Shown in pieces: positions 1-64,000 of a stretch of 64,000 bases of DNA. Each line of letters begins with the position of its first letter. The first letter of the stretch is position 1. The stretch is taken from positions 1-64,000 of the forward strand of contig QZLH01000284.1 in the NCBI GenBank assembly GCA_003833135.1, read 5' to 3'. The stretch comes from Oehlia diaphana (taxonomy: Eukaryota > Glomeromycota > Glomeromycetes > Glomerales > Glomeraceae). The notes under the pieces were generated by a model. That model was not told the DNA's origin and ran no database searches. It worked only from the letters and a program-made list of their open reading frames with translations. Position numbers and translations under genes: made by a program.

Positions 1-2704
1 TTTATTCACATCAGCTGACATTGATCTATTATTTTTGTGCACCTGGTGATTTGTACTTACACGATAAAGTTGGTTTTTTTGATGAAAAAGCCAAATTCCA
101 GAAATTGGCGCATATGTATCATAGTATAGGAATATTTGAGAAATCAGATATCAGATCTAGAATAAAATTTAAACTGTATTTACTTTAGTTAAAATCTTTT
201 CAGTAACTCTATAGAATTTTTTATCATAAATATTAATTTGGGACAAGACAAACAACAAATTTATGTGAGTGAAAATATTTTGTATTTTGTATCTAAAATT
301 AATAAAATCAATACCAATCTGGCTACATTCAAAGAATGTGGAGTTCAGTTTCTCCTTTAACTGTTAAGCCTTGCTGGTTCTAAATAGAGGTGCGATCCGA
401 TCAACCGTCCGATCCGGCAAAGAACAATTACCCGGATAAAGAAAAGTCAATCTTCGGATGATCATGTCGGTGGCGGTATTAAATTTGGATTAACAAAGTT
501 ACTGTATGTACAGTATATTATTTATATACAAATGTTGTGTCAATACTCAATAATAATTGCTTAAAAAGAATTCATTTATTTTAATGATTACATTAATTTC
601 ACACTAGACAAGCTTCATAAACCGATGCCGGTGAAATTTAATTTTTAAAACATAAAGTAACAAAGCCAGAAGCGGAAGCAGAAGGTAATGAAAAAGTACA
701 ATTGATTTAGGACTATGACGTTATGGTTATAGTAGAAGTACAACAATAAAGTAATTTTATTATATTAAATAATTCTTCCTAAGTGAGCGTTCCTGTTCTA
801 GTTGAGGAACATTAAAAAAATTTCGCCCACTTTATCGTACCGAATTTTATCGTAATATAAAGTAATAAATAAAATATTTGCTAACTGGCAAAGAGCTAGA
901 AATAAAGGTTGCAATTAAAATGTAGAACATAAATAACTAAAAAAAATTGGAAATAGAGTTTAAGCCATTTATTTCAGATTAACGTAGTATAGGGAATAGA
1001 TATAGTTGGTAAATTTAAATTAAAAGATGATAATGGACAATGTTAATAAATGCATTTAAAAATGAAGTAATTAAAGAAAATGGAAAGATTGGTATATTTG
1101 TGATAAGAAAAAACAATTATCGTTATTTCTGAATATGTTGAATTGTTAAATAGTCAAGTTACGATTTTGATATTATTAATTGATGAGTTAAATAAAGAAC
1201 TAGAAGAAAGATTATGGAGTTTAAAGAATAACAAAGGATTAATGGTTAAAATAGAAAAAGAAGAAAACATTGATAAAGAAATAATAGTTCGCGAAATAGG
1301 AGAAAGAGTGGAAATAATTGATGATAAAAAGATTTAATAGAAAAAATTAATAAGTTTGATACAAGTATTGAATAAATAAAATAAAATTATATATGTATCT
1401 TGTGACAATTTAGGAAAATTGATGTTATTATTGGGAGAAATACGAAAGTATAAAAAAGAAAAAATGGATAGACTTATTGGTTCTTTTTTATATTAAATTA
1501 GATAATATTTTTTTTTTTTATTTTAATACATTTGAAAAATAAATGATATAACCTATCATTTTGATTGCGGCAGGACCTTCAGCACCGCCACCACTACCCG
1601 GTCCTTATAAAGATTATATTAACAAATGTTGTGTAGCCTATCATGCTTGTATAAACGGCATAAATTCTACTTCTACATGAAAATGAATTAAAACAATGTA
1701 ATATCAATTGCAGCTTGAGAAGTTGCTTAGATTTAATCTTTCATTTTAATTGCAATACAGAAATGTCAGGTCCACAAAAAGGCCCAAGTTCGCAAGATCC
1801 AAGCCCATAAAAAGACCCAGGTTCACAACAAGATTCAGGTTCACAATAAGGTTTAGATCCACCATAAGGAAACAATGTCAAGACTCAAGAGATAACAACG
1901 TCAGCAAACAACAATGTGATCCAACACTTCCGCACAAATTTTTATGCCTGAAAAATCCTTATACTAATTGACAACAATAATAAATCTTTTTTTATCTTTT
2001 TCTTCAAATATTAAAAATTATTAAATATAATAAGCGCACTAACAGATTTAGAACACTAGCCCCTATTAATTGCCCGGAGCAGGGCGGAGGTCTTTTACAT
2101 TCTACATGTCTGTCCCACACGTGACTCATATACACGTGACCATATATAATAATGCATGCTTATTGATTTAAGATTCATTAATAATAAACGAAAAAACATA
2201 ATAAATGAAAAAATATAACTTATATCTTGTGTAATTTAGGTCCGTGCTCTTAATGAAGTGCTTTATAAGCCATTTTCGTTTGAAAGACTTCAACGCATTA
2301 AAAAATGTAGGAGGTTACGAGTGTGATTGTCTGAAGAAAATTGATGATTTTAACGAAATTTTATTATAACAAATAGTTTAACGTTACATATTACTTAATT
2401 TCGATACTTAATTTATAATTAGTTAAATAACTTATCAATGAAAAACTCTAATTGAGTTTGACAATAAAGATTATGTTTATAAATCGTTGCAATATATAAC
2501 ACTAATAAAATTTCACTTTGGAAAAACGTGCAGCGTGACGCCCGCTTCGGACATTTAACGGTCACCGTTTACCTAGTGTTATAAAATAAATTCTTTAGGT
2601 AAACTTACAAATTTCTATATAGGGAGTATGGGATGAAAAAATAATTGAAAAAAGAGTTTAGTAAAGTTTTCCACGTGTCCATATGAAGATTTTAATCTCG
2701 TATT
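1..2704. other. Gene-poor AT-rich region with decayed repeats
   Basis: No convincing gene is visible. Short open frames are interrupted by many stops. Around 1763-1865 there is a short repetitive stretch which in one frame reads as a Gly/Pro/Ser/Gln-rich peptide (GPQ, PSSQ and PGSQQ units) broken by stop codons, so it is probably a relic of a low-complexity coding sequence or minisatellite. A charged Lys/Glu-rich frame near 1143-1337 may also be a decayed coding fragment. I see no RNA gene. Confidence 0.5.
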
Positions 2705-3065
2705 ATGCACTTTATCGATCAGTTATCATCTTTCACATCTTTTATTATTTTTCGATCAATTTTTAGTTGGAACCTCTGTATTATTATAGAAAAAAAATTT
2801 TCAAGATTTTATAAAATTCTCTGTCCAAAAGTCGAAATTGCGAACCAATGTTTAATAAAGTACAATCGGTATGTTTTTATAAAGAAAAAAATTTAACCGT
2901 ATTTGTAATTAATCTCCCATTTCTCGTTAAATTTATAGAAAAAAGTTAAACCTAATGGAATATCATATTCTTCTAACATGAAAAAATATATTTAAAATTA
3001 TTTTTGATAATGGAACAAATATCTAACTAGTCATGATTTCTGTAGTCTATTTAGTTAATTATATG

Positions 3066-3262
3066 GACAAAAACTCACAAATTATCCCGAACTCAAAATC
3101 CCGAAATCCAAAGTCCCGACATTCAAAATCCCGACAGGTACAAGATCCGAAAATTGACCCACATTAAGCTTTAATGCTGCCCGAAAGTCGCTCTGTAAGA
3201 TTTTGACCTGTCACCTGTCGGGATTTTGGATTTCAGGATTTTGAGTTTCGGAATTTTGGGCG
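3066..3262. mobile_element. MITE-like inverted-repeat element with CCCGAAATCC motifs
   Basis: About 50 bp at 3086-3140 is closely matched, in inverse orientation, by 3203-3258. Both arms carry repeated AAAATCCCGA / AAATCCAAA(G/A)TCCCGAC units and end in a CCCGACAGGT block facing the middle. The whole unit is about 200 bp with no coding capacity, typical of a short non-autonomous DNA transposon. I could not identify a clean target-site duplication, so the superfamily is unknown. Confidence 0.6.
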
Positions 3263-3604
3263 GCACCCTGGCACAGTACGTAATGCAATAAGCATATTTA
3301 AAATCACCATGAAGAAATAAACAAATAAAGAAATTTGAACTGAACCAAATGTCAGTTGCATGTCTAATTGCATTGCTAGGTTGAAAAACAGTATCTTTAT
3401 ATGAAACAAAGTCATTTCCATGGTAAAAAGAATCCTCAATAGTTGTTGGTACATCAATAAAAAAAAATAACTGAAGAAGTAAGGGACAATATTGTAAAGA
3501 CCCTCTCCGATTGGAACTTTATGCTTATCATCTGCTGCAATAAAACAAATATAATCATGATAAAGAATGGCAAATTCACGCAAATAACGCACAATAGTGT
3601 GCAT
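3233..3604 (-). pseudogene. Transposon-derived ORF fragment
   Basis: An open frame of about 120 residues with an internal motif ADDKHKVPIGEG. From recollection this resembles a motif in transposon-encoded ORFs of glomeromycete genomes; I have not searched it. The frame has no clear start context, its N-terminal coding region at 3233 overlaps an inverted-repeat element, and similar coding signal does not continue cleanly on either side. I read it as a broken transposon gene, not a host gene. The function is not identified. Confidence 0.3.
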
Positions 3605-4505
3605 CTGGATGATCTTTACGTAATTGTCTAGCTTGAATTTGATATTTAATATTGAACTGACCAGTATAAAGTAGAAGCAGGATTAGTTGGCCAAAATTGG
3701 AGGCGAATCCATTCAATAGATGGATTATTGATGTTAATGGTACATCATAATAATTTCACGAAGATCATGTATACAAAAAAAATTTCTTGTTGCTGTCTAT
3801 CATCAACTGCAGGTGTATTCTACAGGCAAATAAAAAATATTTGCTTACTTATTTAAATAAAAATCTAAATAGAATATATTTCACTTAGTTTAAATATCTA
3901 CTTCGTTAAATATGCTCCCATTTCATCCCAGAAAACATCAACCTTTTTTCTTTAAATCCATTACTAATTTCATTATTTATTGTAGAGGCATCTCCAGTTA
4001 AGTCAAAATATAAAGTTCGAAGTACAGCTGGTGTAACCTTTTATAAATAGAATACCTGAAGGAAGTTGCATTAGTTTCGCCTATTATAAAATTTAATTCT
4101 CACACTAGTGATGCTTATATAAAAAATCTCACTTTTTTTAAAGCATTTTTGCGCATCTGTTGTGTCTAATATTTTGGTTAATTTTCATTAATTGCTGCTA
4201 TTACACGCGCATTTTCTGTTTCTGATCGATGGTCACTTCTTGAACAAATTTTTAGATGTAATTGTATTTTTGTATTACATCATGTGACGTATATTCATCA
4301 AGATCAAAAATCTTTTTCAAATAAAAAATCTGAGAGTTCTCCATATTTGGTATGAAGCTATTAGATGCTTCAATTGAGACATCACTATTATGTATTGTAT
4401 TCATTTTTTGATTAACCTCTCATAAATAAATGATATGCTTGTTTAATATTTACAATACTTGAATAAATAAAATCCATCCATTGCTCAAGGCTGTTCAATA
4501 GACAA

Positions 4506-4513
4506 TTCTAATG
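4506..4513. repeat. Left target-site duplication TTCTAATG of the hAT-type element
   Basis: This is identical to the 8 bases at 5728-5735 directly after the right inverted repeat. The perfect match suggests a comparatively recent insertion. Confidence 0.88.
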
Positions 4514-5727
4514 TAAAGATGGTCATCAGTCCTAAAAGACCATGGTCTCGCGGTCCTACATCTTAAAAAGATGGACCAGTCCGTCTTGGTGTAGGACCAC
4601 AGTCTTTCGGTCCTGTAACACGTACAATAAGACTGACAGTCTTTTTAAGGACTGCAGTCTTTTAAGACTGATCAGTCTTTTTTCTTTTTTCTGCAAATAA
4701 AAAATTTTTTCTATACTTTACTAGGAACAGTCTTCCTTTATAAATGAACACTAATTGTATAAATTTATAGGAACCATTCCAGACGTATATTATAAGCAAA
4801 TAACATGTATAAAGACGGATTTATTATACTTTATTAACGTTAATTTTCTTTTTCTCCTTGGAGACAGGGAGACAGTCTTTTCTAGAAATAAGGCGAAGTT
4901 TCAATATGCATGTAATAGCTTATATATAAAGACCGATACAAAGACCAGGTCAGTCTCAGGACCGGTCCTACTGCGCCAAGAAAAAATGAAAGACCGCGGT
5001 CTGGTCCTACAAGTCCTGGGACCGACCGGTGTAATACCTAAGCCCGTGATAAATCACGTTGCCACCTTAGATATTAACAAAATCTCCCTTTATTAATAAT
5101 ATAAATAAATACATAATATGCTTGGTTTAACAATATAAATAAAACATTAGTACAAAAATTTGTAAAGTATATTAATTTATTCGTTCTTTAATAATTTTAA
5201 TTCCTCATTTTTCAAGTTATTCTTTTGGGGAAGTCACATTTTGCTTCCTTTTATAATTGTTTATGTGTAACCTTGTAGATCTAAATACTGCGTAAAATTT
5301 TGATCCTCAAACTGTCCTTAAAACATTTTCATTTTCAATATCACAACTTTCAACAAATATTATAATAGTTTTAACAAATAATTTACCCGATATTTGATTT
5401 TTCATAAAATAATTTCCAACATTCATAACATTTCACAACTTTGTTTCCTTGAAATTTACCCCTTATTCGTGAAACTTTAGAATATTCTATTGATTTTGTG
5501 ATCTACTGTAATACATACATCATCCATCTGATTCAAATGATTTACTAGTTTAACGTCATTTCGGACGCACGTGATAAAATAAATTAAACTAAATTAAATA
5601 AAATAAAATTTATACAGTAAATTTAAATATAAAACTGCGCCACATAATTAATAAATTTACTATGTATACTACGGCATTACACCGGTCCAGGAATGAGTAG
5701 GACCGGTAGGACCAATGACCATCTTTA
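4514..5727. mobile_element. hAT-type non-autonomous DNA transposon with intact ends
   Basis: The ends are perfect 13-bp inverted repeats: TAAAGATGGTCAT at 4514-4526 and its reverse complement at 5715-5727. They are flanked by a perfect 8-bp direct duplication TTCTAATG at 4506-4513 and 5728-5735. An 8-bp duplication and a terminus fitting YARNG are hallmarks of the hAT superfamily. Subterminal regions are dense in GGTCCTAC, AGTCTT and GGACCGGT motifs in both orientations (about 4528-4690, 4860-5045, 5685-5712), as expected for transposase-binding repeats. No transposase is encoded; the 113-residue open frame at 4755-5096 reads through subterminal repeats and is not convincing as a gene. Confidence 0.88.
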
Positions 5728-5735
5728 TTCTAATG

Positions 5736-8609
5736 ATTTTACCAGTTGCTCAAGTTCTTCATGTGAGAGCTGCTCCTTTTTATGATGTCTAGTGAAATAA
5801 AATTTATTATAACTTTCATTATGTTGATATTGCTCTAATTTTAATGACATTCTGTTGAATCACCTGATTTCTAGAACTACTTTCACCATTATCTTCCTCC
5901 AGTTGAATAATGAATCTTATATGTTTTAATTCTAACTCTGACGTTAAAGAAAGTTCATCATATAACCTTTCTTCGACATAAATCCATTCACTGAAAAATT
6001 AGTAACGCGTCAAAAAAAATCAAATTGCGTGAAAGTAAATTCATTTTATGTATTACGATAAAGAATATTAAGACTGAATGTTTTAATTCACCTAAATACT
6101 AAAAGTTATTTTTTACTAAAAAAAATCATGTAATCTTATGTAAACAATCATTTTTTCATAGCACAAAAATAATAGTTTCGCATTTTTTTGTCTCATATAA
6201 TAAAGTCACTGATATATATGCACAGCCTGCTCAGCCTCAGTATCGACAACAAAAAATAATGAAGGCCGATTATATGTTCACTAGAGGAAAGTAAACTATT
6301 AATTAGCACATTACGGGACTGTTAGTCGCGAACTGATAGTTCGCTGTAGTTTAAGAATGTCTTTAGCTTTCTGTTGTAGCATAATTCGGGACTATTAGTC
6401 GTCTGCGGTGTTGAACTGTTGGTTCACTACAGATCCCATGGTAAATAATATTTCTCATATGTATGGAATGATTTTTAAAGTTTGATTTGCTGTGAAATTT
6501 TGTAAGGATCTGAAGAAAATAAACCCTTTAACTGGCACAAATAAAAAGCAAAGAGACTATACGACTAGTTAAGATCAAGGTACCGTTTTTATTAATTATT
6601 TATATTTTTTGAAATTCACTAACCCTTGTTTTCTGATGCAGTCAAAAAATTTGCAAGAACATACCGCTACAGTGGCGGAATTCCATAAGGATATCGCTAA
6701 GAACTCACCATTATTGATCATAAAAGGGAAAAACGTCTCTCAGATAAAGATGTGGAACAAGAAGAATATGATATGAAGCTGAAACCTGCTGAGGTCCGAT
6801 ATCCTAAACTTTATCACTAACTTTATGGTTGTAATTAATACATTTTTTAAATACAGAACTTCAAGAAATGTTTATTATTCAGATTAAGAAGAAAAAGCTT
6901 CTCAATTTTAATAATGTTACATTTGATGAATGGACTAACACATATGTCAGTGACATTTTACTAAAAATGACTAAAAAATTGAACAAGTAAACCAATCAAA
7001 AAAAAATAGATGGAAAGATTCTCAACGTCATAACGTAATTATATTTGTGAATATGATTACAATTTATATCTTATCCACTTATATACATACAATAATCGAT
7101 CTGTCATCAGAATTCAATGAAGGAATGTATTCGTGGTTTGGAGAAATTGGGAAGACTTGAAAACGAAAGTTTCGGAATATAAATTCGAAGTAAAAAAATT
7201 CGAAGGTGACACTTATTCGATATCATTAAGACAGAATAGATTTGTAAAAGACATGTTGCGCACTGTACCCGTAACACTAAACTACATTTACTCTTAAAAT
7301 CTTAAATGTTTAGTCATACCATTATTTGGAAGCTCGTACCTGTCTATTGAAAAAAATCTCATTTATGACAAGCATCGACAAGTTTTAAAAATTTATACTA
7401 TAGAAGAAATACCTTTCAAACTCGGAGATATCCAAAGGAATAAATTAATACCTACAAACATGAAAGGAGAAATAAAGTTTCCTCTAGAAAAAAGATAATA
7501 ATTAATATCGTGTTTCAACGAATCTGTTCAAACAGCATGTAAAAGTGCTGGCTATACTATACACCTAACGCCAACTACTAGAATATTAATCCTCATTTTT
7601 TGTATGACCTAACTTATAAAATATACATTTTATTTTAAGAACAAATTAAATGTTTATTTGTTTTTACCGCTTGCTTTATGAATACTCAATTAATGGATTT
7701 CTCGACGGTTTTACCGTCTATTAATAATTTATTCGTATGAAAAGTGATTACAGTCAAAAGTATAACGGTCAAGCTGGGGCACCAGTTTCTTTTCAATTTG
7801 CCTAAATTCCAAACTGGGAAAATGGTAAAATTTAGGGTAAACCTGTGTTGATTTTATTGAAACAATGGTTCCTATTCGGTATACTTTTGATTAAAATACT
7901 TGTGTATTTTTGTGGTATACATTTTCTAGTTGAATATATATGTTGTAGTATAAATATATATTTTATATAACTTTCAGATTATAGACTCTTGATAGACTCT
8001 TGCATAAACTTTTGGATGTAGTACAGCAAATAATATAGATAATTCGACAAAAATTAATAAAAAAAAAAATGATTAATGCGGTTTTGGTGAATTAATGTTA
8101 CGTAATTTTTAGTGGTCGTACGATTGACCGTATTTGACTAGTCAGTTGTACGTATACTTTTTTTCTTACTTTAGGTGTCGCATTATTTTCGAGCCTAAAT
8201 GTTATTGAACTCGCTAGAAAGAACCGACGTATCGTGTTGCTGGAAATTTTTTCAGATATATGCGCATTTCCTTTTGTACCTCTTAAACCATCTTCTATTA
8301 ACATTTTCAACATTTTCTTACTCTTTTAAGTACTACATTCTGATTTCCAGATCACGCCTAAAATAAATAAACATCATTATTTTTTATGGTGAGCTGTTAA
8401 TTCTTCACTAATTCCAACGTCTTTATTAGAAAATTAAATAATTCTTTAATGCCTATTTTTATGAACTTGTATATAATAAGGCCGCCTTAGAACAATCGTC
8501 CACTGATAAAGAGAAAAAAGAAAAGAAAAAGAATATATACTGTATGTAATCATGTAATCATCAATTATCTATAAAAATATTTCGTGACAAAATTCGAATA
8601 AACTATTTA
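5736..8609. other. Intergenic region with decayed transposon sequence
   Basis: No intact gene is seen. A roughly 73-bp imperfect tandem duplication lies at about 6304-6437. Around 6620-7500 short frames such as a charged KKKKLLNFNN stretch look like remnants of a spliced transposon gene but are interrupted. A 71-residue open frame on the minus strand at 8098-8313 has no recognisable domain. The sequence around 8478-8492 (AAGGCCGCCTT) recurs in inverse orientation near 26562-26574, suggesting a dispersed repeat. Confidence 0.4.
6304..6437. repeat. Imperfect 73-bp tandem duplication with small hairpins
   Basis: The unit beginning near 6304 (AGCACATTACGGGACTGTTA) recurs near 6377 (AGCATAATTCGGGACTATTA). 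Each copy is followed by a small palindrome: a 7-bp stem, GCGAACT-GAT-AGTTCGC, in the first copy and a weaker one in the second. No coding sequence is associated. Confidence 0.6.
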
Positions 8610-11600
8610 TTATTCTGGATGTTCACAATTAAACCGATGTCCGTCGTCATTTTGATCAAGAGGAGCGTGAAAAAGTGGCAATTCACAATATGATGGATTA
8701 TTTGCTCCTTGATGCGTTTCATTGGAGCATACATAGAAGCACTTTGTAAACTCTTCTCGTTCTTGAACAGAATAAGGATCTAATTTTAAATAAACATTAA
8801 TTATATTAATACAAGCATAGTACATAAACTAAATAATTTAATGTTTACCTTTGAAGCCTGTTCGCTCCCATAAAAGTTTGTGAGAGATGAAATCTTTCGG
8901 TTTATCAAGGTTAATTTGCTCTAATTATTATTAAATAATGAATTTCGTTTAAAAGGAAAAGGAAGAGATTTATAATTTACCATCAACGTGTTTTATATCA
9001 TGTCTTTGATTTCCTGATTGACAACTTTCTTCATTTTTACTTTCTTCATTCCTATAATAATCAGTATGGCGATGTCTGCCTAAATCTTTACAACGCTAAT
9101 ATAGAGAAAAGAATTATTATCATAACATAATCAAATGTTTAATAAGAACATAAAAATTTCTTTGTTATATACTTTACCAAATTGCAAAGAATAAATCGTT
9201 GATCTTTCAATTTACGTCTAGTGATTAAATACATTTATCTTTATTTTAATAAAAGAATAACATATTCAGTATGTTCATAATTTTTCTTCTAATATTATAC
9301 CTCGTAAAATCAAACTCATTATCATCGTCAATGATCATATTTCCATGTTTCGTGTCATGACTTTGTGTATGACCATAAGGTAATGTACACTAAAAAAAAG
9401 TTTAAAATAAATAATAAAATTAAATAATGATTTTGTTAAATACATACGTAATATTCACAGAATGGACATTTCTTATCGCAATAATGAAACCCGTTATCTT
9501 GATGCATGTGTTTTCCTGTATGTTCAAATTCATATGGAGGAATTTTTTTACTGCATCTTAATTTTTCTTCCTTCTGAATGCACTATTAATAATTTATAAA
9601 TTATATTCGAAGTTAATATACATATATATTTTCATCGAATCAATTTAAAACAAAACTTTTATATGTACTTTTGTAAATGCAATTTGTCGCTTTGGTTCAG
9701 TTACTATGTTACATATACCATCATCTTCGCAATTTTCTTGGCACGGATGTTCATTTCTTATTAAAGTATATAATAGATTAAAATAAAAATATATCGATAT
9801 ATACAAAAAAACCAGAAAGTCATCATAATACGTACCCGCAAAAATGACTAACTTCTAAATCATCATAGGAATGAAAATGTTTGTTACTTATACATTTTTT
9901 CTGGCAATTCGGAATTGGGCATTGAATTGGGCAAGTCTTATTTTCACAACTGTGTGATTCATGAGGCTCTTCACTTGGTTTAACACATTTATTCGGGCAT
10001 TGATAATCTCCCTTCTCAGTATATGTCGACAATGAACAATCTTCTCCACAATAATGAATTGTTGATTGACATAAATGTTCCCTGTCATCATGTCCAATTT
10101 CCTTTGAACAAACTTTTTGACAATTACGCTTGTCATTAAGACTACATGGTTTACCACATAAATGGCTTATTTTATCACAAGCATGTTTTCCTTCGTGACC
10201 AGCTTTGTGACTGCATTTCAGGATTAAATTGTCGTTATGGGCTTCAGTAAAGTGACAAAAAGAATGACACTTGTGATCGGTTAAACAGTCATGATCTTCT
10301 TGGTGATCCCGATTTTTGACACATTTCAAGCCACATTGATGACATGTTAATCCACACAAGGTCCATAGGAGTGTGAGCTTGCTTAATTCTTGCTCCATCG
10401 CATACTTTCCATTAACAACATCACTATTATCTTGTGGAAATTTAGCAGTATTTTGCATATACCAATTTTGAACACGTAAAACGCGACGTTTAATAATATA
10501 TTTAAAGAATTTTTCAAAGTTAGCAAACCACTCTCTATCATTCGATGATTCTTTTCGCGGTTGTACGTGATCTTCAAAATAACATCTTAAATCTTCAGAA
10601 AGTCGTTCAAAAGACTCATGTTCGTCATATAACTGGATATCAGAATCTGGTAATATTATAGTAGATCCTTCGTAGCCACTTAAAATATCGGATAAGATGA
10701 CTATTTGATCATCAATTAGTTCTCCAGAATCACGATTCTTATTAAAATAATAAAATAAAATATATTGAGAATTTCATCAAGTTTAAATGTTTCGTATATA
10801 TAAGTAAAAAGTATTTTACCACAAGGTGTTCAATAATAGGAATTTCCTGTTCTAAACCATAGGAAACAGCGGTTGGGAGTAACATTGTTAATGTTGCAAC
10901 ACGAATTTGTATGAACGTTTTTTCTAATGAAGTCCAGTCACATATCTAAAAATTAAAAAATAAAAAATCAATTTGATTTTTTTAATAATTTTACGTCATA
11001 AATAAATATAATACCTTTAACTTAGCCATGATTATTTTTATATTTTGTAAGAAATTATTAGCATCCTCATGTATGACTTCTTGTCTAACTAACTTTTTAC
11101 TAATATTGAATAAGGTCTTAGACCATCCAGCATCATCAAACTTTGGCCAAGAAACGATGTCTATTCTTCCTTTGTACATTCTTGAAATAAAGTTGTCTTT
11201 TCCTTCCTAAAAATATTAACAAATCAATAGGTGCAAAAAACAAAATCTTCGAAAATAAATATTATTACCTCCGAAACTAATTGAGATATTTTTGATCTAA
11301 ATTCTTTAACAATAACTTCCTCTTCGGTTTTAGAAACATCTTTTAAAATAATACAAAGTTTTGCCTAAAAAATATAAAGTTTCTTTTTCAATGGTATATT
11401 TGACCGATTTTATACGAAAATTGTAAAATGAAAGTACCTGAAGGATTTCTGAATCTGTCTCAAATAACCTTGCACCATCTTGAAATTTTTTAGCCATTGA
11501 CAACATATCTCTTGATTGATTCTATTTCGAAAGTTAATATTAGTAAAATATATATAAAAAAAAGAAATAAGTAAATTATTAACCTTAAAGAGAATAAGAT

Positions 11601-14600
11601 TTGATACGGCTGTATTAAGCATCGTTAAAAGTAAATCTAAAAAAAAAACTTTTTGAATTATACAGATATTTTATTATTTTTTTTTAAAAAAAGTATAATT
11701 TTACCTTCTTGTGGACTTATCTCCTGATGTTTAAAATTTTCAAAGTAAAGTGTGACATAAATATACTCCTTTGTATTCACTATAAATAATTAAAAATAGC
11801 CATTTTACATTTTAAGACAAAAGAATTGCAAAGAAATTGAATAATGCGAATAATTTTTTACCTAATGACATCCACACACCTTCAGTACAACGCTGTAAAT
11901 TAAAATTATTTTTAATTATTAACCAGATAAGAATAAAGATCAATTGTAAAGTTTTACCATTGCTGACTCGTTAAATGAAGTTCCGACAAGATGATTTAAA
12001 TTTTCACATGATTGTTCACCAACACTAGAAATAACTTTTACTTTTTTATCGCTAAAATGCTTTAAAATTCCTTCGTACAATCCAAAAGATATATTCTTTG
12101 CTATATTATTTACATAATGACCATATCCATTATCGGATTCAACCCAATCGACTTCATTCATTTCATCATTAAGGGGTTGAAACAAATTATTTCTTGTCAC
12201 TGCAATCTTTATAGGGATTAAACAACAAAGTTTAATCATCCATTCATCTAATTTATATTCTGGTGAATGATCTGACGAACATTTTTTCAAAAATTTCACA
12301 TTTTCAACAAGTTCTTGGAACTTAGTAAATGATACGGAAAATTTCTTTAGTATTGTCGCAAGTTTTTTTGTAGAATATCTTAAATTCTCGTATATATAAT
12401 ATTCAAATTTCTCGTCGTATTCTTCGATATCATCATCAATATCAAGAACTATTTTTAGATTAAGAGGATTGTTTAGTTCAGAATCAATCCAATTTTCAAT
12501 GGGGTATTTTTCAAACATCAATTTATAAACATCGATAAGATTATTTAGTTTCGGTTTTGGTTCAATAGGTTCGATTTGAAATTCCATCCATCCATCAAAC
12601 CGACTTGTCGACTTAAAATTCCCAGCAACTTTTAATTCGGTGTCAGAAATTACTTTGATTATATTGAATTTTTCTCCCATTATCTCAATTTTTTGACCAT
12701 TTTGAATATATTTCTCAAATTGGGTATATTTTCCTTCAATTAAAGCATAATTGCAAAAAGGATTTGCTAATTTTACCCGTACTACTCTTTGCATTCGTTC
12801 TTGAAATCTATATTGAGTTTTTTCGAGAGTGATCTTAACAATTGCCGAAACTAAACATCCTTTTTTTAAATTAAACGACATTAAATGAGTTTGTAGCTTA
12901 TTTACGCAAATAAATTGTAGGAATTCTAATGATTGAATAGTTGGGGGCAATTTGACGACTATAAAAAAAAAGAAAATTACGTTTTAATTTTAATAGTTCA
13001 TCACTTATTATTTAGTAAAATAAATTTAAATCAAATCACAAGACCTTTATTAATAGAGGAATTTCCAAAATTTGTACAAAAATAAACATATGCTCGGCAT
13101 ATTTCCTGTTCATCATCAATTGTAGTTTTTTTTGCGAAAGCTACAATGCAAGAGCCGTCCGGAGAACTTAAAACATTTGATGTATTTGGTGGAAGATTAC
13201 AAACTGTTGGTCGAAATTTTTTATTTACAAGGTTGAAAATCCGTGCTTGTCCACCTTTCTCAACGAAACAAATTTCTTCAGTATCTTTAATGAACAAGAA
13301 GTGCTGAATGTTCGGAGTGGTACCACTATAACGTTGTAATAACGGTATTTCTGGATCTCGTGCATATAAATTCGTTTTATCATCAATAAAAGCAAACACA
13401 CTTAGCTAATTAAAAATGCAAATTGTAATTAGTTTGTTTGAACTAATTTTTATAAATCTTAGCTTCTAAATACTTACCACTACATTTCTTGTGTCAAATA
13501 TAGCAATTAATTCTTTAGGCTCATTAATTGCCATAAGAAAATTTTTATCGGACTTCCATATTTTAAACGGTTTAATTGAAGATTCTTTAAATCCTTGTGC
13601 TAACTTTTGAGCGGTATCAAAGTATATTTCAATTTGTTGCTCGTTTTTATTGTAAAGCACAAGAAGGAATTTACAAATATCGATTTGAGATATTTTTCTG
13701 TTGATTTAGAAATTATATATGTATTAAATATTTGTCAAAAATAAACAAATTTTATTGATTATTACCTGAAATCATAAACTATAGGATTGATCAAAAAATC
13801 AACACCAGAAGGAGACAAAATAGGATTTGAAATATAAAACTCATCATCTTGAATTTTCAAGATGTCTGATTCTTTTAATAATGTTTCATAAATAGTTATT
13901 TGTAATTGATTTGTTTCTAACTTATAAGTTAGACGAACGTTATCTTCATCTGTTGTTAACCAAATATTTAGGTTATTAATGATTGAATAATAACTTAATT
14001 ATAATTAATAATTACCTGCTTCATTTATTATTTCTAATACATTTACACGTAGAGGTCTAAAAACAAAATTACAATTTTTAAATAAATTTTAAAAATAATA
14101 ACAATTATATAATTATATAACTTACCCATTGTTATAATTTTTTTCTAACTTACTACGTATTTTTTCGAATTCACGATTCTCAATATCTTTTTTCTCTTGA
14201 GAAAATTTTTCTCTTATTTTCTCCATTTCCTCTTTGTTAAAAGAAAATCCTGAAACCATTTCTTTAACAGTATTTGGAAAGCTTTCTTTTTTCCAATTTT
14301 GGTATTCGTTTAAGAAAACTTCTAATACCTTTTGGTTGAAATTATTTTTTTTTCCAAAAAATGGTTTGGTTAGGTATTCTTGAACAAAATCAGAATCATT
14401 TTTATTCTGAGTAAATATTTTGGCTTGTTGTTCAATTCTATTGAATGTAAGGTTCGCACCAGTGAGTGCCTGCTGTGATCGCTTCACATATTTTTCAAAT
14501 AATTTATGCGTATCAGTCTCTTTGTCAACGAACATACAATACAGTTCTTGAAGTGCATTATCGATATTTTTCTCATCTGAAATTTTTCCAGGTTTATCTA

Positions 14601-17156
14601 ATAATTTATAAACATTTCTTACGAAAATATATGATAATGCATATCTTTGTTTCAATTTAATCCAAGCAGAGGAATCAATTTTAATTTCTTTCATCATATC
14701 TTTGACCTCGGGATATTTTGATTGAATTCTATTAATTTCTGAAATGAAGAATATTATATTTTAATTCAATTTTAATGACCGTAAAAATGAATTATTGAGA
14801 ACTTACTTTCTTCGCTAATATTATTATTTGCTGCGTTGTCATTATCAACGTATGTCTCAAATATACTAAAGAAAAAAAATTATTTTTATCACATATTAAC
14901 ATAATTTGTGTATAACTTTAGTGTAATACCTATAAGATTTCTTCCACCCTATTCGAGTAATAATTTCCGCATCATCTTTAATTGTATGTTTTAATTGATC
15001 GATCTCCTTTTTTTTCCGTAATTTTAACGCATTTAATGCGTCATGAAATGGGTTTAAAAGTTCTTTTTCCGCTTCAAATCCATTATTAATTAATATTTCT
15101 AATTGTTTCATGTTCATTGATTCACGGTTAATAGATAAACTACGTCCTTGAAGTCGATTACGAAGTTCGGTTGAAAATGTGAATGTTGAACAAGACAAAG
15201 ATTCAATATCCGATGAAATCGCCATCTTTCTAGTAATGAAAGATATGTTTGTAGCCGATTCAACAACTGATTTATAAAAAGTCCTTTTTGTTAATCTCTT
15301 GATATCTTGACATAATATCTAAATACAATTTAATAATTAAGTTACCAATCGGATATAACGGTACGTCATATTGAATGTTGTTTTTTATTTCAGTTTTGAT
15401 TTCATTAGGTAAATCCATCTTTAAAAATGGAAATTTAAGTTAAGGAAAATAAACTAATAAAGAGTATATTTTAATTTAAGTAACCTAAACAGTAACCTTA
15501 AAACCAAGATTGATTTCGAAGTCGTCTTTCTCTTCCTGACTACTTTTGACTTCAAATTCATAACATGATCCATTTTCGTGGTCTGAATTGAGGTCGAGAC
15601 TGTTTAAGTTCCAATCAAAACTATCCAAGTCTTTATCGCTCATAAAGCAAAACTGACAATCGGTAAGTTTTGTCAAACATCTATATTATTCGATTAAATT
15701 GATTTAAAACTTTACGCGATTTTGAAAAAAAAATTATATTAATAACTCATATAGTACCTATGAAGATAAATCATATTATTCTTATGTTGTAAAGAAGCAT
15801 TTTCCTCATAGCATCCAGGTTCAGACCAATGAATAACTAAGCCTAAATCAAAACCTTGATCCACAACTAATAAGTAAATTCCCGGACGTAAAGAAGATTT
15901 ATTTTTATTGTCTGAAGTTATAAGCAAGTCATGTCTAAATAATATAATAAAATTTATATAAATAAATTATTTAAGTATTATATTTTCATATTACATACAT
16001 TTTCTGATCGATAATTTTCTTATTCAGTAAGAATTTTGCTATGAGAAAATGATTTCCGTAACATCCAATAAGACGAAATGAGATTGAATTCAACTTTTCA
16101 TAATCAATTTCAGAAATAGACTTGAAACTTGATGGAATTATATTGTTGCATAGCTTTTTTAAAGAATCCTTGGAAATAGTCATCCTGTCCACTAAAAAAA
16201 AAAAAAAAAAAAAAAAATAGTGAAATACATAATGAGAAATGTTTGATTATCCTAACATTTAAACTTAAAATATTTTAATTTTACAATAAATACAAATAAA
16301 TATACCAGAACTACTTGAACCATCAACTTTACTTAAGTCTAACAAACGATATAATCCGGGAATGCATTCGGCCAAATCTTTGCCAAATTCATTCGAATCG
16401 ATTGAATTATTTTTGTGACTTCTAATGGCTTCACGGAAATAATTCTTTGACTCAGTCCTCTTATTATCTTTTCTGGCTCTTATTTTCGAGCTGTTATTAA
16501 TTAAATTTTGGTTGTTTTTCTCGGAATCATTATTGGGTTGATAATCATTTAGTAATTCTCCGTAATTAATTGGAGTCGGATTTACGAACTCACTTGTCGC
16601 TTGATATTCTTCGTATAATGATTCACTAGCTTGAGATTTGTAATCGTATTCATAATTTTGTGGATCATATAAATTATCGTTCGAATAAGGATTATTATTT
16701 GGATAAGGATCCACGATTTGACTCAAATTTTGCTGTAGTAAATCTGAATCATCAGGTGGGGAAGAAGGAGGATCAGCCTCAATTCTCTGATCGTAAGTCT
16801 CACTTTCATCTGAATCATCCGAATTAGAGTCGTCATCCTCTAGGTTTACCGAATTCAGCGCCGAATTATTATTTGAGATAAAAACACCAGAACCGATCAT
16901 CGAATCCTCTAAAAAAAATGGTTGTACAAGAGTAAATTAGAAAATCCTCATTATCACGTGTAATTTATCACGTGATTCCATCTTTTTTCTCGTTAAAAAT
17001 TTATCCACTTTCGTTCGTTACTCAAGTATTTTAATAAAGTTTTTTCCTTAAAGCGTATTTGACAGAGCGAGTTTACAATTTTTATGCTGTATATACATTA
17101 TATGAAATTATTAAGTATTATATATTTTTCTTACCATCGTCGGAATAGTCTTGCAT
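8610..17156 (-). CDS. Large GB1/VLIG-like protein with Cys/His-rich C-terminus; G-domain motifs degenerate
   Basis: I resolve 29 exons, all joined at GT..AG borders in consistent phase, encoding about 2,111 aa: 17156-17135, 16908-16306, 16191-15999, 15934-15758, 15680-15497, 15418-15346, 15266-14930, 14865-14807, 14738-14126, 14056-14016, 13949-13766, 13697-13478, 13405-13045, 12958-11958, 11892-11862, 11779-11705, 11636-11584, 11521-11438, 11364-11269, 11206-11015, 10945-10820, 10737-9836, 9756-9669, 9582-9448, 9389-9301, 9217-9178, 9095-8981, 8920-8849, 8779-8610. Residues about 1-200 are acidic and disordered; a Lys/Glu-rich helical stretch lies near 720-755; a beta-rich region covers about 770-1150. 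A G domain near 1336-1560 contains GEQSCEN, CTEGVWMSL, YFEN and CIILKDV. From about residue 1700 to the end there are many spaced Cys/His pairs, likely zinc-binding. The P-loop lacks GKS and the DxxG motif is absent, so GTP hydrolysis is unlikely. The donor at 13044 (GTCTTG) is weak. The cellular role is unknown. Confidence 0.82.
11958..12050 (-). other. Degenerate G1 (P-loop) region of the large GB1/VLIG-like protein
   Basis: The end of exon 14 encodes SSVGEQSCENLNHLVGTSF. The family pattern is GxxxxGK[ST] followed a few residues later by LNxLxGT. Here the GEQS start and the NHLVGT end are preserved, but the residues that would be GKS and the linker are missing. An in-frame deletion of about four codons would explain this. 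Flanking frame and splice sites are intact, so it is not a simple frameshift. Confidence 0.75.
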
Positions 17157-18987
17157 AATATGTTTTGAAAAAGAAAAGATAAATAGCTAAATATACGTTC
17201 AAACATTCGGGATAAGAACCATTATTTATGTATATGCATTAACTGTTGATCCTACTCTTTATTGTTTTCGTTAAAGGCATTCTGTATAACAATTGCTAAA
17301 TAATATATTTAGTAAGGAAGCACATGAAATTATGTATGATATAAAATATCAGATTGCTCGTTCCCAAATTTCAATTCAATCTGATTTTTAATATTGAAAA
17401 AATAGTAATTCTGTAGTATTAACTTTACGTCAATTATCCTTTATTATGGTATATGGGTGTTATGGTGAAGTACAATTACAAATAATATGCAAATGCAGAA
17501 CAATGGCGATAATTTAGTACTCATTAAAAATGTATATAATTCAACTTTTTGAATGCGACGAACTAAACATTCTAAGCAATAGCATGCGCGAAAAGATTTA
17601 AGTTTATTATAACAAAGAATTCTCATCATATTAACCTAATGAAGTTACCAAAAAAACTGCAGTTTAATATATGACGAAAAAATATTATCAGAGATGGTCT
17701 AAGCAAAATTTTAAAAATAAGTAAATTTCAGCGATTAAGATAGTTTATAAAAATTAAAGTAATCCAAAACATCGAATTTAAAATAAAATAACTTTAATTT
17801 ATTTATTCCATTCTTCTAATTATTTCTGACTAGTAATATAAAAGTTTAAAAACAAAAAAGTTTGGTAAATTCGGTTACACGTACACAACACCCACATTGT
17901 ACAAATGGTGGTTCTCATTTAAGTGATTTTCTTTATCTTTCCTATGTCACTACATGGATCAACAATTTTATGTGAAATTAATACGGAAAAAATGGAACTG
18001 ATATACTTGATATACTTGAGAATAGGCTGTGCCCAAGCTCCACCCCTGTTTTTAGAAGTGATCAGTTTTGAGATTTGTTATTACCAGTTTATCGATAGTT
18101 AATCTCTCTAAATTCGTCTTCAGTTTAAACACTCATTGCGTAATATCATTTATAGTTATATAATATTTATTGAAAAGGTTTCCCCCATCGAGATAGTATT
18201 AAGATTATAAATTTTTGAAAAATTATTATTTTTATGTTTCAAGAATATACACGAATGGATTAATTCATAAAAGATACGTTGGAAGACCATGTATAGCAAG
18301 TTCGGTACATAAATATATCACGTGATTAAGAATATTAAAAATAAGATTTAATTATAACAAAGACCAGAGCTATACTAATTTTCGCCTTGGATCCGATATG
18401 GAATTAGCTCGGATTCCATGTAATGACGGCAGAAGATATGGGCCCGGAAACAAATGATTACAAATCAAAAAATTCCAAGTTTGTATATCAAGAATTTTTT
18501 TATATGCTTTATTATAAACGGTAAATCAATAAAAGGTTATATCGAGATTTTTTTTAAATGATATGAAACCGGGTTTCGTTACATTGAAGTTAAACTGTAC
18601 TGTACATATATATTTAATGTCATCCCAAGACAAACCCGCCAAGAAAAATTTACTTATGAATCAACTATATTATCCGACCATGAATTATGCAAGTGGGCAG
18701 TCATTCAATGGCTTAATGGCTTTATCGCCCGGACGGATGTTCCATACTTTATTATTCGATATAAATAATAAAAATTTCTTTACTTCATTGGCGAATTGCT
18801 ACTTACGTAAGCTTTTCGATGTGCCATGTTAAGCATTAGCATTCATATCTATTTTGTAAATTATATTATTTATATGCAATTATCTAGGCGACAAGTATGA
18901 AAAAATTGTATTTAACATTATAAGCCTTGTTAATAAAAATTTGAATCTCGATCAAATTAAATTTCATGATATTATATGTCTCAATTT

Positions 18988-19194
18988 TCAAAGAATTAGA
19001 GAAATACCAAATAACTTTGACTTAAGCTCCTCATAGGAAATATATCGCACATCTGGGTACTTTACACGTATGGTTTGCTTCATCAGGGCTGTAAATTGGG
19101 TTAGGAGGCCAAAAAAGTCAAAATTAGTTACCCGGACAAGAATAGTAGGTCTTTCGATGAAAAACCAACTTACTGCTAATTTGAAAGGCTTCAT
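18988..19194 (-). pseudogene. Transposon-derived ORF fragment (KYPDVRYISYEEL type)
   Basis: A 68-residue frame with FKLAVSWFFIERPT, NFDFFGLLTQF and KYPDVRYISYEEL. It reads as a genuine protein segment (regular hydrophobic and charged spacing, continuous sense), and from recollection it resembles ORFs repeated in glomeromycete genomes. It starts and ends abruptly with no matching exons around it. I take it as a fragment of a transposon-associated gene. The exact family is not identified. Confidence 0.35.
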
Positions 19195-20299
19195 TAACTA
19201 GTTCGGGTGATGCATTGGGAAAATGTTTTGTACTTGTCGATAAATTCTAAAGAGTCCAACTTATTTGTTGTAGCTATATACTGTAAGTAGTTGGTTTTGG
19301 AAGGAAGTGAATATAAAATTAAAATGAAATGGAGAGTCTATAAAATTTAACTTTTATCAAGCTATGTGAGCCAGTGAAATTGTCATTTGACTAATTTTCA
19401 AATAATGACTTTAAATGATATCTATATTACATAAGAATTTTTATCCCGCGGTTCCTAGTTAAAATTTGTGATTTTTTTTCTTGATATTCTCGCGGGTGTA
19501 TCATTATTAGCCAAAATAAGTATATTAAAAGGCTTTATGGTACGGATACAGTTCCCCGTGACATTTAATCTGACGAAAGACCATATGATTTTGAAATAGG
19601 TGAACATGATATTTATCCAGAAGATAACATGTTAGTTAAATAGAAATTACTTGATTTTATTTGATGAGCACCTATGTTGATTCAATGTTAAAGTTAGATT
19701 AAAATTGTTATTAAAAAATAAATAATGTTACATGATTATTAAATTATATATATTTGAAATTTTTGTATTATTACATTATTACACATAAGGTTCTACTTTA
19801 GATCATCTGTGTTCATGACGATTTTAAAACCCAATCGAATCATTCCTCTTCTCTTGATCCTCTATGCTGTCCTCCAACCACGTTGACTCTATTGTTTCTC
19901 TTATTCCCATTGTCATGACTTTCTTTTTTTTCCTTCCCCATCTTCATTCATATTAATAGCTGATGACGGTAAATACTTCCCACAGTATTATTAACACATG
20001 GTTTGCGGTTTGTACAACTTCTACGTTAGTCTGAGATTCCGGCTTATCTGTTTCCCTGTATTCTTTAATAACTTTCACAATTTCGCATGATGTACTTTTA
20101 TTAATAGATGACAATGCATATGGTCTAACTTTTTCTATACTTGTTCACAGTATCGACGACTTCCTATAGCTTTGGTTGTAGTCTGTTTCTTCCTTTGTTT
20201 CATTCACCAACAGCATTGTTTTTAAGATATCATTTATTTTTGGAGATATGCCGTTTTATCACATATCGTTCCCTACTTTCCTCTCGATGATCAAGTTAG

Positions 20300-20560
20300 G
20301 TAACTTCAGAGATTGAATCTTCAGCTCCTCTTCTTTTCTTATCTTTTGTCTTTTATCTTTCTCAACTTTTTCAATAACTTTCTTTCCATTTTTTTTTCAT
20401 CGTTCTTCTTGATAGAATTCGTTTCTTCCTTTGGATCCTTTGCTGGATCATTTTCCATGATGATCAGATTCTCTTCAGCTTTATCTTCATTATTTTCTGA
20501 AATACTTTTTTCTTATTTCCTTAATAACTATACTTTTTTTTATTTTCTTAAATAACTATA
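20300..20560 (-). pseudogene. Charged low-complexity coding relic
   Basis: On the minus strand two frames together read as a Lys/Glu-rich, coiled-coil-like segment (for example EKKMERKLLKKLRKIKDKR and KIRKEEELKIQSL). A stop or frameshift separates them. Further stretches around 19900-20200 on the same strand also look like former coding sequence. The function is unknown and it is probably a decayed transposon gene. Confidence 0.3.
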
Positions 20561-22300
20561 CGATACAAATAACTTATACTCGCCAAAATCTAAATCTATC
20601 AAAAGAGCTATTTCATACTCTTTCTTCTGTTATCGTTACTGCCACTCTCTTCAGTTTATATTGATTATTTTATAAATTCCGCGTTGATGTATTCCCATAA
20701 AAATTTAGTTTTTCTTTAGATTCCCTTTCCATATTTCTAGTCAACTGCTATTGGTCCTTTTTTGCTCTTGTACTGTACTTGTATTTCCAGGCTAATTTTT
20801 CTCTCAGGAATTAAATTCTTCTACGTAATTGTCATTTAGGTAAATCCCATTTGGTATTTATATAATTTTATTTGTTACAATCTTTTTAAGTCTGTATTAC
20901 ACATAAATGCCGCGTAAGGAATTTTAACTGAACTTCTATCACAAATTTTAAATTAATGAAAATCATAAGCAATTAAGATAATTTAACATGTGCTGTTTAT
21001 CTATTTGGTTACAAACGAGCAAAAAAATAAATTATATCAATTTAGGTCACGTGCTATTTTAATCAGTATTTGATGATATAAACGCCAAGAAATATAACGT
21101 TGTCAGCATCGCTATCGAACACCACATCAAAAAGAAAAGGTAAAGTGGTAGATGACAATCAAAAGAGAAACGAGAGTCCGAAAGAAAAGAAAAACACGGT
21201 GTCAGTTTCCGAAGAAGAGGTAATTACGACAGTTATTTAGAAAGGCTTAATTAACATTACTGTTCGATCAACCCAATGAGAACAAATTGTAAGTACAGAA
21301 ACATGACCTGACGATAGCCTTACAAATCACGCGCATTGCATTTGTAACACTCAGTGAGAAAACATTTATTTTAGAGGCAGAATAAATTGATGTATATATA
21401 TTACGTATGTTTTTACATTGGTTATAGCATCAACATGCAGATAAGAAAAAATATTTGAAAGTAAATTAATAATTACACGGAGCAAAAATCTAAGCTATAA
21501 TGTAAAAAAAAAAGAATCTAGTTCTAATCGCAACGGTTGGGCATGGAGATTTAGGATATAAAGGTTGATTTTTGTTTTCCTCCTCCTTTTTCTTTAATAG
21601 TATATCGTCCACTGAAGCCAAATGGATAATATTATCTACGCTTGTTTTATCTCCAAGTTATTGCTTTTATTTACTGCCCTGACCGTAGACTAGACATCAA
21701 CCTGTAATATCACACAAAAGTAGTTATTATAAGTATCTATAAAGATATCTATAAATATCTATTTTCAATCCTTTACCTGCTAGTTCAATAGGCCTTTTAA
21801 ATCGTAAATTGTTCAAAGTCTTCAAGGAGGAGGTAGGAGGTGGGTATTTTGGTACACAAAAGCGGTGAAGTAAATATATTGATGCGATTGGACGAACTAA
21901 AAACTTAACTTCGATAAACCCGTCTATAAGAAATTATAAGTGTATGTAAATAATCTAAATAATAAAAATAATAATCAAATTTTATCATAACTGGCTTCTG
22001 ATTGTGATACTTACTGAACGATTGCACTAATATAAACTCATGCACATTCTTTTGTACAGTTTTAATAGTTTATTTGGAATTCTCATTGAATTTCGACATA
22101 ATTTTAACCGATCGCCGTCTTTTTTTTGGACGTGGGTACCTTTCTTCCATATGAAAATTCTACTATAATTATGGTCTGACTTTTACCGGTTGTTCCGATT
22201 ACCATCAAATTTGTGGTCTTTCGTATCTGGAGTAATTTGTTCAGCCCTTAGTTAAACAGTAATGATTAGTATGATTAATAATTAAAAACTTCGAATTTTA

Positions 22301-22538
22301 CAGCTATTTGCAAAAATAACGGACCATCTTATTCGATTTTCGATTGCAGCCATACGCAGTCATACACGCATAGTAAACTGCTAGATTTATGTGATATAAC
22401 TGCGGATGACTGCATATAAAAATTCAAAAAATGAGTTTGACGGTCCGAGCAGATATCACTATGCGTATGACTGCGTATGAAAATTTCATACGCAGTCGAA
22501 AAATGAATTAGGTGGCCCGTTATTTTCGCAAATAGCTG
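22301..22538. mobile_element. TA-flanked MITE (Tc1/mariner-like)
   Basis: The terminal inverted repeats start CAGCTATTTGC(A/G)AAAATAACG. They span roughly 22301-22365 and 22475-22538 with a few mismatches. The element is bordered on both sides by TA (22299-22300 and 22539-22540), the target duplication of Tc1/mariner elements. The interior holds further inverted copies of a CATACGCAGTCATAC-like motif, giving a strongly foldable 238-bp sequence. No coding capacity. Confidence 0.8.
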
Positions 22539-22540
22539 TA

Positions 22541-24599
22541 ATAAAAGTGATATTTACCATGCAACATCTAGTTCGTCTTGATGCATTCTAAATAATCGAT
22601 TCAAGATATACTATGATGCGATGGCAAAAGTTCTTTCTAACTCGTGGCCTTTATATTCGATTCTCAATGGAACTTCAAGTCGGACAGAACTATTTATAGG
22701 AAATAAGTAATAGGATGAAAAATACATAACATTAATATAAAAAAAAAAATACTTACAAATGCGTTAATATTTGTTAAGCGATATAATGAGCTTCATGATA
22801 GTAAGGATCATATCTTCCGGAGACATATGACTTGCGCACAATAGCTCGAGTACACACGCCCTCAGTAAATTGCTCATGTTGTACAAGTTCGGAGGTTGGT
22901 TTCCAATTTTTCTTCGTTATAACTTTTTCGATTAAGTTGATCTCTATTAAGAGACTTTTTAACAGACCTATACACCTCCTCATCAGATAGATCTAGTATG
23001 CAATTATGACATATTAACTCATGTAATTCTCTGCTGGATATATCTTTTTTTGGTGTTCAGCCAAGATGCTCGGCAGCTTACTGCGGAACTCTACCCCGTT
23101 CTAGGAGATTAAGTATGAATGAGTAAAATATTAAAATATTATACATAAAGTTGAAAAAAAAGCCAAAATACCCGTGTGAGGCTCCTAATGCATCTAAATC
23201 ATACTCCTCCGATTCATAACCTGCGTTTTCATTATCCTGTCATAAAAGAAAGATTATTGATTTTTGTATACTTAAAATCATACGAAAAAAAGACTCACAG
23301 GCTTTAGAGCTACTTTCACTAACTTCTAACACGCGTTTTGTTATTCTTGTATTTTCTTTACTAAGTTCAAAAATACCATCAGCAAACATGCTGATGGAAC
23401 TTTGTTACTGATTCTGTATTGTTCCGTAATTGAGTGACCTGTAATATATTATATATCAAATTATTTAGTAAGAAAATCGTATGTTGCATGTCTAAAAGAA
23501 CAAAAAAAAGCTACCTTCATACGTTCGATTTCGGCGGGCTCAATAGTCTTCTGACTTTCAATTAATTCCAATTTCTGTTTTGTATGATGACGAATCTCAA
23601 GCTGTTCGTTGTTGTTGTTTCTGAGGATTTCCATGCCTCCATCATGAAACATGAAGGAAATGATTAATTTGCTAATAATATATAAACAAAATCAAATCCT
23701 CATTGCTTTAAAGAGCACAAAAGGCCGTGACGAACGAACAGTCCAACACATGGTAACGAACAGTCCCAGTGTTTCACAAGAGGCTTGAAGAAAAGGACAA
23801 ACGAACAGTTGATCTTCCAGTTCAGTCCAAATTATCTCTTCAGATTGTAGCAACGAAAACAACAAACAGTCGCTTAACGATACATATAATCCTATCATAG
23901 ACATGTGCTATCCATATCTAATACACCTGAAATTTATCTTTGCCTTTTGCCGTATATCCTCCTTAATCAAATTGTTATCAACAGTCTTCTCAAGTTTCTT
24001 ATGTGATCAAGAATCTTTGCCTTGTCACTTTTGAGCTTCTCGCTTGAACCGCACCAATTAACAAAATCGTCGAGATTCCACAATTCCGGTAAAGTAATTT
24101 TGTAAGTAGTCGTCTACTTCATAAAACAATAGTCTGACAAAAATTTGGAAAATGATTGTTTTTTTTTTGTAGATATCGAAATCTATTGTCGCACAAAATA
24201 GTTGTGTACAAATGTACAATTCACCCCACGTGACTTTGTAATTATTTTGTAAATGTATTGTTCTTGACCTATCTAACTTCGACTACGTAATAAGTGATTT
24301 GACTGAACTGCTGAAGGCCCCTCAAAATAATCAGAAATTGGAGTCTGTGGTTGCAATATGCATTTCAACATCGATGGCGAATTTCTAGAGGAATGTTATC
24401 ACAAGATGATGCCAGTTGCTTCTTTGTTAGAATCTATGAAAGTTAAAATACTTTCTATATCAGATTCCAGCGTGCAACACCCTTGGTGAAACGGGAAAAT
24501 CTAGTACAAAGACACATTAGCAATCAATAAAAAATCACCGTAGATCGCTCACAAGATCTCGAACTAATCCTTTAAATGAGCGCACTCTCCTTCTCTCCG
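22541..24599. other. Decayed transposon-related region
   Basis: On the minus strand several short frames appear in sequence: 23904-23692, 23652-23461, about 23390-23300 (FELSKENTRITKRVLEVSES) and 22983-22774. They look like pieces of one spliced gene, but I cannot join them with consistent splice sites and no domain is recognisable. An ACGAACAGT-like motif recurs several times between about 23733 and 23850. Confidence 0.3.
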
Positions 24600-24610
24600 T
24601 GTCAAGATAA

Positions 24611-25813
24611 GCATAGATAAAAGTCCTAATGATCGGCAGGTTACACAAAATTTCATATAGAAATTTCATATGCCGATTAGTAACTTTGTCCATGATAAAA
24701 GTTCCGATTTGTCATAATAACCCCTGTTCAAATTTTACGCAGTTATTCTTTTCAACTTTCTTTAACGTACTATGTTATTACATCGCAATACATCGCAAAC
24801 ACTTAAAACTTTACTTAGACGCGTAATTGCAGTTTGTAAGGTAGCAAAAGAAAGTTAAACCAGGTTTTTTTGGAAGTTATTCGCTAATATTTAAATAGTT
24901 TCAAATATTGGAAATTAAAGAAAGCTACTTTACCAACTATCCATCCTTTGAAGTCGCTCGTTTAAATTAATATGTATATTTTCAACTTCATTATTATTTA
25001 ATGGTTCATCTTCATTGTCTTCTCCATCTTGACTACCTTCTATATCTTCAATATCTTCCTCTATTAGCTCATTCATGGAACTATTCAAACGGTTTAAAAA
25101 GGAATCAACATTTTTTTGTATTCCTTTTTTAAGATACTCAAGACAATGGCGGCATCGGAAATCTAATGATGCATAGCAATTAGCGTGATAACCATGGCCG
25201 CAAATAAGAATCTGGCATTGTTCTTGTTCATTTAATACTTCATGACAATGATCACACTTTCCTAAAACAGGAGGGTATCCAGTACTATATCCAAGAGGTA
25301 ATTTGATTACATCTAAAGTTCCCATAGTAATAGATTCATGTTGTAATTTTGTAGTCATTTTTTGAAACTTAGAAGCTAAAGATATTCCTTCAGAAGATAA
25401 TTCAGGTTCTGATTCATTTTCATTATTCTGATAGTTTATTTTATTACCTTCTACAATAGACATATAATGAGGAAAACAAATTGTATCATGTAATTTTAAA
25501 TATGGATATATGATTAATGTTCCATGATCTTTAGCTTTATTAAAGCTAATTCTGTTAATCTTCGAAAATTTGAAGAATTTTTTGAACATTGATGAATAGA
25601 ACAAGGACCAAGTAATTTTTGAGATCCCATTTAGAATGTATTTTGGGAAATTTTTTTATTAATCTTAGAAAATAAAATAAAATAAACTGTCGCTAAGCCT
25701 GCAATCACGTGATAAAATTTTAACCAATAAAATTAACTATCCAATAATATTGCTATCTTTCCAACCACGTGTTAATAAACAAACTTGCCAATCATTAGGA
25801 CTTTTATCTATGC
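24611..25813. mobile_element. 1.2-kb inverted-repeat DNA element carrying a RING-finger ORF (possibly MULE-type)
   Basis: A 32-bp inverted repeat (24611-24642 and 25782-25813, 30 of 32 matching) bounds the unit. The 9 bases TGTCAAGAT occur directly outside on both sides (24600-24608 and 25814-25822); on the left, two extra bases AA separate the duplication from the repeat. A 9-bp duplication is characteristic of Mutator-like elements, so that class is suggested. The only substantial open frame inside is a RING-finger ORF; no transposase is present. It may be a transduplicated host gene piece or an accessory gene of the element. Confidence 0.75.
24930..25630 (-). pseudogene. RING-finger ORF inside an inverted-repeat element, probably frameshifted
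   Basis: The main open frame (25604-24930, 224 aa) has a RING-like zinc-binding pattern in its C-terminal half: CDHCHEV, then CGHGYHANCY, then CRHC. After it comes a helical, acidic tail (EEDIEDIEGSQDGEDNEDE). RING domains usually recruit ubiquitin-conjugating enzymes, but function here is uncertain. Upstream, a different frame starting at ATG 25630 reads MGSQKLLGPCSIHQCSKNSS and looks like the true N-terminus. It would join the RING frame only by a shift near 25540. This suggests a one-base indel or an unrecognised short intron. The stop at 24930 overlaps a possible splice donor (TGGTAAAG), so a further exon may have been lost. Confidence 0.5.
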
Positions 25814-28782
25814 TGTCAAGATGACTTTCACATTGTCTAGAATTGACCGAGGTTTTTGGCTTACACGTTAGACAATGACCCGTTACGATGGCTCTCGGCC
25901 AGTTGGACCCTCCCATAAAGAAAAAATAGTGAGAAATTCCGGCTATTCATTTACGACATTCCTATAAATTTCAACGTTAAATCTTTCAAGTGTATGACCA
26001 TGGTCGAAGGCGAACATATATCAGCTTGAACTTCTACTTGTTTCCATTCTTTTTGTGACCCCACAAGCTCAATACAATTGGGATTGAAGTTTTACAAAAT
26101 ATGTGCAAATGGCCGAATAAAAAACTTTAAGATTCACCTTATTTTTTTTTATTTAATACAATTTAAAAAAAAAAATTTAAAACTTCGGGATTTGATTACT
26201 GTCAGGATTTTATACAGTTGAGTTTTTTACAACTGATTTGTTCAGGATTTTAGTATTGGAATTATAGAAATTATAGACTATCAAGATTAGTAAACCCTTC
26301 CAATAACAAATAAATTATTAAAAATATTGACAATAATGTAGTTTTTGTTGTTTTTGTTAGAATAATTTCTTTTTTGTATTTGTTACTTTTTTTTTTGTTA
26401 TTTCCTTTTGTAGATTTTTTTTTTCATATCCTAGGGCCTTACATCGCTATTCTAGGTCGGTTCATGGGATTCCTTTAACCTGATCATATTTGCGCGTGTA
26501 TCTCTCACATGAATCCGACTATAGTAGTAACGATGGTCGGTTGGGCGATTGTCTTTAGGCGGCCTTATAATAGATATTCAATGAAATTAAACAATTGGAT
26601 CACAAATAGTTCCTGTTAACTATAGTGATTCGCCACTAGATATAAAAAATAAAATAGAATACTTGTTCTTTGTTGTTATTAAAGAAAGAATAAAACATTG
26701 TTAATACCATAGTAATTAGAAGAAAAGGAAATTGTAAAATGCTTCAATTATTATTTATATATTTTAAAATATTTACCTTGTTTTTTTTAAAGTTTATTTT
26801 AATTTTTACTTACCTTTTTCTCAATGATTATAATGACTTCAGGAATCAGGATCTCTTGTAGTAAAATATTATCGAATTTTTCCTATAGATTTTGTTTGAT
26901 ATTGAATAATTTATTTGCGTACATTATTGACCAAGTATCTGTAATATTCGTAGTAAAATTCCATCATATATCAAATCAATTAAATTAATAATATTCATAA
27001 GAATATAAAGGTTAATAAATAAATATGTGCAATATTTGCAAAGGATGTAAAAAAAAAAATGGAATGCGCGCCGAATTCAGAAATAAGGCACGATTTTATG
27101 CCTGATTAAAATATGAATAATATTATTAGTTGAATGGCAATATTATGGAATGGGCTGGCTGTAAAAATAATATCTGATGTGTGGGTGTAAGTTAATTAGT
27201 TAAATTTACGTAATTTTTTTTTTGCTTAAAAAAAAGACTACTTATTGGTATTATTGCGTCAAAGGGATTTTTTAGGTGAAAAAATCAAAGAAATATTCTG
27301 ATATTAATAAGTACCGAGATAATATCATAGGTTGCATCACAACTAATCACTATTAATTAGAATCTTGCATTATCCAAAATAGCAGCAATCCAACATATTT
27401 TACATTCTACACAAGCAAATGTATCCTATTTCACCTGAAATCTATCAGAAAACATTGATTCGAAACGAATTATTGAGCGTGATTTAATATTCATCAAAAC
27501 AGTTTCACTTTTGGTAGATGAAATAGGTACAAGGGATGAATTTTTTGCACAGAAACGATCTAAAAAAAAGTTCATATCAAATTATATTTCAAAAGATCAT
27601 AGTCCAAGTGCTCCTGGCTTTTAACTAAATTATAAGATGGTTTTATTTTGGAAAATATTGAAATATTGTTAATACTTAATATAAGGAATGTGACATAAAT
27701 AATATCACGTAGGTAATATTACAAAACTCACAATTTAAAAATACATGAAATTGGTATTGATCCCACGACTCCTATGCGAAGTGATTAAAAAAATATTGTA
27801 TTTGATTTAATTAAAAATAAAATACTGTAATTATAATTTATTGCGCATAAAATCTAAAAATACAATATTAGCCGAAGTCGGATTTCCATTAGTGTACTTT
27901 TTTTGAAAAATGACAGAAATTAGTGTGTGTTAAAATAGTAACGAACTAGCTTCAATTTCTTATTACAATTAAAACCTACTTTGTAACGTAATTTTATTTC
28001 TGATTCTATCAATTACGCCCTAGTAATCGCTGCATCTAAATCAACTGGTTCACTTTCTATGACTCTTGCTATCAAACTTTTATCCTTATATAAAATAATT
28101 TACCCTAAATTGCCTTGACATGAATTTTTCTTATAAGCAGATAAAGAAATTGTTCAATTTCATCAGCATGCTTTTGTTTGAGGAATTGAGGTGTTAGGGT
28201 GCAGCTATGCCTTCAGCACATTAAGAAGGCCGTAAAAGCGAGTTTATTTAATAAAATAAATATTCCAACAAATAATTATAATGTAATTGCTCAACAATTG
28301 GCCCATCTTTTAACCTAATTTTTTAAATTTTGTCTAAAAAAAATTATGCCAATTAGTATGAAATTTCATAAACAAATACCTCCAGGTTCCAGCAATACAC
28401 TTTCAACAATTGATGGACAGCCTGATCAATAAATGAGTAGATAGCAACTTTGATAAATTTAGCAGAAATGATTTCTATAAAATTATAAAATTAACAAATG
28501 CTATGAGTAAATAAATGCAAAATTATGAAAATTTAACGATTTATGAAAATAAATCGATTAATTATTCAATTAATTATTCGATTATTGTATAAATTTAATC
28601 GAATTTTATCGTTAGTCGATTTTTGGTTGACCTCGATCAAAAATTTGACAATGATTTTCACCACCGAGTTGTGAAAAGAAACAATCTTAGTAGAGCAATC
28701 ATACAAATAGTCTGACTTTTGATATTTGAAGATAATTCAGTCTAGCGAATGAAACGTTCTTCGTGAAATTCATATTCGGTTA

Positions 28783-28918
28783 GAAAGTTAGTTACGTTTT
28801 AGTAGGAGTGCTAATTCTACGAGAGATATTTGGTCGGAAAGTTAGTTACGTTTTAGTAGGAGTGCCAATTCTACGAGTGATATTTGATTGAAAAGTTAGT
28901 TACGTTTTAGTAGGAGTG
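28783..28918. repeat. 54-bp tandem repeat, three copies (last partial)
   Basis: The core AGTTAGTTACGTTTTAGTAG begins each unit; units start at about 28783, 28837 and 28891, giving an exact 54-bp period. The segment between cores (GGAGTGC(T/C)AATTCTACGAG) is also conserved between the first two copies. It is non-coding. Confidence 0.8.
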
Positions 28919-29212
28919 TAAAATACAGTTTAATAAATTTAATAATATTTTCGTTGACAGATTACATAAAAGTACATAATTTTTTTGCAGATTAAAAGAT
29001 TAATAATGTGTTAAACATATTCTTGACGACAGAATTGGCTAAAAATGCTTCTTTTTAAGTGAATCAAATATATTAGAAATAATATTGCAGCTCGTTGAAA
29101 CTTGAATATCGTAACTTATTTTATAACGTTGTGATGAATATTTTATATTTTGTCGTGAAAGCTAGCCACGAATATTATTGAAGTCACCAGAAAATTTTTT
29201 ATCAGAAACTTG

Positions 29213-29385
29213 AAGCATTCAAGCGTTTTTTTTTTTTATATAGTAGGACTTATTAGGACTTGGTACTATAGGAAAAACATTTGACGTAGGGGGGTTTAAC
29301 ATTCAAGCGTTCTTTTGTATAGTAGGAGTGTAGGACTCGAGTACTATAGGGAAGAACATTATACTATATGTAGGGGGCTAATTAT
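29213..29385. repeat. Duplicated ~85-bp block
   Basis: Two diverged copies each begin CATTCAAGCGTTC/T and continue through TATAGTAGGA and ACTATAGG to GTAGGGGG. The first is about 29216-29298, the second about 29300-29383. It looks like a degenerate tandem duplication. Confidence 0.6.
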
Positions 29386-31994
29386 ACAGAATGCTTTACG
29401 ATAAATTACTTCTCGACCAAAATAGTGATAGTAACAAATTTAAAGAAATGAGAAACAAATAAATTTATTAAAATTAGATTTATTGTTTTAAAACTTTCAT
29501 AACAGATGATATGTCGCTTAGGTTGGTAATTACAAAGAATCTGAAGATCAAAGACAAAGACATTATACATTTATTCTTATTAAACAGAGGTACTACATTA
29601 TAAGTGTTAAATCCTTATACTTTTAAAACTTTCAAAGGACAAATTTTTGTAAAGATATTCAATCACGTGATTAATAGCGCTATAAATGCAAAAGAGGATA
29701 AAGCGTACAATGTAGTACAAATTAAATAAATTAAAATAAGCAATTGTTCTTTTGCTTAAAACAATCATTGTATGTACGATCAATTAATTACTCTTGCAGA
29801 AAGGTTCTTAATAGAAGAAATTTGCTTAGAAAGGAAAATTCTTCCTTATTATCATTTTTAAGTAAATTTTCCCTACAAGTACATAAAAAGGTATGATAAT
29901 AAGAAGGAATGATAAACCATATTAATTATGATATGTTAATCCGTTGAAAATCATGAGCCCATGATGTCAAAGTCTATGATTTTTTTTTTTGCGGCGTAAA
30001 CTGTCAATAATTCTTAAGTTTTATTAACTCCAGAATTATCCATAATGAATTTCTTTACCTGTTCTTTACCTGTAAAAATCCTAAGTTTTTTGACTAAAAT
30101 ATCACATGTACAGGCAATATAACCAATAAATACTCCTTTTTTTTTTAAAAAAAAAAAAAGCTATAAATAATAATAAAAAAAAAAAAAAAAATTTTTTATA
30201 TAATTTTTTTTTTTTTTTTTTTTAAATATTGTTCTCATATATTAAATAAAAAGGAGTCATGTACGTAATTTACTCATTCGGAGTATCCTTTTCTAAATTT
30301 TGATTGGATTCATTTTTCACTTTTTAATAATAGAAATTTCAAAATTTTAATAATAGAAACAATGGTCAAATAAACCTGTTTATGTTATATATTGTTTAAA
30401 CTTTGAAAAAATTCTCATTTTGAAAATGAAATTAATCATCATATGTCCAATAAGATTTAGAGCATGTGATTTGATGAACCATTTTTGGCGAGTATCTACA
30501 TTTAAGCCGAGTAAACTACATTTGGACCGAAAAATTGATACATAAATTCCGAAAGACGGCGAAGCAAATCATATCAATGATATCATGTGTAGATAAGGAA
30601 AAACTTTTGATATCTTTTTAATACTGTATTATTTTTTTAAATATTAATAATAATTAATTAAATATTTATCATCTCTTTATCAGGATTCAAAGAATGATCA
30701 GTTACAACCCGAAAAAAAAAAAAATTCGACATTTAAGTTAGGAGTTCGGCTATTTTTTTTTAAAATAATTACTTGCCTTAATTTGCCTTAATCACATAGA
30801 AAATACATTTTTTTTGCATTATTTTGTTTGTTTTTTTTTTGTTTTCCTTGTATGTAATCAAACATGAATTTGATTAAGTACAAAAAGGGTAAATAAAGAA
30901 AGAAGACAATTGTTATAAACAATGAACATATGCATATTTTTTTTAACCAACTACCAAGCCTCATAGGAGAAAAAAGTTCGAAATATAGAATTTATCATAT
31001 ATTGACTGCGCCCACACAATGCAACGTAATCATGCATTAAATTATTTTATAGCACCCACGTGTGATCCTTAACAAAATCGGTTAAATCCATTTTTATTAT
31101 AATCCTAATTTAACCTTATAATAAAAAATAAATTTTAGGCTAAGTTTTAAAACGTGATTTGCCGTTCTTTGTTTTAAAATACTCTACACGATTATTATAC
31201 GTATGTAATTAATATACGTATATATATGTTTATTGTAAACGTATAATATAAATCGACTATTAAAAGATGGCTTAAATACAGTTTTCCTATTTTTTTTTTT
31301 TTTCTGGAATGATTTAAAAAAAGAACAATTAGTGATATTGTTTTGTTGAATCAAATATATGCTGTATATGCTATTCGTATATGCTGATATATGCTGTTAT
31401 ATTTACTATTTTAAAATAAAATTAAAGTAATTAATATGTTTTAATTTTAAAAAAAATTAAAATTAATAAATAAATTTAATAGTTAATTTTAAATAATGTA
31501 AATAATGTAAATAATGTAAATAATATTAAAGAATATTAAGAATCAACAATGAGTATAACAGAATTCGCATATTTTATTATTCATTAGGTCCATTGAATCC
31601 ATAAAAGATCCTTTTAAGGAATCTTATATTTATCCTTTATTAGTTATTCTTTTTTTTTTTTTAAAGTTATAACATATAATACGCGGATATTATGATGAAA
31701 TTGTACGCATAAATGAAAACAAATGAAAATGAATGAAAATAAATGCAAATAAATGGAATGAATGAATAGAATTCGAATTGAAATGTTCTTGATTACGTGA
31801 TTTAGAAGTGAATGGGAGTTTAATAAGTGATTGTGAAATATTTTTAAAATGATTGTGAGTAACTTGTGAGTGATATGTGATAAATGCGCGTGAGATTAAC
31901 TTTCATTTAATAAAAAACAAAAAAAGAACGCGACCAGGTCCCTGCATTACATATAATGAGATAATCATAATTTTTTTTTTTTTTCACATATGGG

Positions 31995-32055
31995 AACTAG
32001 ATTGGACGGATTAGGACTGAATGGGACAGATTAGGACAGATTAGGACAGATTTAG
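31995..32055. repeat. Short GGACAGATTA minisatellite
   Basis: The decamer-like unit GGACAGATTA and close variants (GGACGGATTA, GGACTGAATG) are repeated around five times head to tail. No function is apparent. Confidence 0.55.
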
Positions 32056-32462
32056 GCATTGATGAGACTGAATGCGTACTGATGGGACCAATGAGAAATA
32101 TTATCTTTTTTTTTCACAATATTAACCATCTTAACCCCTTTTTCTTTTTTTTTTTAAAGAAAAAGAAGTTAAAGCGCTGCAAAGCGTTACAAAAATCAGT
32201 TAATTACTACCTAAAAAAGCGAGATTTCATTGTTTTGCGAAAGAACAATCAATAAATAAATCTTTTTCTTGCTGACTTGAAAGAAAATCTGTTATTCAAT
32301 TTTACTTTTTAAAAAATTCCCGCTTCTTTTTAAAATCACGTGAAATGATCGTAGCAAGTAGCAACCAAATACTATTTTTCCCAAAAAGTATAACAAATTG
32401 TACTAAATATATATAAATTGTTTCTTAAATATTGTATGCAATAATTAAATGTAAATGATGAA

Positions 32463-32464
<2 letters not shown>

Positions 32465-32525
<61 letters not shown>
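32465..32525. repeat. Poly(A) tract of about 60 bases
   Basis: An uninterrupted run of A, ending in AATTTTT and another A run with an N at 32540. Runs of this length are prone to sequencing and assembly error, so the length should not be trusted. Confidence 0.85.
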
Positions 32526-32529
<4 letters not shown>

Positions 32530-32699
32530 TAAAAAAAAANAATCACCTAAAAAATATAGAAAAGTTAATTTTATTCAACTAAAAATATTTGTAAATTATA
32601 ATTGTAAATACCTTTAAAGCTAATTTTGTTCATAATAAACTAAAATAGCAATAATAATGAGAATTTCAACGAGTAGCACATACGCAAAATATTATTATA

Positions 32700-33320
32700 T
32701 TTAATTTATTGTTCATCGTGTAATCTAGCCATAAAGTAAACCTGATTTGTTGAGATATGCAATAATACGAATAGCCTTTTCAGATGCAACAACCAAATTA
32801 GGAAATTCTTTAAACATCTTAAACTTGTTTGATGAGCAAAGCAGGGGCCACAAAAATACATCCCGCCGTCCTGATACCAAATGGTTTCTGTAAAATAGAA
32901 GAATTAAAATTATATATCGATAATATTTAATAATTTACAAATTTAAACTCATTAACTTACCTTGCAGCTTGATTTTGAGACGCGGAATCAGTAATTATAG
33001 CATTATATTTTATTTTATTTTTTTTGTCTAAATCTCCTAAAATTTTTAACGAAAATTCTTTAATTTCCTTACATTGAAGATAATTTTTTCTTACATCTTC
33101 TCCTCACCATACTAAAACTTGCCCTTCAGAAGTAACTAAAACTTAACTCAGAATTTCTTGCTTTTTGACATTTTTCCATCCATCAAAACATACAGTAACT
33201 CCAAATGAATCCTTTTGTACTATATCAATTTAAGTTTTTTAATATTTTCTGAATTTTTATTTAAAATACGACCTGCTAATGCTTTGCGGGTAGGTAATTT
33301 TAACCTAGGATTTGTTACAG
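32700..33320 (-). pseudogene. Decayed hAT-family (DUF659-type) transposase
   Basis: Read on the minus strand, the sequence shows in order LKLPTRKALAGRIL, GVTVCFDGWKNVKKQEILS, VLVTSEGQVLVW, IKYNAIITDSASQNQAAR and, after a likely intron (donor near 32961), a PCFAHQT segment. A frame-shifted stretch EFPNLVVASEKAIRIIAYLN follows. The CFDGWKN, TDSASQNQAA and CFAHQ blocks are typical of the DUF659 region of hAT transposases. In-frame stops occur after KKLKLI, EILS and VLVW, and there is a frameshift near the 3' end. The gene is dead. Confidence 0.75.
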
Positions 33321-33369
33321 TTACTCTACTCTTTTTGTTTTTTATTTTTATATTCTTCTTCATTTAAAG

Positions 33370-33437
<68 letters not shown>
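33370..33437. repeat. Poly(A) tract of about 68 bases
   Basis: A second long A run just upstream (in gene orientation) of the dead DUF659 transposase. It produces a spurious poly-Phe open frame on the minus strand. Further T and A runs follow at 33714-33770. Confidence 0.85.
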
Positions 33438-35357
<1,920 letters not shown>

Positions 35358-35594
35358 AGGAGTAAATCATGGTTTGCATGCACCGCCCATAATAACTACA
35401 TTTTATTATATAACGTCCATTATACTATTCTGAAGAAAAAAAAAACGAAAATGTCAAATTGGCCGTCGACATACAACGTTAAGGATCATTTGCGTTACAA
35501 AAGCAACTGTATGTTGTTATGACTTATGACCGATTGTATAATATATAAATTGATTTCAACTTACGTTTTAAAGATTACATAAAAGAACTACACG

Positions 35595-35716
35595 CAGTGT
35601 TGTTCATTTTTCATGTCCCCAAGCATTTTAGATTGTCCCACACTATGTCCCAAGCTGTCCCACATTATGTCCCAGTTGTCCCAAGCATATCTGGGACATG
35701 TCCCAGCACAACACTG
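35595..35716. mobile_element. 122-bp hAT-type MITE with perfect 8-bp target duplication
   Basis: The terminal inverted repeats CAGTGTTGT (35595-35603) and ACAACACTG (35708-35716) are flanked by ACTACACG on both sides (35587-35594 and 35717-35724). An 8-bp duplication and ends matching YARNG (CAGTG) indicate hAT-type mobilisation. The interior contains repeated TGTCCCA heptamers in direct orientation plus one inverted TGGGACA, likely transposase-binding subterminal repeats. No coding capacity. Confidence 0.88.
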
Positions 35717-35836
35717 ACTACACGTACACATACAGTAACATGCTTGAATCATTACCAAATCACTCGTACCGAATTATTAAATTTACTAACAAATGCATTT
35801 GATTATAAAAATTGAGTGACCGGACGAGAAAAAGTN

Positions 35837-35934
35837 CAGAAAAAAAAAAAATCATTATTTTTTTACGTAATCTATAAGAATGTCTCTTTTTTTTTTTAAA
35901 AAAAAAAAACAATTTTTCTAATACAATTTTTTTG

Positions 35935-35955
<21 letters not shown>
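35837..35955. repeat. Direct repeat copy 1 (~115 bp)
   Basis: Nearly identical to 36745-36858, with differences only in homopolymer lengths and one or two bases. The copy begins one base after an N at 35836. This is either a true local duplication or an assembly overlap left at a closed gap. Confidence 0.8.
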
Positions 35956-35969
<14 letters not shown>

Positions 35970-36744
35970 ATTAATTTTTTTTTTTTTTTTTTTTTTCTAT
36001 TGTTTCATTTAAATAAATAAATAAAAAAAAAATCAGAAAATTAATTAATTCACAATGAGTAACGTTGTATACAAGTATATAATTTTTCTTTTTTCATCCA
36101 AATGATGATGAAAAATTAAATTTTCGGGATTTTGATATTTTTTTTTGGGACGAACAGCACCGACAGCAATTTTTTTTGTTCTGCAAAGTTGGTATGTGTA
36201 ACACATGTGTGTTTATTGATCGAAAAAAAAGGGCTTTGTGATCCGGTTTTGGTCTAGGTTATGTTTTTATCCCAAAAAAGGGTTTCCCCCAATTTTCAAA
36301 TTTTTGGTTAAAAATAATTAATTTGGTGAAGTATAAATGAATAATAACTTGAAAAAAAACTCGCTAAAGATTACTAAAAGTAATAACGACAATATTTTAT
36401 TTTTATTATTTTTTTATTTTTTTATTTCTTTTTTTTATTTCTTTTTTTATTTCTTTTTTTGGGGAGAAAAAAAAAAAGTATTAAATTTTTTTTGAAAAAT
36501 TGGGTAAAAAAGGGAATTTTTTAATATAGTGTGAAAATCATCCATCATTACAATTAAAATCGTAAAAAGATTGTATTTGATCAAATAATTAACTATTATT
36601 ACCTGTATTTTGTAATACATTTACATAAATTTTACGTAGATGAGTATTGAGTAGATCTTATTAAAAGAGAATTACATTGTCGGAACTTTTTTTTCAGCCA
36701 CTAACGTAATTAAAAAAAATGTTTATTATTATTTTTCAAATAAC

Positions 36745-36858
36745 CAGAAAAAAAAAAAATCATTATTTTTTTACGTAATCTATAAGAATGTCTCTTTTTT
36801 TTTTTAAAAAAAAAAACAATTTTTCTAATACAATTATTTTGCATTTTTTTTTTTTTTT
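36745..36858. repeat. Direct repeat copy 2 (~115 bp)
   Basis: Second copy of the block at 35837-35955, in the same orientation and about 908 bp downstream. The shared sequence runs from CAGAAAAAA through TTACGTAATCTATAAGAATG to a T-rich end. Confidence 0.8.
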
Positions 36859-39248
36859 TGGTTTTATTATTTCAAATTTTTTCATTTTTCATAATAAAAC
36901 GTTACAAACGTTACATATGTTACATATCTTTAGCCAACTCCGACTTTTTTTTTTAAAAGGTCTTATCAATCCATAAAAGATTAATAATCATAGATCTATT
37001 TAACCTATTTAACCTTGATTTATTCATATCCGTCATTTATCCGAATTTGATTAAACAATTAATTTTTATAATGAAAGTTTAAAATACATAATAAAAATAA
37101 CGCTATTTTTATTTACATGTGACTAACATATTAAGTAATAATAGATCTAATTATAAATATATAATATGTATTATACTCTAATTTATATAAACATATATAT
37201 AATATGTATTATATACTCATATTTATATAAACATATACTGTATATATAATATGTATTATATACTCATATTTATATAAACATATACCGACTGTATATAATA
37301 TATGTATAAACATATAAACATATATACTAATAGTTACTTAGTATCATATGTATTGTTTGACAGAAATAAAATTTGATTTTATCGATTGGTGAGTATATAA
37401 CATTATTGTTAAACAATGTACGAACCACTATCAAACTCCGTCATATACATGTTATCATTCCAACATCCCGGTATATAAGTTTAAATTAGGTGAAAATAGG
37501 TAAGGTTCTAAAAAAATCCATCATTTTGAGCCATTTTATAAGGGGGAAGGAAGAATGAAGTGAAAGAAGGAATTAGGGGGAAGATTGTCCGTATTACGGA
37601 ACGGCTACGGAAGTTTTAAATTATTATTATTCTTTTTTTTTTCCTTCTTTTTTTTTTCTGTATTGTAATAAGAAAATCTTGAGGCTAAAGATTTTATAGT
37701 AATATTATTTATAATTCTTTGTTTCGTTCGTACCATTTACAGCCTAAAGATTTTATTTCGGCCTAAAAAAAAGTGGGATGTTTTTTTTTTTATAAAAAAA
37801 AAAAAAAGATGATGTACCTGCATCATGACAATGTTCATGTTTCGAAAATGTCGAAAAATGCAAGACTTAAATTATTATTATTGTAACTCAAACAAAGTAA
37901 CCAAACCAGAATTTAAAGTTTGAGCTTTAAAGTTTAAGTCTATACAAATATGTAAATTTTATTGTAAATTTTTATATATATATAAAAAAGTATTTTCAAA
38001 ACCGTAATACAAAAAAATTAAAACATAGGGAATTTATGTAGTACATTATATTTTTGTAAACCAAATTTGATTATAAAAAAAAAGCATTGTCCTAAAAAAT
38101 TCTTTTAAATATTATTCCTTTTTTGATAACGTAAGGATTATTTGGAATTTTTAAGGTATTGTAATCATATACATAAATGAAAAGTTATATATATATATAT
38201 ACACTAAATAGTTATATTTATATAGTATAAAAAATATACTAATGTTTTTTTATAGAAATTGTGATTATTTAAAAAACTTGGTACAATGGTACAGTGGCAC
38301 AGTAACCTTAAGAAAAGTGGCACAGTAACATTTTAAAAAAAAGATTCTACCAGAAAGAATACGTTCAATATATATATTAATAATACATTAAATACAATAC
38401 ATATATATATATATATATAATAATTATATATCACATATATTAACTTTTAATAGTATATTTTTTTTTTTTTACGCTTCATCTTTTTTCATTAAGGTATAGT
38501 GATTTATAAGAGAATAATATATGATCAAGAAATTATAGTGATAATCATGATATTGTGATATATCTCAATCATTTATTGTTTGGTTTCACTTTTTAACCAA
38601 ATCCAGTAATAATTGTAAATCGTCATTTTTTTTAGTAAAACAATATATAACAATATCAATTAGTATAATACATTCTATATAGATGAAATATTTTCAAATA
38701 TGGTATTATTAATATAATATAATTGATAATCGAACCGTATTTTACATTAACTTTTTAATAAAAAGGAAAAAGAAGTAAAACCATTATAAAAAGACCTCAA
38801 ACATCCTGATCTTCAAAAAATTCATTATTACTCTTAAACCAAAAAAAAACGAACAGTTTTTTTTTTTAAAACCCTCCTTATTTTTATTTTTTTTTTTTTA
38901 ACGAGAAAATCTTGGAAAACGTTACAAATTTTACACAAAAAATTTAATTTTTCAGGGAAAGATTGAATTTTTTTTGTATTATAAAATACTGTATAAAAAA
39001 AATTTCACTTTTCTCCTTTTGTATAATATTATAAATAAATCAGCGAAACATAACCAAAGCATTATTATTTGGAATTTGCCAAACCTTAATCACATCCCTT
39101 GTACAAATTATAAATATTCCGGTTTTTTAAAACATATAAATATAACCTGACATAAAGAATCAAAAATTTTATTTTATTAAAAAAAAAAAAAAAAATATTC
39201 TCCCTCTCGAACAAAAAAAGAATTTTCGATCAATTAAAAAATAAAAAT
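36859..39248. other. Non-coding interval upstream of the FAAL fusion gene
   Basis: AT-rich, with three diverged tandem copies of a roughly 40-55-bp TATAATATGTATTATA-containing unit (about 37155-37320), TA microsatellites (38190-38210, 38400-38420) and long T runs. An ACATATAAATATAA stretch at about 39131-39144 could act as a TATA-like element for the gene starting at 39249, but this is only a suggestion. No coding sequence is seen. Confidence 0.45.
37155..37320. repeat. AT-rich tandem repeat
   Basis: The string TATAATATGTATTATA followed by CT(C/A)ATATTTATATAAACATATA recurs about three times head to tail with small indels. It is low-complexity and non-coding. Confidence 0.6.
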
Positions 39249-40592
39249 ATGTCTTACACATCGATATCACATTCATCACAACCGATCCCAAAAAATTCCC
39301 ATATAGGAATAATAGGTGCCGGTCCCGCTGGCATATCAATTGCTCATTTCTTAAGAAAAGAAGGTTATAATAATTTAACTTTATTAGAATCTTCTTCTCA
39401 TATAGCAGGAAAATCTGCTACTTTCTTTCATGAAAATCGAGGTTACGACGTAGGAGCATTAATGGTCGGTCATAATTATACAAACGTTAAATCTCTCGCT
39501 TCTGAACTTGATTGTCCTCTTGAAACATTTACCGGTCGTTCATTAGATATTGAAAATAATAATATATTAGTGAATGATACAAATAAAATTGGAATTTATT
39601 CTAAATTACTTCCACATATAAGTCATTATTTAGAGGAAAAACAATCTTTTTTGAATATTTCTTGTCCTGGTCATGGTCAATTAAGTGAACGTGAATTATA
39701 TGCTCCTATTACTCAATTTTTAAAAGATCGTAATATGTCCTATTTAAAAGATGCTTGGAGTTTGGCTTATACTAGTGCTGGTTATGGTTATATCCAGGAT
39801 GATATACCCGCTGCTTATTTCCTCAAATTCATCGAAAATTCCGAAAATACCATTTCATATTTTAAAAACGGTTTCCAAGATTTTTGGTCAAAAATGTCCA
39901 AAGTATGTATAAATTTTTTAAAATTTATGTTGTTTTAACTTTACATTAAACTTTTTTTTTTTTTAACTTTACTAATTTACTATTTACTATTTAACCATTA
40001 AAATTTCCGTTAATTCCCCCTAATAAAAGAACCTCAATGTAATTTACAATTCCAAAGTAATTTCCATTGATCGTTCCCTAAAACAAAAAAATTTAGGTCC
40101 TATCCTTGTTACCACAAAAAATTCTATCAATAATTTTGAACAAACATTAGCCTTTGATTACATAATAATTGCCACAAACCCTCGGCAAACTGAACAATTC
40201 ATTACTACCCCATCACCACTGGAATCTCATCTTTTCTCTCAAGTTATTACTTTTGATTTTTATACCATTATTGCAACGGTAAAAAATTTACCAACAAAAG
40301 TTGGAATGACAACAATACCGAAATATTGTTCTGATAAAAGTTATGTTGGTCACACGACTGCCTATTATTGTGCTTATGGGGGCGTCCCAACTTATATTTT
40401 TTACGCTTATGGAAATAAAGATATTGGTCCTGAACAAGTTACTGAATTATTAAAACAAGATATAATATCTATGGGCGGTGAATTAGAAGAAATTCATTAT
40501 AATCAACGTTGGGATTTTTTCCCTCATGGTAATTATATAAATTTGTGTAATATTTAATATATATAATAATTTTTATAATTTTTTTTTACTCA

Positions 40593-40635
<43 letters not shown>

Positions 40636-43600
40636 CTTAGTTTCATCTTTAAGCATGGCTAGAGGTTTTTATAGTAAAGTTGAAAATGTTCAAGGAGAAC
40701 AAGGAACTTTTTATGTTGGCGGCTGGTTAGATTTCGAACTTACTGAAAATTGTATTTCATACTCACGTGACTTGGTCCGACGTTTCTTTAATTTATCAGG
40801 AAAAAATGAAAAATCATTACATTTACCTGTTCTACCTCATATTGATATTAAACCCGTTTCAAATCTTAATTGGGGTATGCTTTTACGATTAGCAGCAAAA
40901 AGATATCCTGATAAAGTAGCCTTCACTTGGGTAGATGTTAATTTACGTGAAGAAGCAAAAATTACTTATTCTGAATTATATAGACAATCAAGATGTGTTG
41001 CTTATTATTTAAGAAATAACGCAGGTCATAAAGTTGGTGATCCTATTTTACTCTGTTATGCTCCAGGTCTTAAATTTTTACCTATATTATTTGGATGTAT
41101 GTTGGCAGGAATTATTGCTGTTCCTATAGCTCCACCAAATCTTGCTACAGCTGATAAAGATATTGCAAGATTTAAATATTTAGCTCAAACAACTGGTGCT
41201 AAATTAGTATTTTCCGATAAAAATTATATGCTCTACACAAAATTATATGCTGCTAAAAGTTATTTCGGTTTTGGAAAAAAAATTGAATGGCCTGAAGATT
41301 TAATTTGGGTAGAAGGGGAAAATATTATTTCATCACGTGATCTATTCGATGAAAAATTAATTGATGAAATTGATAGTGATAATGTTGCAGTTTTACAATT
41401 TTCTTCCGGAAGTACTGGTGATCCTAAAGGTGTTATGTTAACTCATAAAAATTTATTACATAACGTCGACCTTATGCAAACTGAAATAGATCTTGGACCT
41501 GATGATACTATAGCTTTTTGGGTACCACAATTTCATGATTTAGGTTTAATTGGAGGTTTCTTAAATACAATACGTGGAGGTTGTAAATCTGTTGTTATGT
41601 CACCTTTAACATTTTTACAAAAACCTGAAAGTTGGTTACAAATGATAACAAATTATCAAGCTACATTTACTGCTGCACCAAATTTTGCTTATGAATTAGC
41701 TGCAAGAAAATGTGATAATAATAGTATAAAAAATTTGAATTTGAATTCTATAAGAGGTGCTTTTAATGGTGCTGAACCTGTACGTTGGTCAACTTTAAAA
41801 TCTTTTGCTAAAAAATTCGGTCCTGCAGGATTTAAACTTTCAATGTTTAAATGTCTTTATGGTTTAGCAGAACATTGTGCTTATTCTGTAGGATTTAGAA
41901 ATCTTCATGATATACCAACAGTTATTGATATTGATCCTATTCCACTTCGTGAAGGTCGTGTTAAAGTACGAAATAATACTTTAACTAATAGTAATAATGA
42001 TAATTCTCCTGCAAATAATATAGTTTCAACTGGTGTACCTAATTTAATGATGCAAGTTGAAGTTAGAGTTGTAGATCAAGAAACTAAAAAACTTTGTTCT
42101 CCAAATACTATTGGTGAAGTTTGGGTATCAAGTCCAAGTGTAGGTAAAGGTTATTATGGTAAAGAAAAAAATAGTGAAGAAACATTTAGAGCAAAATTGG
42201 ATAATGATGATCATGGTAATTGGATAACTGATAATGGTAGTTTCCTAAGAACCGGTGATCTTGGATTCTTATATAATGGTGAATTATTCATTACAGGACG
42301 TGTAAGTATATTAATTTTTTTTTAATGTGTATAAAATTATATTATATATATATTTTTTTATTAATCGATTTTTTTTTTTTTTTTATTATTAGCAAAAAGA
42401 TGTTATTATTATAAATGGAAAAAATCATTATCCTCAAGATATTGAACTAACAGTTCAAGAATCTCATAATGCAATTCGACCTGGATGTATTTGCGCAATA
42501 AATCATACTGATGTTGAAAATGGTACAGATTCACTTATTGTCCTCGTAGAAATCCGTCAACAAAAAGATATTAAACAAGAACTTTTACAAGAAATTTGTG
42601 ATTGTATCGCAAGAGTTGTACCAGGAAATCATGGTCTTTCATGTCAACGTATAGTAATATTAAAACAACATAGTATACCAAAAACAACAAGTGGAAAACT
42701 TCAACGTGCAAAAGCAAGAGATTTATTGCTTAATGGTTCAATGGATAAAAAGATTATAACCAGTGTAGGAGAAATTGTACAAGATCCCATGAATGTAGTT
42801 GATATTAAAGAAAAGAAACCTAAAAAGAAACCTTTAATGACCTTAGAAACAATTCAACAAAAAATTGCCGTTAACGTACATAAAGTATCTAAATTAGCCT
42901 CCAAATTATCAATTGATAAAATTGATTTTAAAGTAAATTTAATTACAACTTACGGTTTTGATTCATTAGCTGCCGTTCAATTAACAGCCTGTCTTAAAGA
43001 TGAATTTGGTATTGAAATAGCCCCTGCTCTTTTATTAGACTTACCTACAATATCTGATTTAGCTAGTCATATATTAAAACAATTAACAACATTAAATTCT
43101 GAATATGATGAGGGAGAAGATGAGAATCCTACTATATCATTGAAAGAGATTCAAGAAAAAATTACTAGTCATGTACATATGATTTCCAAATTAGCCTCAA
43201 AAATCCCAAAGAATGAATTAAACATTAATGCAAATCTTATCACCGATTATGGCTTTGATTCATTAGCTGCTGTGCAGTTGACCGCTTCAATGAAACAAAG
43301 TTTCGGTATTGAAGTAGCTCCCGCATTATTATATGATGTTCATACAATTGCAGATTTAAGTAATCATGTTCATAAATTACTCATTGAAGAAACACGTACT
43401 AATAAAAAGAAATCAAGAAAATCTCATGTCACTACTACTCAAGAAAATGATTTAATATTCGAAGATGATGGAAAAGAAGATCCAATAATAATACCTTTAG
43501 CTCCAAAGAATGTTGTTAATAAACATAATTCACCACTTTATTGTATACATCCTTTATTGGGTAATGTTGCAAGTTATGTCCTCCTTGCCAAGAATCTTGG

Positions 43601-44492
43601 AATCAATAGACCTGTATATGGAATTCAAGCTCCAAGTGATGTTGATGATGATATTAAAGTTATTGCTAAAAGATATGTAAAAGCTATTCTATTACATCAA
43701 CAAACTCAACCTTATTATTTATGTGGATATTCTTATGGTGGATTAGTTGCATGGGAAATGGCAAAATTATTACAACAAAATGGAGTTAAAGTTGGTGGTC
43801 TTTATTTAATTGATGCTCCTGCTCCACTTCAAAAAAGTGTTCGTAATCTAACTAACGATGAAGAACCACATATAATATGGAAAGATGATATTGAACAATT
43901 ATTAAATGATGCTGATTCTCAATGGATGGTTCGTGCCGAAAATGAGGACCCTTCAAAAATTGAAGCATTTAAAAGACAAATTGGAAAATTAATCGCTTCA
44001 ATGTATTCTTATACTTCCGATTATACAACTAATGAAACAGTACAACAATTTCCAATACATTATTGGAGAGCAAAAGATTATGCAGGAAAGACAAGTAAAT
44101 TATTACTTGATCATCCATCATTCCATGAATCAAATTTCGGCTGGGAACATTATCAAGGTGAAATAACTTTTCATCGTCCAATATCAGGGCATCATTATAA
44201 TGTATTACGTGAAGAAACAGCGGGACGTTTGGCAAGAGAATTTGATATGCCAATACAAAATAGAAGAGGCAGTATGGATCTTAGACCATTAATGTTAGAA
44301 AAAGTTGCTACCTCACAACGTGGAAGTCCTAATTCATCATCATCATCTGGAAAAAGTTTTCCTTTATTCAAAAGTTCTGATAAAAAGAATATGACTAGTA
44401 TAATATTAAAAACACAAATATCGATACCGTTACCTGTTGCAATAATAGGAATGTTTATCTGCATGTATTTTTATAACTTTGCTTTCTTATAA
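39249..44492 (+). CDS. Amine oxidase - fatty acyl-AMP ligase - ACP - ACP - thioesterase fusion with hydrophobic C-terminus
   Basis: Four phase-consistent exons (39249-39902, 40030-40528, 40641-42301, 42393-44492) encode about 1,637 aa. Residues 1-430: FAD-binding amine-oxidase fold with GIIGAGPAGISIAHFL and the acidic LLES that follows. Residues about 460-1040: adenylation domain with FSSGSTGDPKGVMLTH, the FAAL-typical WVPQFHDLGLIGG, RTGDLGFLYNG and a C-terminal lysine in TTSGKLQRAKAR. Two carrier domains follow, each with GFDSLAAVQLTA (phosphopantetheine serine near residues 1127 and 1226). A thioesterase comes next, with nucleophile motif GYSYGG near 1383 and a late histidine in GHHYNVL. 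The last 30 residues are hydrophobic. The domain order implies that a fatty acid is activated as acyl-AMP, loaded on the carrier pair and released by the thioesterase, with the flavoenzyme oxidising substrate or product. No ketosynthase or condensation domain is present. The product is unknown. Confidence 0.85.
40598..40635. repeat. Poly(T) tract in intron 2 of the FAAL fusion gene
   Basis: About 38 T directly precede the CTTAG acceptor at 40636-40640. It is an unusually long polypyrimidine tract; the true length may differ from the assembled one. Confidence 0.8.
44395..44492 (+). other. Hydrophobic C-terminal cassette of the FAAL fusion (shared with dynamins B and D)
   Basis: Encodes TQISIPLPVAIIGMFICMYF and a short YNFAFL end. 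It follows a Ser-rich linker (SSSSSGK) and a basic DKKN. Length and hydrophobicity fit a single C-terminal membrane anchor. Nucleotides 44398-44478 align closely with 50921-51000 in dynamin B and with 60893-60955 in dynamin D. Confidence 0.75.
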
Positions 44493-45203
44493 AAAAAAAT
44501 GATATTATCGATATTATCGATATTATTGTATATTTATTTTCTTTCTTTCTTTTTTTGTATTTATTTTTCTATTTTTCATTTCGATATAATCTTTTGGTTT
44601 CTATTTCACGACGGAAAAAAAATTTCATATATATATTTCATTATTTATCTTTAAAAAACTTTTTTTAAAAAAATACGAACTTTTTAAAACACTCGGAAAA
44701 AAAAAAAATTTTTTTTTTTTTCATTTTACAACTAAATTAGCGCTTTTTTTTCCTCGATTTTTATTTATCACGACATATATTTTTTCTATTAGTTACATCA
44801 TATTATATCATTATTTTTTATTTTTCTTATCGTTGTTATATAAATTGTACATATACACTTTATTATTTAATAAAAGCATTATCTATCAATTAAAAATTAA
44901 ATTAAAAAAAAAAAAAAATTGAAAATGTTAATTATGCTATTTAAATCTTATGTGCATGCAGGGGGACGTCTTTTATTTCTTTTGAGGTTGGAATATATTA
45001 AAAATATTAAATATATCCCGTCAAGGTTATTCCATATTAGGTGATCCATTTCCAAACAAATTTTTTTCGAAATTTTTTTTTATTTTAAATTGAGGCAATT
45101 GAACCAAAAAAAAAAAAAAATCTTTTTTTTTTCTCCTTTTCATTTTTGATTTACATTTTATTTACGTCGTATATTTATTTATTTACGTAAAAAAAAAAAA
45201 AAA
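44493..45203. other. Intergenic region between FAAL fusion and NRK
   Basis: AT-rich with T and A runs. AATAAA-type candidates (for example 44868-44874) may serve the upstream gene. A run of 14 A lies almost against the NRK start codon at 45204. Nothing else is seen. Confidence 0.45.
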
Positions 45204-46532
45204 ATGACAAATAGAAAAGTTGTTACAGTAGGAATTAGGTAAAAAGATTTCTATATGTTTAATATGTTTAATATGTTTTAATATATGTTAATTATGTTAA
45301 TATGTTAATTATGTTAATTATGTTAATTAATTATCGGTTATTATATATTTATATTTTTATAATTTATATATATGTGTATTTTTTTCTTTTTTTGATAGTG
45401 GAGCATCATGTTCAGGTAAAACTGTACGTAAATTATTAATTAAATTAAATTAAATTATTATTATTTAATTTTTTTTTTTTTTTTTGAATTGATTTAATAA
45501 CACTTTTTTTTTTTTATTTAATAGACATTGGTTAGATGGTTAGAAAAAATCTTTCCAAATATACACACAGTTTATCAAGATGATTTTTTCAAGGTAAAAA
45601 AGAAAAATCAACTTTTATAATATTCCCCTAACATATTATAAACCTTAACAATTATTTTCTTTTTAAAAGCCTGAAAAAGAAATTCCAATTGATCCAATAA
45701 CAAAACTAAACAATTGGGATTGTCCTGAAGCAGTAGATTTTAATAAATTTACCAAAGTACTTCATCAATTACGTACAACTGGTACTTTACCATCAACATT
45801 TCAATCTAAAGAAAGTAAGAATGAACGTAAAGATATTGAAACGATTGAATTAAATGATTTAGCTGAAGAATTATCTAAAAAAGTAAAAAATTCATTAAAA
45901 GAAAAAAAAGATGATAATGATAATAATGATGATAATCATCATAATCATCATAATCATCATAATGATGATGATGATGATGATGATGAATGGAATATTTTAT
46001 TAGTAGATGGATTCTTATTATATGTTAATCAAGATGTTATTAATGAATTAGATACTAAATTATTCGTTAATGCTAGTTATGATACTTTAAAAACTAGGAG
46101 AGAAAATAGAGCTGGTTACGTTACTATAGAAGGTAAATGTGTAAACCATGTCTTTTATATGTTTTTTATGTTTTTTATACATTTTTATATGTTTTTTACG
46201 TTTTTTTTACATGTTTATTTTAACATTGGTTTTTTTTACTTTTACTTTTTTACTTTACTAATATTATGATATTTTATATATTAATAATAGGATTTTGGGT
46301 TGATCCACCAAATTATTTTGATGATATAGTTTGGCCAAATTATGCTAAAGCTAATAAACATATACTTGATAAATTAGAAAAAGGGAATGAAAAGATAGAA
46401 AATTTAAATTCAGATTCTATTAAAATAGATGATTTAACTATATTAGAATCTGATCATCCTACAACGATATCAAAGAATGTTGAAAAGGTGGTAATGATGA
46501 TTTTAGATCATATTGTTAATAGGAAAAAATGA
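45204..46532 (+). CDS. NRK1: Nicotinamide riboside kinase
   Basis: Five phase-consistent exons (45204-45238, 45399-45423, 45525-45593, 45670-46132, 46291-46532) encode 277 aa. The family phosphorylates nicotinamide riboside to NMN, a salvage route to NAD+ in the cytosol. Visible hallmarks are a P-loop GASCSGKTTLVRWLEKIF near residues 13-30, the substrate-side motif YQDDFFKPEKEIP near 37-49, NNWDCPEAVDF, VDGFLLY before the lid region, LKTRRENRAGYVT as the arginine-rich lid, and FWVDPPNYFDDIVWPNY. A microsatellite-like insert encodes runs of His-His-Asn and Asp (about 45910-45985), absent from typical members. The first exon is only 35 nt. A decayed partial copy lies at 51310-51475. Confidence 0.88.
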
Positions 46533-47447
46533 GAACATTTTTTGACATTATTATGGTCACTCAGTATGATTCATTTTGTGAAATTCATCTAAAAACTCAA
46601 TAAAAATATCTCGACAAAAAAAATTTATGTTGTCACAACAAATATTACTTCTATGGTTTAGACAAAGATTTGTTTCCTATAGTAAACAAAATTCTTTGGT
46701 AAATATCTTATCCTTATCGAACTTATTGATAACACAATCAAATATCCTAATTTTTATTTGTTAACGTGAATATGATGATGATGAATTAAATTGAGCAGGA
46801 CTTTAATTGTTCGAAGGACTTAACTATTAGAAAAGAAAGGTAATAATCATCCAATTAAAATTATTCAAAAAGAGCGTAAGGGACAATTTCTTCAAGTTTT
46901 TATACTTACAATTATGAAAACTTTGGAATGCCTTATTTACAATTATTCTACACCTGAGAAAATTATCAGTAGATTTACCTAATATTTCATTATAAACAAA
47001 TTAAATCTATTTATACACGCATCGGAGTTAGCGTCCTCTCCTTGATGTGATTTGGCGTGATAACCGGAAATCTCACAAAAGTTAAATTTGATTATTAAAA
47101 AAAAATAACTAGGTTTTTATTTAAAAAAAAAAGGATACATGATATAATAATATCACTTTACGTGTTGTAAATATTATGTAATAATAAATTAAATTTTATA
47201 TATTGTTAAACATGTGATTATGATTTTATTTTACTATTTGTTAAAAATACATTTTTGTTTTTTTAATAGTTTTCCAAATTCGTATTAAGCTTACTCATTA
47301 TAGAAACAAAGAAAATTTCGTAAGTTTTGCTGAGCAGTATAAAAAAAATTTCATTGTAAAATATATTTGAACTTCATTTAAAGCAAAAATTTTTTATTAT
47401 TATTATTTTTTTTTTTAATTAAATTTTTCTTTGAAAAATTAAGCAAA
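46533..47447. other. Intergenic region, NRK to dynamin locus A
   Basis: No gene. The right part holds the conserved upstream motif CTTACTCATTATAGAAACAA (47290-47309) shared with the other dynamin loci. Confidence 0.5.
47290..47312 (+). promoter_or_regulatory. Conserved dynamin-cluster upstream motif (locus A)
   Basis: CTTACTCATTATAGAAACAA, 158 bp upstream of the locus A ATG. The preceding CCAAATTCGTATTAAG is also found before the copy at locus E. Confidence 0.6.
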
Positions 47448-48600
47448 ATGGCTAAACAACAAAAATCTCCATTAGCAGAGATCCCAACCATTGTTTTGTT
47501 TGGTGATCGTTATAGTGGCAAAAGTTCTGTTTTAAAACGTTTAACTGGCGGTTTACCATTGACAGGGTAAGAAAAAAAATATTTTATTTATTTATTTATT
47601 TATTTTTTTTTACAAATAAAAAATTTATTCCTTATACAATCAATATAAAAAGAATACGCACATATAGTATAGTTGAAATTCGTTTGTTAAAAGCTGAGGA
47701 GCCGTTACATAAAATCTCTTTACGTTACATAGAAGACAAAAATCATCAACCGATATCTCCATGGGAAATCACGTTTGCTATTATAACGGATTTAGATGAG
47801 GAAGAAATTGAAAAAAAATTGCATGAAGCTCAACGTTATGTACGAAATCCGAGTATTACTAAACATACACTATTGCCACCTGATATTGATGAGTTATGTT
47901 TTACAAAAAATTCAGTATGTGTTACAATTAGTGGTCCAGACCAGATGTACAATTTATCTATGATCGATTTGCCAGGTAAATAAAAAAAAAAAAATGATGG
48001 AGTGAGGTAGATATAAATTTAATCCGTTTCCTTTTTATTCTACTACACGTAGGAGTTGTAAGAAATGATGAAAGCCACGAAATTTTCGTATTATCTTTAA
48101 TAAAAGATTATATTAAAAAAGAATCGGCAATTTTGGTTCCAATATTTCCAGCAACTTCTGATATAAATACACAATGCGCACATCGTCTTGTGCGTGAAGC
48201 AGATCCTACCGGTCAACGTACAGTGGCCGTCCTAACGAAAATGGATCGTATTGTCGATGTCGATTATCCATGTGATGACGAAAAACACCTTGAACTTGCT
48301 ACTCTTGTAAAAGGTCAAGGTGAACATCAACTTGTAAATGGTACTTACGTTATAAGAAATCCTACCAATTCAGAAATTCATGAGGATCCAGATGAGTTGG
48401 AAATAGAGACAATTAAAGCTCTTAAACAAATTAGGATTTGGAAGGATGTACCATCTGATCGATATGGTTTACATAATCTGACAATAAAATTATATGAACG
48501 AGTACGAACTTGTTATGGTTTGTCCCAAATTGACAATCAGCCTAAATTACCGGTTTCTTATGAAAGTAATGAAACTTCTCTTGTATATTTATTATTTTGA
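47448..48600 (+). pseudogene. Dynamin-like GTPase locus A, degenerate and truncated
   Basis: Exons 47448-47566, 47668-47975 and 48053-48600 can be joined in phase (324 aa), but the product is impaired. Relative to paralogues B, D and E, about 30 residues before the P-loop are missing: the text jumps from SPLAE to IPTIV. The P-loop is GDRYSGKSS where paralogues have GDQSSGKSS. The conserved GSTKST segment at the start of exon 2 (switch I) is lost because an in-frame TAG occupies the position of its lysine codon and splicing must skip it. DLPG and LTKMD remain. After NLTIKL the sequence diverges from all paralogues (YERVRTCYGL onward) and stops, so the stalk is absent. It may be transcribed, but a normal GTPase is unlikely. 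Confidence 0.65.
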
Positions 48601-49675
48601 TTTGGGGCATATTACAATTTGGAGCACAACACTATCACTTGTACTGTGAACGACAATTGTTTTAATCTTCAAATAGGAACCTGCTTTATTAACAGATAAT
48701 TTTTTATTATCATTTGTTTTATGTATTCATGCCAACTGTTATGTGCTAAAAAATCAATGTAAGCTCCACATTTTTATCACTAGGGTTTAAAATTATTTTT
48801 CTTTGAAAATTTAGTTAATCATTAATTATAGAATTTACGTCGACACGGTAAGTAATCTATTAGCTTTTCATTAAAGTTGTGGCCTCGTTCATAAAAATCA
48901 CTTCGTAAAAACTAATGTTTTATTACGAATTATAAATTTCTCATATTTTCTATATTTATTACTTAAGAATATTATAACAGTCATAATGCATATCATTAAT
49001 TCAAGGTTAGTGCTCGATGCATTATTCGCCCTATTCAACTTAATCATATAGAGTTCCCATGAATTTACCTCATTAGGAGACGCAGACGCCTTTAATTAAA
49101 ATTAATTAATTTAAAGTACTTGCAAGTTGCAATTCAAATATTATATTTCCGCATTATCAACTTCATTAGTAAAAATAAGATGTTCATTAAAAGATAATTT
49201 AATAAATTTATTAAAAATAATTCATGATAATATTCCAATGCCTAATGTTATTATCAATGAATTCAATGAATACAAATATAATTGTTCATCCATGAATTAT
49301 TGTTCTTTTCTTTAATCTACTTTAAAATTTATTGAGAAATTATTTTATCCATAAGTACTTCCATAAGTCCAGTATAATTTATACTAATAATCTCTCGCTT
49401 TAGATAGTCTTTGTAAATCAACTAACTTGTTCATTTAATAACAATTTTGGAACTTATGAAATAGACTTACTCATTATGGAAACAAAGAGATTGAAAAACA
49501 ACGCGTATATAAACATTTTAACATAAATGTAATTTCATTCAATAATCGAAATAATTTTTAATAAACCTGTATTAGGGATAAGTCAAGTTTTCCAATCATC
49601 CATAAATTCATCGCTCAAAAATACAATTGAATTTTTTCTTCTTTAATATAGATAATTTAATAAAATTTAATTGAA
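48601..49675. other. Intergenic region, locus A to locus B
   Basis: No gene is supported. An open frame at 49127-49315 has no recognisable content. The right part has TCATTTAATAACAATTTTGG (49431) followed 35 bp later by the conserved CTTACTCATTAT motif. Confidence 0.45.
49466..49488 (+). promoter_or_regulatory. Conserved dynamin-cluster upstream motif (locus B)
   Basis: CTTACTCATTATGGAAACAA, about 210 bp upstream of the locus B ATG, preceded at 49431 by TCATTTAATAACAATTTTGG. It is a two-part arrangement shared with loci C and D. Confidence 0.6.
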
Positions 49676-51008
49676 ATGGTTCAACTAAATTCTCCATTAA
49701 CAAAAACTCCTAATACAAGAGAATATATCGATATTTTCTGCGAAATAAAGAAACTTGAAACATTTTATCATGGATTCGAAGAAAATGCTCCAACAATTGT
49801 TGTTTTTGGTGATCAATCGAGTGGCAAAAGTTCCGTTTTACAACGTTTAACTGGTGGTTTATCATTGCCAAGGTAAAGAAAAAAAAACTATAATTTATCT
49901 TATTTCATTTTTTTTTAAAAAAAAATTTCTTAATAATAGGGGATCCACAAAAAGTACAGTTGCACCTTTCAAAATTCGTATGTTACAAAGAGAAGAGCCG
50001 TTACATAAAATCTCTTTACGTTACATAGAAGATAAAAATCGTAAACCGGTAACTCCAAGAGAGGTCGACTTTGCTATTATAACAGATTTAGATGAGGAAG
50101 ATATCGAACTAAAATTGCGTGAAGCTCAACGTTATGTGCAGAATCCGAGTATTACAGATATTGAAAATACACGATTGCCTGATTCTGATGAGTTAGCTTA
50201 TACAAAAAATGCTGTATGTGTTACAATCAGTGATCCAGGTCAGACATATAATTTATCGATGGTCGACTTACCAGGTAAATAATAGAGGGAGAGGGATGAT
50301 ATATTATTTCATTATTTAACTTTTCTTGTTTCTCATTTAGGTGTGACAAGGAGCGATGAAGATAACGAAGTTTTTGTTTTATCCTTGGTAAAAGAATATA
50401 TTAAAAAAGAAACGACAATCTTGGTCCCAGTATTTCAAGCGACTTCTGATATAGCTACACAATGCGCGTATCGTCTTGCGCGTGAAGCAGATCCGGACGG
50501 TCAACGTACTGTAGGCGTCCTGACAAAGATGGACCGTATCGTCGATTATCCATGTGATGACGAAAAACACCTTGAACTTGCTACTCTTGTAAAAGGTCAA
50601 GGTGAACATCAACTTGTAAATGGTAGTTATGTTATAAGAAATCTTTCTAGTGTTTCGGAGTTTTATGAAGATCCAGAAGAGTTGGAAAAAGAAACAATCA
50701 GAAAACTTAAACAACATATAATCTGGGAAGATGTGCCATTTGATCGATTCGGGTTACAAAATCTAACGATGAAATTAAGTGATTTACAAAGAAAAGCACA
50801 TAAACGGTCATTGCCTAAAGTACGTTCGTTTTTGGAAGATCGTAGATCTGAATTTCAAGAAAAATTAAATGAACTTCCACTACCATCAGATGGAAATCCT
50901 ATGATACATTACTTGGCCAGTATAATAATTAATACACAAATACCATTACCTGCTGCAATAATGGGAACGATGATTTGCATGTATTTTTATAATGTTTTCC
51001 TTGTGTAG
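49676..51008 (+). CDS. Dynamin-like GTPase B: G domain only, with C-terminal hydrophobic anchor
   Basis: Exons 49676-49872, 49940-50274 and 50341-51008 join in phase and encode 399 aa. The G domain is complete: P-loop GDQSSGKSSVLQRL (about residues 46-59), LPRGSTKSTVAPF as switch I, DLPG (about 176) and LTKMDR. It continues through FGLQNLTMKLSDLQ and LEDRRSEFQEKLN to PLPSDGNP, the point where full-length paralogue E enters the stalk. Here it switches to IHYLASIIIN and the hydrophobic TQIPLPAAIMGTMICMYFYN before the stop. Typical dynamin-family GTPases need stalk and GED for oligomerisation, so this short, probably tail-anchored form should act differently. Intron positions and phases equal those of D and E. 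Confidence 0.85.
50918..51005 (+). other. Hydrophobic C-terminal cassette of dynamin B
   Basis: Encodes TQIPLPAAIMGTMICMYFYN and VFLV. It is nearly superimposable on the FAAL-fusion C-terminus at 44395-44489, including many silent positions, and on dynamin D at 60893-60971. Confidence 0.8.
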
Positions 51009-51309
51009 AAAATAATTGCATATTTGCTGAATTTAATTATCGAGTAAAACCATCTTATTTTTTTATTAGTAATATAAAAACTTTTACTATTATGACTTTG
51101 TAAATCTGGCAAAAATTATATGAACAAAGAAATTAGTAATTCCGGCCGAAATTATTTCGGTCAGAGCTTATATATATATGTGTATTAAATCATCTTTTTT
51201 TAGTACTGTATATTTCGTATTTTTAAAAATTTCGTTCTAAATTTTTTTTTTGATATTTCCTCTCCACTTTTTTTCCATTATGAAAGTTATTATCCGAAAT
51301 CGGTATGAT

Positions 51310-51475
51310 TCAACTAATTTACCAAAATATCTTATCAACCGGTACTCTCCAATCAACATTTAAATCTAAAAAAGTGAAATAATGTTCTTATTAATGAATT
51401 GAATATAAATCATTTAGATATGATTTAAATTATTTTAGCCAAACTATGTTAAAAGCTAATAAACCATATCAGATA
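51310..51475 (+). pseudogene. Decayed fragment of the nicotinamide riboside kinase gene
   Basis: Three blocks match the intact NRK gene in the same order. AATTTACCAAAATATCTTAT plus GGTACTCTCCAATCAACATT corresponds to 45747-45800. TTATTAATGAATTGAATA corresponds to about 46035-46055. AATTATTTTAGCCAAACTAT plus GTTAAAAGCTAATAAACCAT corresponds to about 46310-46362. Intervening parts are deleted and stops are present. It marks a former copy of the NRK gene downstream of dynamin B. Confidence 0.75.
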
Positions 51476-54400
51476 TGATTTGTTGTGTCAATTTTATCAA
51501 TGTTGAAACGGCCGTAATTTGAAGCAATAGATGAATTCTTTAAATTAATACTTTTATTATATTAATAAATGTACTGTATCTATTCATAAAGATCTTATTA
51601 TGATTATAAAAGAATTTTGAAGAAAACAAGTATTTAATATTTACAGGTATTACGTCGTAGAATGGTATCAAATGATAAATGAAGTTACAATATACTACTT
51701 CATATATCGGTTAATCTGAGTGTTTACTGTATACTGTATTAATATAACGAGAAAACCCTTCCTAGGGGAATTTTTATGCTAAGAGAAAATATAAATAAAC
51801 TATATATATGAATATCGATAATCACATTAAAAAACTAATAAACAAAATTCTGAATTACAGTATATTATATGATTAAAAATCCTGTATTTGCTTGGAATTC
51901 TCAGTGTAAGACTTACGAATTAATGAATCTTTGTAGATGTTTCAATTGTTTCATGGCAATTACAATGAAGTGTAATGAAAAAATGCAAAAATTTTGACGT
52001 CGAGTGTTACCAGGCGGACAATATCATTTGTATTAATAATTTTACAATGAAGTGTAATGAAAAGATGCAAAAATTTTGACGTCGAGTGTTACCAGGCGGA
52101 CAATATCATTTGTGTTAATAATTTTACGAGGATTTTTATATGATTGAGGATCTAAACTTAATTTTCAATTCTTCAAATTTCTTAAAGAGTCATAATTATG
52201 TGTTATTGTTATTATTTAATTTTTTATTCGAATATTGCTAATTTAATTTAATCAGGATGAATTTCACTATGGTTAGATGTGATTATGTGACCGGAAAATG
52301 GCATTTTCCAGATTATGAATTAATTTCACATGATCATTCAGATCACAACCATGCAATGTGTTCAAAAAGGAACGTAACACTAATTTTTTTTAATGATTGT
52401 TTTTCACTGCGCACACTGAAATTTTTTTTTTTTTTTTTTTGCACTGTACCAGACTCTCGCATAGACTGATAAAAAGTTCTTCGAAATTTAAGCTCTGTAG
52501 TCTGTACCTACGATATTCTACGCAGGATAAAAATATGGTGTAGGCAGTAATAGGCTATGTGTTGCGAGTACATTTCTTCTATCTTACATACTGCTGTCAG
52601 TCTTCTCGAAAGTACCAATTTTCAGCAAACAATATTTCTTCCTTGAAGAAATAATTTGCATCCCCAGAACAAACTGGGGAATGGATTGTTCTGAATTTAG
52701 TACAAAGTAAAAGTTCATTTGATGTAAGTAACGCTCTTATTTCATAACATAACGAAAATTATCTCGTAATATATTAAATTACTGGTTATCTGATAGATAT
52801 GTCGACTTGGACTATTTAGTATTGTCACAATAGTGAAAGAAATATTTTAGATGTGATGTTTTGTTTAATTCAAAAATTATTAACTCATATTATTGTGAAA
52901 ATATCATAGACTGGAATTCGTATTTGAGAAACAAAGCGAGACCAAATACTGCATCTCGCTACTTAAGGACTCAACCGAATTGCGTAAGGCATGAAGAGGA
53001 GACCGCTGGTTTATTAAGGGATAGGATGCTCGTTAGCGCAATTAAGAAGCGAAGACAAAATTTTTTATAAAACAACATATTTAGTATAGGAGCATAACTA
53101 TGTATCTCAGGCTTAGACTTAAACTTTATAATTTATTTTTTTATTGACCATTTAAATAAAGCTTAGGGTATTTAATGCTCTAACAGTTTAGTTCTACTAG
53201 ATATTTTTACATGTGGGTAATTGGGTAATTGAGGAGTCAATGAAGCATTCATTGATCATATTTTGATCGTATGAACGCGTGCACATTGATACAGGATAAT
53301 CTAGGAATAAATCTTAATTTGTAGTCGACAAATTATCATTATATTATAATAATGAAGATCTGAGATCTAGTGCATCAGGTTAGTGATGAATTGTTGCCAA
53401 GATATTTTTTACCATTCTAATCCAAAACTGAATATGGTGGTTAATGAAATTAGTAGAAAAGAGATAAAAACAAGAGAGTATGTCTTAATTTGTTTAAATT
53501 TCGGGATTCTCATTACTTCGACCAATAAATTTCGGACTATTTCTATTTGCTTTAGTCTCTTTCGTGCTCTTATTTCCCATACCCAATGAAAGGAAAATCC
53601 GCGCTTTCCTCCGGAAACAGAAGATAAGATCATGAATTCACTGGGATTGGCGAGAGATGACGCTCATGGGCAACGAACTCTTACAGAAAGGAACTTGCCG
53701 GACAAGAGGCTGAACCCACTACACGGTAAGTTAATTAACAACGACTTCACAAACGATATGATTATAAGTATCATACGCGAGCATGGTTTCAGGTTGTTTT
53801 TAGAATTATCCGTGCCTATAGGAAGAAGTAATGAATGACGCTGAGGAAAGTCCACATCACAAGATTTAACCCAATTATATCAAAAAAAACTACTAGAAAT
53901 TTTATGTTGATAAACTTGGTATGTATATGCTAAAAGATCAGGTATATTAAATCTGAAGAATCGGTTACTGATCCAGCTGTTAAAAATCGAGTGTATTGCG
54001 TAAGAAAAACAGGAGAGAAATATTTACAGAAACGCAGATGAAAAGAAACGTAACGTGACTTTCCTGTCCCACGCAGAAGTTAAGCTATGACACGTGAACA
54101 GGGACGAATATATATATATACATATTTACTGTACATAATGATTACTAAATAGTAAATGCCGCAGCCCGCATATTATGGGAATTATATGAAATTGTGTTTT
54201 AATTGTGCCCAGATTTAATTAATAGGCGCGGAAGGAAAATTGTGTGGAATTATTTGAAAATTTATTATGAAATTATCCCTGCACGTGAAATTAGCGTGTA
54301 AATTGGCACACAATCGCGACAAATAAGGACCAATTCAACTTTAGATTTCAGATGATATTTCAGATGATAAGCAAATTAACGAAATAACGAGATAAATAAA

Positions 54401-54569
54401 GTCAAGTCATGTTACCGAAATTTTTAATTCCCAATTCCACGTGAATTCCTGCACCGAATGTTTTAAAAAGTAACACGAAAACACAAACATTAACGCCATT
54501 AAAAACATCTAAACTGCACTCATATCATAAAGCTCTTTTAAAATTAAGTTAAAATTAAGTTTTCTAATA
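51476..54569. other. Intergenic region with tandem duplication and unassigned short frames
   Basis: The region carries an 82-bp direct tandem duplication (51961-52128). Short open frames at 52861-53070 and 53632-53838 have higher GC than their surroundings but no recognisable domain and no intron logic that extends them. They could be relics of transposon coding sequence. No gene is supported. Confidence 0.4.
51961..52128. repeat. 82-bp tandem duplication, two near-identical copies
   Basis: TACAATGAAGTGTAATGAAA starts at 51961 and again at 52043. Within each unit the block GACGTCGAGTGTTACCAGGC is identical. Only about two substitutions distinguish the copies, implying a young duplication. 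It is non-coding. Confidence 0.88.
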
Positions 54570-56200
54570 ATGCGAAAAATAAGATTAGCATTAGTGTCAT
54601 TGGATTGGATACGTCCAAAAGATCCGTTAACAAATTTAGGACACGCATCTATACTTGCCACTTTACAGAAATATAATTCGAATCAACTAACATTTTTAAA
54701 TGATCATCGATATTCTGTTAAATATTGCCCGGACGTAGAAGAATTTAGTGAGAATGTTGTAAAGAATTTAATATACGATGAACCGGATTTAATTGCTTTT
54801 GGTGTATATATTTGGAATGAATTACATACTCAATTAATCTTAAAAAAACTTAGAAAGAAAATTAAAGAGAGAGATTGCATATCGATTGGATTTTCTGGAA
54901 AAGGAAGAGGAGAAGGACGAATTATGATTGATTATCTTCGTAAGCCGTTAATTTTATTAGGAGGTCCTCAGGTAAGATTAATATTAACTAATTTTTATTT
55001 TTACGTAAATTATTAATCTTTTTTTATGCACGATAGATATCCTATGCGCCAATTAATACATTAGAAGGTCATTATCCAGACGCTGACTTGTTTATTCGTG
55101 GATATGCCGAAAAAGCGGTTTCTAAGGTTGTAGAAACACTTTCAACTCACGTCACAAGTTCGGGCAATATGACCTCATCATACCAATTCGCAACACATCA
55201 ACAATGTTTTTTACGACCTATATCCACTTCATCATCAAATATTTCAAATCCGACTATGCTTTTGCATAAAATTAAAGGATTACATCAACGAGGACATCCT
55301 GATTTGGGAATACAAGCCGCCGTAGATATGGAATCTCTTCCTTCTCCTTTCTTACCCGTTGAAACTTTAGAGAACGCTTCTAATTTAGATAATAATGTTT
55401 CTCAAAGCAAATTGGTGAATTCACCCATTATTCCCTTAAGTAATCGATCATTTATTAGATGGGAAACACAACGTGGATGTCCATTCAAATGCACATTTTG
55501 TCAACATCGTGATACTTATACAAATAGACAAGCACTTTCCCCGCCACGAACTCTTTCTGAAATCCAAGAAATAACTTCTTCACCGGTAAACGACATAGCA
55601 GTTCTCGATCCCACATTTAATTCCGGTCCAAATTATTTATCAACGTTAGATAATTTAATAAAATATAAATATAAAGGAAAACTATCATTACAAACTCGTT
55701 TTGAAATGATCAAACCACAATTTATTGAAAAATGCTCAGTGCTCGTTAATGAATTAAAAGCAAATATTCAATTAGAATTTGGAGTACAAAGTATTATTAA
55801 AAAAGAATCATTAGTTATTCAACGAATGAATAATTTAAATTCTGTTAAAGAAAATTCATCATTATTAAGAAAAAATAATATTAAATTTGAAATTTCTTTG
55901 ATCTATGGATTACCACATCAGACTGTTGAGAGTTTTAAAGAAAGTATTGAATTCGCTAAAACTTTAGGTGCTGAAAAAGTTGTTGCTTGGCCTTTAATGT
56001 TATTGAGAGGTACTGAGTTGGAAAGAAGAAAGGAAGAATTGGGTTTGAAAGAAGAAATTTTAAGTAGTGTGGATTTGGATAGTGAATTGCCTAGAGAACG
56101 AATTAGTGAAGGTATACCACATGTAGTAGAAAGTCCAACATTTACAAAAGGCGAATGGAGAGAAATGATGAGAATCGCTAATGAACTTAAGTATATGTAA
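54570..56200 (+). CDS. Radical SAM enzyme with N-terminal cobalamin-binding-like domain
   Basis: Two exons (54570-54971, 55037-56200) join in phase and encode 521 aa. Residues 1-175 resemble the Rossmann-like B12-binding domain found before many bacterial radical SAM domains (RLALVSLDWIRP, DLIAFGVYIWN, LILLGGPQ), though I see no DxHxxG cobalamin-ligand motif. The core begins at RWETQRGCPFKCTFCQHRD (about residues 270-288). Its CxxxCxxC would bind the 4Fe-4S cluster that cleaves S-adenosylmethionine. Later LEFGVQS and ISLIYGLPHQTVESF fit the radical SAM barrel. The substrate is unknown. It lies between dynamin-like loci B and C. The architecture is mainly bacterial, so horizontal acquisition is possible; the intron and AT-rich codons show it is adapted to this genome. 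Confidence 0.78.
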
Positions 56201-57395
56201 AAGTCATTCATTTGCTTTATTTGTATATAAGTAAGCTTTTATAGGTTTAAAAGATATTACGCGAGAGTAGAATAATTTGTCCGTATTAGTTATAAATTGC
56301 TGCGCCACTAAGCTTCATTCTCTGTAGCTATGATTCAGAACTAAATTAACTAATTTTCAGTTCTTATAAATGATATTAGGCAATTATAATTTTTTCATCA
56401 ATTTTTTTTATTCCCACATTTCTATTTCTTTAAATACTGTATTTTTAAGTCGATTATATATAAAATGATTTGATTTTTTAACCGATAATTCATATTTATA
56501 ATAAGTTATATGCTTTCATATTTGGCCAATGTGTATTTGGTTAATTACATTCAGAACGCAAACAAACCTAAATCATTATCTTCAAAATCTAAATTGTTAG
56601 AATTATTTGTATTTACCAACCCTCAGTAAGATTAAAAATTTAAGGTGCTTGGGATAATCAAAAATATACCTAGTGATTTGTCCTTCTAGACGTTTCTAAA
56701 TAAGTAAGTAAAATATCTGGTAATTTTAAGCTTGGAGACAATTTATTGCTTTAGAGAACAAGTTGTCTATGGATAAATTTTCTCAAGCAATTTTGATTTT
56801 GGACAACTATTTTTGCATTCTATTTTAATCCAATATGTATCAAAATAATAAGGTATTAAATATAGAAAAATAAATATTTGAATGTTAATAATCTACCATA
56901 CTATATTTTAATATCATAATCGGATTAAATAAGCACTAATATGCTACAATACAGGAGTATACAATATACGATAAATTAATATTTATTTTTTGCCTATTTT
57001 TTAAATGTTAGGAATCAAATGCAATTTATATACACGACAAATGGCCAATGCCACACACAAATACTTCAAGAATGCAATTTTAAAATTTGTTCTCGGATTT
57101 TCTTTTTACATCTTTAATTTTAATTAATTCATTAAAATATAATTCGAAGTCATATGTCCATTCCGTTATCTTCCTAACCGTTAATCGACATCCGTTCATT
57201 TAATAACACTTTTGGAATAATCATAATTAAGTTTACTCATTATAGAAACAACTTATTGATAATCATTTTGATAAATCAAACCCGTATTAGGATTAGAATA
57301 AACAAACCCATGCTCATTGCAAAAAAAGAATCGACTATTAAGTATAGCTTGATTTTCTTCATTATTTTCTCCCTCTAAATTCTTCAAGAGTATCT
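56201..57395. other. Intergenic region, radical SAM gene to locus C
   Basis: No gene. The right end has TCATTTAATAACACTTTTGG (57197) and the conserved TTTACTCATTATAGAAACAA motif (57232). Confidence 0.45.
57232..57252 (+). promoter_or_regulatory. Conserved dynamin-cluster upstream motif (locus C)
   Basis: TTTACTCATTATAGAAACAA about 185 bp before the remnant start of locus C, preceded at 57197 by TCATTTAATAACACTTTTGG. It survives although the gene downstream is dead. Confidence 0.6.
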
Positions 57396-58436
57396 AATCC
57401 AAAAGATTGTTGACATTATGTGCGAGATGGGAATAGGAAAACTTGAAGAAAATATACCAACAATCGTTATGTTTGGTGATCAATCGAGTGGCAATAGTTC
57501 TATTTTACAACGTTTAACTGGTGGTTTACCATTACTAATACCCAGGTAAGAAAAAAATATACATATAGTTTCTTTATTCTTTTTAAAAAAACAATTTCTT
57601 CCTTATACGACATAAACAGGGGCACAAAAAGTATAATTGAAGTTCGTACGTTACAAACTGAGGAATTGGTACGTAAAATCTCTTTACGTTATATAGAAGA
57701 CGAAAATCATCAACCGGTATCTCCAAGGGAAGTCGAGTTTATTATAACGGAATTTGATGAGGAAGAAATTGAAGAAAAATTGTGTGAAGCTCAACGTTAT
57801 ATAAAAAATCCGAGTATTACAAATGTTCAAAATACACGATTGCCACCTGATTCCGGTGAGTTAGCTTTTACAAAAAATGCTGTATGTGTTACAATCAGCG
57901 GTCCAGACCAGATGTACAGTTTATCCATAATTGACTTGCCAGATAAATAGAAAAAGTAAATGGTGGAGTGAAATTCAAAAATTTAATATTCATTAAAACT
58001 ACACGTAGGAGTTGTAAGAAATGATGAAAGCTACGAAAATTTCGCATTATCTTTAATAAAAGAATATACTAAAAAAGAAACGATAATTTTGATGCCTGTA
58101 TTTCAAGCAACTTCTGGCATAGATACACAATGCGTATATCGTCTTGCGCGTGAAGCAGATCCTGTACAGTGGGCGTCCTAACAAAAGTGGATCGTATTAT
58201 CAATTATCCAAGTGATGACGAAAAGTATCTTGAACTTGCTACTCTTGTAAAAGGTCAAGGTCAAGGAGAACATGGTACTTACGTTATAAGAAATCCTACC
58301 AATTCAGAAAATTATTTAGACCCAGATGAGTTGGAAAAAGAGACAATTAGAGCTCTTAAACAACTAAGAATCTGGAGGGATATTACCACATGATCGACAT
58401 GGGTTACAAAGAAATTTACGTGAGCGATCATTGATC
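57396..58436 (+). pseudogene. Dynamin-like GTPase locus C, pseudogene
   Basis: All three dynamin exons are recognisable (about 57396-57546, 57620-57950, 58011-58436) but several lesions are present. The N-terminal region is frameshifted near 57405. The P-loop reads GDQSSGNSS, losing the catalytic lysine. The exon 2 donor is CCAGATAAAT where paralogues have CCAGGTAAAT, so the splice site is lost and DLPG becomes DLPD. About 10 nt are deleted near 58164 (between AREADP and the paralogues' TVGVLTK), shifting the frame. A stop follows GGATATTACCACA near 58391. No stalk is left. Confidence 0.85.
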
Positions 58437-59644
58437 AGAGTTTTAATTCTCTTTCGTAACCTGTTTATCGGACTTTTGTAAACGAGCGAGCTTTATAATT
58501 TTTTTGTCATTATCTATTTTATGTCTTAAGTTACAAATGCTACTTTTCATAAAAATTTTTTTTTATGTTAATAAGATTTCTTGCGTTAAATAATAATCGA
58601 TAACTCAATATTTAAATTAAGATGTTAGTAAATATTTTTATCGTTTTTTATTCGTAAAATTACTTTTTAAATATTAATCGGCCAAATTGTTTCATTGTAT
58701 TATTATTTACGCGAAATACAAATTTATCATATTTTTGTTCAGAAACTTGAAACTTAACAAATCAACAATATTCTGAATGCAAGATGGGTATAAAGGTTCT
58801 TAAATTACTTTGTGAAAATTCGTAAAAAAAATCACAGTCAGATCCAAACGATCATGTGAATGTAAAACACCAAAGCTGATCGAATGATCAGGCTATCTCC
58901 AAATTTTTCTTGTCCCACTTTACAAATGAAAAATGACTCATCCTCTTCGGAATTTCCCTATATATCTCCGTACACGTCAGTGAAGCTTGTATTACCATCA
59001 ACAAGTTTTGAAACCGGATAACTTATAAACATGCTGAATAAGATGATATCTTCAACATTAAACTTTAAAAATTTCATTTAATACTTAATAGAAAATTTTA
59101 TTGAAATATTCCGCAGGTTACGTTTTGTATTCCAATTAGTTTATATTAGTAATTTCCATCATTTTATCCGAATTTACTATCTAAATGATTCAGGTAGTAC
59201 ACAATTGTAACACAATTAAATATTAGGAGGAAAACTGCCTCATTTAATAACACTTTTGGGACTTTTGGAACAAATACTTACTCATTATAGAAATAAGGGA
59301 TTCTTGCATTCTACGCATATTCTATGCATACATGACCTTATCGATTAATCGTGTGAAAAATGGCGTATTTTAAAAGTAAAATTATTCATTCAAAGATAAA
59401 AAACATGCTCGAAAAAATTTTTCAATAAAAGCTTTATTAGGAATAAACTAGAAACAATGAATTAAAGAAATTTTTTTAACCTTTTTTTAATTTTTTTTTA
59501 TTCCAAAAAAAAAAGTAATTAACCTAAAAAAATGCAAGAATTCCGTGAATTTCATACTCAAAATTCAATAAAATTCAATTATAAAAAAAAACCAGTATAA
59601 AATGCAATTTAATTTCTTTAATTTAGAGAAATAATTCAATCAAG
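58437..59644. other. Intergenic region, locus C to locus D
   Basis: No gene is supported. TCATTTAATAACACTTTTGG at 59240 and the conserved CTTACTCATTATAGAAATAA at 59277 lie upstream of locus D, at a greater distance (about 370 bp) than at the other loci. Confidence 0.45.
59277..59297 (+). promoter_or_regulatory. Conserved dynamin-cluster upstream motif (locus D)
   Basis: CTTACTCATTATAGAAATAA, one base different from the A and E copies, preceded 37 bp earlier by TCATTTAATAACACTTTTGG. Confidence 0.6.
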
Positions 59645-60974
59645 ATGGTTCGACTAAATTCTCCACTAGCAGAAACGTCAAGTGCAAGAGATTATATTGA
59701 CATTATGAGCGAAATAAAGAAACTTGAAGCATTTTACCATGAATTTGAAGAAAATAATCCAACAATTATTGTTTTTGGTGATCAATCGAGTGGCAAAAGT
59801 ACCGTTTTACAACGTTTAACTGGTGGTTTACCATTGCCAAGGTAAAGAAAAAAAAACTATAATTTATTTTATTTCATTTTTTTTAAAAAAAATTTCTTCA
59901 TTATAGGGGATCCACAAAAAGTACAGTTGCCCCTTTCAAAATTCGTATGTTACAAAGTGAAGAACCATTACATAAAATATCTTTACGTTACGTAGAAAAC
60001 AAAAATCGTGAGCCGATACATCCAAGTGAAGTTGATTTTGCTGTTATAACAGATTTGGATGAGTTAGAAATAGAAGAAAAATTGCGCGAAGCTCAACGTT
60101 ACGTACAGAATCCGAGTATTGATTTTAAAAACGAACGATTGCCACCTGATAATGATGAGCTATCTTATACAAAAAATGTTGTATGTGTTACAATCAGTGG
60201 TCCAGAACAGATGTACAATTTATCTTTGGTCGACTTACCCGGTAAATAGAAAAAATTAAGGGGAGGGAGATGCAAAAATTTCATTATTTAACGTCTCTTT
60301 TTACGCATTATTTAGGAATTACAAGAAGTGATGAAAACAATGAAGCTTTTGTGTTATCTCTGGTAAATGAGTATATTAAAAAAGAATCAACAATCTTGGT
60401 TCCTGTATTTCAGGCAACTTCTGATATAGCTACACAATGCGCGTGTCGTCTTGCGCGTGAAACAGATCCGAACGGTCAACGTACAGTAGGTGTCCTAACA
60501 AAGATAGATCGTATCGTCGATCATCAAAGTGATGACGAAAAACACCTTGAACTTGCTACTCTTGTAAAAGGTCAAGGACTTGTAAATGGTACTTATGTTA
60601 TAAGAAATCCTTCCAGTGTTCGTTCAGAAATCCACGAGGATCCAGATGAATTGGAAAAAGAAACAATTAGAAAACTTAAACAACATATAATCTGGGAAGA
60701 TGTGCCATTTGATCGATTCGGATTGCAAAATCTAACGATGAAATTAAGTGATTTACAAAGAAAAGAACATAAACGGTCATTGCCAAAAATTCGTTCTTTT
60801 TTGGAAGATCGAAGATCTGAATTTGAAGAAAAATTAAATGCACTTCCACTACCATTAGATACAAATTCAATTACACATTACCTATCCAATAAAGTAATGA
60901 ATACTCAAGTACCATTACTTGCTGCAATAGCAGGGACGATAGTTTGCATGTATTTTAAAAAAAAATTATATTAA
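59645..60974 (+). CDS. Dynamin-like GTPase D: G domain only, with C-terminal hydrophobic anchor
   Basis: Exons 59645-59841, 59907-60241 and 60316-60974 join in phase and encode 396 aa. Motifs are P-loop GDQSSGKSTVLQRL, LPRGSTKSTVAPF, DLPG and LTKIDR. Like B, it ends soon after LPLPLDTNS with IHYLS-type sequence (THYLSNKVMN) and the hydrophobic TQVPLLAAIAGTIVCMYFKK plus KLY. The stalk and GED of paralogue E are absent. A few codons (EHQ in the KGQGEHQLVNG block of B) are deleted in frame. The shared truncation point with B indicates that the short form existed before B and D separated, and that it is kept under coding constraint. The basic KKK end is compatible with a tail-anchored protein. 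Confidence 0.85.
60893..60971 (+). other. Hydrophobic C-terminal cassette of dynamin D
   Basis: Encodes TQVPLLAAIAGTIVCMYFKK. It aligns with the cassettes of dynamin B and of the FAAL fusion and is the most diverged of the three. The C-terminal aromatic YN residues are replaced by lysines. Confidence 0.75.
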
Positions 60975-61494
60975 TATATATTATATATTACATTATATAC
61001 ATATATTTTGATTTATCGCTTGAAAAAGAAATAACTTTTTTTTTTATAACAAAATGATTCTTATAGTCACCTAATCCTAAATTTATATTAAATAAAACTT
61101 TATATTACGACCTTACCATCATTTTATCCACCGGTAAATTTAAAATGAGACCATAGTTTCCAAATTCAGATTAAGCTTACTCATTATAGAAACAAAGAGA
61201 TCTTCGCACTGATTAAAAGCTAAAAATATATGCAAAATTATGCAAAAAGGTACCTTATCATAATGGATAAAAAAAAATCAATTGAAAAAATTTTTTTTTT
61301 AATAAAATCCGTTTGGGGAATAAATAATGAAAATTGTAACTTAAAAAACCTTTTTAAGTACAAATAAAAAAAAATTTTCACTATAAAATAGAACTGAACT
61401 TCATTTCTCTTCCTTAAACAAAATATTATTTTTATCTACTATACATTATTAAAATTTGCTTTTTTACTTAATTTTCAAAGAAAAATTAAGCAAA
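60975..61494. other. Intergenic region, locus D to locus E
   Basis: AT-rich; carries the conserved upstream motif at 61176. A CAAAGAAAAATTAAGCAAAA stretch directly before the E start codon is closely matched before the locus A start codon. No gene. Confidence 0.5.
61176..61198 (+). promoter_or_regulatory. Conserved dynamin-cluster upstream motif (locus E)
   Basis: CTTACTCATTATAGAAACAA about 320 bp upstream of the E ATG. The preceding CCAAATTCAGATTAAG is shared with locus A, pairing these two loci. Confidence 0.6.
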
Positions 61495-64000
61495 ATGGTG
61501 GGTCACCGACTAAATTCTCCACTAGCAGAAACACCAAATGCTAAGGATTATATTGATGTTATGTGTGAAATAAGGAAACTTGGCATTTTCAATGAATTTG
61601 AAGAGAACACTCCAACTATTGTTGTATTTGGTGATCAATCAAGTGGTAAAAGTTCTGTTCTACAACGTTTGACTGGCGGTTTACCAATGCCAAGGTAAGA
61701 AAAAAAACAATTCTTTATTTTTTTTAAATAAAAAAAAACATATTCTTATGTAATCATAAACAGGGGATCCACAAAATGTACGGCTACACCTTTCGAAATA
61801 CGTATGTTACAAACCGAGGAACCGTTACGTAAAATCTCTTTACGTTACATAGAAGATAAAAATAGTAAACCGGTAACTCCAAGAGAAGTCGAATTTGCTA
61901 TTATAACAGATTTGGGGGAGGGTGAAATAGAAGAAAAATTGCGCGAAGCTCAACGTTACGTACAGAATCCGAGTATTACAGATGTTGAAAATACACGATT
62001 GCCATCTGATTCCGATGAGTTAGCTTTTACAAAAAATGCTGTATGTGTTACAATCAGCGGTCCAGACCAGATGTACAGTTTATCCATGGTCGACTTGCCA
62101 GGTAAATAGAAAAAGTAAATGGTGGAATGAAATTCAAAAATTTAATACGTTTTTTAATGCCTCATTAAAACTACATGTAGGAGTTGTAAGAAACGATGAA
62201 AGCCACGAACATTTCGTATTATCTTTGGTAAAAGAATATATTAAAAAAGAATCGGCAATTTTGGTTCCAATATTTCAAGCAACTTCTGATATAGCTACAC
62301 AATGTGCATATCGTCTTGCGCGTGAAGCAGATCCTACCGGTCAACGTACAGTGGGCGTCTTAACGAAAATGGATCGTATTGTCGATTATCCAAATGATGA
62401 CGAAAAACATCTTGAACTTGCTACTCTTGTAAAAGGTCAAGGAGAACACAAACTTGTAAATGGTACTTATGTTATAAGAAATCCTACCAATTTAGAAATT
62501 CATGAGGATCCAGATGAGTTGGAAAAAGCGACAGTTAGAGCTCTTAAACAAAATAGGATTTGGAGAGAGGTGCCATCTGATCGATTTGGTTTACAAAATT
62601 TGACTATAAAATTAAGCGATTTACAACGAAAGGCACATGAACGGACATGGCCAAGAATACACCCTTTTTTGGAAGATCGTAGATCTGAATTTCAAGAAAA
62701 ATTAAATGCACTACCACTACCACCCGATGGAAATCCTACTAACCGGTTCTTAGAATTAATTGGAATATTTGATAAATTGTTCACTTCTCATGCAAATGCT
62801 GAAAATGTGGATCATAAGTTATATCGTGGTCAACAATGGAATTTTGGTCAATTTGACCAAGCATTATTGAACACTCGTCCAAGATATAAACTCGCGTTTG
62901 AAGGTGAGTCAATAAATGAAATGTTTGATCCTATAAAACCCGGTTCATTACAGTATCGTGGATGGACACAAAAATTAAAAGATGAAATTATGGCTGATAA
63001 CTGGGGTGGGACGGATGATAGTTATTCTAGTGAATATGTTTGGGAATTAGATCAACTATGTGAAACTGTACAAGAAAGTCAAGGTGGTCAATTGGTTGGG
63101 TATTTTCCATATAAAGCTGTAGTTGCTATTGTTGCGAAACATCAAAAAGATTGGTCGGTGATTTCAACCAAATTGTTAGAAAAAAATCACGATTGGGTCA
63201 GGCAATTCGTTGATGAAATGGTAGAATCGATCTTTAGAGAATTTCCAAATGCTGTTGAAGAAATTAGGTAAGTATTACAATCCTTTCTTGCGTAGCCTGT
63301 GACAGATCAATTTACTTAAAAGAAATTTTAATAATAATTAAACAGGAGAATTTTACGTCATTTATTAAAACAATGTAAAGATGAAACATTGAAACACTTA
63401 AAGGACCTTCATAATATGGAACACATGTCAGCTAGCAGGGCCCTTTATGTAACTGATGAAGCCAGTCTCCTTAAAAAACAATCAAAATATTTTATTAAAT
63501 ATCGAATATTATCAGCATCATCTAAACAAGAAAGTAATGATTTAAGATCAATCGTTGATTTAGGATCAAAGATATTTGATATGATGTACGACGATGATGC
63601 CGATGAAGAAGAATTTGAGAAATTAAAAAATGATCTGACTGAAATTCTTTCAGAAATGGATAATAAAAGTGATGCGTCTCGAAAATTGATTGACGAAATC
63701 AAGAGTTCTAAAATTATGTCAGAAATGCCATCAACCGCTACATTATCTATGATGTTGTCAATAAAGAATCAATATTTGGACAAATTAATTGGGGTAATTC
63801 CTTCTAAATCTAACGAAGAATCTGTAAATCAATCAATTTTAAGAAATACAATAAGTGAACACGCTTTCCTTGCTGCCACGGTAACTTATTTATTGTCATA
63901 TCAAGTAATGCTTTTACATAATTGAATTAATTTTTTCAATTTTTTTTATAGGGAGCTTTAGCATATTGGAAAATGGCTCATACAAAATTTCGAGAAGTCG
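61495..64000 (+). CDS. Dynamin-like GTPase E, full-length type, cut by the window edge
   Basis: Exons 61495-61694, 61764-62101, 62181-63267, 63346-63880 and 63952 to the edge join in phase; 736 residues are visible. The G domain has GDQSSGKSSVLQRL, LPRGSTKCTATPF, DLPG and LTKMDR. It is followed by a stalk (PPDGNPTNRFLELIGIFDKL onward, YRGWTQKL, EFPNAVEEIRRILRHLLK, YWKMAHTKFREV), with the GED expected beyond the window. No pleckstrin-homology domain is seen between the G domain and the edge, so the layout resembles Mx/DRP-type dynamins, which assemble on membranes and use GTP hydrolysis. The ATG at 61495 is chosen, not the in-frame one at 61456, because its leader (AAATTAAGCAAAATGG) is conserved at locus A. 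This is the likely parental architecture of the cluster. Confidence 0.85.

What the first reader, a model, noticed from the sequence alone, without database searches (positions are those of the whole stretch)
44395..60974. Same C-terminal membrane-anchor cassette on a lipid-metabolism megaenzyme and on two neighbouring dynamin-like GTPases
The last 25-30 residues of the FAAL fusion (TQISIPLPVAIIGMFICMYF), dynamin B (TQIPLPAAIMGTMICMYFYN) and dynamin D (TQVPLLAAIAGTIVCMYFKK) are homologous, although the proteins are otherwise unrelated. The DNA is also similar at silent positions, so this is shared ancestry and not convergence. Inference: a small coding cassette moved between neighbouring genes, giving unrelated enzymes the same tail anchor and possibly the same target membrane. 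A fatty-acyl enzyme and membrane-acting GTPases on one membrane would be an undescribed functional link.
Basis: partly seen in the sequence, partly recalled or inferred. Interest (0 to 1): 0.88.

Follow-up and report, generated by a model that had tools for sequence, protein, structure and literature searches.

The report
Dynamins with a borrowed membrane tail
In a root-symbiont fungus, a shortened dynamin gene appears to have been fused to the membrane-anchoring tail of a neighbouring lipid enzyme gene, probably when the DNA between them was duplicated, and the resulting hybrid protein has been kept in related species.

Summary
The last ~29 codons of the FAAL megaenzyme (44397-44492), dynamin B (50919-51008) and dynamin D (60888-60974) are homologous. 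Four whole-genome queries (108.8 Mb) found no copy outside this window; the FAAL tail DNA finds only itself and dynB, E = 4.8e-13. The window is most likely Rhizophagus diaphanus.

Direction: the tail belongs to FAAL. FAAL orthologs across Glomeromycotina carry it (9 of 12 close hits, plus one partial). Full-length sister dynamin E and a Funneliformis relative lack it. B and D lost the stalk in mid-exon and end in the FAAL tail, in frame. R. irregularis and R. clarus share the hybrid; one tree clade holds all five tailed proteins.

Likely mechanism: one tandem duplication from just upstream of the FAAL tail, through the next gene (NRK1-like), into a dynamin gene. It predicts an NRK1 copy after the hybrid; a decayed NRK1-like stretch lies there (51289-51469; moderate evidence). 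Silent divergence fits one event (FAAL-B tail 0.53, B-E 0.50).

Shared membrane target and functional link are untested; dynD's tail has diverged. Product: natural stalkless, tail-anchored dynamin GTPases.

The parts
39249..44492 (+). FAAL megaenzyme gene, 4 exons (39249-39902, 40030-40528, 40641-42301, 42393-44492), 1637 aa: FAD-type oxidoreductase, fatty acyl-AMP ligase, two carrier domains, thioesterase, C-terminal tail anchor
   Evidence: Spliced by hand; R. irregularis ortholog P0001 of the same length, 97% identical over residues 1200-1637; Pfam
44397..44492 (+). Donor tail in FAAL (SIILKTQISIPLPVAIIGMFICMYFYNFAFL, stop)
   Evidence: Tail of the same kind in FAAL orthologs of Glomeromycotina; DNA match to dynB only in the whole genome
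45204..46532 (+). NRK1-like gene (nicotinamide riboside kinase 1), next gene after FAAL; exons read by eye
   Evidence: Best matching solved structures are Nicotinamide riboside kinase 1; a Funneliformis gene model runs from FAAL straight into this gene, so the order is old
47448..48600 (+). Dynamin A: GTPase-only paralog with its own short end, no FAAL tail
   Evidence: 100% to P0056 of R. diaphanus
49676..51008 (+). Dynamin B: stalkless dynamin GTPase fused to FAAL tail, 3 exons (49676-49872, 49940-50274, 50341-51008), 399 aa
   Evidence: P0051 of R. irregularis 98% over full length; Dynamin_N 4.5e-28 on P0051
50919..51008 (+). FAAL-derived tail of dynamin B; joint just before 50919, after residues ...GNPMIHYLA
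   Evidence: 68 of 87 bases identical to FAAL tail
51289..51469 (+). Decayed NRK1-like stretch downstream of dynamin B, same orientation as NRK1 after FAAL
   Evidence: Score 78 against shuffle maximum 48 of 200, z = 11; second collinear piece 51431-51469; best two-exon score of 646 windows; blastn 6e-7, nhmmer 0.0043 in 83 kb
57418..58393 (+). Dynamin C: GTPase paralog whose frame ends early (R. diaphanus model P0069 has 234 aa), no FAAL tail
   Evidence: C tail region read
59645..60974 (+). Dynamin D: second stalkless, tailed dynamin, exons 59645-59841, 59907-60241, 60316-60974, 396 aa
   Evidence: 100% to P0054 of R. diaphanus
60888..60974 (+). Diverged FAAL-derived tail of dynamin D
   Evidence: 62 of 84 bases identical to dynB tail, 54 of 84 to FAAL tail
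61495..64000 (+). Dynamin E: full-length sister (847 aa by hand splicing, ends at 64335 of the contig) with Dynamin_N, Dynamin_M and GED, no tail anchor

Best explanation
A chimeric gene. In an ancestor of Rhizophagus the order was FAAL - NRK1-like - dynamin(s), all on one strand. A tandem duplication began inside the last FAAL exon, just upstream of the codons for its tail anchor, and ended inside a dynamin gene just after the GTPase part. At the new joint the 5' part of the dynamin (GTPase and adjoining helices) was joined, in frame and within an exon, to the FAAL tail and stop codon; the upstream FAAL and a downstream full dynamin stayed whole, and the duplicated NRK1 copy decayed. A later duplication of the hybrid gave B and D. 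Shown: homology, FAAL as owner of the tail, in-frame joint, loss of stalk, presence in other Rhizophagus species, purifying selection on the GTPase part. Inferred: that duplication (not another rearrangement) made the joint; that the protein sits on a membrane by its C-terminal helix with the GTPase in the cytosol. Working model of function (inference): a stalkless GTPase-helical-bundle unit held at the membrane by a tail anchor, able to dimerise through its G domains and so tether or regulate, but not able to build the stalk-based helical collar that severs membranes.
For: Tail of the same kind at the end of 9 of the 12 close FAAL hits (R. irregularis, Glomus cerebriforme, Cetraspora, Dentiscutata cut short, Acaulospora, Diversispora, two Ambispora, one unnamed source); Funneliformis shows its first half before the gene model runs on; the two Entrophospora models lack it. 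Dynamin E and P0067 have no tail anchor; E and the fragment P0066 have Dynamin_M over cut-off, P0067 below it. The joint follows the residues that in E read GNPTNRFLEL. The decayed NRK1-like stretch after dynB is the neighbour gene expected by the duplication model. dS: FAAL-B tail 0.53, B-E 0.50, D-E 0.44, B-D 0.34, as expected if fusion and the B/E split were one event. dN/dS of the B-D dynamin part 0.26. One clade (98/98) holds all five tailed proteins plus P0058. Tail of B about as conserved as the rest: 24 of 30 against 161 of 200 in P0061, 22 of 26 against 155 of 196 in R. clarus P0064 (both are incomplete proteins). Predicted structure of P0051: dynamin G domain, helices to 374, C-terminal helix 380-398, mean pLDDT 77.6; best PDB matches are the engineered stalkless MxA and a dynamin-1 GTPase-BSE fusion.
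Against: The 3' edge is not seen: DNA just after the FAAL and dynB stop codons is not detectably similar (z = 1.6). No NRK1 trace follows dynD. The NRK1-like remnant is short; nhmmer alone gives E = 0.0043 in 83 kb; the shuffle test is lenient, since an A/T-rich stretch after FAAL also reached z = 8; and by percent identity two NRK1 paralogs elsewhere match it as well (64 of 75 and 82 of 94 bases, against 104 of 125 for the neighbour), though with lower scores (53 and 57 against 78). dS of the tail rests on 29 codons. The gene order in other Rhizophagus genomes could not be read. The tree tool counts two changes of the tail label and no bootstrap tree with one, because P0058 (R. irregularis relative of D) sits in the tailed clade but its model ends before the tail. 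Confidence in the predicted tail helix is low (pLDDT 48-60). No transcript or protein data.
Confidence: 0.7

Rival explanations
1. The tail was copied alone (short ectopic patch, template switch or gene conversion) from FAAL into a nearby dynamin gene, without duplication of the DNA between them.
For: Detectable similarity at the tail itself is limited to about 90 bases; the 3' flanks do not align.
Against: The decayed NRK1-like stretch after dynB, in the same order and orientation as after FAAL, is unexplained by a short patch. Gene conversion usually needs prior similarity (general knowledge), and FAAL's 3' part shows none to dynamin outside the tail.
Confidence: 0.22
2. The tail moved from dynamin to FAAL.
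For: Both genes are neighbours; similarity alone has no direction.
Against: FAAL tails of Acaulospora, Diversispora, Cetraspora and Ambispora, far outside Rhizophagus, while dynamin E and P0067 lack it; the HMM of other FAAL tails finds the dynamin tails.
Confidence: 0.03
3. Convergence or chance: unrelated hydrophobic tails of similar composition.
For: Hydrophobic tails are low in information; dynD alone would be marginal (E 0.1-0.2).
Against: E = 4.8e-13 in DNA over the whole genome with no other tail matching; same codons at 15 of 18 shared degenerate residues, P = 0.006.
Confidence: 0.01
4. The tail is a mobile coding module spread by a transposon-like process.
For: Three copies in 16 kb.
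Against: No further copy found genome-wide in four queries; B and D copies are explained by gene duplication.
Confidence: 0.03
5. The tail gives FAAL and dynamin B the same membrane and a joint function in lipid handling. Not exclusive of the best explanation.
For: B's tail is close to FAAL's and about as conserved between sources as the rest of the protein.
Against: Common origin by neighbourhood explains the likeness; D's tail has drifted; no localisation, expression or interaction data.
Confidence: 0.2

Closest known systems
Engineered stalkless MxA and dynamin-1/Vps1/DRP1 GTPase-BSE constructs (PDB 4p4u, 5d3q, 6def, 9n7z)
   Same: GTPase domain plus bundle helices without stalk; among the best structural matches of the model, TM-score by query about 0.55-0.6
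   Different: Those are laboratory constructs without membrane anchor (recalled); here it is a natural gene with a C-terminal hydrophobic tail
Dynamin superfamily proteins with transmembrane segments (mitofusin/Fzo1, atlastin, OPA1/Mgm1; recalled)
   Same: Large GTPase held in a membrane by hydrophobic segments
   Different: Different subfamilies and topologies; these Rhizophagus proteins match Mx, dynamin and Vps1 best and got the anchor from an unrelated enzyme
Toxoplasma DrpC (PMC6448817, passages read)
   Same: Dynamin-related protein whose conserved tail regions do not correspond to a canonical middle domain or GED
   Different: No captured tail anchor described in the passages read
Chimeric genes formed at tandem duplication joints (recalled from the genome-evolution literature)
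   Same: 5' part of one gene joined to 3' part of its upstream neighbour, parents intact
   Different: Here the captured part is a membrane anchor and it replaced the stalk
Glomeromycotina FAAL-containing candidate clusters (PMC8070225, passages read)
   Same: That paper reports Glomeromycotina as unique among its set in coding for candidate clusters containing FAAL
   Different: It does not, in the passages read, describe the tail or the dynamin hybrids

Membership tests
Dynamin superfamily GTPase | Dynamin-type G domain with P-loop, DLPG and TKxD motifs | tested here: met
   Dynamin_N 4.5e-28 (P0051) and 4.1e-29 (P0054/D), over cut-off; GDQSSGK[ST], VDLPG, TK[MI]D (motif roles recalled)
Dynamin superfamily GTPase | Stalk / middle domain | tested here: not met
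   P0051 has no Dynamin_M match at E 0.01; D, P0061 and P0064 have weak pieces under the cut-off; E has it over cut-off
Dynamin superfamily GTPase | GTPase effector domain (GED) | tested here: not met
   No match in P0051 or P0054; E 23.1 bits against cut-off 21.4
Dynamin superfamily GTPase | GTP hydrolysis stimulated by assembly | not testable with these tools
   Needs biochemistry
Tail-anchored membrane protein | Single hydrophobic segment at the extreme C-terminus | tested here: met
Tail-anchored membrane protein | Post-translational insertion, N-terminus in cytosol | not testable with these tools
   Needs reporter fusions
Tandem-duplication chimera | In-frame joint of 5' part of one neighbour to 3' part of the other | tested here: met
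Tandem-duplication chimera | Trace of the duplicated intervening gene after the joint | tested here: met
   Decayed NRK1-like stretch after dynB, moderate strength; none after dynD
Tandem-duplication chimera | Similar 3' flanks after the shared stop codon | tested here: not met
   z = 1.6; intergenic DNA may be saturated
Tandem-duplication chimera | Same age for tail copy and gene duplication | tested here: met
   dS 0.53 and 0.50; only 29 codons in the tail
Fatty acyl-AMP ligase (FAAL) enzyme | AMP-binding domain with DIP2-like C-terminal part and carrier domain partner | tested here: met
   PF00501, PF23024, PF00550 twice
Fatty acyl-AMP ligase (FAAL) enzyme | FAAL-specific insertion motif | not tested
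   The name FAAL was taken from the finding; only domain matches were checked

The most novel reading that the evidence does not exclude
A new natural class of dynamin-related proteins, stalkless and tail-anchored, born in Rhizophagus by capture of a lipid enzyme's membrane anchor, kept by selection, and working as a membrane tether or regulator at the membrane where the FAAL enzyme handles host-derived fatty acids.
Probability: 0.2. Interest if true: 0.75.

Novelty: new variant of a known kind. Interest (0 to 1): 0.55.

Why it matters
It is a case of a soluble assembly GTPase becoming a candidate integral membrane protein in one step, with donor, recipient, joint and a probable mechanism readable in one locus. 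If the localisation holds, it would show that a dynamin GTPase can be kept without its stalk, and it gives two sister proteins (B with a near-original tail, D with a diverged one) plus the donor as a ready test of how tail-anchor sequence sets the target membrane. It also draws attention to a FAAL megaenzyme, probably membrane-bound, found across Glomeromycotina, fungi that depend on plant lipids.

Tried and rejected
Convergence and a mobile cassette were tested and dropped. Dynamin-to-FAAL direction was dropped after reading FAAL orthologs. I looked for similar DNA after the stop codons of FAAL, B and D and found none. The idea that A-B and C-D are one recently duplicated unit was not upheld: A and C are each closer to E than to each other. 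A tail-only protein search scored 3 candidates, returned 2 and missed the R. clarus and P0061 tails already in hand, so it says nothing about further carriers. A first codon script failed on frame, and the dynD lines were out of register; one search replaces them. In one search the region after FAAL also scored (56, z = 8); one search shows an A-rich stretch. In one search one locus (L050) scored higher for one exon (82 against 78); it had been fetched by the same NRK1 query, at the part of the query that codes for a repeat.
Full report
What was checked. The three tails lie at the stated places and are in frame with their proteins. FAAL's last exon is 42393-44492, dynB's 50341-51008, dynD's 60316-60974 (spliced by hand); in each the tail is continuous with the domain before it, so losing the tail by splicing would need an unpredicted intron. 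Gene models of others end the same way: P0051 (R. irregularis, 98% over 399 residues) and P0054 (R. diaphanus, 100% to dynD). Dynamins A and D match R. diaphanus proteins at 100% in every exon piece, C at 100% and 94% in the two pieces that passed my 80% filter. The window is therefore most likely R. diaphanus; its assembly has 108.8 Mb in 1672 contigs.

Is it more than chance? FAAL tail DNA against the whole genome: itself and dynB, E = 4.8e-13. DynB tail peptide: itself, FAAL at 3e-4 and dynD at 0.008, nothing else up to E = 10 (three candidates, all scored). The Glomus cerebriforme FAAL tail finds the same three places; the dynD tail finds dynD and dynB. A shuffled dynB tail finds nothing. 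FAAL and dynB share 19 of 29 residues and 68 of 87 bases, and use the same codon at 15 of 18 shared degenerate residues against 9.8 expected, P = 0.006. An nhmmer profile of the three tails finds only these three in 83 kb of the contig (next best E = 4.9).

What was the recipient? Dynamin E, next door, is a full-length dynamin: Dynamin_N, Dynamin_M and GED over their cut-offs. B and D match it up to the residues that read GNPTNRFL in E and GNPMIHYL in B, then switch to the FAAL tail. Hydropathy: the most hydrophobic 19-mer of B, D, P0061 and P0064 lies 0-7 residues from the C-terminus; E and P0067 have no such segment there. Among eight FAAL rows the Kyte-Doolittle maximum is in the tail in 4 (one of them only a 40-residue piece) and in the AMP-binding domain in 4; the octanol-scale minimum is in the tail in 7, Ambispora P0009 being the exception (scale values from memory). 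The AlphaFold2 model of P0051 (mean pLDDT 77.6, pTM 0.77) shows a dynamin G domain, a long helix 316-354, a short one 364-374 and a C-terminal helix 380-398, the last 40 residues at low confidence (48-60). Foldseek ranks stalkless MxA (4p4u) and a dynamin-1 GTPase-BSE fusion (5d3q) first, TM-score by query 0.58-0.59; the sequence search of solved structures has Mx1 on top.

One origin. A tree of 15 dynamin parts with the tails cut off puts all five tailed proteins in one clade (98/98) together with P0058, the R. irregularis relative of D, whose model stops before the tail. Because of P0058 the tool counts two changes of the tail label and no bootstrap tree with one; I read this as one gain and one loss or a cut-short model. 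The clade has R. clarus and R. irregularis members, so the hybrid probably predates their split. The B tail is about as conserved as the rest of B in P0061 (24 of 30 against 161 of 200), R. clarus P0064 (22 of 26 against 155 of 196) and P0051 (28 of 30 against 363 of 369); D's is not (15 of 29 against 303 of 365). The dynamin part of B and D has dN/dS 0.26, the tail 1.65-1.81 on 28-29 codons: the GTPase is under purifying selection, the D tail looks relaxed or changed.

How did it happen? FAAL lies upstream of the dynamins on the same strand. A dynamin 5' part joined to a FAAL 3' end is just what a tandem duplication of the block [FAAL tail - NRK1-like gene - dynamin 5' part] makes, leaving FAAL and a downstream dynamin whole. 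The model predicts a copy of the NRK1-like gene after the hybrid. There is a decayed stretch like it: 51289-51417 aligns with the NRK1-like gene at 104 of 125 aligned bases, and 51431-51469 with its next exon, same order and orientation. Score 78 against a shuffle maximum of 48 in 200 (z = 11). Of the six other regions tested, five gave 24-39; the DNA after FAAL gave 56 (z = 8) through an A-rich stretch, so this shuffle test is lenient. Over 646 windows of 800 bases it has the best two-exon sum (131, next distinct place 105), the best second-exon score (53, next 46) and is second for the first exon (78, after L050 with 82). blastn gives 6e-7 in 83 kb with the next at 0.004; nhmmer gives only 0.0043 with the next at 0.3. 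Percent identity does not separate the neighbour from two NRK1 paralogs on other contigs, scores do (78 against 53 and 57). The DNA straight after the stop codons is not alike, and D has no such trace. Timing agrees: dS FAAL-B tail 0.53, B-E 0.50, D-E 0.44, B-D 0.34. I put the whole explanation at about 0.7, a short patch at 0.22.

How it may work. Inference: the tail helix inserts after translation and holds the GTPase at the cytosolic face of some membrane. Without the stalk the protein should not form dynamin helices; dimerising G domains on two membranes would tether, or B could modulate the full-length dynamin E. The target membrane is unknown. Shared target with FAAL is plausible for B and less so for D, whose end is KKKLY.

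Literature. I searched an open-licence library only and saw listings with the starts of abstracts (12 of 85 papers, 10 of 13, none, the whole list in the others), plus passages of PMC6448817, PMC7732545 and PMC8070225. Nothing I saw there describes the tail capture or tailed dynamins in Rhizophagus; PMC8070225 does report FAAL-containing candidate clusters as a Glomeromycotina feature. Subscription papers were not covered.

Noticed in passing
47291-47309, 49467-49485, 57233-57251, 59278-59296, 61177-61195: A 19-base element TTACTCATTAT[A/G]GAAA[C/T]AA stands 157-367 bases upstream of the start of each of the five dynamin genes (start of C taken from the match to P0069); the exact pattern occurs 5 times in the 108.8 Mb genome, all here (3 more places with one mismatch; backwards control 3 forward, 0 reverse). 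Possibly a shared promoter element.
   Followed up: partly
39249-44492: The FAAL megaenzyme (FAD oxidoreductase - FAAL - two carrier domains - thioesterase - tail anchor) is found across Glomeromycotina; with its C-terminal part as query the next hits are NRPS- and PKS-like proteins at 76 bits or less.
   Followed up: partly
45204-46532: The NRK1-like gene has an inserted Asn/Asp/His-rich repeat and DNA matches that look like two paralogs on contigs C509 and C846.
   Followed up: no
55037-56200: An open frame with a radical SAM domain sits between dynamins B and C, inside the dynamin array.
   Followed up: no
51960-52127: Two 86-base copies, 82 bases apart and 97.7% identical, lie between dynamin B and the radical SAM frame.
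   Followed up: no
44418-44426: The window's FAAL tail carries a two-codon insertion (KTQISIPLP) absent from the ten FAAL ortholog tails that could be read.
   Followed up: no
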